Assembly (NCBI GenBank): GCA_963678705.1 | Contig: OY783222.1 | Span: 13,525,730-13,589,729, forward strand | Reading direction: 5' to 3' | DNA length: 64,000 nucleotides | Source: Panorpa germanica | Lineage: Eukaryota > Arthropoda > Insecta > Mecoptera > Panorpidae | In this document: piece after piece, positions 1 to 64,000 of the stretch | Numbering within the stretch: position 1 is the first letter of the stretch | Layout of the letters: each line of letters starts with the position of its first letter | The notes under the pieces: model-generated | Databases searched by the model: none | What the model was told of the DNA's origin: nothing | The model's input: only the letters and a program-made list of their open reading frames with translations | Program-made: the position numbers and the translations under genes

Positions 1-3000
1 GCTCAAGAGGCACAAATAGAAGAGGATACGGAACAGGATAAAGTACAAATATTTATATATTTTCGGATTTATAGTAATCGGATCTTCATTGATCAGATAT
101 TGAATATTTACAATGGAACAGACGAACGTTATTAGTAAACTAGCTTTTACCCCCGTCGCAAGCGACGTCTGTCTTTTATGTGTGGCTTGAACTTCATGTA
201 AAAATTTAAATTCCAGCAACGTTTACCCCCGTCGCAAAGCGAAGACTTTTTGGCGTGTATCATTTAAATCCAATAAAATAATTCGTAATTAAATTTCATA
301 TTTAACTGTTCTATTTTTAAATTGAAATAATAAATAAACTCGCGCACATATACACACATATAAATTGACTAAAAAAATATTATTTTTTTATCAAAATAAA
401 AAATATTTTCAATTTATGCCTTATTTGACCAACTTTTTTTCAAAATTTGGGATTTTTTTTTTCGATTCGTAAATAAGTTACCAAAGTTAGCCTATATACA
501 AAATTTCAACTTTCTAGCACAATTTTTACTCTCGGAAAACACTGCCCCCGTGCCCCCAAATAAAATTTTGAAATTTTGAATTTTTTTTTATTAATAATAT
601 ACTTAATTATTCTACAATCCAGAATATGAACTTTCTCCAAAGTTCCCTACCGGGCCCCTGAATTTCTTCAACCCCCCCTTTTTCTATTTTTGAAATTCTA
701 ATTTTTTGAGAAATGTCAGCATTAAATAGCTTAATACACATGCAAAATTTCAACTTTCTATCTTTTACGACTTGAAAGTAATACAGCAAAAAAGGGCTCA
801 CTTTATTTCCAGTTTTTCCAAAATTACGGGTTTCCAGGAAATTCAGGGAAAAATTCGGGGACGCCAAAAGTCTTAGAATTTTTATCTCTACGAAATAGGA
901 AGTTTTCAGAAACATTGACGGAGCCGTTTTCGAGCTACCATACGAATCGCGTAAACATATAAGAATATAAACATATAAACATATAAGAATATAAGAAAAC
1001 AAACATACACCTCGGACATTATAATATAAGATGATAAGAATAGATTCAAACAGTTGGAACATTATATTATAGGATATTTTTTAAACTATAGCCCTATCTA
1101 TATATTTCATATTTCTGGTCTTTGGCCCCCAGCGCCCGCCGCCTCTGGAAAGTTGCAATTTTCTATAGTGTGTCTTTAATGACACTCTATATAGGGCCCA
1201 CGTTCCAAATATCAACGCTCTAGCTCTGTTGCGACATTGCCCCCAAAAAATCACGCCGCTACTGAATTAAAATTTTGGTAATCCAATTATTGGCAAACAT
1301 GCGCAATTAGTGTCTTAATACATACCCTAAGTTATAATACTACATTTTCAATATTTTTGTCTTTTACTGTCTCAACTCCCGCCGCCACTGGAAATTTGGG
1401 GCTGTTTATTTTTTTTCATTAATTACTGTCTACAGCGAGCCTACATATTAAATTTGAACGTCCTAACTCTATTCTAACATTGCCCTCAAAAATTCGCGCC
1501 GCTACTGAACTCAAATTTCAAATTTCCAACTATTCGAAAATGTGCACAATTATGATCTCAATACACACACCAAATTTCAGTTTTCTATCTTTTCTAGTTC
1601 GTCAGATATTTGCAAAAGTATTTTTTCGAATTTTCCAGTTTTTCCAAAATTACGGGTTTCCAGGAAATTCAGGGAAAAATCCGGGGACGCCAAAAGTCTT
1701 AGAATTTTTTTCTCTACGAAATAGCAAACTTTCAAGAACATTGACGGAGCCGTTTCCATTCTACCATACGAATTTCAGCAACAAACATATAAACATATAA
1801 ACATATAAATATACAGTTGGAACATTATAATATAGGATGTTAATTTTGCTGTGTATTTTAGGAAACTTCTGAGCGAGTGCAAGGTTTATTACGATTGGCT
1901 CAACAACAAAATCAGACTTTACAAAAACAAGAACCAAAACTTCCGCAACCCGTATCGAGTAATGTAATATCCAGTATAACACCTATATCCATTGTATCAA
2001 CAAAACAATCGCAAGAAGATCATCATCACGGCACTATTAATCAAAATCAGAATTATCAAACGCTTAATGAAAATAATGCACCACAAACAGCACCAAAATC
2101 AATATTAAAACAAAATCTTAGATTAGAAAATTTGAATCCACCAAATAAGAATATGCATTTTGCTGAAAATCAAAATCTTCAAAATGTAAAATATGATCTA
2201 TTAACAAGCCCGAATGCAAATGTATCACAGATATCCAAAAATATGGCGAATATGAATTTAAACAAAAGTTTAGACAACCAAACGGAATTTAATTACAATC
2301 AATATAAAAATGAGAACAAAATAACAGAAGTAACAAGTCCGCCTCCGCCTCCGGAGAGAAATAGTAGTTTCCAAGTAATGACTCAGCAGAATGCTATTCG
2401 CACCAGTATTACGAGTAATTTGTCCATTGGAAATTCTGTGATTGACAACAATCGGACTCCTAACAGCTCCGCTAATAATAATAGAGATAATAAGAGAGTG
2501 TCATTCCATGATAAGGACCCTGCTCCTATCATTACGCCGAATGTACAACCAAATGTTGATTTACAAATTATTAGAGAAGATCCCAATGTTAGTATTTTTA
2601 TACACTATGGGGATCGTTTTATGAAACAGTCTTCGCGCTGAACACAGTTACATATATTTAAGATTTATTTAACATCTAAAACTTTACATGTAACATAACA
2701 ATATTTGCGTTATCGAGTAATATTCAGCATAACACCTATATGCATTGTAATAAGAGCACTTTTTTTTAAGAAATCACTGGATTTATTTGAAAATCTGATA
2801 TTCTGAAAGACTATTTCATATAATATTTACATTCTAAAACATATATACTAGCAACTCTTTTTTTTAAAAGCATCAATTATAAATTTATTTATGCCAGGTG
2901 TAATTAAATAGCTTACTAAAATTCTTAATAATGTTAATTTGGAAGACATACATTGTAACTCGGATAAAAAAGGTAGCATCTCAGACTTGTTTGTAAATAG

Positions 3001-3994
3001 TTAAAAGTTGATATTTCACCATTGTCCATTTTCTTTCAATGCATTCGCACCCCGAAAATTCAAATCAAATTTAAGTTTTTTTTGAACTTAACGAAAACAG
3101 AAAATACACAGTTCGATGGCAGATTTTCCCGGAAAATAAATAATCTTTAACAATTCACAATTTAAATTTCCATAGATTTTTTATAAAACCTCAAAAGGAT
3201 TACTGATTTAATATTTATCAGATTAACATATTAATTAATTTAAATTTTGCACAATATAGTTGACAAGATTTGTTTCTTAAATTACAGTATTTAAGGTTAC
3301 ATAACAAAAGTTATCTTTCAATATAAATTTATATTTTCTGGTGTCAATAAAGCTTTTTATGCAAGGTTATATAATGTTATATATTAAACTAATATATTAG
3401 TAACGTTAGGTAAAAAGTATATAACGTTAAATAATGCATGAATTTACGTTTTGTGTTCAGACGGTTAATAGGCAAATTGCTACTTTGTTATAATTGGGAC
3501 TAACATTGCTTTTTTATTCGATTATTCAAATTTAAAGAAGACTGTTTTATAAACGCGGCCCTCAATACTTATTATTGATATTTAATAAAAGTGTTGTTAA
3601 TGTTATAATTTATTATTTTACACAGCGTTTTATAACCGAAGCAGAGGGAATGTTACAAAGCCCACAGACTCCCGATGGAACAATTACCAACACTCCTGGA
3701 GTTATAGGCGCTCAAGAAGTGTACAGGTAATAATTTCTAGAAAATTTATATTACAGCATGTTGCAATTGCCATCTTATATGGTTTCGATTTCTATAATAA
3801 TTGTTTTCAGAGATCCTCGTACTAGGATGCTTCTAGAACAACAAAAACAAGCGAAAACAACGCAGCAAATACCAGAAAAATTAAGTTTTAAGGAAAAAAT
3901 GAAAATGTTCGCACTAGAATCAGGTGAGAATCAAACACCGAAAGATAAATTGAAAATTTCACGGGCACAGCGAGATATTGATGCTGTTCATTAA
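1..3994 (+). CDS. C-terminal part of a cell-junction scaffold protein (Scribble/lap4 or afadin/canoe type), 5' end outside window
   Basis: Four exons: 1-42, 1862-2587, 3626-3726, 3811-3994 (stop TAA 3992-3994). Donors are GTACAA, GTTAGT and GTAATA; acceptors TTTTAG, CACAG and TTTCAG. The joined reading gives a low-complexity Q/N/P-rich region with a PPPPPER stretch and a KRVSFHDKD motif. It then reads EDPN-RFITEAEGML, the block TPGVIGAQEVYRDPR, and the C-terminus LSFKEKMKMFALESGE followed by ISRAQRDIDAVH. I remember this last block as the conserved tail of a junction/polarity scaffold but cannot decide from memory between Scribble (LAP family) and afadin/canoe. Such proteins sit under the membrane at adherens or septate junctions. 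The PDZ and N-terminal domains lie upstream of the window. A Helitron ends only about 24 bp before the second exon. Confidence 0.6.
140..1074 (-). mobile_element. Non-autonomous Helitron, in intron of the scaffold gene
   Basis: Read on the minus strand it starts A|TCCTATAATATAATGTTCC near 1074 and ends CTAG|T at 140. The end is preceded by a short hairpin (CGTCGC-TTGCGACG type) and a C/G run, the classical Helitron ends. A second degenerate copy of the terminal motif (CCCCCGTCGCAAAGCGA) lies near 225, so the 3' end may be rearranged. The interior shares the GGGGACGCCAAAAGTCTTAG and CTACGAAATAG blocks with the other copies in this window. No transposase gene is present; the 151-codon open frame inside it is not coding. 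Confidence 0.7.
1075..1838 (-). mobile_element. Second Helitron-family segment joined to the first
   Basis: It has the same 5' terminus (TCCTATATTATAATGTTCC read on minus, ending at 1838) and the same shared interior block at about 1630-1760. A different segment at 1085-1500 carries repeated 'CGCCCGCCGCC' and 'TTCGCGCCGCTACTGAA' motifs. No CTAG end was found between it and the first copy, so this is either one composite element (140-1838) or two insertions with the junction lost. Confidence 0.5.
2706..2750 (+). repeat. Short intronic copy of a piece of the preceding exon
   Basis: Positions about 2710-2750 (TATCGAGTAAT...CATAACACCTATATGCATTG) closely match exon positions about 1953-1998 of the scaffold gene, with a 3-nt gap and a few mismatches. 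It lies just 3' of the exon, in the intron. Confidence 0.5.
3041..3290 (+). repeat. Dispersed repeat, copy 1 (intron of scaffold gene)
   Basis: About 250 bp that is closely similar to 4745-5010. Shared blocks include CCCGAAAATTCAAAT, AACAATTCACAATTTAAATT and TTGACAAG-TTTGTTTCTT. Copy 1 is in the 2588-3625 intron, copy 2 is downstream of the gene. The family is not recognised and no termini are evident. Confidence 0.55.
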
Positions 3995-6587
3995 CTTGTA
4001 ATTAGGAAATAAAGTATTAATGTTAATGATAAAGTAGGTTTAGTTGAAAGAGAATATTTGTCGGTAAATTCTAATTTGCTGAATTGATTTAAAAATTTTA
4101 TTTTGCTAATAAAATATCAAGCAATGAACCAAGCAGCTAAAGAACTCTTTTATTTGAAAACTTGCAATGAGACAAACAAATTGTGTTGGTTAAATATTTA
4201 AAACGATGCAGAATGGAGTGTTATTGAGATTAGTATTTGTAATGAAACATATTTATAATACAGGAGATTTATTTCTGGTTTGTAGAACCAGAAATACTTT
4301 ATTTTTTTATTAAAAATTTTAATTAAAGAAAACATTAAAGGAATGTTTTTTTTTTGTATATATATATGAATATATAACATCATATTAGTAAAATAAATAA
4401 GTATATTTGAAAGATATTATAAGCATATATATATATTTAATATTTATATAATATGTAATTTAGTACAATAATATTAATAGAACGTATATGGATGTATATT
4501 ATAATAATTTTTATTTAAAGTATATAGTCGGAGAAATTCGTCATTAAAGAGACGGTAATCGTGCTTTTTGAATAGGTAGTAACTTCTTCGTTCCATCATG
4601 TAACAAGGTTAATTCCGCATTTAATAAGAATTTTCAGCTTGCAAAGGGCTCTCATTCGGTCGAAATTTTGAAAATTAGGGTGAATTCAGTTTTTCACAAC
4701 AAAAAAACTGAATCCCTAATTTTCAAGACATTAGCCGGATAAGAAGAGCATTCGTATCCCGAAAATTCAAATTTGAAAACAGGCTTTTTAACCTTTTTGC
4801 ACGACGAAAACAGAAAATTGCTACCTGCCCAAAATACACGGTTCGATGACATTTTTCACCGGATAATAACTAATCTTTAACAATTCACAATTTAAATTTC
4901 TATAGATTTATTATAAAACCACAGAAAGGTTACTGATTTATTGTTTATCAGATATATATTAATTAATGTAATTTTTGCACTTAAATATATTTGACAAGTT
5001 TTGTTTCTTTTTGCATATTCAGGTAACGGCACTTAGTTCCGAAAACATCACCAATTCAAATCAAAACCAGTAGCTGTAGGAGAGACTATAAGTCAAACAT
5101 AATGAACATTTTATATATATTTATCTATATAAGAGTTATCCAAATACAACTAACTAAAAACATGTATAAAATCAACAAACAAACACACATTCCGGTAAGC
5201 TTAAATCGAAAAGTTTAATATTTGTCTTTAACTTGCTTATTGTGACTATGTCGTTGCACTTCTTTTTAATTGTTTATATTTTTAGTATTCACAAAGATAT
5301 AAAAGTAAATTGTTATTATTAGTTATCCTAATATATTATTTATCAATTATATCACATATCAATAAGTTTTTATACATATAAAGATAATTATGTTTTAATC
5401 TTTATGAATACTAAGAACCTAAGTTTAATTTTATATATAATTGACATTATTATTAGTAAAAATGGACCAATTTTAAATATATATTCAAATAATAATGTTA
5501 TTGATATGCAGTTAAGATATTAAATAAAGAATATTTTTTTTGATTATTTTATAAAACATATTTAAAAAATTCTTTGTTTTAAAGTATTTAGAAATAAATT
5601 GAATTAAAAGCATTTAATATTTTAGTCTCGATGAAGTTTCAATTCGATAAATAATTTATAAATTGAATTAAATTATAAAATAACAAAATTGTGAGTAAAT
5701 ATATATATTATTTATTTTATTATCAATAACAATATATAAAATGTTAAAACTTGTTTAAACGAAGTAAGAAATAAGGTTTAATTTGGTTACGGAGAAATAT
5801 TATATGTTAAAATGAAAATAAATGAATACATATACGAGTATATTAAATCTTATTTAAGTTCTTGATCAAATGTATTTTATATCAGATTTAGATATTTGTT
5901 AAACTAGTGCTTCTTCTATTAGTATATTTATCTATAACAATTGCATTATGTTATACAACATTTTTAAATGTATGTACGCAAATAATGAATAGAACCAAAA
6001 TATAACGATTCGCTTTATTGTTTTTGTTCTAAATTAAACAAATAAATCTTTCAAAAAATAAGAAAGCTACACATAAGTTAATTGCCATTATATAAATCCA
6101 AATCTTCAACCTAAAATTACGGAAACCTTTTTAATTTAAACTTTTACCTATTGGTCCGTGTGCGACAGCAGCGCCAAATAATTTAGGAACTAAAGGAGGC
6201 TCTTTTGACATAGTAATACAGTTCAATGTGATTTTATTGTTAACGATTTTTAATTTTTATTTAGAAATATTTTATTGGTCTGTAAAATAAAACTGATTAA
6301 ATTTAGTTTTGTTTGTTTTTGTGGATCAGAAGAAAAGTAATTATAATTTTAAAAAAAGTAGTTACAAGAAGTCTAAAAATAGATTGAGTTAGTAAGGTAT
6401 GTATTTATATATAACTGTTGTTTTTAGCTTCCAGCAGACCTTATGCTGAAAAACGCAAAATCAATTGTATCTAGTTACAATTGTTTAGCTATCTGGGATG
6501 GTGCGCGTCTATATGTCTATGTATCCTATGCTTAAAAGCGGCCCTAATATATAATAATAATTACAAGAGTTATTCATATTATTTAAT
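3995..6587. other. 3' flank and gene-free AT-rich DNA
   Basis: No coding potential seen on either strand. The first few hundred bases should hold the 3' UTR of the scaffold gene (AATAAA at about 4007). Apart from the 4745-5010 repeat I see only AT-rich sequence and poly-A/T runs. At 6525-6545 there is a short 'GCTTAAAAGCGGCC' motif that also occurs near 49977-49990. Confidence 0.5.
4745..5010 (+). repeat. Dispersed repeat, copy 2
   Basis: Direct-orientation partner of 3041-3290, with several small indels. It lies about 750 bp after the stop codon of the scaffold gene. Confidence 0.55.
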
Positions 6588-7070
6588 CCGGTCAATTTAG
6601 ACATTCGAAGTTACCTAAATTCCCACCAAGCTGAAAATCGGTAAGATTGTTTAAAATATCATTAAAAACAAAATTTGAAAACTCCCCATCTTTCCCCTGT
6701 AAGGAAAAAATTTTATTCAAGGTCAAAGGTCAAAAAATGAGTTTTTCGCGATTTTCAGCAAAACGGTAAGTTTTATCAGACAAAAATTGTAGATCATAAA
6801 ATTATCTACAAGAAATTTATTAATACTTTTTTTTCTACGATCTACAATTTTTGTCTAAGGTATTTTTATGATAAAACTTACCGTTTTGCTGAAAATCGCG
6901 AAAAACTCAATTTTTTTTACCTTTGACCTTGAATAACATTTTTTCCTTACAGGGGAAAGATGGGGAACTTTCAAATTTTGTTTTAATGATATTTTAAACA
7001 ATCTTACCTATTTTCAGCTTGGTGGGAATTTAGGTAACTTTACTCTTATTTTTTGGTCTAATTTGACCGG
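6588..7070. mobile_element. Foldback/MITE element with near-full-length inverted arms
   Basis: The left end CCGGTCAATTTAGAC and the right end (reverse complement) CCGGTCAAATTAGACC are inverted. The arms continue inward for about 200 bp each with few mismatches: TTACCTAAATTCCCACCAAG, TCTTTCCCCTGTAAGGAAAA and TTTTCAGCAAAACGGTAAG all recur inverted on the other side. They meet around 6829. The element is essentially all stem, with no coding region. I could not assign a target-site duplication. Confidence 0.75.
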
Positions 7071-7482
7071 TCTAATTGTTATAAAATAACTACGTCTAAA
7101 GAATATAATATTTACCTTTTCTTAGTTTTTAAGAACCCATTTGACATTTGAATATAAGCGTTCACAGGACCGCATCGGACAGATCGTATAAACGTGGAAG
7201 ATAAGGTAAGTGTAAGGCGTAACCAGCGAGTGCTACGGTCGTTCTGAGGTCAGCAATCAAGGTGACGTCATCGACATGCGTTGCAACGGATATTCCTCGA
7301 AGCAACTTCGTTAGAATGCTGACACGAATAATACTAACAGCTATAATACTGCGAAAAAATGTCTAGGTCTAATTATTTACAAAATTTTGAGTATGTTATT
7401 TTTCTTTAGTAATATATAAAATATTTTAGTGAAATATATACTCGTATGAATGAATATATACAATAAGTGTGCTCCTGTAGTA

Positions 7483-8180
7483 ATGGGCTTGTGTCCTAAT
7501 TTTTTAGTGGTCGATTTTTCAATTGTTGATTGAAATTGATGTTAATAAATGTGTATTGGCGTGACTATTTTATTAAATGTCTAAATATTGACGGAGATAT
7601 AGCTATTAAAAATTTAAATTGTAGTTTTAGCGCTATAAATGGTCGGCCATATTTGTATGACGTGAAATGCATTTAGCACAGGTCACTTATTCGTTGAGTA
7701 GGTCAGTGCTATGGTAATGTTTTGTAGCTGTTGGTAGTCGAAATAATCAAGTCAAGTCAAATAAGTTTTTATTTTATTTAACCCTGTTACGGCAGACATA
7801 ATATTGGAATTTTATTGTTCCTTGAAATAGCTGTAAATAATATTTGATATTTTGATATATAAATACATAGAGCAGAGATTTATGAGTTGTAAGGTTCGTA
7901 ACCTGTAAACTTGTCAGAGTTCTGTCAAAAATATATCTCTTACGCTCTGTTGTATAAAAGAGATAGCAACATAGCGGTTGTGAGGTCACATGCATTTGGA
8001 ATGTTGTACAACGTTGAATCCCTTTAATAATTAAAGAGATAAAATGACTTTTTTAATTGTTAATATCTCCTAATATATAAGGAATTATTAAAAAATAATT
8101 GAACATTTGAGGTTATAGTAACCCATTTATCAATATATAGGACGCTTTTATAGAAATTAAGACATAGGACACAAGCCCAT
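7483..8180. mobile_element. TA-flanked MITE, family M, copy 1
   Basis: It starts ATGGGCTTGTGTCCT and ends with the exact inverse, AGGACACAAGCCCAT, with TA on both sides (7481-7482, 8181-8182), as for Tc1/mariner-type insertions. One end region carries GTGGTCGATTTTTCAATTG, the other TTAAGACATAGGACACAAG. No transposase frame. Related copies in this window are at 14906, 39667, 50902, 52310, 53374, 54418 and 56593. Confidence 0.8.
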
Positions 8181-8739
8181 TATATTTTAAAGGTGCCAAT
8201 CAGGCCTTATTTCATCAGCAAAAATACCCATATGAAGGTCTAAACACACTAAGACGGTCCCTCAAAACCGACCTAAAATACCACATTCCTCGTTGACCCC
8301 AAAAACATTACAATCTTTTATATTCTGGATTATATTTTTAATATTCTGCTCATCTTTTAAAATTCTATTTCTACTCCATTCGCTATGGTAATTCGAATGA
8401 ATTACCTGTACCGTCTGAATGTATAGTTATGACAACATAGCAGAGTGCATTGCATTTTTCAATGGATACAAAAATAACCACCTCTGTAATGCCGGTTTTA
8501 CACCAGATAGACAGTTGCATAAAACTGCAACAAAAACTTGTTTCTATTAAAAGTTGCATCACTGTTTACACCAACTAGACAGTTTTTACAACTTTTTTGT
8601 CATTTATTGCAATTGTTTGCAACACAACACATTCTCATCTAGAGTCGGTAAAGATCAAAAGAAACACGGTTGCGTTGCTTTATTATTCTTGGTTTGAACA
8701 TGCAATTTTATTTTGTGTATACGTTTACGAATTTGTATA

Positions 8740-9241
8740 GTAACTCGAAAACGGCTCCAGGAAAGTTTTTGAAAATTTTCTATTTCGTAGAGAAAACAAT
8801 TATAAGACTTTTGAGGTCCCCGGATTTTTCCTTGAATTTTCTGGAAACCCGCAATTTTAGAAAAACTCTATAACTTTTAATTCGTAAAAGATAGAAAGTT
8901 GAAATTTTGCATATGTATTACGGTAATCAATGCTAACATTTTTTTAAAATTAGAAATTGTAAAAGGGGGCGTTGAGAAAATTAGGGGGCCGGGTTGGAAA
9001 CTTTGGAGAAAACTCAAATTTTGGATTACTTAATAATGAAATTTGTTATTAAAAAAAAATATTCAAAATTGAAAAATTTTATTTATGGTCTTTTTTATGT
9101 GTAAAAATTGAGCTAGAAAGTTTGGTACCTAATTTACATGCCAAAATTTTGAAAAAAAAGTTGGTCAAATGACGAATAAATGAAAATATTTTATATTTTG
9201 TTGAAAAAAAATATATTTTTTTAGTCAGTTTATATGAAAAA
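8740..9241 (+). mobile_element. Helitron fragment, 5' end missing
   Basis: It carries the family interior on the plus strand: CTCGAAAACGGCTCC at 8743, CTATTTCGTAGAGAAAA, then GAAAAATTTTATTT and the TTTTAGTCAGTTTATATGAA block that normally lies about 150 bp from the 3' end. The usual 5' terminus and the CTAG hairpin end of this family are both absent. Confidence 0.6.
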
Positions 9242-9275
9242 CTAGCAATTTGACCCGTTGCAAGGCAACGAGTGT
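9242..9275 (-). mobile_element. Helitron-like 3' terminus of a second type
   Basis: On the plus strand it reads A|CTAGCAATTTGACC followed by CGTTGCAAGGCAACG. On the minus strand this is a hairpin (CGTTGC-CTT-GCAACG) about 11 bp before a CTAG|T end, the same architecture as the main family with different sequence. The corresponding 5' end was not located. It may belong to a larger element covering the palindrome that follows. Confidence 0.4.
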
Positions 9276-9375
9276 AAGTTATGTGTTTCTTTCCTTTTTA
9301 AAAAATTAGTATTTCAAATGTGTGTAATGTTTTAATTGAGCTATATCCGCTCCACTTTAAATTGATAAACTGTTT

Positions 9376-12300
9376 TATTAAATTTACAATATCTACGGTT
9401 TTCTGGCTTTTTTGCAATATTTTCTCAATTCATGGACTTTTTTTCTTTAAAAAATAATTACAATTTATTCAATTTCTTTGATGCAGTTAAGTTCGTTTGG
9501 CTTCAAAATAAAGAACTGCTTCATTACAAAACTTGTAAATAAATTAACAATATATTGAAAAAATAACATATATACAATATGAGATTTCTGGATAATATTG
9601 CGCCTGACAGAGTGGCAACACTACTTACGAGCAAAATTTTCTCTAGAAGAAAGTAATGAATTTCGTAATTATTTTGTGACAATATTTACATACTGAATGT
9701 AACAACTAATTGGGGATGTTGTGATGTAGTTTACTTAGGCTTTAAAATGAAGAACTGCTTCATTACATTTTAAAAAACTAAGCGCAGCTGGCTTTTATGC
9801 GACCTTTTTTAAACTCATGGACTTTATTTTCTTAATTTTTTTTCTGGATTTATTGAAATGTTGTGATGCAGTTATGTTCATTAGGCTTTAAAATAAAGAA
9901 CTGCTTCATTATATTTTAAGAAACTAAGCGCATCTGGATTTTATGCGACCTTTTGTAAATTCATGGACTTTTTTTTCTTAATTTTTTTTTTGGATTTATT
10001 GAAATATTTTGATGCAGTTATGTTCGTTAGGCTTTAAAATAAAGAACTGCTTCATTACATTTAAAAAAACTAGGCGTGTCTGGCTTTTATGCGACCTATT
10101 TTAAATTCCTGGACTTTTTTTTGTAATTTTTTTTTCTGGATTTATTGAAATATTTTGATGCAGTTACGTTCCTTAGGCTTTAAAATAAAGAACTACTTTA
10201 TTACATTTTAAAAAACTAAGCGCATCTGGCGTTTATGCGACCTTTTTTAAATTCATGGACTTTTTTTTCTTAATTTTTTTTTTTGATTTATTGAAATATT
10301 TTGATGCAGTTATGTTCGTTAGGCTTTAAAATAAAGAACTGCTTCATTACATTTTAAAAAACTAGGCGTGTCTGGATTTTATGCGACCTTTTTTAAATTC
10401 ATGGACTTTTTTTTCTTAATTTTTTTTTTTTGATTTATTGAAATATTTTGATGCAGTTATGTTCGTTAGACTTTAAAATAAAGAACTGCTTCATTACATT
10501 TTAAAAAACTAGGCGTGTCTGGCTTTTATGCGTCCTTTTTTAAATTCATGGACTTTTTTTTGTAATTTTTTTTTCCGGATTTATTGAAATATTTTGATGC
10601 AGTTACGTTCCTTAGGCTTTAAAATAAAGAACTACTTCATTACATTTTAAATATCTACGATTTTCTGGCTTTTGAGTAATTTTAATAAAGTCAAACTTAC
10701 AAATTTTAAAACGGCGATTATTCGAAAACAGTATGAGATAATTGAAAATGGATTTTAATTTTGAAATCAGCATTAAAAACTACGTTCGAAAACATATATT
10801 ATGTGCCAAAATAAAAATTATATTTTTTTGAAAAAGTAAGAAGACTATAGTCTTCTTACTTTTTCAAAAAAAAATAAAATTTATTTCGGCACATGATATA
10901 TGTTTTCTAGCGTAGTTTTTAATGCTGATTTCAAAAATAAAATCCATTTTCTATTATCTCTTACTGTTTTCGAATAATCGCCGTTTTAAAATTTGATTTT
11001 TGACTTTGTTAATGTTTACTCAAAAGCCAGAAAATCGTAGATATTTAAAATGTAATGAAGCAGTTCTTTATTTTAAAGCCTAAGGAATGTAACTTCATCA
11101 AAATATTTCACTAAATCCAAAAAAAAAAATTAGAAAAAAAAGTCCATGAATTTTAAAAAGGTCGCATCAAATCCAGACACGCCTAGTTTTTTAAAATGTA
11201 ATGAAGTAGTTCCTTATTTTAAAGCCTAAGGAACGTAACTGCATTAAAACATTTCAATAAATCCAAAAAAAAAAATTAAGAAAAAAAAGTCCATGAATTT
11301 TAAAAAGGTCGCATAAAATCCAGACACGCTTAGTTTTTTAAAATGTAATGAAGCAGTTCTTTATTTTAAAGCCTAACGAACGTAACTGCATCAAAACATT
11401 TCAATAAATCCAAAAAAAAAATTAAGAAAAGAAAGTCCATGAATTTAAAAAAGGTCGCATAAAACCCAACAACGCCTAATTTTTTTAAATATAATGAAGC
11501 AGTTCTTTATTTTAAAGCCTAAGTAACGTAACTGCATCAAAAGATTTCAATAAATCCAGAAAATAAAATTAGAAAAAAAAGTCCATGAATTTTAAAAAGG
11601 TCGCATAAAATCCAGACACGCCTAGTTTTTTAAAATGTAATGAAGTAGTTCCTTATTTTAAAGCGTAAGGAACGTAACTGCATTAAAACATTTCAATAAA
11701 TCCAAAAAAAAAATTTAAAAAAAAGTCCATGAATTTTAAAAAGATCGCATAAAATCCAGATACGCTTAGTTTTTTAAAATGTAATGAAGCAGTTCTTTAT
11801 TTTAAAGCCTAACGAACATAACTGCATCAAAATATTTCAATAAATCCAAAAAAAAAATTAAGAAAAAAAAGTCCATGAATTTAAAAAAGGTCGCATAAAC
11901 GCCAGATGCGCTTAGTTTTTTAAAATGTAATGAAGCAGTTCTTTATTTTAAAGCCTAACGAACATAACTGCATCAAAATATTTCAATAAATCAAGAAAAA
12001 AAAATTACAAAAAAAGTCCATGAATTTAAAAAAGGTCGCATAAAATCCAGACACGCCTAGTTTTTTAAAATGTAATGAAGCAATTCTTTATTTTAAAGCC
12101 TAACGAACATAACTGCATCAAAATATTTCAATAAATCAAGAAAAAAAAATTACAAAAAAAAGTCCATGAATTTAAAAAAGGTCGCATAAAATCCAGACAC
12201 GCCTAGTTTTTTAAAATGTAATGAAGCAGTTCTTTATTTTAAAGCCTAACGAACATAACTGCATCAAAATATTTCAATAAATCAAGAAAAAAAAATTTTA

Positions 12301-12880
12301 AAAAAAGTCCATGAATTTTAAAAAGATCGCATAAAATCCAGATACGCTTAGTTTTTTAAAATGTAATGAAGCAGTTCTTTATTTTAAAGCCTAAGGAACG
12401 TAACTGCATCAAAATATTTTAATAAATCCAGAAAAAAAAATTACAAAAAGAAGTCCATGAATTTAAAAAAGGTCGCATAAAAGTCAGCCACGCTTAGTTC
12501 TTTAAAATGTAATGAAGCAGTTCTTTATTTTAAAGCCTAAGTAACGTAACTGCATCACAACGTCCCCAATTAGTTGTTACATTCATTATGTAAATATTGT
12601 CATTCATTACTTTCTTGTAGAGAAAGTTTTGCTCGTAATTAGTGTTGCCATTCTGTCAGGCGCAATATTATCCAGAAATCTCATATTGTATAAATGCTAT
12701 TTTCAATATAGTGTACATTTATTTGCAAGTTTTGTAATGAAGCAGTTTTTTATTTTAAAGCCTAACGAACGTAACTGCATCAAAACATTTCAATAAATCA
12801 AAAAAAAAAAAATTAAGAATAAAAAGTCCATGAATTTAAAAAAGGTCGCATAAAATCCAGAAACGAATAGATATTTAAAA
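9376..12880. repeat. ~3.5-kb imperfect palindrome whose arms are ~147-bp tandem repeats (foldback-like element)
   Basis: The left arm contains about seven direct copies of a ~147-bp unit (GATGCAGTTATGTTCGTTAG starts near 9862, 10012, 10159, 10304, 10452 and 10597). The right arm holds about eleven copies in the opposite orientation, with anchors near 11058, 11205, 11353, 11498, 11643, 11788, 11935, 12081, 12227, 12374 and 12521. Each arm also has the same single-copy block of about 180 bp (9540-9730 left, 12550-12730 right, inverted: TGAGATTTCTGGATAATATT). Outside that block is one more outer unit. The arms meet in a unique stem at 10660-11050. There are no coding frames. The arms differ by about four repeat units. 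This architecture resembles Drosophila Foldback elements; the family is not identified. Confidence 0.85.
10823..10872. repeat. Perfect 50-bp palindrome at the centre of the large inverted repeat
   Basis: Twenty-five bases on each side of 10847/10848 are exact reverse complements (centre GAAGACTA|TAGTCTTC, flanked by AAAAAGTAA and its complement, then T7/A7). There is no spacer loop. Outside this the stem continues with mismatches for several hundred bases. Confidence 0.9.
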
Positions 12881-13448
12881 TGTTTTGAAGCAGTTCCTTA
12901 TTTTAGGCCATAAGGAATATAAGTGTATCCTAAATTTCAAAGAAATGTTAGTTTTCTTTTATGAAAGAATGTGTATTAATATTTTAAAACAACTAATAAG
13001 ACAAAAAAATTATTTATGCCCGTTGGTGATGTATACATATTTCATTATATTTAAATATGAATATCCAAACAGTGTTATTTAGGTTGCATACCCTCTTGGA
13101 GCAAAGTAGTCTAGGTGCCGTTGAAGAAATAATAACCCATATATATTTTAAGCTACTATTTAATGGATAAATGATTTTAAATAATTTAATTAAATTAATA
13201 ATTTAAAATTATAAGAAATAACAAAGAGGTAAATATTAAATAATATACTTTTATTGAAGAAAGTTTTTTACAATATACATTGCACTAATAACAAAAATTA
13301 AGATTTAAAATTATTAGCTATTTTACATAAATTTCTAGATTACTCTAATATATAACTTAAACTATATATTTTGCTTATAGATACATTTCTTAAAGTCAGT
13401 AATGTATAAACTCTCATCTATTGTAATAATTATATAAAAAATTAGAAA
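12881..13448. other. Palindrome flank and 3' flank of the CCDC174-like gene
   Basis: AT-rich DNA with no coding potential. 12885-12920 is a degenerate further repeat unit (AAGCAGTTCCTTATTTTAGG). 13200-13448 probably holds the 3' UTR of the minus-strand gene ending at 13449. Confidence 0.4.
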
Positions 13449-14174
13449 CTACATTATGTCATATTGTTCTGCCAATTTATGCTTTCCCTTATCCTTAGAT
13501 TTATCTTCCAAATACTTTAAACCAGCTGAATAAGCATCTTCTAAGTCAGGTTTAGCTGTCTTCTTCGCTATTTTGGAGCCGCTGGGTCCATAATACTCGA
13601 ACGTACATGGAGGAGGAATTTCTGTTCCATTTCTTTCTACCTTTTTAGGCGCATAATCCAGTTCTTCTTCAGAATCATCATAATCCACCTCATTTACAAT
13701 CAGAGATGGTTTGAACTCTTTGAGGGGAGGAGGTTTACGTTTACGTTTCACTGCTTGTGTTGAACAACTTGGTCCTGGCTTTGAAAGAATAACACGTTTC
13801 AATTGATCAGGTGGTGGAGGAGGCGGCATTTTAGCATCTGCTTCTAGTTTAGCACGTATTTGTTTTAATTTTTCTTCTACATTCATAACACTAGAAGGGG
13901 GCGGAACTTTCGCTACGAATTCATTAATTTTTTGTATACTTTTGCTAATGTGTGCCACGCTAATGTGTTTAGGTATTTCTGTGCGACGTTGAATATATCC
14001 CGTGGAGTCAAATGTTTTTGTTCCTATCTTTTCCTTGAATACTGTCGGTGGAGCAAATTCTTCTTTTCTTTCACTGCGCTGTTTTTCAACCCACTGTTCC
14101 TGTGTTAATTCAGTAAATATTGGGACACCTTCTTTACCTTCATCCCATGGTCTTAAATATTCTTCGCTTTCTTT
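13449..14174 (-). CDS. CCDC174-like protein, C-terminal exon (242 codons including the stop); upstream exons not found
   Basis: An open minus-strand frame with stop TAG at 13449-13451. It begins KESEEYLRPWDEGKEGV, runs through EQWVEKQRSERKEEFAPP, a PPPPPP-DQLKR stretch, basic KRKRKPPPL, acidic DYDDSEEELDYAP and FEYYGPSGS, and ends LAEQYDIM. The block 'WDEGKE...QRSERKEEFAPP' resembles the C-terminal part of vertebrate CCDC174 as I remember it (WDRGKE...RAERDPEFAPP); CCDC174 is a nuclear, RNA-processing-associated protein. The frame is phase 0 at an acceptor AAAG|AAA at 14174. Helitron sequence begins within about 2 bp of that point. No CCDC174 N-terminal exon was found between here and SEC63 (16339), so the gene may be 5'-truncated, or its earlier exons may be too far or too diverged for me to see. 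Confidence 0.55.
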   Translation of the reverse strand, partial: KESEEYLRPWDEGKEGVPIFTELTQEQWVEKQRSERKEEFAPPTVFKEKIGTKTFDSTGYIQRRTEIPKHISVAHISKSIQKINEFVAKVPPPSSVMNVEEKLKQIRAKLEADAKMPPPPPPDQLKRVILSKPGPSCSTQAVKRKRKPPPLKEFKPSLIVNEVDYDDSEEELDYAPKKVERNGTEIPPPCTFEYYGPSGSKIAKKTAKPDLEDAYSAGLKYLEDKSKDKGKHKLAEQYDIM

Positions 14175-14175
14175 C

Positions 14176-14837
14176 TTTAAATTGAAATAATAAATAAACT
14201 CGTCCTATATTAATTTTACATGTAATAACAATTAATTTTTCATACTTTTTTTCAAAATTTGGGATTTTTTTTTTCGATTCGTAAATAAGTTACCAAGGTT
14301 AGCCTACATACAAAATTTCAATTTTCTAGCACAATTTTTACTCTCGGCAAATACTGCCCCCGTGCCCCCCAATAAAATTTTGAAATTTTCAATTTTTTTT
14401 TTTTGATAATATACTTAATTAATCTAGAATCCAGAATATGAACTTTCTTCAAAGTTTCCTACCGGGCCCCCGAATTTCTTTAACCCCCCCTTTTTCAATT
14501 TTTGAATTTCTAATTTTTGAGAAATATCAGCCTTAAATAGCTTAATACACATGCAAAATTTCAATTTTCTATCTTTTACGACTTAAAAGTAATACAGCAA
14601 AAAAGGGATCACTTTTTTCCCAGTTTTTCCAAAATTACGGGTTTCCAGGAAATTCAGGGAAAAATCCAGGGACGCCAAAAGTCTTAGAATTTTTTTCTCT
14701 ACGAAATAGGAAATTTTCAAAAACTTCCCTGGAGCCGTTTTCGAGATGCCATACAAAATTTGAACCAAACATATAAACATATAAGAAAATAAGAATATAA
14801 GAATATAAATATACACCTGGGACATTATAATATAGGA
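14176..14837 (-). mobile_element. Helitron copy abutting the CCDC174-like exon, 3' end lost
   Basis: On minus it begins A|TCCTATATTATAATGTCCC at 14837 and contains the shared block with GACGCCAAAAGTCTTAG. It stops at about 14176 inside the segment TTTAAATTGAAATAATAAAT, which in copy 1 (about 319) is followed by another ~180 bp before CTAG. The terminal hairpin and CTAG are missing here, and the coding exon starts instead. Confidence 0.7.
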
Positions 14838-14905
14838 TTATTTATTGTTATATGTAAAATAAATATGGAACGAGTTTAATAATTTAATAGAAAAATGGAA
14901 TTACA

Positions 14906-15410
14906 ATGGGCTTGCGTCCTATGTCTTAATTTCTATAAAAGTGTACTATATATTGATAAAGTGGGTTACTAGAACCTCAAATGTCCAATTATTTTTTTAA
15001 TAACTCTTTATATGTGAAGAGATATTAACAATTAAAAAAGTCATTTTGTCTCTTTAATTATTAAAGGGATTCAACGTTGTTGATTCCAAATGCATGTGAC
15101 ATCACAACCGCTGCCAACCTTACAGCTCATAAATATCTGCTATATGTATTTATATATCAAAATATCAAATATTATTTACAGCTATTTCAAGGAACAATCA
15201 AATTTAATATTATTAGCAGGGTTAAATAAAATAAAAACTTATTATTCTTTGACTTGACTTGATTATTTGACTACCAACAACTACAAAACATTACCACAGC
15301 ACTGACCTAATCAACAAATAACTGACGTTAAAATGCATTTGACGTCATACAAATATGGCCGACCATTTCTAGCGCTAAAACTACAATTCACGTGATCAAT
15401 TTGAAGTTAA
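14906..15410. mobile_element. TA-family MITE M, copy 2 (one end only)
   Basis: It starts ATGGGCTTGCGTCCTATGTC, followed by the characteristic TTAATTTCTATAAAAGTG, GTGGGTTACTAGAACCTC and TTAAAGGGATTCAACGTTG blocks and 'TATGGCCGACCATTTCTAGCGC'. The second terminus is absent; similarity fades after about 15390. Confidence 0.65.
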
Positions 15411-16338
15411 TTGATTCACTTAATTTTGGATCCAACAGAAGCAGTTATTTACTATATTAAATATGTATATGCAATGTAATCCACGCATATGAGGTCAAAA
15501 AAATAACTGGGTAATTATAAAAATATTACATGTGCACGTAATGTTATTACAATAAATTTAAAAAATAATTTTTACAATTTAAAACTCCATCTATAAATAT
15601 TTATTTTCTCGAACATTTTGCATAATACATATTAGTCATATTTTATATTTGCTAGACTGAAGGCCATTCCCTCCTACAAGGTTTCAGTTTTACCTCAAAT
15701 ATAAGTTCAGCTTGTGACATATAAAGAAATAAAAATAATTATATTAAATAAAATAATTTATATTAAATCAAGATAATAATAAATAAAGCATATTGCAGAC
15801 ACACGCCGCATGCACACTAAATACATTCAAAATAAAAATGAAGCAGTCAGTAGGTGGGAATAGCGCTTTAGTTTTTGTGATCTTAATCTTTGATTATAAA
15901 CTATAAAATAATACTTTGTAGACGCTCAATTAATCCATCAAAATCTTCAATAAAATTGAGCAGCAGGAAGAAAAATATTTTCAAATTTGTACAAAAAATA
16001 TATTTTATAATTATCCGAATATTTTTATATAAATATAATTTATTTATTTAAGAAATACAACATAAAAATGGAAGAAAATGAAATAAAACAAACATTCATA
16101 CATTGATAAAAAAACACTTCATCTTATTACCACCAAAAATTATCATAACACAATTTTTTTAAATTTTATTCAGAATTTTTTTGTTAAATATATAGTATAA
16201 ATATGGGGCCGCCTACCTTATATCAAAATATTAATTATAATATGTAATTAATGAATTTTCTTTTTATGAAAGTATATATTCTATAATGGTTTTATTAAGG
16301 CGCTTCCTAAATTAAAAATTGAAATAGTTCTTTTATTT
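15411..16338. other. Gene-free stretch between MITE and SEC63
   Basis: AT-rich, with no coding potential and no repeat I could match elsewhere in the window. The part next to 16339 should contain the SEC63 3' UTR. Confidence 0.4.
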
Positions 16339-19300
16339 TTAGTCGTCAACTTCATCATCAGTGGTAAAATCACTCTCTCTATCTTGGTTGCCATGCTGTT
16401 CATCTTCTGATTCACTAAGATCCCATTGCGGATGTTCTGTTGGTATTTCCGGTGCTTCTTGCACATCTAATTTAAGTTCTTGTTGTTGATCCATTCCTAG
16501 ATAAGAGTCTGAAACAAATAACAGTTTATTGATATCATTTTTTAATGATTTTAAGGTCCTTCGTACTGGTATGAGATTCGATATTAAAGTTTTAAGATGA
16601 TGAAATATTCAACCCTATGTTGTATCATTTTACTTTAAAAACGTCTCCATTATCTTTGGATGTTTCAGTTTTCTGCGAGGATAAAAATTGTGCTAGAATG
16701 TAAAAAATTAGTTGGTAGGCTAACTTTGGTACCTAATTTAAAAAATGGAATAAATAAAAAAATGATCAAATAATGAATGTATGGTACAGACTGGTGCCAT
16801 ATAAGCTTGCGACATCTAACATATAATATATATTTTCTTTGATAAGTTGACATTATTTAGACATGAGCGTACTAAATGTGTTGTACTTTTAACGTACAGA
16901 CTACTGCGACATAAACATGCGACACTAATAAAACCCTTATTTGTTATTTCAAACTGTGTTTGAAAGGGTATCACGAGTTAGCAGAGACCTTGTTAAAAAA
17001 TAAGCTTTTTCGCTTCTTTTTTGTAATTTTTTTTTAAAGCAGGTTGGAGGAATTCGTTCGAAATATGAAAGCTTCCGACGTATTAAGTTGCATGTCGCAC
17101 TAGTGTGGACGGGTTGAACAACTTCGTACAACAAATATGGGATATCGCATATTTAAGTCGCACGATGTGTACCATACTTAACGCGTAAATTTTGAAAATA
17201 AGAAATGAAGAAGAATTGATAAAATACTTTTAAAATTTAAGGATTTTGCTAAATATTACTAAGTTGATAAGATTGTTGATAAGTTGATAAGTTGATAAAT
17301 TTATCGTTAATTAAAAAAAAATTGAAGGGTTTAAATTATAGTCCAAGTGAAATATTATAATTCAAGTCAAATATTTCAATTTAAAAATAGAGTTCCATAT
17401 ATTTATACTTTTTTGGAACAAACATCGTGAGCGATGGTGTTTGACGCTGACTCTTGTCTTATAGTTCGATTCCCAAACCATAATTATATTTTCTGTTATC
17501 AAGTTAAATTGATTATGTATATACGTAATCATAAACTTATTATGCAGTGGTGCACCCCACGTATATGAGGCCACGACGTCCAAAAGTTGCCAACATTGTT
17601 GGAGTTCATCGGTGATAGGACTCAGCATCAAAAATAGGCCGATGTTAAATGAATTAACAAAATATCATTCATGGATGAACACCAAATTTATATCCTATTA
17701 ATATCGAAACGCATTTTACAAGAAAAAGCCAAAGTATAGATTTTACCAGACAATGCATCCTGAGGCTACAGCACATGGAAGGGCCGCAATATTAATAAGA
17801 GACAACATAGGAGGCGATATCCTAGTACATTAAAAATTTAACCCACAAATATAATTGTTAAAGACCGCATAAGTTCAATAACTATTTGAACAGTGTATAG
17901 TTCACCCAGATACAAGATTAAATTATACATTTGGGCTCACGGACTATAACGCTTAAACGATGACAATTCTGACGACAACTACAGCTCAATGTCACTTCCT
18001 CTGGTAAATTAACACACAGTGCTACAGATATGAAAAAGACTCCGTGTCTAATAGATGTTTGTGTAACTAAAGGGATTTCTTATGATAGTATAGAATGCGA
18101 ATCTAGTTTAGAGCTATCGTCTGAGAAAATCTCTTCTGCGGAAAAACCGTGTCGGTTCCATAATCCTAAGATGGATAATCGCCGGATTGACTTAAAATTT
18201 TCTGTGTGTGTACTTAAATATATGTACATTACGAAATGAAATAAAAATATATATTTTTTGAAAATTCTAATTGTATATAAGCCTTTAATATGAGCCGCGT
18301 TGTGAATATATGACACTTCTGACAAGACAAAATTATAAGCGTTGAGTAGACTTTTGACGATAGACACTCTGGTCAAGTTTGTACACGCATAGGTGCTACG
18401 CATTCGTTGATGTCTTACCTGATCGTAAACAAACATTAAATGTGTATACTCCCGGCCATCTTGGAGCTGTAAATTTAAGTTGTACTTCTTCTCGATCAAC
18501 TAATGCCGTCACATGATACGGTGCGGTAAGAAGTGTTTTAGATTTCCGATCACAAATATACGTCCACCAATATTCTTGTTTATCCTAAAACAAAGTCATA
18601 TATATATACATTAAAATTACTAGTGGCCATTAAATCGATAATAATACTCATGTTCAAAATTCTTACTTCTGGATAAAATGGACAATGAACGGAATGCGAT
18701 GTTTTGGAACGTCCTTCCAATACTTTTTCTCTTTTGTGAACTCTTTGCTGGAATCTTAAATATATAAAGTGATTATCATAGAAATAATTAATAAGAAAAA
18801 TATCATCTATTTGAAGTTGGTATTAACTTATCCCATTCTTGATCATCGTCTTCAACATTTGAAGATTTCTTTTCATCTTCCGATGTTCTTTCATCTTTAT
18901 CTTCCCTCTCTTCAGTATCAGTGACATCACTGCCATCAGAGTCATTTGCTGTAGTTTTGGAATTAAGAGACTCCTTACTTACTTTCGCAGTATTTTTAGG
19001 AGTGTCGTTTTGCTTCACTTCTTTATTTGCTACAGCAACAGATTCTACAGGTTTTGTTCGAGGTTTGAATGCTTTGTTTTTATTTTTATTTTTACTAGAA
19101 CTCTTTTTATTGGTTTGCTTTAACCATGCTGGTTTTTTAACAGCTGGTTCTTTTTCTTTTTCTTTTTCATTTTCATTACCATCACCTGTTCCTTCGTGAT
19201 CTTCATCTCTAGAAAAGGAACAGAAATATAGATCTATAGATATGTTTATATCGACGTATTATAAGACGCTTATAAATATTAAATATATTCTACCTAATAG

Positions 19301-22300
19301 TCTTTTCAGCAACACTCTCATCCCCAAATAGTTCTCTCATATCTCTACGTATCAATGTTACAGTAACTGTCACAATAGCACCTGCTGTTACAACAGTTGG
19401 ATTTTCGTCATCAATAACTAAAATAAAAACAACTAGATAAATATAAACGTTAACCAAAGAATGCTATTATTATTACAGATAATATGGATATTTATAACAT
19501 ACTCTATAGATTATATATAGATCAATAGGTCCGGATTTATATGCATTTGCTTATTTATATCTACGCTTTGTACATCGCATTAGAAGTTATTATGCTTGTT
19601 ATTATTTATTATATATAGTTATATACCTACTAGAGCTTACCCCCGTCGCAAGCGACGACTGTCTTTTGTGTGTGAATTGAATTTCATTTCAAATTTCAAT
19701 TCCATTTTTAAATTTAAATATTAAACTCGTTCTATATATATTTTACATATAACAACAAATAATTTTTCATATAAACTGACTAAAAAAATATTTTTTTTCC
19801 AATTTGTTCATTATTTGACCAACTTCTTTTCAAAATTTGGATTTTTTTTTCGATTTGTAATGTAAATTAGGTACCAAAGTTAGCCCAATAAAATTTCAAG
19901 ATTCTAACCCTATCTTTACCCTCGGCAAAAACCGCCCCCGTGCCACCAAATAAAATTTTTGAATTTTGAAATTTTTTTTCTTAATAACATATTTCATTAT
20001 TATGTATTCCAAAATGTGAGTTTTCTCCAAAATTTTCTACCGCGCCCCCTAATTTTCTCAACTCCCCCTTTTCCAATTTTTTAATTTCTAATTTTAAAAG
20101 CATTAAACACCGTAATACACGTGCAAAATTTCAACTTTCTATGTTTTATGAATTAAAATTTTATTTAATTATTAATTAATTATTTTAATTAATTTTTCCA
20201 AAATTACGGGTATCCAGGAAATTCAGGGAAAAATCCGAGGACGTCAAAAGTCTTAAAAAAAATTCTCTACGAAATAGACAATTTTCAAGAAAATGCTCCG
20301 TTTTCGAGCCACCATACGAATCGTGTAAACATATAAACAAATAAACTTTCAATTGGAACATTATAATATAGGATATACCTATTACATTATTAGTTATTGC
20401 ATACTTGGAGACAAAATGAATCGATTATAGTAACTTTTATTTTGCATATTTAACTCGATTTTACTAATATTTGTCGCATATTTTAATTTTATTGTTTTAT
20501 TTTAGGTGTTAACGACTCGATTTACATATTTACAATGATTTGTTGTAGGTGTTTACTCTGACTTTACGACTTGATAGCGAGATAAATATCAATGAAGCAA
20601 TAAAGTTTAATAAGACACTCCAAGTAAATTACGAGTCTCACTCATATGAGCATTATAGTTTAGTAGTCTTGGGATTTACTTTTACATTTACAGCTCTCTA
20701 ATACTGGACATATATTACACATATTTAAAGATTTTATTGCATATAAATCAGGGTCCTGATTATAATTACTAAATACCTTCACTCTGCACATGGAAATCTA
20801 TACACGGCATAGCTCCAAGCACTTTCATTACATTATCGTATTCAAAGTCACTGAGGCCTCGTAGCACTGATCTTCGTTCGTCACTAGGTAATTGAGCAAA
20901 TTGTTGTAATGTTTTAATATGCCTCTTCTTAGCAGTAAAATATTTTAAAGAGTCATCGCTTATATAAGGCAATTGCAGCAATGGACTTTTAATTGGCCAA
21001 AGTCCTTGAATTATCATCGGTGATAATTTCATACAGTTTTCAATTGTTTCTATTGTTAGCAGACGTTGAACTATAAAAAGATTAAAAATATATAAGTAAC
21101 CGGTAAATAAAATGGCAATATTATAAACCCTAGAACTCATCAACTCTGTTCGTACGCTGTAGGAATCTTATAAAATTGATTTTTCACTATTTAGATGTCT
21201 CGGAAATCATTCTCTTCCTTATGAAGAAACGAAGAAATTCATGTATGATAAAGTTTATAATCAAGAAAGGGTGGGGCGCATATATCCATGAGTGATGAGT
21301 CCTTGAATTAATTAATATACAATATGACATACTTCTCCTTGCGTATGCTAGCACTATAAGTTGATTAACACAGGATACCATTTCTTGGATTAGATAAGGA
21401 CATTTCCTAACAATAAATTGTCTATCCATTTCTAAAGTGTTGGGATTCAATTTCATTCTTGTAAGATGAGCGTGAATAATTGCACGAGCCTTCAAGGAAT
21501 ACAGACGACACAGAGGCAATTCCTTGCTTTTCTCATTAAGATTAGGTAGTTGTTTAATCAGCTATTAGAGAATTATAGATGTTTAGACTTTAAGTAAAAT
21601 TTTAAACTATATTTTCACTATATTTTATACTTACTGCGGGAACCTCGTCATTATCACTTTGTCTCTCAACAACCTCTGAATTATGTCGCTTATCAAATTC
21701 TAAACTAGCGGCTAATATCATTATAGCTCTTTTTAGTGGCATATTTGGTGTTTTGTGAAAGAAATAGTAATACATCTGCGTAGTATCCACCAATACCTGA
21801 TCTCCAGAGAATCGTATTGAACGATACCACCAAATTCCAACCTGTCAATGAAAATATAAATACATTATTTACAACAAAAAATTGTCGCATAAAATTATAA
21901 AATAATATACTTACAGCAACAGGTAAAATAACCATAAACACAAGAGCATAGAGTCCTAAAACCCAGACAGAGTTTTCTTTCTCTACTATCCATGAAGGTA
22001 ACGCAATACCAAAAGACATTGCACCAGGTCCATCAGGATTACCATATTTCTCCCAATTTTTTCGAGCCTCTTCATCTGTTAGAGCCTAGCATTTAAATTA
22101 ATAAAACTAATGTAAGTCGGTATATTTAATAAGAACAAATATGCTTTTACCGTTATCAATAAACATATGTATTAAAGCAATTAAGTGGAAGCACAGGTTC
22201 AATTAGTACCTGATATGCTTTAGTGAGTTTCATAAAGGCTTTCTCGTCACCAGTTTCCTTATCAGGATGCAAAATAACGGATAACTTTCGGTACGCCTTC

Positions 22301-22745
22301 TTAATTTCTGCTTGCGAAGAATCCAAAGAAACACCAAGAATTTCATGCGGATCAAAATTTGACATTTCGTAATCAAATTGTGACACTTTGTAGGCTAAGA
22401 AAATTAACAATAACCACCCCGAAACTATTGAAAATTTTATGAGAAACTGTTTGACGCCCTTGTACGGCTCTGACGCCTGCATAATATGTTTTTTCCTTAA
22501 GCATTCTGGACACGAGCACTCTTGTGATGATTTCTCAGGATCTAAAATCAAATATCAAATTGACACATGAATTACATCAGAATTCTGTCACCAATTTTGT
22601 AAGTATTTATAATAATCATACCTTCTTTTCTTTTTCGGGGCCAATAATAAAATGTTGCCGGTATTAAGATTAAAGCAACAAATGATAAAAGAAAGTAAAA
22701 AAATGTACCACCACTTTCATCATACTGAAATTTTTGTCCAGCCAT
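16339..22745 (-). CDS. SEC63: Translocation protein SEC63 (ER J-domain membrane protein), complete
   Basis: Eleven minus-strand exons: 22622-22745 (ATG 22743-22745), 22210-22541, 21915-22085, 21635-21841, 21333-21561, 20777-21070, 19294-19417, 18828-19208, 18667-18754, 18419-18584, 16339-16508 (stop TAA). The sum is 2286 nt, 761 aa, close to human SEC63 (760). Visible features: N-terminal MAGQKFQYDESGGTFFYF with a first membrane segment; a second membrane segment at about 77-93; a J domain at about 102-165 with the HPD motif at about 133-135 (ILHPDKE); a third membrane segment at about 190-210; the Sec63/Brl domain (LLQLPYISDDSLKYF); an acidic/lysine-rich linker; and a C-terminal part with EYWWTYICDRK and CLRSDSYLGMDQ ending in acidic DDEVDD. 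Family role: with SEC61/SEC62 it recruits lumenal BiP for protein translocation into the ER. The last intron (1.9 kb) holds transposon remains. Donor of exon 8 is GTTAAT. Head-to-head with akirin. Confidence 0.95.
16778..17176. mobile_element. Possible degenerate terminal-inverted-repeat element in SEC63 intron 10
   Basis: The left edge reads GTATGGTACAGACTGGTGCC and then GCGACA. The right edge reads (inverted) AGTATGGTACACATCGTGCG. A second GTACAGACTACTGCGACAT occurs internally at about 16895. No coding frame. The ends are imperfect and no target duplication was defined. Confidence 0.35.
17530..17645 (-). repeat. Dispersed repeat R (one of four copies)
   Basis: Read on minus it gives CGGCCTATTTTTGATGCTGAGTCCTATCACCGATG, then TTGGCAACTTTTGGACGTCG, GTGGCCTCATATACG and GTGGTGCACC. 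The same order recurs at 24567-24730, 31405-31575 and 38011-38210. Probably a fragment of a transposon; ends not defined. Confidence 0.5.
17690..18200 (+). pseudogene. Fragments of a non-LTR retrotransposon endonuclease (jockey-like)
   Basis: Near 17727 the plus strand reads PKYRFYQTMHPEATAHGRAA followed by ILIRDNIGGDILV. This matches the pattern of the apurinic endonuclease domain of jockey-type elements ('...HP.G.A.GG.AI.I...I'). From 18030 a second piece, KKTPCLIDVCVTKGISYD then ECESSLELSS, matches the end of the same domain ('LLDFAI.KGI...S.LELSSDH'). Between them the frame is broken and the reverse transcriptase part is missing. It is a dead insertion in the last SEC63 intron. Confidence 0.6.
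19630..20373 (-). mobile_element. Helitron, full-length with both ends (SEC63 intron 6)
   Basis: The clearest copy. On minus: A|TCCTATATTATAATGTTCC at 20373, ending CGTCGCTTGCGACGGGGG then TAAGCTCTAG|T at 19630. The 3' hairpin CGTCGC/GCGACG lies about 11 bp before the end, and the host bases are A and T as expected for Helitron insertion between A and T. It is 744 bp with no coding frame. It lies in the intron between SEC63 exons 20777-21070 and 19294-19417. Confidence 0.85.
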
Positions 22746-23414
22746 TTTTTAATTTATATTAGGTACATTAATTAAATAGCAAATGAAACATTTACCCCAA
22801 AAATAACACGACGTGTCACAGCGTCAAGCTATAACCATTAAACTGCATTGAACTTCATGGCTCTTTATGGACTTTGTAAGCCATGTAAGCAGAATGTTAA
22901 TAGATGACAACTGCTGACGGTGATGGTATAAAAGTTGAAATCACAGATAATTGGCATTAAGACGTAGTGCGACATCTATATAATTCTAGCAAACAGAGGA
23001 TGATAATGCATTCGCATTTTAAATTAGATTTCGGTCACTAGAGTGCTCGGGTAGTCTCTGGTGTAACCTGGTGGTAAAACACTGAAGCTTCATCAAAACA
23101 ATTCGTTGAAATACATTATGCTTTCATCCATTTCAGTTAATGCATCCTCTCTCTTTTTTACTAGTTTTCACAGCGTTTCATAGGCAAGGGCACTAGATTG
23201 GCAGCCATACTGTTCTGGCTTTAGATTTCTTTATTTTAAAAATCTAGAAACATCGGTGCCTGTAGAAAAAAAACATTTTTGAAAACGTATACATTGTACA
23301 TATTATTATATATTTCTACAATTGTGCTAATATATTTTTAGATAAGTTTTAAACACTGTCTATCGAATATTTTACAAAAAGTGCTAGTTCAGTTCAAGGG
23401 TGTATCAGTGAAAA
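22746..23414. promoter_or_regulatory. Shared 5' region of SEC63 (-) and akirin (+)
   Basis: The two start codons are 669 bp apart and face away from each other, so both promoters and 5' UTRs lie here. Two CGTCAC/CGACGT-type motifs lie at 22805-22830 near the SEC63 start. I see no unambiguous TATA box or other core element. Confidence 0.5.
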
Positions 23415-24963
23415 ATGGCGTGTGCTACTTTGAAGCGTACACTGGAATGGGAGACACTTAATCCACGCCCCTCCAAAAGGAGGCGATGCAATCCTTTTGG
23501 ATCTCCATCTACAAGCAATGCAAATATGCGAGTCTCGGAGACCCGGCCGTCTCCATTTGATGAAAGTTCATGTCCAAAACTAACCCCGGGTTCGTCCTTT
23601 TTTTTTTGTTTACCTTTATGTCATTTCCATAAAACATAATTTTAAATAAATATATTTTTCTAATTAAATAGAAAAAATGGCTGCTAATATTCGTGAAGAA
23701 ATTCGAAGACTGCATAAACGTAAACAACTTAATTTTAATAATCAAGGACTGGAGCGTATGCAGGATTCCGAATCTAGTGGATCAGAAATGGGAGCAGATA
23801 GCCCTCGCCGTCCCGAGAGTCCTCCAAGCCTTATGCGTCACCCAGAAAAGGCCTTATTTACATTCACACAGGTGATAGATCGTGGAAAATTAATTTTTTA
23901 ATTGTGTCATTCCTTTATATTAATTATATGAATATATAAACAGGTCGGTCTGATATGCGAACGAATGCTCCAGGAGCGTGAAACAGCACTTAGGGAACAA
24001 TATGACCAAGTGCTGACGGTCAAACTTGCAGAACAGTACGACGCTTTCGTTAAGTTCACATACGATCAGATTCAGAAGCGTTACGAAGCCACCCCCAGCT
24101 GTAAGTATTATATAATTAGGGAGATAAATCAACAAGTAACGTTAGAAGGTAGTTTGTTATTGTTGCTGCAATAAATTGTTCTTAATTGCAAAATAACAAA
24201 AGTGTCCATTTTGCTAAAGTGACTAATGCAGCTTTATGTTATATTTCTTGCATTGTCACGACATTCACTAGGTCATCTTTTTAATTCAAAACGCGCTACA
24301 ACCTAGAGTAGAGTATGCTGTAATTAAATAAGGAACTATATGTGCTAAAAATGTGTAAACTAAAATTTATAATAAGGGGCCATCCATTAATTATGTCACG
24401 CTCAAAGTGGGGGGAGGGCAATATGTGACAAGAAAAGTGGAGATGAATTCATATCTAATTTAAAATTCGAGTTTAAAAAGAAACAAAATAAGAAGCCCCC
24501 CCCTTCAACTTCATTAATCCACAATGTGCGATAAACGCTAAAGGGGAGTGTAACTATGATTACTTATTTAACGTCGGCCTATTTCCAATGTTCCGATGTT
24601 GAATTATATTCTCGGTGATCTCTCGACGGCCTCCTACTATTGTTAGCAGTTTTTATGGTGGTCTACATCACTGTTCATCAATTAAACTTTGACAATAACC
24701 AACCCCAGACAATATAATTCTGGTTATTATTATTCATGAATTGTATTAGTGTTATACTCATTAAAACAAATGAATATCGCACTAGTCCAAACAATGAATG
24801 ACGCATGACGTCAGAGAAGAAAATTACAAAATAAGGCGCTTAGTTTATGGATGACTCTTAACAACTGTTTTGTTACTTGTCAAATGTTAACGCTCCTTTA
24901 CAAAATAAGTGTATTATTTGAACATGATTCTGAAATTTTTTTTTTCTTGCAGATCTTTCTTAA
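23415..24963 (+). CDS. akirin: Akirin (nuclear transcription cofactor), complete, 180 aa
   Basis: Exons 23415-23589, 23672-23871, 23944-24100 and 24953-24963 (543 nt including the stop). The last exon is only 11 nt and supplies the final YLS plus TAA. The protein begins [13 protein letters not shown] and has the nuclear-localisation cluster [14 protein letters not shown]. Its middle reads [18 protein letters not shown], and it ends [20 protein letters not shown]...[15 protein letters not shown] and YEATPSYLS, the conserved akirin tail. In flies and vertebrates akirin is nuclear and bridges NF-kB/Relish or other factors to SWI/SNF chromatin remodelling, including immune genes. Length and domain order are normal. 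The third intron (852 bp) carries a degenerate repeat at about 24380-24730. All joins keep the frame. Confidence 0.96.
24380..24730 (+). repeat. Transposon-derived repeats in akirin intron 3, including repeat R copy 2
   Basis: 24378-24440 reads GGGGCCATCCATTAATTATG then TCACGC and a G-rich run, a motif I know from dispersed insect repeats. 24567-24730 is repeat R: GTCGGCCTATTTCC, CCTACTATTGTTAGCAGTTTTTATGG and ACATCACTG. Confidence 0.45.
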
Positions 24964-27660
24964 ACAAATGGCAGCAGCCGTAAGGGTTTTTCAACGTATA
25001 GTATATTTAAACAGTACTAGACTTTAAAAGATATTTAGACTTGAACTGAAATTAATTTTCAAAATAAGTTTAATATCTTTTATTAAATATAAACAATAGT
25101 TCTTGTAACCGACCCAAACTTAACCATGTAGTTCTGTGCCTATGAAAATGTAATTACACTTTAAATATAAATTATAAAAAGAATAACATAATAACCTCAT
25201 ATATAAAAAAAAATCTCATGACCTTATATAACAAAACTTTTTGGTGTCTTAATTTTGTGTGTTTAAGTAATATATAAGTTATTTTTATATATGTAATATT
25301 AATTATCAATAATAAATTAGTTTATAAGGCGCGCGGCCATTTTATTTTTCATGATTCTCGATAGATTTAGATTCATCTGTAGAATTACGTTTAGTTTTGT
25401 AAGTTTTTTTTTTGTTGTTATTATTGTGTGTTTGTATATTAAAACTAAAAAGTATGACTGAGATAGCTTTGTTTTTTCTTGTATTTCCAAATTCGCAGGA
25501 GCTTTTATATAAATTTGATATATTTGAAAAATTTAACCCACCTTGTAGCATATAAAATTTGAATATATTATAATTAATATAGGATAAGAATTCTAATAAA
25601 ATTATGTATTAAGAATAATATCAATAAAGACATGTTATTTGGGTTCAATATATTTGCTTATTATTCCACTAATCGTGAATGACTCCAAATAAATTTTTAA
25701 CTCCTAGTTTTCAAAAAGTAATACATTGTGAAAGGAAAACTTTATTCCTCCTTATTGAAAATTGACTCCGTTTCTCATGCCCTAAATGCGTCATCTTCTT
25801 TTATTACCAAAGTTTAAACTGAAATAAAAAACAGAACAAACAAATATTTAGAAGACTGAAAATTACTTATGTATAAGCGTAACTTTATCTTTTCCATAAT
25901 TTCATGTACATTCGAAAAACTTATAAATATTAATAACAATTTCAATTAACAATATATAATGTTTTAAACTATTTCATAAAAATAATTATAAATATATATA
26001 TATAATATATATACATATATATTTATATATACTCTTATATATATATGTAGGTTCTCCAACTAATCGTTACATTTCGTCATAAATCAGTTATTCCTCAAAG
26101 GTCGTCGTACATTCTATTAAGCAAAACTTGAACATACAAGCCAATCATACTTACTTAGAACAATGATAACTGTTTTCGCTAGAAATGTAACGGTGGTTAC
26201 TATGGAATGCCTGATTATGTATTAATATTCATAATATACTAAGAAAAAATATGAAACTGATTACATTCTCTGTGCTTAGTTGCACGGTTCTTTTACATTT
26301 CAATATATAATTGATACATTTGTTGTGAGAATGAAAACTGAGATTCTGAATAACAAGTACTTTACAATTTAAGTTTCAAACTACATTGACTATAACGACG
26401 TGGATGGAAGTTGAATATGGCTATGGGTTAGAGATATTCACCGAGCTACTGTATTACAATAGTATTGGAATGGTGATTATAAGAGCTAAATGTTTAATAT
26501 TAACAATACCATTTTACACAATATCTTTGATCATTTGTAAGCATGAAAATATTTATTAGTAAATTCATGTTAGAATTGGACAATTGTTTTCCGGTGTTAA
26601 AAATTTAGAAATAGATTTGTGTAAAATTAAATGTGCGTTGACAGTAAACGCTTGCAGAGCGACTAATTTGAATATATTTACCACCATTATAATTACTTTA
26701 AATTTTGAAAGACAGTCTTATTTCAGACATAATAAGTAAAATTCATATTTTAAACAACTAACTACAATAAGTATTATTATAGTGTTAGTTCACAAACTTT
26801 ATTTTTACATTTTAGCTTTAAATTACATTAAACATAAAAAAAAATTATTGATTTACACTGTAAAATGTAATTTATGAAATCTAATTAGGGCTGCGGGGCT
26901 AGACAGGGAGTACTCCGTATAGTGGAGAAATTAAATTTCTATTAACTTCACTGAAAATATTCACCCAAACTGATCCAACAAATTTATACTGGACTATAGC
27001 AGATTTAAACTGAATTGTCTAAGATGATTTTGCAATGGATAGAATGGAATCTATGGCAGATTTATACTGAAACTATAATGGAACCTGGGATAAATTAACT
27101 GGTTAAAATGGAGTCTGGCAATGCGGTCCGTTGATTAGTATTTCTGTTTTTAAGAGAGTTCAAATTTAGATTGATTTTAATTTTAATTTCAACTCATAAT
27201 TCGCAGCACTGGTATTATAACAGATTTATAACGTTTCTTGTGGATTCAAAATAAATCTTTTGTTAAGACTAAATTCTATTTAACATTATAATCCCAAGTT
27301 TCAGCTGTACTAATTTTTATTAGTACAAAACGCATTGTTTTAGACGTGCAAAAAAAATAACTATTAACAATGATTTTAAAAATCCTTATTAAAGTTTATT
27401 GCAACGTATTTAATATCACTAATATCATATATCTGATAGATATTAAACAAAGTTAACATACGTATTAAGGCAAACGATATCTATTAAATAGATGCTACTT
27501 ATCAGTTTAAATACTAAATTAGTATATATTTTTAATAAAAAAAGAAACATTTGATAATTAATTGCATATTATTGACTGTTGTTTCTTATATGAAGTTCTA
27601 AGTTCACTCAGCATCAAATAAACACACCTTAAATTGTGTTGAAATGAACCTTACGATCTT
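24964..27660. other. 3' flanks of akirin and the ASB-like gene, otherwise gene-free
   Basis: AT-rich sequence with no coding potential on either strand. Candidate poly(A) signals (AATAAA) at about 25310 and 25622. A short (TA)-rich run lies at about 25990-26045. No transposon termini recognised. Confidence 0.4.
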
Positions 27661-30600
27661 TCATGCTTCAAAATTTAAGACATATTCTTTAAGTGAACCG
27701 GGTAAATTCAATTTAGATGCACAAAGAGCTGGCTTACGTTTAACACTGTTATAAATTTGAAGTCTACATAATTGTTTTAAAGTTCGTGGCTTTTTATATA
27801 AATCAGATATTAAGGACATTAATACTTCAGTAGATTTGACTGGAACCTGAGCTATGTATTGTGTATGTAAACTTTTTAAACAATTATACAAAGGTTCATG
27901 TTCCATAGACATATAAAAAAGATAAACAATTCTTGCAAAAGTTGCACTTGGATCAGTCAGAATAGTTTCCTTTTTTGTTAATAACGATATATAATAATAA
28001 AGTATATAATTTCTGCAGTTATTTTTAAAAGAACCACGATTGTTATCTGCTACATACCTTTGACCATCTTCCAAACTTTTATTAGATAAACAAGTGTTAG
28101 GATCTGCACCATATTGGATTAATGTTAAAGCTAATTCGTAAATACAACTCATATCTCGACAACTTCTAACATTTTGTATCATATCCATAACAGACTGTAA
28201 TATATGTTGAGTTGTACTTGACATTCTAACATTGCAATCAAGACCATGTTGTAACAGTAATACTAATAAATTTTTGATAAAATCAAAGTTTGCTTTCTTT
28301 TGTACGTCACAATTTAGTGTTATATTTTCGCTGACGGTAAAAATTAAAACATGAAGAGGTGTTAAATTTGACCTATATGAACAATTGGGACTTGCTCCAT
28401 ACTGCAACAATATTCTTATGCAATTCAAGTAGCACACCTGTGAAATAAAGATCATTGTTTAATATATAGACTATTTCAAAACATTCGGAATGCAAAACCA
28501 AATTTCATGCCTTCATAGTATGTGTGAAATGATGTAAGGGATCCTTGTTAATTAATGGAACTAGGCAGACCATTATAGGCACTGAACCATCACGTCCCAC
28601 CCGATTTGGTTCACCTGTAAAATAAAAGAATGTCACGTCAAAAGTATGATTAATATTATTCTATGATGAACTATTTTGCGATAGAATCAATTCTCAACAG
28701 ATAAATTAAACAAACCTCCAAGTGATAACAACATATTTAACAACTCATAGCAGACATCCCAATCACGCACGTGCCTTAGTACACAAGCAAGAGCACTGTT
28801 TCCCTTCTCATTAATAGAAACTTTTGCACCAGCTTGCAGTAGATAACGAACTAAATGTAGAATATCCCATTTGTTCCATTTGTCATAACCGTATCTATAA
28901 TTAATACAATCCTATAATTATATTATCAATAATTTCAACTGCATGAAACATGGTAAGGAAATACCTTGCTTCCTCTAGAGCATATCGTACAATAAGTGCA
29001 TGTAGTGGCGTATTTCCTAGAGTATCGGGATCATTTATGAGATCTTTGTTACTATGCTCTAAGAGTATTCTTATTGTGTTTAAAGTGTCTTCTGCAGATT
29101 TACGAGCCACTAGAAGCACTGTAAAATTGAAAAAATAAGAACCAACTCTTAATTACTACAGTACCACAATACTACATACTGCCCCGTATTAAGCCTTCAA
29201 CGGCCGCTACATAAACAATCAATTCGCCCCCTCTTCATAGATATTATAACTAGAGTTTACCCCGTCGTAAGCGACGACTTTCTTTTGTATGTGAATTGAA
29301 TTTCATTTTAAATTTTAATTCCATTTTTCAATTGAAATATTTAACTCGTTCTATATTAATTTTTCATATAATAAAAAATATTTTCAATTTATGCGTTACT
29401 GGAACAACTTTTTTTCAAAAGTAGGGATTTTTTTTCCGATTCGTAAATAATTTACCAAGGTTAGCCTATATACAAAATTTGAACTTTTTAGTCCAATTTT
29501 TATTCTCGGCAAAAATCGCCCCCGTGCTCTCAAATAAAATTGAATTTGATTTTGAATTTATTTTAATTTGAACGCCAAAAGACAATTTAAAGAAAATGCG
29601 CGGAGCCGTTTTCGAGCCACCATACAAATCGCGTAAACATATAAACAAATAAATATACACCTGGAACGTTATAATATACTAGATGTACTAGAGTTTACCC
29701 CCGTCGCAAGCGACAACTGTCTTTTTTGTGTGAATTGAATTTCATTTCAAATTTTAATTCTATTTTTAAATTGAAATATTTAACTCGTTCCATATTTATT
29801 TCACATATAAAAACAAATAATTTTTCTATGACTATAAAAATATTTTTTTTTTTAATTTGTTCAATATTTGACCAATTTTTTCTTTCAAAATTTGGGACTT
29901 TTTTATTTCATTTGTAAATTAGGTACCAAAGTTAGCCCACATACAAAATTTTAACTTTCTAGCCCAATTTTTACTCTCGACTAAAACCGCCTCTGCGCCT
30001 CTATTTTTCTTAATATCATATCTAATTATTACACAATTTGAGTTTTCTCCGAAGTTTCCTACCTGGCCCCCTAATTTTCCAAAAATGTTAGTATTGAACA
30101 ACGTAATACATATGCAAAATGTCAACTTTCTATCTTTTAAATTAATTAAAGTTATAGAGCAAAAAGTAATTTTTTTTTTAGTTTTCCAAGACTGCTGATT
30201 TCCAGGAAATTCAGGGGAAACTCCGAGGACGCCAAAAGTCTTAGAATTTTTGATCTACGAAATAGACAATTTTCAGGAAAATGCGCGGAGCCGTTTTCGA
30301 GCCTCCATACGAATCGCGTTTCACTTGGAACATTATAATATGGGATGATTAATTATTATTATAATTATTGTATTAATATATATTAATTTTTTTTTTTTTT
30401 AATTTCTTTTAGGTCCACGCAAAATTCATTGTTCTAGTCACATAGCCTATCTGAAACAACCTTTTCTTTTCTTTTGTAGCAATAAACCCTAACACATTTG
30501 TATTAATTGTCTTAATGGTTAATCCGGGACTGACGTATAACTGGACCGGACCTGATGTATAATTTATTATATAAATTAAGCCGCACAGGCCAGTTTTGTA

Positions 30601-33367
30601 TAGGAAAAACTCTTACCGACATGTAGTAGAGTCATTTGCTGTGTACAGGTTTTAACATTTGTATCTGCGCCATGTTGTATAAGAAGTTCCAGAAATCGAA
30701 TATCATGTAATACAGCTTGATGCACCGGGTAAAATTCATCCTTCAAGACATGAATTTCATCGCTTCTAGTAGTAACCAAATGTTGGACACAATTCCATGC
30801 ACCTCGTTCGCACGCCAAGTGCAAAAGGGGTTTGCGAATACGGAAAGGCATCTGAGTGCAAGTGAATAGAATATTATCGGGCCACTAAGTAATATTCAAA
30901 ATGACATGCAAAAATAAAATAAACATAAATCAAATAAATATAATAAATGATATCATAATACAAATAATATTATTAAATTTTACCCATGGTTCCTCCATTT
31001 TTTGAGCTAGTATATTCAACACACCGACTTGGTCACCATCTATAGCATACAGAACAGCACCCTGCAGCTTACTTGCAGGTCTATCTATAAGACCATCGTC
31101 TTGAGCTGAAAATTGCAGAGTTAGAAGTACGAATCAGACACATACATATACTTATAGTGAATTACAAAAGATATAATACTACGCAGATTGAATAAATAGC
31201 GGAATAACCTTTAAATGCACTGTGTTGTAATAGCTAATGGATAACGGGCTTTGATTGACAAGTAGGTTAATATATGTATAACAGCTTTCGTTTTTTTTTA
31301 AATATTTAAATATTTGAATTTCGGTTTTGCCGCTTTTTCCTTCGATGTCACGGAACACCCTCGACTAATAAATATTTGATTTTTTTTTTAATACACTTAC
31401 GTACTTCTAACGTCGCCTTATTTCCGATGCTGAGTTTTATCACCGACGATCTTCTACTATTGTTGGCAGTTTTTCATGGTCTTGTGGCCTCGCATATGTG
31501 GATTACACCACTGCTTAATAATTTTATGATATTTGTGTGCACAATCAAACCCAGAAAATATAGGCATAAAACATGAACGCTCTTGGCTGCTGCGTCGTCT
31601 AAATATTTGATTTTATTTTTCTACGTTTACAACGTTCATATTATGGAAACTTTATGTGTCAAACGAGCCAGCTGCAAATAACTGATACTGACGGGTATAT
31701 TTTTTAAACTCTGTTGACAATTCAAGGGAAAAAAGAGAGTAACAATCGGGTGAGGTCACAGAAAAATCTATTTTTTATTACTTTTTCACTTTAATTATTA
31801 AACAAAAAAAGTGACTATTTTATTTGATCTCCTAAAATATGACGAGTCAATAAAAAATAATTGGACATATGAGATTCTGGAAATGAACTTTATCATAGTA
31901 CGTATACATATACACAAAGATGTGCGTTTTTCAAATGCATATACTCAAAATACAGATACAAAATACCTATTTTCTATTTAAAAACCTTTTAAGAGTATAG
32001 AATTTTATATTTATTTTAAAACTTTTACAAACCTATTTCCTATTTGGAAAATTCAAAATACTTTTTTTATTTTTGTTACATCATAGTGTTAATCCGACAA
32101 CCCACAAACCCACAAAGTTTGACAAGGTGTTGCAAGAACAGAGATGAGACCTCATCGACGAAAAATGAAAGATAAATTATTTGAACAAATAGTGGTATTA
32201 AAATCCGTGACATAAATAACATTTATGTTCTATGTAAATTCTAAATTCATAGATAAAAAGTATTCCATTTTCTCAAAAGTATTTTTAAAATACGTATTTT
32301 GTATTTAAATGCTAACATGAAATTTATTTTGTATTTGAAAGAGAAAAATAACGAGGTATTTGTATTTTATATTTAAATACTTTTGAAAAGTATTTGTGCA
32401 CATCGCTGCATATATAGTAGTTTTATAGAAATTAGAACGTAGTTCACAAGCCCATTTGCAATAAATATGGAGCTAATATAAAATACTAAATAGATGTATA
32501 TTATTTTAGAACGGCAGTAATCTATCTTAAACGTATTGTACGTAAATTGTGTTGTTCTTTCAGTCGCGGCCTGACTATTGACTGTCAACTGAAAGTGAAA
32601 AGTCAATACCTGCAATTTTCCTGATTTTAAAGCTTCAATATGTTCAAATATGTTTCATTAAGAGGAACATTTGCTTCAATTGTCTGATTTGCATAACAAT
32701 ATTAAAATGAATTCAAACTACAACTTATCTTCCCTTACCACTAAATTTGCCACTTTCTTCACAATTATGTGAATGTGGCCCTGGAAAACACATCCGCGCC
32801 TCCGTGTCAATTCTTGCTCCATGTCTTAAAAGAAGTTCAACACATTCTTCGTAGCTAAAATTAAAAAGGTAAATCGGTATTGTACATAGAGATACCAGGG
32901 TACATATTTTTCCATCGTCAAAGTTGCTCTCACCCTTTAAGGCAGGCAATATGTAGAGGTAAAGAGCACGCACTGCGATTTACATCTAAGTTATGTCTGG
33001 TAAGAATCCATCGTATTAAATCTACATGATTTAATCCAACGCATTTCTGCAGAAGATTATAACCAGCTTCATCGTGAATGGCCAGAATGTTTTCATACTA
33101 AATGCATGAATATTCATAAAACAGATTTATTTAATGCATTATAAATAAAATAGAAATATAATAATAATAATGGCAATAAAACAAAATCACCTTCGGAATT
33201 TCCAGTAGCAAGGCTTCTAATCTTTGTAAAGAAACCTTAGGATTTGCCCTTAGTGCGTCAAATATAGTATTAATTCTTTGACTTGTACCTTCTGATATTT
33301 TATGTCCATGACTATTTGACAAAAGAGCACTGCCACTACGGAAAACTTGACTAACAGAACCACCCAT
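27661..33367 (-). CDS. Ankyrin-repeat and SOCS-box (ASB-like) protein, intact copy A, 675 aa
   Basis: Nine exons: 33191-33367 (ATG), 32934-33097, 32739-32854, 30984-31105, 30617-30851, 28965-29118, 28716-28894, 28511-28614, 27661-28437 (stop TGA). They total 2028 nt with a single open frame. Exon 8 to 9 requires a GC-AG intron (AAG|GCATGA). The N-terminus reads MGGSVSQVFRSGSALLSN and lacks a signal peptide. Ankyrin repeats run from about residue 60 to 550: SLPLHIACLKGYEECVELLL, KPLLHLACERGAWNCVQHLV, GNTPLHALIV, LLQYGASPN and others. The last ~42 residues are a SOCS box (PRTLKQLCRLQIY...LNLPGSLKEYVLNFEA). Family role: ankyrin repeats bind a substrate and the SOCS box recruits elongin B/C-cullin 5, forming a ubiquitin-ligase adaptor. 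The exact ASB orthologue is not assigned. Introns hold two Helitrons and a hAT remnant. Confidence 0.85.
28438..28510 (-). other. GC-AG intron of the ASB-like gene
   Basis: The 73-bp intron has donor ATGAAG|GCATGA and acceptor TTTCACAG|GTG. No GT donor near it restores the frame, whereas the GC donor gives ..HTMK|VCYLN.. and makes the whole nine-exon sum divisible by three. Confidence 0.65.
29250..29678 (-). mobile_element. Helitron copy in ASB-A intron, 5' end eroded
   Basis: CTAG end at 29250 with hairpin remnant (GTCG-TAA-GCGAC). Read on the plus strand, the other end reads GGAACGTTATAATATA and lacks the final GGAT. Internally deleted relative to 19630-20373 (about 430 bp). It lies 10 bp from the next copy in the same orientation. 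Confidence 0.7.
29688..30345 (-). mobile_element. Helitron copy, tandem with the previous one
   Basis: CTAG end at 29688-29691 followed by AGTTTACCCCCGTCGCAAGC with hairpin. The 5' end is at about 30345 (GGAACATTATAATATGGGAT on plus). The shared GCCAAAAGTCTTAGAATTTT block is at about 30230. The tandem pair is absent from the duplicated copy B of this intron, where AATTCGCCCTCTCTC runs on into host sequence at about 36720. Confidence 0.75.
31405..31575 (+). repeat. Dispersed repeat R copy 3
   Basis: ACGTCGCCTTATTTCCGATG, CACCGACGATC, TACTATTGTTGGCAG, TGGCCTCGCATATGTGGATT. It is matched by 38011-38210 in duplicate B, so it was present before the duplication. Confidence 0.5.
32133..32213 (+). 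pseudogene. hAT transposase remnant (C-terminal tip) in ASB-A intron 3
   Basis: The frame reads RPHRRKMKDKLFEQIVVLKS, the end of the hAT dimerisation domain. The longer homologous piece is at 39019-39226 in duplicate B; here the upstream part has been lost. Confidence 0.55.
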
Positions 33368-34182
33368 GTTAAATTATTCACTTAATTTAATAATCGCATA
33401 TTAATTGTCATTTTTAATTTATAGCAATTAATTTAAAAAAGGTTTCTTAACATCATTTCGTTATTAAACATACTGATTCCAAATAGGGTTAAGTCATATA
33501 CTTAATTTGATCATATAACATTTAAATCAGGTTTAACTTAAGTAGTTAATTTATACACACCCTTGTTTACATTTCTTCGTTATTTATATTTGCACTGGTT
33601 TTAATGAGACAGTTTACCATTACAACTAAACTAATAAACTTGATGCAAAAATATCATTGACATATTTTAATCAATTTTAATTGTATGATTGTGACAGATT
33701 GTGAATTTAATAAGTTCACAGATGTAGTTTGTTTAAAATATGTCATAAAGTTTTCACTCTGCAATCTTGATCTTAATAGCCCGTAAAGATACTCTCCTGA
33801 ATTTTCAGCTGTACTCACTGTACTCCAACTCCAGCTGACCTGACCTATTATCTCTGCAGCTGACAGGGCTGACAGCTTACTTGACTTTATTTTATCTCCG
33901 TACTTTGTGGTACTTTGCTTCGTTTGACGTTTGTTCGAAGAGTTAAAGCGTATTAAGCAATATAAGGGCTTGTTAAGTTTTATATAAGAAATTATGTGCA
34001 AATATAGATTTCCAGTGACATTTATATAAACGTTTCAAAAAATATTTATATGTGTATACATATGCATAACATTTATAAAGCTAACCTAAAAATGAAACAC
34101 TGACTTACGACCCCCTACAGTTTCGAATACGAGCAACATGTGCAATATTTGTTAAGATTTTCCACGTTCGAAAAGTATTATA
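33368..34182. promoter_or_regulatory. Head-to-head promoter region of ASB-A and the DONSON pseudogene
   Basis: 815 bp between two divergent start codons. It is very similar to 40863-41561 in copy B, including a conserved block at about 33760-34180 (CAATCTTGAT, TTTTCAGCTGTACTCACTG, CCAACTCCAGCTGACCTGAC). It presumably holds both promoters. No core element was assigned with confidence. Confidence 0.5.
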
Positions 34183-35390
34183 ATGACTGACAAAGGGTAA
34201 ATTATTTCCTCCTGGAAAACTCCAGAAGAGGTAAGTCTCGTATTCAACAAGCAGCCTTATACTGGACTCATCCATCATTACCTGGAGAAAAGTTATTTCC
34301 TAGAAAAACTAGACAAGGTGCACTACTTAGCGAATGGGCAGATAGTTTTAGATCTTTGTTTCAGGTGACATTATTATGTAAGATTTTTACCTGTTGATTG
34401 TTTTACATACAGTTTTAGACTTGTAATTTATATTGTATTTTATATTTAGTTATTACGAGCGAAGCAGTGTCGTTATTTTTATTTATGTGCAAATAGTTTT
34501 ACTGCACTTTTTCGTGCTGCTGGAGTTGGGGCGAGGTTGAGGCTCATGTTTTTATAAGTCCAACAACTCAAGGCTTTAGACAAATTTTAAAACAAAAAGG
34601 TAACTTCGTCTTATTTTATTATTTATTCTTTTATTATATTATATATTATCCTATATTACAATGTTCCAACTGTCCTATATTATAATGTTCCAACTTTATA
34701 TTTATATGTTTGTTTGTTGCTGAAATTCGTATGGTAGAATGAAAACGGCTCCGTCAATAAAAATATAAAGTTGGAACATTATAATATAGGATATCAAAAT
34801 AAAAAATATTTTCAGTTTATGCGTTATTTGACCAACTTTTTTTCAAAATTTGGGATTTTTTTTCGATTGAAATGAAATTACGAACTTTTTTATTAAATTG
34901 AAATCATACTCACTAAGAAGAAGTCGCTAGCGACGAGGGTAAACTCTAGTTTATTTATATTTTATGTATATGTAAACATAAAATATGTTACATACATGTA
35001 ATATTTAATATAAGCTGGACTTAATATTATTTCATGTATTTTTATGTATAATATTTCATGTATGTATTAACGTTACATTTTTTATTTACCGAAGTACATT
35101 GTCACATTGAGGTAGATTTGTTACATTGTCATTAAATTAATGCAAAAAAACACTTAAAATCTATTAATGATACATTACTTTAATATGTAACATTAAATAA
35201 TCTTGCATAAAAAGTTAAAATTACGCCAGAAAAGGCAAATTATATCTAATCATATATTTTCTTTGTAATGTTACTTTATGTATACCTAAAAATGTTTAAC
35301 GCGATAAAAGTATAATTCCTTATTTTACAGATATTGCATTTACAATGCCTTTACGAAAATCATTTAAACAAAACAAATTCACCTAAGGGA
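34183..35390 (+). pseudogene. donson: DONSON pseudogene (copy A)
   Basis: It starts like the intact gene at 41562 but codon 6 is TAA (34198-34200; GAA in the intact gene). A deletion joins the exon-1 donor region (34228) straight to the middle of exon 5 (GTCTCGTATTCAACAAGC), losing exons 2-4. A further 26 bp are lost from exon 5 (after AAAACTAGA at about 34312), one G is missing in exon 6 (GTTGGGGCG), and a Helitron sits in the following intron (34649-34949). The remnant of exon 7 (TTGCATTTACAATGCCTTTACG) breaks off after about 60 bp, where the ASB-B sequence begins. It cannot encode DONSON. Confidence 0.9.
34649..34949 (+). mobile_element. Rearranged Helitron in the DONSON pseudogene
   Basis: A|TCCTATATTACAATGTTCC at 34649, and a second start motif 24 bp later. 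An inverted piece (GGAACATTATAATATAGGAT at about 34773) lies in the middle, and the end is GTCGCTAGCGACGAGGGTAA then CTCTAG|T at 34949. Absent from the matching intron of the intact gene (about 43190), so it inserted after the duplication. Confidence 0.75.
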
Positions 35391-35999
35391 TCCTTGTTAA
35401 CTAATGGAACTCAATGGAACTCGACAAACCATTATAGGCATTGAACCATCACGTCCAACCCGATTTGGTTCACCTGTAAAATAAAAGAATGTCACGTCAA
35501 AAGTATGATTAATATTATTCTATGATGAATTATTTTGCGATAAAATCAATTATCAACTGATAAATTAAACAAACCTCCAAGTGATAACATATTTAACAAC
35601 TCGTAGCAAACATCCGAATCACGCACGTGATTTAATGCTAAAGCAAGAGCACTCTGTCTCATCCTATTAAGAGAAAGTTTTGCACCAGCTTCCAGTAGAT
35701 AAAGAACTAAATGTAGAATATCCTCTTTGCTCCATTTGTTATTATGGTGTCTATAATTAATAATATATAAGAAATACAATCCTATAATTATATTATGAAA
35801 AATTTGAACTGCATTAAACATTGTAAGGAATTAACTTGCTTGCTCTAGAATATATCGTATAATAACTGCATGTAGTGGCGTGTTTCCTAGAACGTCGGGA
35901 GTATTTATGAGATCTTTGTTACTATGCTTCAATAGTAGGCTTATTGTGTTTAAAGTGTCTTCAGCAGATTTACGAGCCAGTAGCAGCACTGTAAAATTG

Positions 36000-37240
36000 A
36001 ACATATAAAAACCAACTACTATAATACTGTTAATAAATGTATGCAATATTCATATTTGTATATCAATATCTTGCTTTTATTTTTAATTAATGTTAGAATT
36101 AAGATTTCTTTGTCTCAATTCATTTATATTTTATGCCTATTTGTTTTTATATACACTGCTCGCCGTGGGCAAACCATAACATTTCTTATGTAAACATCCT
36201 TTGTTTTACGATTCATTTCTACTAGGCATCGACACTACGTTTTTGTTCCTAATTAGTTCTTATTGCTTCAACACTCAAACCTACAGCACGCTTAACCTTT
36301 TGGTGCATAAACATAAAATAATAATTACACATATTTTTATTTATAACTCAAACCACGAGTTACATTTACTTAGTGTCGTAACTAGTATTCTTATCAACTA
36401 AAGTATTTAATCAATTTATATGTAATTCAATAGTGTAGTTTAGAATAAATGTAATCTAAAAAAGTTCTGATGTTTTGCTGTGTCTTTTGATATAAAGAAA
36501 AAATAACTATTAATTACTTAATACTAAGCTATTGAAACCACTTACCACTAAGCTATTGAAAGGGACTGAGCGACATTTGCCGTTCGAGAATTTGGATACC
36601 GCCGACAGATCGCAGATACGCCCTAGCCAGCCTATAGATCTCTATAAGGTCCAAACTCCGCAAACAAACACTACATACTGCCCCGTATTAAGTCTTCAAC
36701 GGCCACTATATAAACTATCAATTCGCCCTCTCTCCCAATTATTTGTTTAAATTTCTTTTAAGTCCACGTAAAATTCGTTTTTCTAGGCACAAATGCATTT
36801 CAACCTATAAGAAACAACCTTTTTTTTTTTATTTTGTAGCTTCCACACGAAGAGAAATTTCCTTTTCTTAGCTCCCACACGAAATAAATTGTATCTGGTT
36901 ACAATTGGCTTCATTGAATCTGGTCCCACCAAATTACGTACCATAAACATTTGTATAGTTCAAATTGCGAGAGTTCGGCGGCGACTCATACATGAAACAA
37001 GTTGTGGAGTATAAACTGCCGATATAACTAAAAAGCACTGACTCACTTATTTTTCTATAATGTATATAGTTATAGAAACGAATAAGATAAAATTCATCAT
37101 CGTATAGATTTATACCGCTCTTATAGCCTCTTTTAAGTATAAGTCGTCGCCGAACTATCGTGATATCGGGCCTGACTACATATAATTTATCATATAAATT
37201 AACTTATAACTGGCCAGTTTTGTATAGGAAAAACTCTTAC
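36000..37240. other. Intron of ASB-B with extra sequence relative to copy A
   Basis: Between the exon 6 and exon 5 equivalents. The segment at about 36660-36830 (TACTGCCCCGTATTAAG, AATTCGCCC) aligns with both sides of the Helitron pair in copy A (29170-29240 and 30380-30480). 36060-36650 has no counterpart that I can see in copy A. No coding frame. Confidence 0.4.
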
Positions 37241-38010
37241 CGACATGTAGTACAGTCATTCGCTGTGTACAGGTTTTAACATTTGTATCTGCGCCATGTT
37301 TTATAAGAAGTTCCAGAAATCGAATATCATGTAATACAGCTTTATGCACCGGGTAATCTTCATACTCCAAGACATGAATTTCATCGCTTCTAGTAGTAAC
37401 CAAATGTTGGACACAATTCCATGCACCTCGTTCGCACGCCAAATGCAAAAGGGGTTTCCGAATACGGAATGTTGCATCTGAGTGCAAGTGAATACGCCAC
37501 TAAGTAATATTCAAAACGATATGCAAAATAAAATAAACATAAATAAAATAAATATAATAAATTATATCATTATACAAATAATATTATTAAATTTTACCCA
37601 TTTTTCCTCCATTTTTTTAACTAGTATGTTCAACACACCAACTTGATCACCATCTAAAGCATACAGAACAGCATCCTGCAGCTTACTTGTGGGTCTATCT
37701 TTAAGACCATCGTCTTGAGCTGAAAATTGCGAAGAAGTACGAATCAGACACATATACATAATTATAGTGAATTACAAATAAATAATACTACGCAGATTGA
37801 ATCAATAGCGGAGTAACCTTTAAATGCACTGGGTTCTAATAGGCTGGACTAATGGATAACGGGCTTTGATTGACAAGTAGGTTAATATATGTATAACGCC
37901 TTTAGATTTTTTTTAAATATTTAAAAATTTGAATTTCGGTTTTGCCGCTTTTTTCTTCGACATTACGGAACATCCTCGACTAATATATATTTGATTTTTT
38001 TTAATACACT

Positions 38011-38210
38011 TACTTAACGTCGCCTTATTTCCGATGCTGAATCCTATCACCGACGATCTCCTACTATTGGCTACTCTCCTAATATTGTTGGCAATTTTTA
38101 TGGTCTTGTGGCCTCGCATATGTCTCGCGGATTACACCACTGCCTAATAATTGTAAGAATTTTGTGTGCACAATCAAACCCAGAAAATATAGGCATAAAA
38201 CATGAACGCT
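38011..38210 (+). repeat. Dispersed repeat R copy 4
   Basis: Same order of blocks as 31405-31575 with a short internal duplication (CTACTATTGGCTACTCTCCTAATATTG). Lies in the ASB-B intron 3. Confidence 0.5.
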
Positions 38211-39018
38211 CTTGGCCGCTGTGTCGTCTAAATATTTGATTTTATTTTTCTACGTTTACAACGTTCATATTATGGAAACTTTATGTGTCAAACGAGCCAG
38301 CTGCAAATAACTGATACTGACGGGTATATTTTTTAAACTCTGTTTACAATTCAAGAGAAAAAAAGAGGCTGACAATCGGGTGAGGTCACAGAAAAATCTA
38401 TTTTTTATAACTTTTTTCACTTTTTTCAATTATTAAACGAAAAAAGTGACTATTTTTATTGTTAATTGTCCTAAAATATGATGAGTCAATAAAAAATAAT
38501 TGGAAATTTGAGATTCTGAAAAACAACTTTATCATATACAAATATGTTTTTCAAATACATATACTCAAAATACAAATTACCTATTTTCTATTTAAATACG
38601 TTTTATGAGTATAGAATTTTATATTTTATTTTAAAACTTTTACAAACCTATTTCCTATTTGGAAAATGCAAAATACTTTTTTTATTTTTGTTACTTCATA
38701 GTGTTATCCGTAAACATTATTTTTTTAATATAAACTTAAAACCCACAAAGTTTAACAAGGTCTTGCAAGAACAGGGGAGAGGTACAAAAAGTATAAAATG
38801 AATGGTCCCTTACATATTAAGAGCCAAGCACCGCCAGACCTACATCATTTTAGAAAGGCTGAAATTTTTTTAGCGCAAGTACCTACAGCAGGTAAGAACA
38901 AGTGACTATGAACCTTAAGAGGTACTGGCTTTGCCAGGTATATAAATTGGTGAAAAATTACGTCACAGTATAAATGCTAATTTTTTGTTTGTTTTTACTA
39001 TGTTTGTTTAACTTTGCA

Positions 39019-39226
39019 GTATTTAAAAGATAATGATACTAATTTAGATTCTTTAATTAAATATCCATACTTAAAGAAAATATTTTAAAAATTTAAGACT
39101 TGCTTACCAAGTTCTGCCACAGTAGAACGTTTTTCTTCGTTTGTAGGAATGATAACGACACCTCATCGACGAAAAATGAAAGATAAATTATTTGAACATA
39201 TAGTGGTATTAAAATCCGTAACATAA
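39019..39226 (+). pseudogene. hAT transposase fragment (C-terminal dimerisation domain) in ASB-B intron 3
   Basis: The plus frames read YLKDNDTNLDSLIKYPYLKK, then (after a stop) CLPSSATVERFSSFVGMI and PHRRKMKDKLFEHIVVLKS, ending TAA at 39224-39226. This matches the hAT C-terminal signature (LPSSA.VER.FS). Sequence upstream to about 38790 may be more of the same element but is not readable. It is a dead remnant, also partly present in copy A, so it inserted before the duplication. Confidence 0.65.
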
Positions 39227-39666
39227 ATAACATTTATAATTAGTAAGACAAAGAGTATTCTATTTTTTCAAAAGTATTTTTAAAATACGTATTTTGTATT
39301 TAAATACTAACATGAAATTTATTTGTATTTTTTTTTTTTTTTAGTAATACTTCACGGGCTTATTTTGTATTTGAAAGAGAAAAATAACGAGGTATTTGTA
39401 TTTTATATTTAAATACTTTTGAAAAGTATTTGTGCACATCTTCGCATATATAGTAGTTTTATAGAAATTAAGACGTGGTTCACAAGCCCATTTGCAATAA
39501 ACCATTTAAATGCTTATGGAGCTAATATAAAATACTAAATAGACGTTTATTATTTTAGAACGGCAGTAATCTATCTTAAACGTATTGGTAAATTGTGTGC
39601 TTTCATTCTGTCGCGGCCTGACTATTGACTGTTAAGTGAAAGCGAAAAGTCATTACTTCAAAGTCA

Positions 39667-40016
39667 ATGGGCTTATATCCTCATTTTTTAGTGGTCGATT
39701 TTTCAATTGTTGATTGAAATTGATGTTAATAAATGTGTATTGGCGTGTCTATTTTATTAAATATCTAAATGTTGACGGAGATATAGCAATTGAAAATTTG
39801 AATTGTAATTTTAACGCTAGAAATGGTCGGCCATATTTGTATGACGTGAAATGCATTTTAACGTCTTGGAATGTTCTATAACGTTGAATTTCTTTAACAA
39901 TTAAAGAGACAAAATGACGTTATTAAAAAATAATGGAACATTTGAGGTTCTAGTAACCCACTTTATCAATATATAGTACACTTTTATAGACATTAAGACA
40001 TAGGACACAAGCCCAT
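39667..40016. mobile_element. TA-family MITE M, copy 3, internally deleted
   Basis: ATGGGCTTATATCCTCATTT at one end and AGGACACAAGCCCAT at the other, about 350 bp. The corresponding place in copy A (about 32600) lacks it, so it inserted after the segmental duplication. Confidence 0.7.
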
Positions 40017-40862
40017 TTTCAGATTCTGAAGCTTTAATATGTATTAAATATTTAGAAGAACATTTGCTTCAAATTTTTTCATGTTAATCTATAATATATT
40101 TGGGTATTTGCACAAAGTTTTTCAAAATAAAATAAAATTTAAGCAAGCAGGTGGACTCTGCAGAGGATGCAACTCTGATTTGCATAACAATATTAAAATG
40201 AAAATATTCAAACTACAACTTATCTTCCCTTACCACTAAATCTGTCACTATCTTTACAATTATGCGAATGAGGCCCTGGAAAACACATCCGCGCCTTCTT
40301 ATCAATTCTTGCTCCATGCCTTAAAAGAAGTTCAACACATTCTTCGTAACTAAAATTAAAAAGGTAAATCGGTATTGTACATAGAGATACCAGGGTACAT
40401 ATTTTTCCATCGTCAAAGTTGCTCTCACCCTTTAAGGCAGGCAATATGTAGAGGTAAAGAGCACGCACTACGATTTACATCTAAGTTATGTCTGGTAAGA
40501 ATCCATCGTATTAAATCTACATGATTTAATCCAACGCATTTCTGCAGAAGATTATAACCAGCTTCATCGTGAATGGCCAGAATGTTTTCATACTAAATGC
40601 ATGAATATTTATCAAAAAAATTTATATAATGCAAAGAATATTAAATAGTAATATAACAATAATAATGGCAATAAAACAAAATCACCTTCGGAATTTCCAG
40701 TAGCAAGGCTTCTAATCTTTGTAAAGAAACATTAGGATTTTCCCTTAGTGCATCAAATATGGTATTGATTTTTTGTCTTGTACTTTCTGATATTTTATGT
40801 CCAAGACTATTTGACAAAAGAGCACTGCCACAATGGAAAACTTGACTAGCAGAACCACCCAT

Positions 40863-41561
40863 GTTAAATTATTCACTTAATAAACGCTTATTAATTTTTA
40901 ATTTATAGCAAATAATTTAAAAATTGATAGTGATTCCAAGTCATATACTTAATTTAATATTATAACATTTAAATCAGGTTTAACGTTATTTATATTTGCA
41001 CTGGTTTTAAAGAGACAGTTTACCATTACAACTAAAATAATAAACTTGATGCAAAAATATCATTGACATATTTTAATCAATTATAATTGTATGATTGTGA
41101 CAGATTGTGAATTTAATAAGTTCAGAGATGTAGCTTGTTAAAATAATGTCATAAAGTTTTCACTCTGCAATCTTGATGTTAATAGCCCGTAAAGATACTC
41201 TCCTGAATTTTCAGCTGTACTCACTGTACTCCAACTCCAGCTGACAGGGCTGACAGCTTACTTGACTTTATTTTATCTCGGTACTTTGTGGTACTTTGAT
41301 TCGTTTGACGTTTGTTCGAAGAGTTAAAGCGTATTAAGCAATATAAGGGCTTGTTAAGTTTTATATAAGGAATTATGTGCAAATATAGATTTCCAGTGAC
41401 ATTTATATAAACGTTTCAAAAAATATTTATATGTGTACATATGCATAACATTTATAAAGCTAACCTAAAAATGAAACACTGACTTACGACCCCCTACAGT
41501 TTCGAATACGAGCAATATCTGCAATATTTGTTAAGATTTTCCACGTTTGAAAAGTATTACA
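40863..41561. promoter_or_regulatory. Head-to-head promoter region of ASB-B and DONSON
   Basis: 699 bp between the divergent start codons, closely similar to 33368-34182. It drives the intact DONSON copy. The same CTGTACTCACTGTACTCC motif is kept; the CTGACCTGACC segment of copy A is deleted here. Confidence 0.5.
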
Positions 41562-44489
41562 ATGACTGACAATGGGGAAATTATTTCCTCATGGAAAACC
41601 CCAGAAGAGGTATGTCTTACCGTAGCCTCTAAACACAATCTATGAATGTTACATTTATGTAATATTTTACTTAAACAAAATCTTATAATAGTTAATCTAA
41701 ACGGGTCTTATTTTATTATTTGATACCTATTTTAAAAACATTTAATCATTAAAAAGATGTTCTAAAACTCCTACAATGTTTAAAAGAGTCTTCTTAAAAA
41801 GTTTGATGATTATGCTAATGCTCAAGAAGTTAACTTCTTTTTCAAATAGCCTAAAAACTAGGTCACAAGACTTATATTGGGTAAAATTATTTACGTAGCA
41901 AATAATTTTTGTTGTTAGATAATACACATAACAGCGGGTAGCTCAATATTGAAATAGTGTTGTATAATAATAGTTTTGGTTTTTAATTAGGTTATGAGGC
42001 TTCACAAGCTGAAGGTTCGCAAGAAAGCTCTTCAAGCTCGAATGGACTGTCCTAAGAAGATCGGGAATACAGTGTCATTAATTGCAGAGGAGCAATTTAT
42101 AGGAAAACGTAGTAATCCGTTTCTTAAGTAAGTGAAATCTTCGATTAAGTTAATCCTGCTATTATATTTATATATAAGTAATACATTTATGATAATATTA
42201 ATAGGAACACTAGTGAACAAAATAAGAGATTTAAATTTGGACCGGATTCTTCTCCAGTGACTAGAAATAATTCTTCCAATAAGAGTTTATTTGATCTTGT
42301 TACCAATACAGAACAGACAAAAATAATATTACCAAAGGAAGCCGAACCAGTAAAACAAACTGTATCATCTAAAAATGATATTTATGATTATTTAGAAGAA
42401 TCCAATGAAAAACCAAAAGTTTGTACAAAGTATTAAATATATTTTATGATGTTATAAGATGCCTATAATTTTATATTTAACAATTATTATGGCAATAGGA
42501 TATTAAAGGATTGGAGACATTGCCCGTAGATTGGTCAATAAAAACAAGAATTCGATTACTGAGCCAAGATTCAATGCCTGGACATCCGAAAACAAGCCAA
42601 GAAGCCAGCGGCTTAACAAGGTTGAAACTGTTAAATTATATTTATAATTAATTTTCATTTAAATAATAAAGTCTTTATTTTAGTTTTGTACGGTGTATTT
42701 ATCCATCTTCGTATACTGCTGATATTGGAGGCGGTAGTTTAGATACATCATTAGGAGCTCGTATTCAACAAGCAGCCTTATACTGGACTCATCCATCATT
42801 ACCTGGAGAAAAGTTATTTCCTAGAAAAACTAGAGGATCAACCGTTGTTGCCAGTTTACCACAAGGTGCACTACTTAGCGAATGGGCTGATAGTTTTAGA
42901 TCTTTGTTTCAGGTGACATTATTATGTAAGATTTTTACCTGTTGATTGCTTTACATACAATTTTAGACTTGTAATTTATATTGTATTTTATATTTAGTTA
43001 TTACGAGCGAAGCAGTGTCCCTATTTTTATTTATGTGCAAATAGTTTTACGGCACTTTTTCGTGCTGCTGGAGTTGGGGGCGAGGTTGAGCCTCATGTTT
43101 TTATAAGTCCAACAACTCAAGGCTTTAGACAAACTTTAAAACAAGAAGGTAACTTCGTCTTATGTTATTATTTATTCTTTTATTATATTATATATTATTT
43201 ATTTATATTTTATGTATATGTAAACATAAAATATGTTACATACATGTAATATTTTATGTAAACTGGACTGAATAATATTTTATGTATTATTTAATGTAAT
43301 TTTTTTTACGTAACGTTACATTTTTTATTTACCGAAGTACATTGTCACATTAAAGTACATTTGTTACATTGTCATTAAATTAATGCAAAAAACACCTAAA
43401 ATCTATTAATGATGTATACATTTTTTTAATATGTAACTTTAAATAATTTTGCATAAAAAGTTAAAATTACGCCAAAAAAGGCAAATTTATATATAAGTAT
43501 GCATTTTTTTTGTAATCTTACTTTATGTATATCTAAAAGTGTTTAACGAGATAAAACTATAATTCCTTATTTTACAGATATTGAATTTACAATGCCTTTA
43601 CGAAAATCTGAACGAAAATCATTTGAAAATTCACAAAGTATTGAAACGCAAACTGAAAATGAGAAAAACGCATCAAATATTGAAACTACTGTAAATAATG
43701 AACATGATGACGATGACGATGACGATGATGAATCTCATGAACAATGGCTTCAAAGTTTAGGAGTAGATGAAAGTGAAATAAAAAAAATTAATTATTCGCA
43801 GGCTAGAAAGGATCATGCTTCAGAATGTAAAGAAGATCTCAGTGATATGTCACTAGTGTCTGTACAGGGTCCTGATTTACAGGCATTATATAATTTTTTA
43901 TTAAACAGTAAAAGTACTGTAGGTGGTATAGGTGTAATTCCACCCACTTTGTTATCACCGACAGCGTTTTTAGGAAGCTCTTTAAAAACACTTCAAGTAA
44001 GAATAGATATTTAATATTTAGTTTATTATGCAGCAATAAGGGTTATGATCAATATCATTTTAGATACGTCACAGTCGTGTCCGAGTTGAAGGTTCAGACT
44101 ATCAAAGTATTGAGTTAAGAGGCCCAATTCTTCCAAATGCCGTAAGATCACTATGTGACGCGCTATCTTCAACTAGAGATCGGTTTAGTGTTACCACAGC
44201 AACCTCACAGGGTTCGCAGGCGCTAAGTAAAGCTGCAAAATCTGTTATAAAAAGTAAATTTTAAACATCACCTATTTGAAATAAGTTATAAAGAAATACT
44301 AATCTTATAAATACTTATTTAGATATTCCGGAAGCTGATATAGTTTTTGGATGTGAAAATTTATCTGGGTGTGGATTACCCAAGAATTTCTTACATGATA
44401 TTTGCGCGTCGAAACAAGAATCCATAACACACACAGACAGCATGCGATACAAAAGTGACCAAGGATACACGTGGGGAAATGTTGACTGA
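41562..44489 (+). CDS. donson: DONSON / humpty dumpty homologue, complete, 558 aa
   Basis: Nine exons: 41562-41609, 41991-42127, 42205-42418, 42499-42620, 42684-42912, 42998-43148, 43578-43996, 44064-44253, 44323-44489 (stop TGA). The sum is 1677 nt and all joins are in frame; human DONSON is 566 aa. Conserved blocks: LPVDWSIKTRIRLLSQ; ARIQQAALYWTHPSLPGEKL then FPRKTRG; LSEWADSFRSLFQLLRAKQC; PYFYLCANSFTALFRAAG; VFISPTTQGFRQTLKQE; IEFTMPLRKSERKS; an acidic insert (DDDDDDDESHEQWLQSLGVDE); PDLQALYNFLLNSKSTVGG; PPTLLSPTAF; ELRGPILPNAVRSL; and the tail NLSGCGLPKNFL. Family role: DONSON loads and stabilises replicative helicase and forks in the nucleus; the fly orthologue humpty dumpty is needed for DNA replication. 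This is the only working copy seen here. Confidence 0.95.
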
Positions 44490-44823
44490 AAACACTTTTT
44501 GTAAGATACCCTATTATTTATTAATATGTAACTGATTTTCTATTAAATTTATAGTTATAATTTTTACACTAATGAATTATTTTTTTAATAAACTATTTAC
44601 ATAATAATATATAAGTTTCCATTACTTATTAGATAAAAAATTTAAAAAACCTTATTGTAATCCCAATTAGATATTTACTGTTCATTTAATCAGTTCGATA
44701 GGGGTCCCACAGTATGTAGGAACATTTGTTTAAATTATTACTTGTATTTATTTAGAAGATATCGTATAATAGTATATCCTAGTAGAACGTAGGGGTCGTG
44801 CGGAAGTGTCTTCACCATAGATC

Positions 44824-45237
44824 TTAGCACCAGCTAAGACCCTCCATGAACCTAACGTCGTCCATGGAAGCAGGAGTACCAGCAAAATTTCTGTTGACAA
44901 AAATCGTTTTATTTTACTGATTGCAGTTAGTATAAACCACATTATAAGCAAATTAAATATCTTACTGCTGTAGCCCTGCGCCGCCAATGACGGCCACCTC
45001 CTTGGACGCGTTGTTGGTCTTGAAGTTATGTGGTGAATAGCGGTTGTATAGACCCCAGATGCTGTCCATGAGCTTACTGTTGTATTTGACTGGTGTTAAT
45101 TCCCGAGCACCTGTGGAATTGTGCTTTGGTTTTTCATCTGCGCTACTTTGAAGCCGAGATACTACCATTCCACGTTCCCGTTCCATGGCGCTTCGAGCCT
45201 TGCAAGCAGCAAAAGCCCCATGTGGAACGGCCGACAT
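44824..45237 (-). CDS. Small uncharacterised protein, 112 aa
   Basis: Two coding exons: 44966-45237 (ATG 45235-45237) and 44824-44890 (stop TAA), total 339 nt, donor GCA|GTAAGA, acceptor CAACAG. Protein: MSAVPHGAFAACKARSAMER, then EKPKHNSTGARELTPV, KLMDSIWGLYNRYSPHNF and, across the splice, GGAGLQQNFAGTPASMDDV, ending FMEGLSWC. The reading frame stays open upstream of the ATG to an acceptor (TTTCCAG at 45249-45255), so either a 5' UTR intron or further coding exons lie upstream. No signal peptide, membrane segment or family that I recognise. It is relatively GC-rich compared with its surroundings, as real exons here are. It runs tail-to-tail with DONSON, 334 bp away. Confidence 0.65.
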
Positions 45238-45255
45238 ATTACCGCACTCTGGAAA

Positions 45256-47869
45256 TAATATTATATTAAAACCCAATTCTATTCACTATCAATTTGTATT
45301 AGTGCAATAAACTACGTTAGTGTGCAAACATTTCCATTCACGCTCAAACTTTGTACAGCTGTAGCAACTAAATTATGATGAAAGTTTGATAAATTATGGT
45401 AAAAGTCATGAGACATTTTTTATTTATATACTCAGAATTTTACGCTGTAAAAATTTATCGAAAACTTTTTAAAATATCTTTTATTGCTTTTGATTTATGT
45501 ACGCAAAAAGCGCATTGGATTAGTTTTTAATTTTTTATACGAAAACCAAGGGCACCAAAAAGATTATTATGTAAAATTTAGCAGAAACCTATTGAAGAAA
45601 GAGAATAAGAAATAATTTTCCAGTGTCGACGGGGACTGGTGGGAAGTAAAAAGCGGAAACGTGTTTGTTGATATTCTTAAATATGAATAAAACGGTTTTC
45701 CGTGTTTGAAACTTGACAACTGTATTACAGTGAGGGCAGTGAATGGGGGAGTGGGCTCTTCATAATCTCATAAAAGAATAATAATAATATAATAAAAATA
45801 GTAAACCACATTTTTCATTTTCATATTTATTCTCGGATATGAACAAAATATTTAAATATTCCAGTGACGGAGGTGAATGGGGAAGCTAATGCTAAAATGT
45901 AGATACAAAGTTGAAACTTAGAATGTAGATTTAGTATAGAATGTAACTACTGTAAATAAATTAAAAATATGGGGACCGGCAACTATACTCAGATTCTTAT
46001 TTGTAAGTAAAAACAGAAAAGTGAATATTGTCCAGCATCTGTGCCTTCCACTAACTCCGTAAGATCTCAAGTCTTAGAGTGTATAACATACACAATACAC
46101 ACTAAACGTGTTTATGCGTAAGATGTATATTTGTGTAGGATTTAATGATTTAACAAAATGTTTCAACTTGACTTGAATTAAATTCGAACCACTTAGAAGC
46201 AAATTGAAGGATGTTTTGTCGTGTCTTTTACACCGTTTGTGTTCAATATGTTCATGTTATAATCCTTTTCGTATTTTTTTCTGGAATCAACTAACACGTA
46301 TCTTGATTGTTTAGATCTATGATTATGGGATTCCATTTGGCAAAAGCATTTGTCGTATTTTACCAGTATTACATCTTATAAGAGGCTGCGATAGAATTGG
46401 TATATTAGGAACAACGATTTCGTACAAAAAGCTCAGATATATTTAGCCTTATCAATTTACTTGATACGTAAGGAGTGGGGGGATAATTAAAATTTGAAAT
46501 GAAGTTACGAATTAAATAATTTTATAAATGATAAAAATTAAAGAAGCGTCATCTTACGACAGGACAAACTGTAGTATATATATATTTTTATTTTAGAATT
46601 TGAGGCGATTTCAACGACAAGGTCATATTCGCCTGAAATTAATTTATTTTAATTAAATTTGGTTTATTACATTTATAAGGAATTCAAGGACTTTTTTTAA
46701 TTGTTTCCGGATTGTCTGAAAGCATGTCCTTTAGTTCACCACTGATGTTGTGTTTTGTTCTTTGCAGTTCTTTGCGTTTGATATTGTGGTCAGCTGCCTA
46801 ACTAATAACCTAGGTTATTAGTCTGTAGTATATTTATATTATAATCAACTAAACGAAATAATACCGAAAGAAGTACGACAGTACCATTGTTTTTATCGTA
46901 TGAAAAATAAATAACATATATTACATAACGTTTCAAATACGTTTAACTGAACTATAAAAATTAATGAAAGAGTTGATTTTTGCAAGATTTTCACCAGGTT
47001 CTTGAATAGAGTAAGATATGTACATATACATAAAGGAATTTGGTCTTTGATATTATGTATATAAATTTAACATATATGCAAAAAAACATCACATTACATA
47101 TGAAAAATATGGGTCAATGGAAGGTTAAAAGTCTCGACTTTTTAAAAGATAATGTTACTTTATCAAAGTCCGGTCTAAAATACTCGTAGTTCAAATACAG
47201 TAAACAACTTAACGAATTTAATTCCAAATTTAAATATAGAAACCAAAACCATCAAAATACGAGTATAATAACCAGTTTAAAAAAAATTCTTATGAATATA
47301 GATATTTATTAGAGTTTGTATTATCAAATTATTATTTGCGCAATACCTTATCAAGAAAAAAAAACAACTCTGTTAGTATCTTCAAATGTCTGACCATCAG
47401 TGAAAGATGTTCTTGAATACTATCTGTGAAGGCACGTGTTTGATAAATATTTAAGAGTTTGGCACAGATATCTAAAATAGTGCATTTCAGAGTCAGCATA
47501 TGAGCCCGATGATGATAAATTCCACATTGTATTATTCTATGAACGCAAAACTTTATGAATCTAGTACATTTTCACTAACTAATTCCTACTTAAATAATTT
47601 ATTTTATTAATGAAATACGTCGGGTAATTTGTATTTTTTTCTTTATTGTTTTACTGCTAATTCATTTATGCTCGATCGTTGTAGTTTATTACTTGTTATG
47701 TCGAGACACTCTCGTGGTTTTGTAATTTTAGCTGAGTCGTCTGCCATGACATCTTGTAATTGCTTTTTGATGTTGTTTTTCCCTCGAATGGTTTCGTATG
47801 TTTAGCATGTTATCCGTAGGTGTAGTACTGTTACTTAACAAACTTTGTACTTTAAAAATTGTATCCCGG

Positions 47870-47870
<1 letters not shown>
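45256..47870. other. Gene-free region
   Basis: No coding potential or recognisable element termini on either strand. An upstream non-coding exon of the small gene at 44824-45237 could lie here but cannot be placed. Confidence 0.4.

Positions 47871-47871
<1 letters not shown>

Positions 47872-47946
<75 letters not shown>
47872..47946. repeat. (TA)n microsatellite
   Basis: About 37 uninterrupted TA dinucleotides. Confidence 0.95.
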
Positions 47947-47949
<3 letters not shown>

Positions 47950-48465
47950 CGTATAAAATACAGCTGATAGCTGAATAAAATAAATAATATAGATGGTTTA
48001 TTTATTTTACTGGAAAATCAATTTAAAAAAACAATATTGTGTAAATGACAACCTTTACGGTGTTTGCACTCCTCTAATGCTGGCTTTATAGCAAACAGTT
48101 TTGTTTTCGAAAAACAAAACAAAAACATAATTTGTTTTATTTTAAAATAGTTCTGTTTTACGAAAACAGACTGTTCGCACTCAACAGACTGGTTTTGTTT
48201 TTAATGTTTTTTTGTGTGTCCCATAAAAATTTAGTATCCCACAAAGAATTGTGTTGGCGATACATTTCTATTAAATTCCTGGTCTTATCTTTTCTCCGCT
48301 GTATTCTGCACTTTTTTAAAGCTGCTCTTGGAACTAGTTGCTAGGCAAATGATAAACAACAACTGACAAGCGCAAATGTTCACAAAAAACAAAACTGCGT
48401 GTTTAAACCAAGCAGATTAAAAAACAACAACAAACGTGTTTTCCTTTGATCTTACCTTGGACCAT

Positions 48466-48900
48466 ATAATGGAGAGTAAATGCTGGACCTGAAATAGTGT
48501 CCAAAATGTGTGCGATAGAGAAAGGTATATGTTCCTATTTGTTCTCTATGCGCATGCGTCGAAAGTAACAGTTGTCAAGTCAGAGCTTTCTAGATATATA
48601 TAATACGTGACAGTTGTTGAATATGACATTATAGTGAGTAGAATAATGTAGATATGTATAAATATAAATAAACTATATATAAATATAACTAAAAACGTGA
48701 GTTCTGGCCAGTTCAAATATCAACTGTGTTGGCCGTTATCCCTACAGCAACATCTATGGCGTTCAGGAGTATATGTTTTCACTGAACGGTCACTGGTTTA
48801 CCGAAAGGCGAGCTTTGTACCAACTAAATATGATTTCTTTACATATATTTTCTTTATAATATCTTATAGAATATTAATATTTATTATATCTAACGCTTGC
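48466..48900 (+). mobile_element. Partial copy of the 62523-63102 terminal-inverted-repeat element
   Basis: Shares ATGGAGAG, GTGTCCAAAATGTGTGCGA, TTGTTCTCTATGCGCATGCG, GTCAAGTCAGAGCT, ATACGTGACAGTTGTT, and further in ACATCTATGGCGTTCA and CACTGAACGGTCACTG. The far inverted terminus is missing. Confidence 0.65.
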
Positions 48901-48949
48901 TTGCTATATCTATTGCTTGCGGGACTGCCGCCATTTCTGATGTGATTTC

Positions 48950-50160
48950 TTTCTGGACAGCTTGTAAGGTTGACAATTAAGTAATTTCGGGTTTTACTTC
49001 TGTCTATATTATTATTATAATTTTTTTTTTTATTTATTCATTTATGAAATTACATATCTTATCATATCAGCATATGTTTTTATTTATTTATTGTCTATAT
49101 TATGATTTTTTGCTTTTGACAATTGACAGGTGTCAGTTTTAGCTTATTTTATAAGCAAGTTGCGTGTTATTTTGTTTGTAGCTGTAAATTTGGGGCAATT
49201 TTAAGATAGACTGATTTTTTGACATTTTTTACTTTTTTATTATTTACTTTTACTGTTTACTGCTATTACTAGTTTTCATGTGAGAAAAAGGTAAAAAGCG
49301 AAAAAAATATTGTGCAATTATTAAAGGCAATGAAGGGAAGAGGTGGATGGCGAAGATAGAGAAAAAGAGCGAGGAATGGCAGAGTAGAAACAGGAGGGAG
49401 AGTAGCAGGAGGAGCGAAGCAGTAGCAGTAACAGTTTTGTTTTTATTTTTATAAGGATAATTTTTTTTTTTTGAATGAGTGAGAATGTTTAGATATAATA
49501 AGGATCAAAAATGAATTGAGCACAATGATATGTAATTTAATGAGTTAAGGCAGAAGAATGTAGTGACCAATGTCAAAAACATTAAAAAATAAATAATGAT
49601 AATATTTAGCAAGAAGACTGAAAAAGATAAAGCCAAATGAAATTAAAAATAAAGAAGAAAAATAATTCATACTACAAAGCCGAAATTACTTTCGTGCCAA
49701 CGCAATAGTTTTTTTAATTACTTTAATTTTACGTTTGTATATCTTTACTTCTAACTCTTTGTATATTGGCAATTTTTATGTTGGGGTTGCTATGTTATCA
49801 TGAGGGAGATATGTGTGTTACGTGCTGTCCAGGGCCGTTTCTAGGATTGGTGGGCCCCCATATATATTTCGAATTATTCGTATTTTTTTTGTTATTTTTA
49901 ATAATGCATGAAAAATAAATCGAGCAAAAAAAAAGGAAGATTGTGGTGTATAGTCACGGGCTTATATGTAGCCTTTGCTTAAAAGCGGCCTAGCTGCTGT
50001 CTTTAAAGTTCATCATTTTGTTTTAGATATATCAATAAAACGATATATAAAATAAACCCAGTAGTAAACACAGAGTGAAGAAACTTCAAGTGATGGCCTC
50101 AATGTACAAACGTATTTTATCGTAATGTTTAAACAAATATTTATTGTCGTATGCGATTTC
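48950..50160. other. Gene-free region with low-complexity and repeat scraps
   Basis: 49310-49440 is purine-rich (GGGAAGAGGTGGATGGCGAAG etc.) without a long frame. 49828-49990 holds scraps of a dispersed repeat (GGGCCGTTTCTAGGATTGG, TGCTTAAAAGCGGCC). Nothing else recognised. Confidence 0.4.
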
Positions 50161-50252
50161 TATTTAACGGGGTCGAGGGCAAGTGATGACCGCCTCTTCC
50201 GTCACTGTTGTATAACTGCTACTGTAAAATAACGTAAAAATTTGAAACTTAC

Positions 50253-50394
50253 TAGAACAATATGAGTATCCAAAAAGAATGTCGGCCAATGTTGTCGCAG
50301 GATCTTCAATTTGGTTGAAAGCAACGTTCTCGATCTTGTTCAGGCGGCTAACGGGCTCGCAAATTATGTTAGGCACTTTTATCATTAAATACAA
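50253..50394 (-). CDS. Possible short coding exon, unrecognised
   Basis: The minus strand reads MYLMIKVPNIICEPVSRLNK, then IENVAFNQIEDPATT and LADILFGYSYCS, then a good donor A|GTAAGT at 50252. Base composition is more balanced than the surroundings. A continuation across a possible acceptor at about 50220 gives only a few more residues before a stop. No family recognised; could be chance. Confidence 0.25.
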
Positions 50395-50689
50395 AGATTC
50401 AACGAAATATTAGAAAGAACACATATAACTCTGAACGTTAAAAAGTTAGGTTTTAGAAGCAAGGTTTAGTTGGGGGTCGTACAAGTAACTAGCACCAACT
50501 GATCTGCTTGTGCGCGCTGAGGTTGTTTTATGCGGAAACTCTATCTCTCTTATCAGCAGTTTATTGCGTCAATGAAACTCACCAGATATTCTCCAATAAC
50601 AACAAAATAAGATTAAAGTTAACTATAAATATAAGGTAGGAATATTATTGAGTTTGATTCTGTTGTTTTTAATGCTGTACGAGTATATC

Positions 50690-51790
50690 CAGTGCTGGTT
50701 CAACTGTAGAAATAGAAAGGGCTGCTAAAATAGATATTGACAATATTTTCGTTCCTACAACCGTTTTAGCATATACCATATCCATACTTAAAACTTTAAT
50801 CTCATTTATCTCAAACATACTTTTTTCAACTGAAGAAAATAAAACTATGAATCGTCTGAAATTGAAATATTTTATTCACAACAGCTATTGACTATCGTTG
50901 AATGGGCTTGTGTCCTATGTCTTAATTTCTATAAAAGTGTTCATAAAGTGGGTTACTAGAAACTCAAATGTTCAACTATTTTTTAATAACTCCTTATATG
51001 TTAGGAGATATTAATATTAAAAAAAATCATTTTATCTCTTTAATTATTAAAACGTTGTACACATTTCAAATGCATGTGACATCACAACCGCTGCCAACCT
51101 TACAGCTCATATATATCAAATATTATTTACAGCTATTTCAAGGAACAATAAAATTTGTATATTATGTCTGCCGTAACAGGGTTAAATAAAATAAAAACGT
51201 ATTATTCTTTGTCTTGACTTGGTTATTACGACTACCAACAACCACAAAACATTACCACAGCACTGACCTACTCAACAAATAACTGACGTTAAAATGCATT
51301 TCACGTCATACAAATATTTCCGACTATTTCTAGCTCTAAAACTACAATTCAAACTTTTAATTGCTAATCTTAACATCAATTTCAATCAACAACTGAAAAA
51401 TCGACCACTAAAAAATGAGGACATAAGCCCATTATAACCATTTTTTTATTTCAATAATTTCGTATTATTTTCATTAAATAACTGGTAAATAAAACCCGGT
51501 TTTTAGAACTTCAATTTCAAAAGCGTGCCTGTTATATACAATTTTTTTTCGCGTAGTCCCGACCACTAATACTAATTATTAATTTAATAGTTTTTGTTTT
51601 TTAGATAAATAGAAGTACCAAAACCGGCACATCGTCCAGGTCAAATTTTTCGACAGGGTCTACTTCAGCGCCATTTATAAAATAATTAACAATTTTTTTA
51701 AATATCAATATTTTTCATTATTTTTATTGTAAAAAAAGAATCACCAAAATACCTTAAATTTTCGAGCTCTGGACCACCCCTATGCAAAAA
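50690..51790. repeat. Old dispersed repeat Q, copy 1, split by a MITE
   Basis: The outer parts 50690-50901 and 51433-51790 are together similar to 60700-61290: CCGTTTTAGCATATACCAT, AACTTTAATCTCATTTAT, AGATAAATAGAAG..CCAAAA, TTCGACAGGGTCTACTTCAG and TTTTCGAGCTCTGGACCACC. MITE M copy 4 interrupts it. Confidence 0.6.
50902..51432. mobile_element. TA-family MITE M, copy 4
   Basis: ATGGGCTTGTGTCCTATGTC at the left; on the right TAAAAAATGAGGACATAAGC then CCAT, followed by TA. Inserted in repeat Q. The short frame inside is shared with other copies only as DNA similarity. Confidence 0.8.
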
Positions 51791-52309
51791 AATAAAATAA
51801 AGGTGCGATGATTTGAACGCTCTCGTTGCTCCTGCAAAGACATTGACTTTATTGTCTCCGGCATAACACTTTCCAAGAAAAAATCGAAATTATATTTTAC
51901 ATATATTAGTTAATATATACATAAAACAGCTATTGTCTAACACAGAGTGCTTTGTGTTGCTAGAATTTCAGGCGTTGTACTTATTATATATGTACAACAC
52001 CTATATTATTATCATTATAGATGTCCTTGAATGGAGTTGTGAATGATGTATTAAACCAGCTCCAGACGATGCGGTTTCAAATGTTTGCCTCCAACGTGTG
52101 AGTCAAATATTAGATGATTGACATGGCAAGTTTCCTACTACACGGTAGAACGAATGTTTGATCCGAATGATTTATTTATTTTATTAATTTGTTGATATTA
52201 TTGACACTGACACTGTTTAACAAGCTGTCCATCGTAGTATAAAACTTCATGCGATACACAATGCAGCTGTAGTAGTAAATGACGTATTTCACACACACAC
52301 TCGTGTATC
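51791..52309. other. Gene-free region
   Basis: No coding potential and no repeat matched elsewhere in the window. Confidence 0.35.
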
Positions 52310-53010
52310 GTCTGGATCTGTTGTATAAGGGAGATAGTAAATCAGCGGGCATGATTCACTATGCTTTGGAATTTTCCATAACGTTGGATCCCTTTATTAA
52401 TTACAGAGTTAACATGACTATTTTAATTGTTAAGGAGGTATAGGACGTTAACGTAAATGATGAAAACGTTGTGAAATTTTGAGGGTCGATACAAATAGTT
52501 AAAATACATGCTGTCTCAAAATTTTAGAGACCTAGGGTTCATAGTTTTCTTTTTATACATGATTAAAAATAGTCATTTTCCATACAAATCATAATTTTTA
52601 GCTCAATTTCACCACATAATATAACTTTTAATTATAAAAAAATGGTGACACGGCTTTCAAAAACCAGGTATATATAAAATAATCTTTTCTGTAACTATTG
52701 CAAAAAGAAAATTATCAAAAGGATACCTATATACGAAACTATTTAAATAAAATTTAAATTGAATTAATATATATTTGATATTAATCATTTTAACAAGCAA
52801 AAAGCAGTTTAATAGGGAATTGAAAAATTAATTTTCAAAGGTACAGTCCAATATTTGCTCGTCCTTCATGTACTTCGTATTTTGCATTTCGTATTACCGA
52901 GAGATAAACTTTTTGCATTGACGGTACGTCCTACGTCCTGTACCTCCTTAATCTCTTCTAAAATAGAAGTAGGTATTAAAAAATAATTGTTTAATAGTTA
53001 ATTAATTATT
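52310..53010. mobile_element. Degenerate MITE M copy interrupted by a TTAA element
   Basis: 52320-52430 (GGGAGATAGTAAATCAGCGG, GGAATTTTCCATAACGTTGG, TCCCTTTATTAATTACAGAG) matches the M interior. The expected continuation (ATCTC...AAAAAATAATTG) resumes at 52952, on the far side of the inserted element. Confidence 0.5.
52434..52947. mobile_element. Non-autonomous TTAA-flanked (piggyBac-type) element
   Basis: It begins GGAGGTATAGGACGT and ends with the near-perfect inverse ACGTCCTGTACCTCC (one mismatch in 15). It is flanked on both sides by TTAA (52430-52433, 52948-52951), the piggyBac target-site signature. It is 514 bp with no transposase frame. The host sequence on either side is a broken MITE M. 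Confidence 0.75.
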
Positions 53011-53373
53011 AATAAGTTTTAACACTATCTAGGATCAAAATAAATAGAAAACAAAATAAAATTTATGCAAAATCAACATTTATTTGGCACTTTTTAAAGC
53101 CATTTCAAATAACACTCTTGCAATTGTGACTTGTATTGTATTCTAAATTTGAACACTATTTATGAATTTTTGTTACTATAAAATGTGTTTATTATTTTAT
53201 TATGTGTTTATCAATTAAAATGAACTTATAAGAGCAATAAAAAAAATGTATTTAATATATAGTCCAAAATAATACAAACACCATTACTGACCTAACGTTA
53301 CTGTCTCAGAGACACCGGGGTACCCCGGGGCACATGTGACACTGTTTACTTGTAGCGAGTGAGCTTTCGAATA

Positions 53374-53959
53374 ATGGGCTTGTGTCCTCATTTTTTTGTG
53401 GTCGATTTTTCAATTGTTGATTGAAATTGATGTTAATAAATGTGTATTGGCGTGTCTATTTTATTAAATATCTAAATGTTGACGGAGATATAGCAATTAA
53501 AAATGGTCGGCCATATTTTTATGACGTGAAATGCATTTTAACGTCAGTTATTTGTTGAGTAGGTCAGTGCTGTGGTAATCTTTTGTAGCTGTTTGTAGTC
53601 GAATAATCAAGTCAAATCAAAGAATAATAAGTTTTTATTTTATTTAACCCTGCTAAGGCAGACATAATATTGGAATTTGAGTGATCCTTGAAATAGCTGT
53701 AAATAATATTTAATATTTTGATATATATATATATTCATATAGCAGAGATTTATGAGCTGTAAGGTTGGTAACCTTACACAATGATTGTGATGTCAATCCC
53801 TTTAATAATTATAGAGATAAAATGACTTCTTTAATTGTTAATATCTCTTAACATATAAGGAGTTATTAAAAAATAATTGGATATTTGAGGTTCTAGTAAC
53901 CCACTTTATCAATATATAGTACACTTTTGTAGAAATTAAGACATAGGACACAAGCCTAT
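53374..53959. mobile_element. TA-family MITE M, copy 5
   Basis: ATGGGCTTGTGTCCTCATTT at the left and AGGACACAAGCCTAT at the right, with TA at 53372-53373 and 53960-53961. Same interior order as copy 1. Confidence 0.8.
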
Positions 53960-54417
53960 TATTCGGGAGCACAAATAATGAAGCTACCTGTGCGCTCAGT
54001 TACAAACTACTTATAATGACGAAATAAGGTTCAAATATACGATGTCTGTGAGACATCCACGTCACTACTTAAAAGTTAATAAGTCGAGATGTGCTTGTGA
54101 TGTCACATTCGTACCCCTCTTCTCTTCTATGAATTTGCTAAGTCTTTTATGGAACAAAATGTAAAAGATATGCATTTCAAATCAGTGGATACGCCAGTTA
54201 CAGCTAGGTCGTGCAACCCAGAAAAGTTTTATATTATACCAGCTAAACCCAGCCACGCATCGCTTTGGTTCAGTCTGATATGAAAAAAGTAAATAAAAGA
54301 CACACTCACACAAAAACACAGACGGCGATCAACTGGAAAGAATCGAAAGAAATTATTTCGATTTTTTAAAATACGCGCGTATTCGAACTCAACATTGTGT
54401 CAACATTTCAAGTTTGA

Positions 54418-54842
54418 TTCGATTTTTCATGTGTTGATTGAAATTGATGTTAATAAATGTATATTGGCTTTTTATTTTAATAAATAAAAAACTTAAATAT
54501 AGACGGAGATATAGCAATTAAAAATTGGAATTGCAGTTTTAGCGCGTAGGTCAGTTATTTTTTCTATTGATAAGAGTTCTGTGTTGAATATGCTATCTCT
54601 TTTACGCTGTGCTGTATAGAAGAGGTAGCAACTTAGCGGACGTAATGTCACATGTCTTGGAATGTTCTATAACGATGAATCCCTTTAATATTTTAACGGA
54701 CAAAATGACTTTTTTAATTGTTAATATCTCCTAACACATAAGGAGTTATTACAAAATAGTTGGACATTTAAAGTTCTAGTAACCAACTTTATCAATTTAT
54801 AGTACAGTTTTATAGAAATTAAAATATAGGACACAAGCCCAT
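54418..54842. mobile_element. TA-family MITE M, copy 6, left terminus lost
   Basis: Starts within the GATTTTTCATGTGTTGATTG block; the right end AGGACACAAGCCCAT is intact and followed by TA. Confidence 0.65.
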
Positions 54843-55449
54843 TATACAGGCTCAATATATAAAGAAGAAGATATAAATCAAAGAATACAAGCGCCAAAAC
54901 ATAAATTACGTTTATGTGTATTGAAGGTTTATCCAACATAACAGAAGTTACCTATTTTGTAAACAATGTTACTTAATAATAATTTTAGAACGATTCTGCC
55001 TATTTTCTGCTTTTTGAGAAATAAATCTATGTTTTGTGCATTAGTTTAATCAGACGGCAAGTGCTTTATACTTGACGACAGACTGCTGTTTCTTCGAGTT
55101 CGATCTCCAGATCGTCTAGGTTTGTCATATTTTGTTTTTGCCGGGAAAATAACTTAACCTAAAAGATGAATAGATGTCAGCACTTGCTCAAAGCTCCGAA
55201 GCTTTTATTCTGGGTAGTAAGTAATAAGGGTGTGAGTCTCTTGCGGGGTGCAGTGTGTAACTTTAGGGTGGATATCAGCCATTTTGAATATAACAACACC
55301 CCTCTTATGTTGTCCAAAAGAGTGTTGTACTAAACTGTAATGGAGATTAAAGTAAAATGTAAAATAAAATTAAATGATTAAAAAAACGTTGCTAATAAAT
55401 AATAAAATAAGAATGTGATCCGATACAATCGACACGATAAAAACACAAA
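54843..55449. other. 5' flank of the PXYLP1-like gene
   Basis: No coding potential. It should contain the promoter and 5' UTR of the gene starting at 55450; no core element is recognised. Confidence 0.4.
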
Positions 55450-58400
55450 ATGTTGATGGACATGCTGCGGTTCTCGGCTCAGCAAAGAGCTTTTTATTGC
55501 TATTTAATTTTGTCTATTTGGATATTTTTATTAATAGCCGGTATGTATATTTATAAGTACCTCGCTAAACACAAAACGTAAATTCATGTATTATTTAACG
55601 ATATATTTTTTACCTAAGTATTATTTACGTTTTACGTACTACGTATTATTAATTACTAAAATTTTACAAAATTCTGTTACAATGTCAAAATGTGAATGCA
55701 TGTTGCATGTCATCTTTTATTATTATATTAGTTTAATATGAAACATAATATAATCTTGCATAAAAAAATTGTTAAATGTCAGAAAACATTAATTTATATT
55801 GAAAGATAACTTTTATTATGTATCTGACATTATAATACCTTAATAGATTTTAGTGAAAGGTAAACTTTGTTACGTTAAATAAACCTTAAACATTAGTAAC
55901 TGTATTTGGTAGATATATATTTCTTTTATTATGTTTTACAATATGTTTTAAAATAGTGTTAAGGTTAATAATTATAAGACAGTATTGTTCGCTGTTGCAA
56001 ACACAAAACATGCGTGTTACCTAACATCTATGTAATATTTTACTTAAACGAAACCTAGCTATATTTAATCAAAAAAAGACTAAATAAAAGATAACCCTTT
56101 ATAACCTTTTAATCCTTGAAAATGACTTCTTAAGATTTTATAACACCAAAATTCAAAAAATGATTATGCCAACTGTAGATTTATTTTCCAAAAAGCAGTA
56201 GGTCACAAAAGTTATATATAAAGTTACATTGTTTACGTAACAGGTAACTAAGTGTATCTCAGATAAATGTTAAATAAACGTAGCTGTGTTCAGTGGGTAC
56301 ATAATTCGACGTCGATGTCATTTTAAAAGAATATTTGTCCTTAACTCTTTGAATGTTTTTAGGAATGTATAAATACATAGGAAGTCCGGATTTGTCACCC
56401 CAGTTTTACAGTCCGAGAGAAATTAATCAAAAATTTGAAGTTAGTATGAGAAATAAAAGAATTTTCCAAGCGTGCAGCCCATTGGAGGATGTGGTCGCAG
56501 GAAACGAAGGTAAACATTTTATATTATGAATACACCCTGTATTCACTCCACCTGTCGGAATACAACTGAAGATAAAGTTGATTCGAACTACAATGGGCTT
56601 GTGTCCTATGTCTTAATTTCTATAAAAGTGTACTATATATTGATAAAGTGCGTTACTAAAACCTCAAATGTTCAATTATTTTTTAATAACTCCTTGTATG
56701 TTAAGAGATATTAACAATTAAAGAAGTCATTTTGTCTCTTTAATTATTAAAGGGACTCAACGTTGTAGAACATTCCAAGACATGTGACCTCACGAACAAT
56801 AAAATTTCAATATTATGTCTGCCGTGAAAGGGTTAAATAAAATAAAAACTTATTATTCTTTGACTTGACTTGATTATTTCGACTACTAACAGCTACAAAA
56901 CATTACCACAGCACAGACGTAATCAACAAATAACTGACGTATTCAATGCATTCACGTCATTCAAATGGCAGACCATCTGTAGCGCTAAAACTACAATTCA
57001 AATTTTTAATTGCTATATCTCCGTCAATATTTAGATATTTAATAAAATAGACACGCTAATACAGATTTATTAACATCAATTTCAATCAACAATTGAAAAA
57101 TCGACCTCTAAAAAATGAGAACACAAGCCCATTACACACTTTGGGTAATATTGCAACGTGCATATTTCTAGCCAGCCAGTATTATATGAATATATTATGC
57201 CTTCTTTACAAAGTTACATATATTTTATTAACCAGGTGGCAAAATGGAGGGCTGGACCCTTCGCGGAGTGCAAGTATTGATCCGCCACGGAGACCGCGGG
57301 CCCCTGGATCACGTACGGGGTATAGCCGATGTGGACTGTGGCATGAACAATAATCCATCTGTTGATAGGTACAGACACAAGCACAAATAAATTAAGGTCG
57401 TTATTTTGTCTGCGAAATGCATGGAGTTTTATAACCGTAATTAATAAATTATCTAAAAAATATTAAAATTTCATAAGAAATTATTCGAAATATTCCATGT
57501 ATCTAAGCCTTGTTCACAAGGTGATTAATACGCGCGAGTCGAGGTGCCCGTGATTTACACGCGCGTGCAAACAAATCTTGCGACTGCATGAGACGGACAC
57601 ATTTACGTGTGGATGTATAAATTGCATGTATTTAAGGCTTTGTGGCCAAATCTAAACACAAAACATGGATGTTATCTTCATGTAATATTTTACTTATAAG
57701 CGAAACCTACTAATATTTAATTTAAAAAGGTTTAAATAAAGATAATTTATAACTTTTTACCTTCAAGGTAGTTATTATACTACGTATCATTGGTAGAATG
57801 ATATAACTTTTCTATATTATAATGTTCCAAGTGTTTATTTATATTCTTATATGTTTATATGTTTGGTTCGAATTTTGTATGGCATCTCGAAAACGGCTTC
57901 GGGGAAGTTGTTGAAAATTTCCTATTTCGTAGAGAAAAAAATTCTAAGACTTTTAGCGTCCCCGGATTTTTCCCTGAATTTCCTGGAAACCCGTAATTTT
58001 AGAAAAACTGGAAATAAAGTGAGCCCTTTTTTGCTGTATTACTTTTAATTCGTAAAAGATAGAAAGTTAAAATTTTGCATGTGTATTAAGGTATTCAATG
58101 CTGACATTTTTCAAAAATTAGAAATTCAAAAATTGAAAAAGGGGGGTTGAAGAAATTCGGGGGCCCGGTAGGGAACTTTGGAGAAATTTTGTATATTATT
58201 GTGCGAGCTTATTATTTCAATTTAAAAATAGAATTAAATATGAAATCTAATTACAAATTATTTTATTGGATTCAAATCATACTCGCCAAAAAGACGTCGC
58301 ATTGCGACGGGGGTAAACTCCAGTATTGTAAAAAATGATACAAGATATTATTATCAAATTGTCTCAATTGTTCTCTTATTATTAATATACAAAAAAAAAC

Positions 58401-61400
58401 AAATTTCAACTAAATTTTTTGCTTACTCAGCTATAAATTCTTCTTATCTCAATAACGGTTGATCATACAAAAAAAATGCATAAAATCAAATTTGTAGTGA
58501 ATTTTATGTTCTTGCATGCGATTCTTTAGAGTGACCTGGTCACTCTAGAGGACACTTTAGAGTGTCTAATGGTCAACCATTCCAATGAGTGAATATTTTA
58601 TTTTTACTTCTAATTCATTAGCATAATATTAACTTCAAAACAATAAAAACTGTACTTACTTTGTGATTCAGTAGATTCTTCTTGTCTGCTCAAGTTCTAT
58701 AGTACTTGCTCGGATTAGTATAGTGTTATAGGTATATATTTTACCATCACTTATTCTGATAATATGATGCAACCGGCAGAATAGGGTTGAGAACGGGTGA
58801 AATAAATACTAAAACTTATAATTGTTTATTAATAGCAGTTGTAAAGTTCATCCCCAGTTATAAAGTTCAACGAAATCAGAGTATTTTTCCTCTAACGTTT
58901 CAATTTTCGCTTGTAAAGTTTTTAATATCTTAAATGATCAACATTTAAAAACAAATCATCGAAATCGGAGTGTCACTGACTGGTTTCTCTAATAACGCAC
59001 TTATACACATGTCAGGTATTTTTCCATTAATAGTAACGATATCATATGAGGACTGCCGCTTCTAAATATTTTCCATAGCTTATATAGTATTCCATGCATT
59101 TGCTTGACCATATGAACTCGTTTGAACCTTTTAGATTTAAAGCATTGAGTTGCACTATACATATTATTTCGTTTACTCTCATAATTTTAATATATGTATA
59201 TAGTGTGAACAGTAGTTTGATATAAAGATTCAAACTAAGAATAAGTGACGAGTTGACTTTTATACAAAAACTTGAATTATTATTTATGTTAATTAAATTA
59301 TTAGAAACACAAATTATAAGTGTTGTAGATTGACTACAAACCTGTACAATGTATCAATAATGAATGAACCTATCCCAACAGCTACATTTATAAGATTTAA
59401 CCCAAAATTTATATATTTATATATATGTTTTTTCATATGATTTTTCGGGCTTCCTAGGCACGTAGTCTTTTATTGCTCCAACAATGTTCTGCATTCTGTT
59501 TTTTTTTAAACTTTATATCCCGACAAATATATATATATATACTAGAGTTTAACTCCGTTTTTTTATGGCGACGTCTTTTTAGTGTGTATGATTTGAATTC
59601 AACAAAATAATTCATAATTTCATTTCAAATTTTAATTCTATTTTCAAATTAAAATATTTAACAATTTATTCGTTATTTGACCTAATTTTGTTCAAAATAT
59701 AAGATTTTTTTTTCGATTTGTAAATTAGAAACTAATGTTAGCTATATTCAAAATTTAAACGTTACAGAACAATTTTTACCCTCGGTAACCAAATAAATTT
59801 TTTGAATTTTGATTTTTTTTTATAACATATTAATTATTACGTAATCCAATTGAAGTTATCTTTAAAAGAAATTAGCATTGAACACCATAATTCATATGAA
59901 AAATTTCAACTTTCTATCTTGTACGAATTAAAAGTTATAGAGCAAAAAGTAAAAATTTTTTTTTAGTTTTTCCAAAACTACGAGTTTTCAGGAAATTAAG
60001 AAGACGCCAAAAGTCTTGAATGTTTTTCTCTACGAAATAGACTATTTTCAAGAAAATTCCGTTTTCGAGCCACCATACGAATCGCGTAAACTTAACAAAT
60101 AAACATATAAACTTTCACTTGGAACATTATAATATAGAATGTGTGTGTTGTGTGTATGTGTGTTACTTTCACCAAGAGGTATTCCAGCATTAGCCTCAGA
60201 GATTTTACTTTAAAAATATATCACCATTCTCGGAAATATTGCGTTTCTCTATTTATTTAATTTGACACCTCTTTTTGAAAGACCCTATATACAACTGCTT
60301 ATTTCTTTTTTCAGATACGTGTTGCAGTTGGCTAACATGAGCCACTCTACGTGGACCCAGCCAGGACCTTTTCACGGATTCCCAATGCTTCCCACGACAC
60401 CTAAATCCTGTGAACTAGGGCAACTGACACAAAAGTAAATATTACTATAACCAGAGCCAAAATGAGAATGACTTCATTTCTATAAAATTGATCTATATAT
60501 TGATAAAGTTATATTTTTGTTTAACATTTTCTTTCCTTCTATAAATTGCACTGTGTTGTAAAACAGAGTGTAATAGAGATGCCTAATGAAATGTTAGTTA
60601 CTACTTACAGCTATCTCGAACAACACATAACGTGTTGACATTTTAAGTGGGTACAATGGTCTAGAATTTTCAAATTTCGAAAGTATAGTCTTTTAAGAAT
60701 ATACTGTTAAATTTTTGTAAGGATATTGCCAATAGTTTCGTTTCTACAGCCGTTTCAGCGTATATCAATAGCCATATAGCCATAGAAAAACTTAAAACTT
60801 TAATCTCATTTATGTCAAAACTACTTCTTTCGGCATGGTGTTGTAGAAAAAATAGAAACTATTCAACCGAATCGTCTGAAATGTTAATATGTTTTTCACA
60901 ACATCAATAACCATAGTTGGAACTAGAATCATTTTTTATTTCAATAATTTTGTATTTTTGTATTAGTACCTGGTACATAAAACCCAGTTTTTAGAATTTC
61001 AATTTCAAAAGCGCGCCATTTTGTCAATTTTCTATTTTTTTCTCTAGTTCCGTCCATAACTGTACTCATACTAATTAATAATTTTCTTAGTCTTTATTTA
61101 TCAGATAAATAGAAGAGCCAAAAACGGCAAGACCGTCCAGTTCTAATTTTTTGACAGGGTCTACTTCAGAGTCATTTTTACCATATTTAACAATATTTTT
61201 AAATTTCAAAAAAGTTTTTTTTGTATGTAGAATAAGTGTAGTAATAAGCCTAAAAAACCTTAAAAAACCTTAAATTTTCGAGCTCTAGACCACCGTCCCC
61301 CCTTAAAGGGGGTAAACAACTTAAATAAAATCGATTATTTATTATTCTACAGACTTTTATTCTTGCTACCCGCTTGTTACATTACATTCATGTAATATTT

Positions 61401-63638
61401 TACTTAAGCGAAACGTAGCAATATTTAATCTAAAAAGATCTCATCTAAATATTTCTATTAAATTATATTCCAAAAAAAGTCTTTAATCCTTAAGAAATCC
61501 TTAAAATGGTATTCTTCAGATGTTTTAAGACTATGCTAGTACGCATAAGGGAAGATTTATTTTTCAAGAACTAGTAAACTTTACATATTAGGTAAAATCT
61601 TTAACGTAACAGGTAACTTTTGTTATGTTTGATAAAACTTAAATACCCCTACCCATAGAGATATAAGTATAGAGAGCGCGAAGGGTACGGCCGTGTGTAA
61701 GAGGATGCGATAAACGCAAAGAGAGAGATCGTTGCCGAGTATCATATTTGTCTCTTTCTAGCCGAACCGCTGCTGCTGGCTTAGCTGATTGGCGGTGAGG
61801 TAGGGGGTAAGCAAGCAAACAGACGCAGTGCTCTGCTGGAAAGTGACACAGAGGACTTTCGGCAGCTATCTCTCTCTTTGCCTTTATCGCAGTATTCAGC
61901 CTCTTGCGCACTCTATTCTTATATCTCTATGACCCTACCTGTGTTTATCGGGTAATCTAGTAACCTCAAAATATGGTCGAAAATTTGGCGACAAAACAGA
62001 AATCAAAATTTTAAGTTGAAATAAAAAAAGTACTTATATGTGTTCCCAAGCCCATTAAGAAACTACCAGTTTCAAATCTTTTAAAATGTAATGTTCCTTA
62101 TATGTTGCAGAGGTATTGCACAGTTACTGAAATTAGGTGAAATTCTTCACAACCTGTACAGTGAAGCCCTAGGACTACCTCCCCTAGATGGCAATAGAGG
62201 AAATAATTCCTCTAGCAAAAAGACAACGCAGCCTCCTGGAGCTGCAAACAACTATACGCTAAAACCAGGGGACATAGTACTTATCAGCACAAGATATCGG
62301 AGGACCTTCCAGTCGGCGATGGCCCTCATGTACTCCATGCTTCCTACACAACAATGGGCCGCACTTAATGTACAAGAAAGCCTTAGTTTAGCTTTTTGTT
62401 TCAGCGACTGCGCTTGCGGAATTTTGGAGCATTATCGAAGGTTTGAAAATAATTGCTTTATTAAATTAATTACTAATAGATATCTAATGTCTCGGTTTTA
62501 CACAATTTAACGACCTCCATCCTTAGAGCATATATATATATATATGGAGAGAGAATGCTGTACCTGAAAGTGTGTCCAAAATGTGTGCGAGAGAGATAGG
62601 TATTTGTTCTCTATGCGCATGCGTCAAAAGTGACAGTTGTCAAGTCAGAGCTGTCTAGATATAATACGTGACAGTTGTTAAATATGACATTATATTGATG
62701 TAGAATAATGTAGATATGTATAAATATAAATAAACTATGTATAATTATAAATATAACTAAAAACGTGAGTTCTGTTCTCTCCAAATATCAATTATGTTTG
62801 CCGTTATTCCTACACCGACATCTATGGCGTTCATGAGTATAAGTTTTCACTGAACGGTCACTGTTTTACAGACAGAGGAGCTTTGTACTAACTAAAGAAA
62901 TATAATTTCTTTACATATTTAATATTTAATAAATCTTAATAGAATATTAAAATTATTTTATCTAGACAGCTGTCTAGACTTTCGACGCATGTGCATAGAG
63001 AACAAATAGGAACATATAGCTTTCTCTCTCGCACATATTTTGGACACACTTTTAATCTATAGGAAATATAGGCTATTCACTCTCCATATATATATGCTCT
63101 AAACTTCCATCTCAGTAAACGTTTTGGAGTTACTTTGACATCATAATGAAGATGCGTAGGATTTCTTTTCATGAAATAGTTAATCTACAGTTCAGCTTCT
63201 CACAGTCGTGAATGATATAAAATGTCTACTTTATCGGCTACAAATGGCGAAACCACTCCACCTGTCAGAATACAAATGAAGATAAAGTAGAAGCGAACTA
63301 TAATTGAAGTGCAATAGTGATAGAAACGTCACAAAACAGGACACTTCACCAAATTGTTTACTGGGATAATTTTTTCGTTTAAAACAATTCTTTTCTTTCA
63401 GACGTTTAGCTATAGAATCTAAAAACTATCTCAAAAAGCACAGCCAAATGAAGCCAGTAATCGATCTGCTGGGTCACGCATTGCTTGAAACGGCAGCTAA
63501 TCCACAAGCGCCGTCAATACGGGACGCCTTGCTGGCACTGCTCTGCCATGGGGCCCCTTTGCCTTGTCAGAAACAAGATAAAGACCTAGGATTAAAAGGA
63601 TATCGAAGACGAATTCAATCCATCAAAGATACAGATAG
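55450..63638 (+). CDS. PXYLP1: 2-phosphoxylose phosphatase 1 (PXYLP1/ACPL2-like), N-terminal 352 codons; 3' end outside window
   Basis: Six exons visible: 55450-55540 (ATG), 56363-56509, 57236-57368, 60315-60434, 62111-62440, 63402-63638, then donor AG|GTGCAT; the gene continues past 64000. A type II signal anchor lies at about residues 14-31 (FYCYLILSIWIFLLIAG). The histidine-phosphatase catalytic motif is RHGDRGP (RHGDR at 96-100, nucleophile His97). Then DVDCGMNNNPS, CELGQLTQKGIAQLLKLG, the second arginine motif STRYRRTFQSAMALMYSMLP and LLCHGAPLPC. The order and wording match vertebrate PXYLP1 (VFIRHGDRYPL; CEMGELTQTGVVQHLQNGQL; RTLQSGLALLYGFLP). Family role: in the Golgi it removes the 2-phosphate from xylose in the glycosaminoglycan linker, allowing chain growth. 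The C-terminal catalytic HD motif is not in the window. Every intron except the first carries at least one transposon or repeat copy. Confidence 0.92.
56593..57132. mobile_element. TA-family MITE M, copy 7 (PXYLP1 intron 2)
   Basis: ATGGGCTTGTGTCCTATGTC at the left; the right end reads TGAGAACACAAGCCCAT and then TA. It ends about 100 bp before exon 3. Confidence 0.8.
57811..58323 (+). mobile_element. Helitron copy (PXYLP1 intron 3), plus strand
   Basis: TCTATATTATAATGTTCC start (one C missing), the shared CGTCCCCGGATTTTTCCCTG block, and the end GTCGCATTGCGACGGGGGTA then AACTCCAG|T. The terminal CTAG has mutated to CCAG and the hairpin stem is largely kept. Confidence 0.75.
58324..59541. other. 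Gene-free part of PXYLP1 intron 3
   Basis: AT-rich, no coding potential. A small inverted motif (AGAGTGACCTGGTCACTCTAG) lies at 58531-58551. Nothing else. Confidence 0.4.
59542..60139 (-). mobile_element. Degenerate Helitron copy (PXYLP1 intron 3), minus strand
   Basis: CTAG end at 59542 with the hairpin destroyed (AACTCCGTTTTTTTATGGCG). The shared GACGCCAAAAGTCTTGAATG block is at about 60003 and the GGAACATTATAATATAGAAT end at about 60139. More diverged than the other copies. Confidence 0.65.
60700..61290 (+). repeat. Old dispersed repeat Q, copy 2 (PXYLP1 intron 4)
   Basis: Uninterrupted counterpart of 50690-51790. Where copy 1 carries the MITE, this copy reads CAATAACCATAGTTGGAACTA. Family not recognised. 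Confidence 0.6.
61654..61931. mobile_element. GC-rich terminal-inverted-repeat element with ~8-bp target duplication (hAT-type MITE?)
   Basis: Left end CATAGAGATATAAGTATAGA and right end, inverted, CATAGAGATATAAGAATAGA. Similarity continues inward for about 80 bp (GATAAACGCAAAGAGAGAGAT against GATAAAGGCAAAGAGAGAGAT in inverted form). Flanks CCCTACC on both sides (61647-61653, 61933-61939) suggest a 7-8 bp target duplication. Its G+C is visibly higher than the surroundings. The 90-codon minus frame inside is not protein-like. Confidence 0.65.
62523..63102. mobile_element. Terminal-inverted-repeat element in PXYLP1 intron 5
   Basis: Ends TTAGAGCATATATATATA and TATATATATGCTCTAA. The inverted arms continue through GTGTCCAAAATGTGTGCGAG, TTTGTTCTCTATGCGCATGCG and AGCTGTCTAGA. 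About 580 bp, no transposase. A partial relative is at 48466-48900. Confidence 0.7.
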
Positions 63639-64000
63639 GTGCATAACTTATATTTTAACAAAAAATCCGATAAACGAAAATGGATTTTTCTAGAAAATAT
63701 TCTATTTGGTGTCACTATAGCTCCAATCATATGAAAAAGTTTGTTAGTTAAAAGTTATTGTCAAAAAGTCCTTTCTGGCGTATAACTCGAAAACGGTGAA
63801 AGATAGTAAATAAAGTTTTAGATATAATATATTTTGTAGAATGTAATACTCTGCATACAATTGTCTTATGACTTTTATCTGTATTCATCTTAGTTTAGTT
63901 GCCAGAGCTGTGCAAACTTTAAAGATGAAAGAAAATGTTTAAAAAACCATAAAAAATTCTTTAACACCATGTGAACGCAGCGATTAAGATAATAACATAT
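63639..64000. other. PXYLP1 intron 6 (start)
   Basis: Follows the donor AG|GTGCAT. No coding potential before the window ends. Confidence 0.5.

Follow-up and report, generated by a model that had tools for sequence, protein, structure and literature searches.

Whole outer and truncated inner genes in a tandemly duplicated head-to-head ASB-DONSON pair of Panorpa germanica: a probable single duplication with intragenic breakpoints

Results

Layout of the locus

As listed in Table 1, the window (the whole stretch of 64,000 nucleotides of Panorpa germanica DNA that was analysed) contains two adjoining, head-to-tail copies, A and B, of a segment with the arrangement ASB(-)/intergenic region/DONSON(+). 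The duplication at this locus is real: the copies match with a blastn E of 0.0 over kilobases, which rules out chance similarity, and their alignment agrees with the original prediction of a unit present twice in tandem. The predicted extent of the repeats (27.6-35.4 and 35.4-44.5 kb) has to be corrected to the measured 28535-35361 and 35384-43608. The left edge of the homology lies in ASB exon 8 or at the start of intron 8, the right edge lies early inside DONSON exon 7, and copy A ends 22 bp, possibly 1 bp, before copy B starts. The overall divergence between the copies is 7.1% (4,914 aligned columns).

Table 1. Positions of the duplicated segment, the genes and the intergenic regions, numbered from the first letter of the window.
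Feature	Position	Strand	Remarks
Copy A of the duplicated segment	28535..35361 (right edge possibly 35382)	+	from the A-B alignment
Copy B of the duplicated segment	35384..43608 (right edge possibly 43634)	+	from the A-B alignment
Duplication junction	35362..35383		DONSON exon 7 sequence to ASB exon 8 sequence
ASB-A, complete	27661..33367	-	nine exons; 686 aa if exon 8 takes its longer form; SOCS box after the ankyrin repeats
ASB-A exons 1-5	33367-33191, 33097-32934, 32854-32739, 31105-30984, 30884-30617	-	
ASB-A exons 6-9	29118-28965, 28894-28716, 28614-28511 (or to 28571), 28437-27661	-	
Intergenic region A	33368..34182		815 bp, ASB to DONSON start codons, beside ASB-A; putative bidirectional promoter
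DONSON-A, truncated pseudogene	34183..35361	+	ends early in exon 7
Insertion in DONSON-A intron 6	34649..34949		301 bp, inverted-repeat sequence, missing from copy B
ASB-B, truncated copy	35384..40862	-	exons 1-6 open (331 aa), without SOCS exon
Intergenic region B	40863..41561		699 bp, beside DONSON-B; putative bidirectional promoter
DONSON-B, complete	41562..44489	+	nine exons, 558 aa
DONSON-B exons 1-5	41562-41609, 41991-42127, 42205-42418, 42499-42620, 42684-42912	+	
DONSON-B exons 6-9	42998-43148, 43578-43996, 44064-44253, 44323-44489	+	

Complete outer genes

ASB-A had been predicted to be open over nine exons, which the gene model and the Pfam domains confirm: ankyrin repeats (Ank_2, E 3e-22) are followed by a C-terminal SOCS box (SOCS_box, E 1.7e-9 at 645-682), the order of an ASB protein. 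The splice between exons 8 and 9 requires either a GC donor (AAG/GCATGA) or, 60 nt upstream by hand count, a GT that is in frame. Among the best 60 of 220 matches to solved structures, designed ankyrin proteins rank on top and ASB9 chains have E values of 2e-11 to 1e-10; as the designed proteins lead, ASB-A is, judged by its domains, an ASB protein at the family level, with no subfamily given.

The nine open exons predicted for DONSON-B were likewise recovered, with GT-AG at 8/8 introns, where the exon-3 donor was picked by frame. The similarity of the protein to solved DONSON extends across the conserved core, as in a DONSON orthologue (8q6o_R, query residues 135-493 of 558, E 3.4e-61; 8ouw, E 2.4e-13). 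The vertebrate orthologue is essential for replication initiation according to the title of a report (PMC10570026). These two complete genes are the outer ones, each facing the wrecked copy of its old neighbour, just as had been described.

Given the head-to-head layout and the lengths of 815 bp (A) and 699 bp (B), the intergenic region is plausibly a shared bidirectional promoter; a scan of both regions for known core-promoter motifs was not decisive. Each complete gene now holds its own copy of this once common region.

Truncated inner copies

DONSON-A carries the predicted stop, at codon 6 in exon 1, and the predicted loss of exons 2-4, which a single 1,142-bp gap takes together with the start of exon 5. 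The predicted frameshifting is represented by a 1-bp gap in exon 6, and a 27-bp gap in exon 5 is in frame. Also lost, and not listed in the prediction, are exons 8-9 and almost the whole of exon 7. The insertion in intron 6 is MITE-like in our reading of its sequence.

The frame change proposed for exon 5 of ASB-B was rejected, as the indels relative to ASB-A (-11 and +2 bases, net -9) keep the frame. The proposed broken donor is present at exon 6, which has TT instead of GT; a stop stands directly after it, as claimed, but the reading frame is open across exons 1-6. Introns 1-5 retain all their splice dinucleotides (10/10), and further indels comprise a 3-bp gap in exon 7 and a 10-bp insertion in exon 8. 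The proposed absence of a SOCS exon holds: no C-terminal SOCS box was found in ASB-B, and the genome search matched the SOCS exon once, in ASB-A.

Within the window, no second ASB exon 9 was found, the exon matching only itself, and no second DONSON exons 7-9 were found beyond the self-match, 14 residues at the cut end of copy A (E 0.50) and one chance match (12 residues, antisense, E 0.24). The 3' flanks, compared as DNA with the window, gave only short stretches of weak similarity (40-63 bp, E 5e-4 to 0.007). The genome (464 Mb, 249 contigs) was searched with the SOCS exon, the DONSON exon-7 frame and ASB exon 5, for which 2, 3 and 8 candidates were scored, respectively. The SOCS exon has 1 match in the genome. 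The DONSON exon-7 frame has 2: one covers it in full, and the other, in copy A, covers its first 24 residues. Both matches of ASB exon 5 lie inside the window, and no third copy for polarising the changes is among the genome matches.

Divergence between the copies

The divergence by segment is 8.7%, 3.8% and 10.6%, and the substitutions cluster, with a dispersion of 2.81, compared with a mean of 0.92 and a maximum of 1.53 under the null of 5,000 shuffles. This patchiness suggests that gene conversion probably homogenised patches around the intergenic region and the 5' exons, and could partly come from mutation-rate differences or promoter constraint. Intron 2 shows 0 substitutions in 79 columns despite the truncation of ASB-B. 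One simple conversion tract fits poorly because 13 of 93 columns differ in intron 1, which belongs to the low-divergence stretch. Exact 21-mers shared by the inner copies and the complete coding sequences, counted with a view to a possible antisense or small-RNA effect, number 276 of 2,041 in ASB-A and 115 of 1,657 in DONSON-B.

The dN/dS between ASB-A and ASB-B is 0.75 (bootstrap 0.46-1.24), as expected with one copy unconstrained; the count omitted codons starting at 30840-30884 (the indel stretch), gapped codons and codons reaching below 28535. Exon 7 alone gave 2.56 (3 synonymous and 24 non-synonymous differences), and the other seven exons gave 0 to 1.23. Positive selection on the pair was rejected, since the value for the whole is 0.75 with a bootstrap range that includes 1, and since in ASB-B the lost donor precedes exon 7.

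When neutral decay was simulated at the observed divergence, a fraction of 0.0015 to 0.057 of 6,000 runs kept a frame such as that of ASB-B open and able to splice, a range set by the assumed indel rate. This simulation supersedes a cruder one that forbade all indels (4,000 runs each), which gave 0.022, 0.005 and 0 at 0.05, 0.10 and 0.19 indels per substitution.

Discussion

Origin of the arrangement

The copies abut, and their homology stops inside a gene on each side. This arrangement was very probably produced by a single tandem duplication with breakpoints inside both genes, which gave whole outer and truncated inner copies. From the P. germanica locus we infer an ancestor with one ASB gene on the minus strand and one DONSON gene on the plus strand, head to head. 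One tandem duplication of some 7-8 kb, broken in ASB exon 8 or intron 8 on the left and near the start of DONSON exon 7 on the right, would have left the outer copies whole, with undisturbed 3' ends, and would have removed the 3' ends of the inner copies at the junction. From birth, DONSON-A would have been without exons 8-9 and the greater part of exon 7, and ASB-B without the SOCS exon. DONSON-A, freed of function, would then have gained its stop, deletions, frameshift and transposon-like insert, and ASB-B would later have lost its exon-6 donor, with the first six exons still open. The separate copy of the formerly shared intergenic region for each complete gene would be a by-product. As one event cuts both inner copies and the geometry leaves the outer ones intact, no choice between copies is necessary, and the pattern of one complete copy each was most likely set by where the cuts fell rather than by a later choice.

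Reciprocal gene loss, or divergent resolution, presupposes two complete copies of each gene. The original prediction invoked such a loss, with the whole two-gene unit duplicated and both genes then decaying independently and reciprocally. The end state of such a process would be the observed one, with one complete copy per gene, and both inner copies do carry small lesions besides the truncation. However, the homology stops inside both genes, edges that by themselves force the pattern, and the window holds no second 3' exons of either gene. With the copies at most 22 bp apart, the junction has no room for the missing exons, and no remnants of DONSON exons 8-9 or of the ASB SOCS exon were found between the copies. 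The missing 3' exons converge on one abutting junction, so independent decay was not what removed them. Because of this junction and the single-copy 3' exons (in the window, and in the genome for the SOCS exon and DONSON exon 7), independent reciprocal decay was rejected, its probability being close to negligible.

The locus leaves a little room for an earlier, larger duplication before the present structure. A larger tandem duplication may have held both genes whole, and one later deletion in the middle may have taken away both 3' ends at once, that of DONSON-A and that of ASB-B. The final structure would be the same, and the separate 1,142-bp gap of DONSON-A shows that deletions occur here. 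This history is nevertheless quite unlikely: it needs two structural events where one suffices, and the lost middle has left no trace in the window, with a single SOCS-exon match in the genome.

The geometry would also match an assembly artefact, in which two haplotype contig ends joined in tandem give a false duplication with whole outer and truncated inner copies. We consider such a join very improbable. The window contains no N, the junction lies about 13.5 Mb into the contig, and the divergence outside the low patch is 8.7-10.6%, which is high for alleles. Searches of the assembly found a full DONSON exon 7 once and the SOCS exon once. In addition, the stop, the 1,142-bp gap and the 1-bp gap of DONSON-A would fall in a gene whose vertebrate orthologue is essential by title (PMC10570026).

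That ASB-B is alive, as an ankyrin-only, SOCS-less protein of 331 aa driven from its own intergenic copy, is a long shot. Such a protein, born largely in one step from the duplication, could bind the target of ASB-A but bring in no ubiquitin ligase, and might thus be a natural decoy. It is favoured by the six open exons, the ten kept splice dinucleotides, the frame-keeping indel pair in exon 5 and the rarity of an open frame under simulated decay. Against it stand the dN/dS of 0.75 and the possibility that conversion from ASB-A reset exons 1-3. If expressed, ASB-B would be a ready-made SOCS-less decoy.

The locus illustrates that apparent reciprocal gene loss can arise in one mutational step from the positions of duplication breakpoints; for claims of reciprocal loss in tandem repeats, whether the repeat edges fall inside genes should be checked first. 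The locus also shows clearly how a head-to-head pair can be split, and the separate intergenic copies would let the two directions evolve separately.

Comparison with known systems

Reciprocal gene loss has the same end state, one complete copy per gene from different duplicates; here, on the best reading, the inner copies were never complete. An interlocus-converted duplicated pseudogene is similar in its patchy divergence and long near-identical stretches, including an intron, and at this locus an outgroup would be needed to read the direction and date of conversion.

Gene-cutting duplications are ordinary, as indicated by the counts for D. yakuba in PMC5460883: 1,004 of 1,116 tandem duplications took in genes or pieces of genes, with 66 whole-gene duplications and 76 chimeric genes. 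Intragenic breakpoints yield partial copies, chimeras, recruited non-coding sequence and 'dual promoter genes', the last listed in the introduction of PMC4503668. The present locus resembles what these surveys describe in having partial copies, the promoter-side 5' fragments of two genes that point towards one another at the junction. The surveyed duplications are segregating variants, whereas the copies here have diverged by 7.1% overall. Moreover, the breakpoints here hit a head-to-head pair, each neighbour keeping one whole copy and the intergenic region being doubled.

No report of an ASB-DONSON arrangement was found in the accessible text of the literature on DONSON bidirectional promoters or on divergent pairs and tandem duplication, which is no proof of absence. 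Divergently paired insect genes are defined, in PMC2670823, by start sites less than 1,000 bp apart. The ASB and DONSON genes share the head-to-head orientation, at distances of 815 and 699 bp as measured between start codons; here, however, the pair has been split, and a separate intergenic copy stands beside each complete gene.

Structure of the tandem repeat

Features of the duplicated ASB-DONSON locus and its surroundings
Feature	Position	Strand	Structure or remark	Basis
Copy A block	28535-35361		collinear with copy B	window self-comparison
Copy B block	35384-43608		collinear with copy A	window self-comparison
ASB-A		-	nine exons, 686 aa	open frames, splice sites, homology
ASB-A intron 8	28438-28571	-	last intron	
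ASB exon 7, A / B	28716-28894 / 35575-35750	-		
DONSON-A	34183-35361	+	exon 1 retained with stop at codon 6; ends early in exon 7	
Insert in DONSON-A intron 6	34649-34949		301 bp, inverted-repeat sequence (GTTCCAAC... type)	
DONSON-B		+	nine exons, 558 aa	open frames, splice sites, homology
Satellite array 1	9734-10673		6.4 copies of 146 bp	
Satellite array 2	11044-12557		10.4 copies of 146 bp; orientation opposite to array 1, ~370 bp apart	
DnaJ-domain exon	22156-22554		E 9.6e-17	Pfam
Open frame	23932-24174		no match at 0.001	Pfam

As shown in the table, the self-comparison resolves two collinear blocks, which bears out the predicted tandem copies (A and B) of a segment running from ASB across the intergenic region into DONSON. 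In the edge alignments, the right end of copy A lies 22 bp from the left end of copy B; AAATTCAC is a possible extra match that would shrink this spacing to 1 bp, although its tail is weak alone (p ~0.10, 5,000 shuffles). Both repeat edges are intragenic, one within ASB and one within DONSON. By hand count, the donor of the last ASB-A intron is either GC (AAG|GCATGA) or a GT that lies 60 nt upstream in the same frame; with the GT, the repeat's left edge coincides with the beginning of intron 8 instead of lying in exon 8. Elsewhere in the window, the DnaJ-domain exon presumably resembles SEC63, and the listed open frame is one we take to resemble akirin.

The outer genes, ASB-A and DONSON-B, are open over nine exons in the predicted models, as anticipated. 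ASB-A carries Pfam ankyrin repeats (Ank_2, E 3e-22) and a SOCS box (E 1.7e-9, residues 645-682). All introns of DONSON-B are GT-AG (8/8), and among solved structures its product matches DONSON chains 8q6o (E 3.4e-61) and 8ouw (E 2.4e-13). In vertebrates and C. elegans, published work describes DONSON as a factor needed to assemble the CMG helicase and initiate replication.

The inner copies are truncated. In DONSON-A, the expected early stop is present and a single 1,142-bp gap removes exons 2-4, likewise expected, together with the start of exon 5; of the frameshifts claimed for it, a 1-bp gap in exon 6 stands, and the 27-bp gap in exon 5 is in frame. The intron 6 insert is absent from copy B, and similar sequence occurs near 30340 on the minus strand. 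In ASB-B, exons 1-6 are open with splice sites present, and the supposed frame change in exon 5 is not one, the indels (-11 and +2 bases) summing to -9. The broken exon-6 donor (TT in place of GT), the stop immediately after it and the missing SOCS exon (exon 9; its one match in the genome search, best two candidates scored, belongs to ASB-A) were confirmed. Exon 7 has a 3-bp gap and exon 8 a 10-bp insertion.

Origin of the truncated copies

In a tandem duplication, all sequence left of the repeat would stay joined to the left outer copy and all sequence right of it to the right outer copy, and the inner copies would be cut at the junction (35361/35384). If the duplicated segment held only the 5' parts of ASB and DONSON, the result would therefore be an intact ASB on the left, an intact DONSON on the right and, between them, two 5' fragments face to face, both truncated, which is the layout observed. 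The original prediction had instead proposed reciprocal gene loss after duplication of both genes. This was rejected, since the repeat edges lie inside both genes, so that one tandem duplication yields the layout, and the window holds no second 3' exons. A search of the window with ASB exon 9 recovered that exon alone. With DONSON exons 7-9, the only hits beyond the exons themselves were 14 residues at the truncated end (E 0.50) and a single antisense match of 12 residues (E 0.24), and the 3' flanks, compared as DNA, yielded nothing beyond short, weak similarities of 40-63 bp. The genome-wide search, whose scope was the SOCS exon, the DONSON exon-7 frame and ASB exon 5, gave one match for the first (best two candidates scored), two for the second, a full one plus a 24-residue one in copy A (best three), and two for the third, both in the window (best eight).

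The same final layout would also be expected from a larger duplication if a single later deletion spanned the junction, and there too one event would truncate the inner copies together. An erroneous join between two haplotype contigs would likewise produce this layout; against such a join, the window (64,000 bp, 30% G+C) contains 0 N, the site is deep inside its contig (~13.5 Mb; assembly of 464 Mb in 249 contigs), divergence outside the low patch is 8.7-10.6%, DONSON-A carries several lesions, and among the best candidates scored in the assembly DONSON exon 7 occurs in full once and the SOCS exon once.

Divergence between the copies

The original prediction had proposed aligning the copies and counting synonymous differences. 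The alignment gave 348 substitutions in 4,914 columns (7.1%), counted within A 28535-35362 after removal of gap columns and of the stretch A 29148-30557, whose alignment is disrupted by inserts. After masking of 10 columns with two substitutions, segmentation gave 8.7% (242/2,782), 3.8% (68/1,783) and 10.6% (36/339), and the dispersion of substitutions exceeded that in 5,000/5,000 shuffles. A run of 260 columns (A 32855-33114; p 0.0002) is the longest to contain no more than one substitution; upstream of the DONSON start, a run of 145 columns has none (A 33990-34136; p 0.006, null maximum 176). ASB exon 2 and intron 2 differ at 1/243 columns despite the truncation of ASB-B; intron 1, at 13/93, departs from this pattern. 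Gene conversion between the copies would be the simplest account of such patchiness. At an insect mutation rate near 3e-9 per site per generation, 8.7% would correspond, as an order of magnitude only, to about 15 million generations.

Over the common exons, the ASB copies differ by 28 synonymous and 70 non-synonymous changes, and the dN/dS of 0.75 (bootstrap 0.46-1.24, 2,000 resamples) is what would be expected with one copy free of constraint. Exon 7 differs at 27/176 positions (24 non-synonymous, 3 synonymous), and the flanking introns 6 and 7 at 7/70 and 4/101. In simulated neutral decay, the ASB frame and splice sites survived in 0.057, 0.034, 0.0097 and 0.0015 of 6,000 runs at 0.03, 0.05, 0.10 and 0.19 indels per substitution; the last is the rate of intron 3 (25 indels : 131 substitutions) and may be too high for exons, since simple repeats are probably commoner in introns. 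The open exons 1-6 are suggestive at most of an ASB-B that is not dead; exons 1-3 could also have been restored by conversion from ASB-A.

Comparison with known duplications

Divergently paired genes are described as having start sites <1 kb apart (PMC2670823). The intergenic region here is 815 bp in A and 699 bp in B, and as a lasting consequence of the duplication the two complete genes each have a separate copy of this putative bidirectional promoter. For D. yakuba, a total of 1,116 tandem duplications is reported, 1,004 of which took in genes or parts of genes; whole-gene duplications numbered 66 and chimeric genes 76 (PMC5460883). The products listed elsewhere include gene chimeras, recruited sequence and 'dual promoter genes' (PMC4503668), and partial gene duplications are described in Drosophila (PMC6380325). 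The ASB-DONSON case belongs to this known kind, tandem duplications yielding partial genes, its special feature being that the two breakpoints fell in genes arranged head to head.
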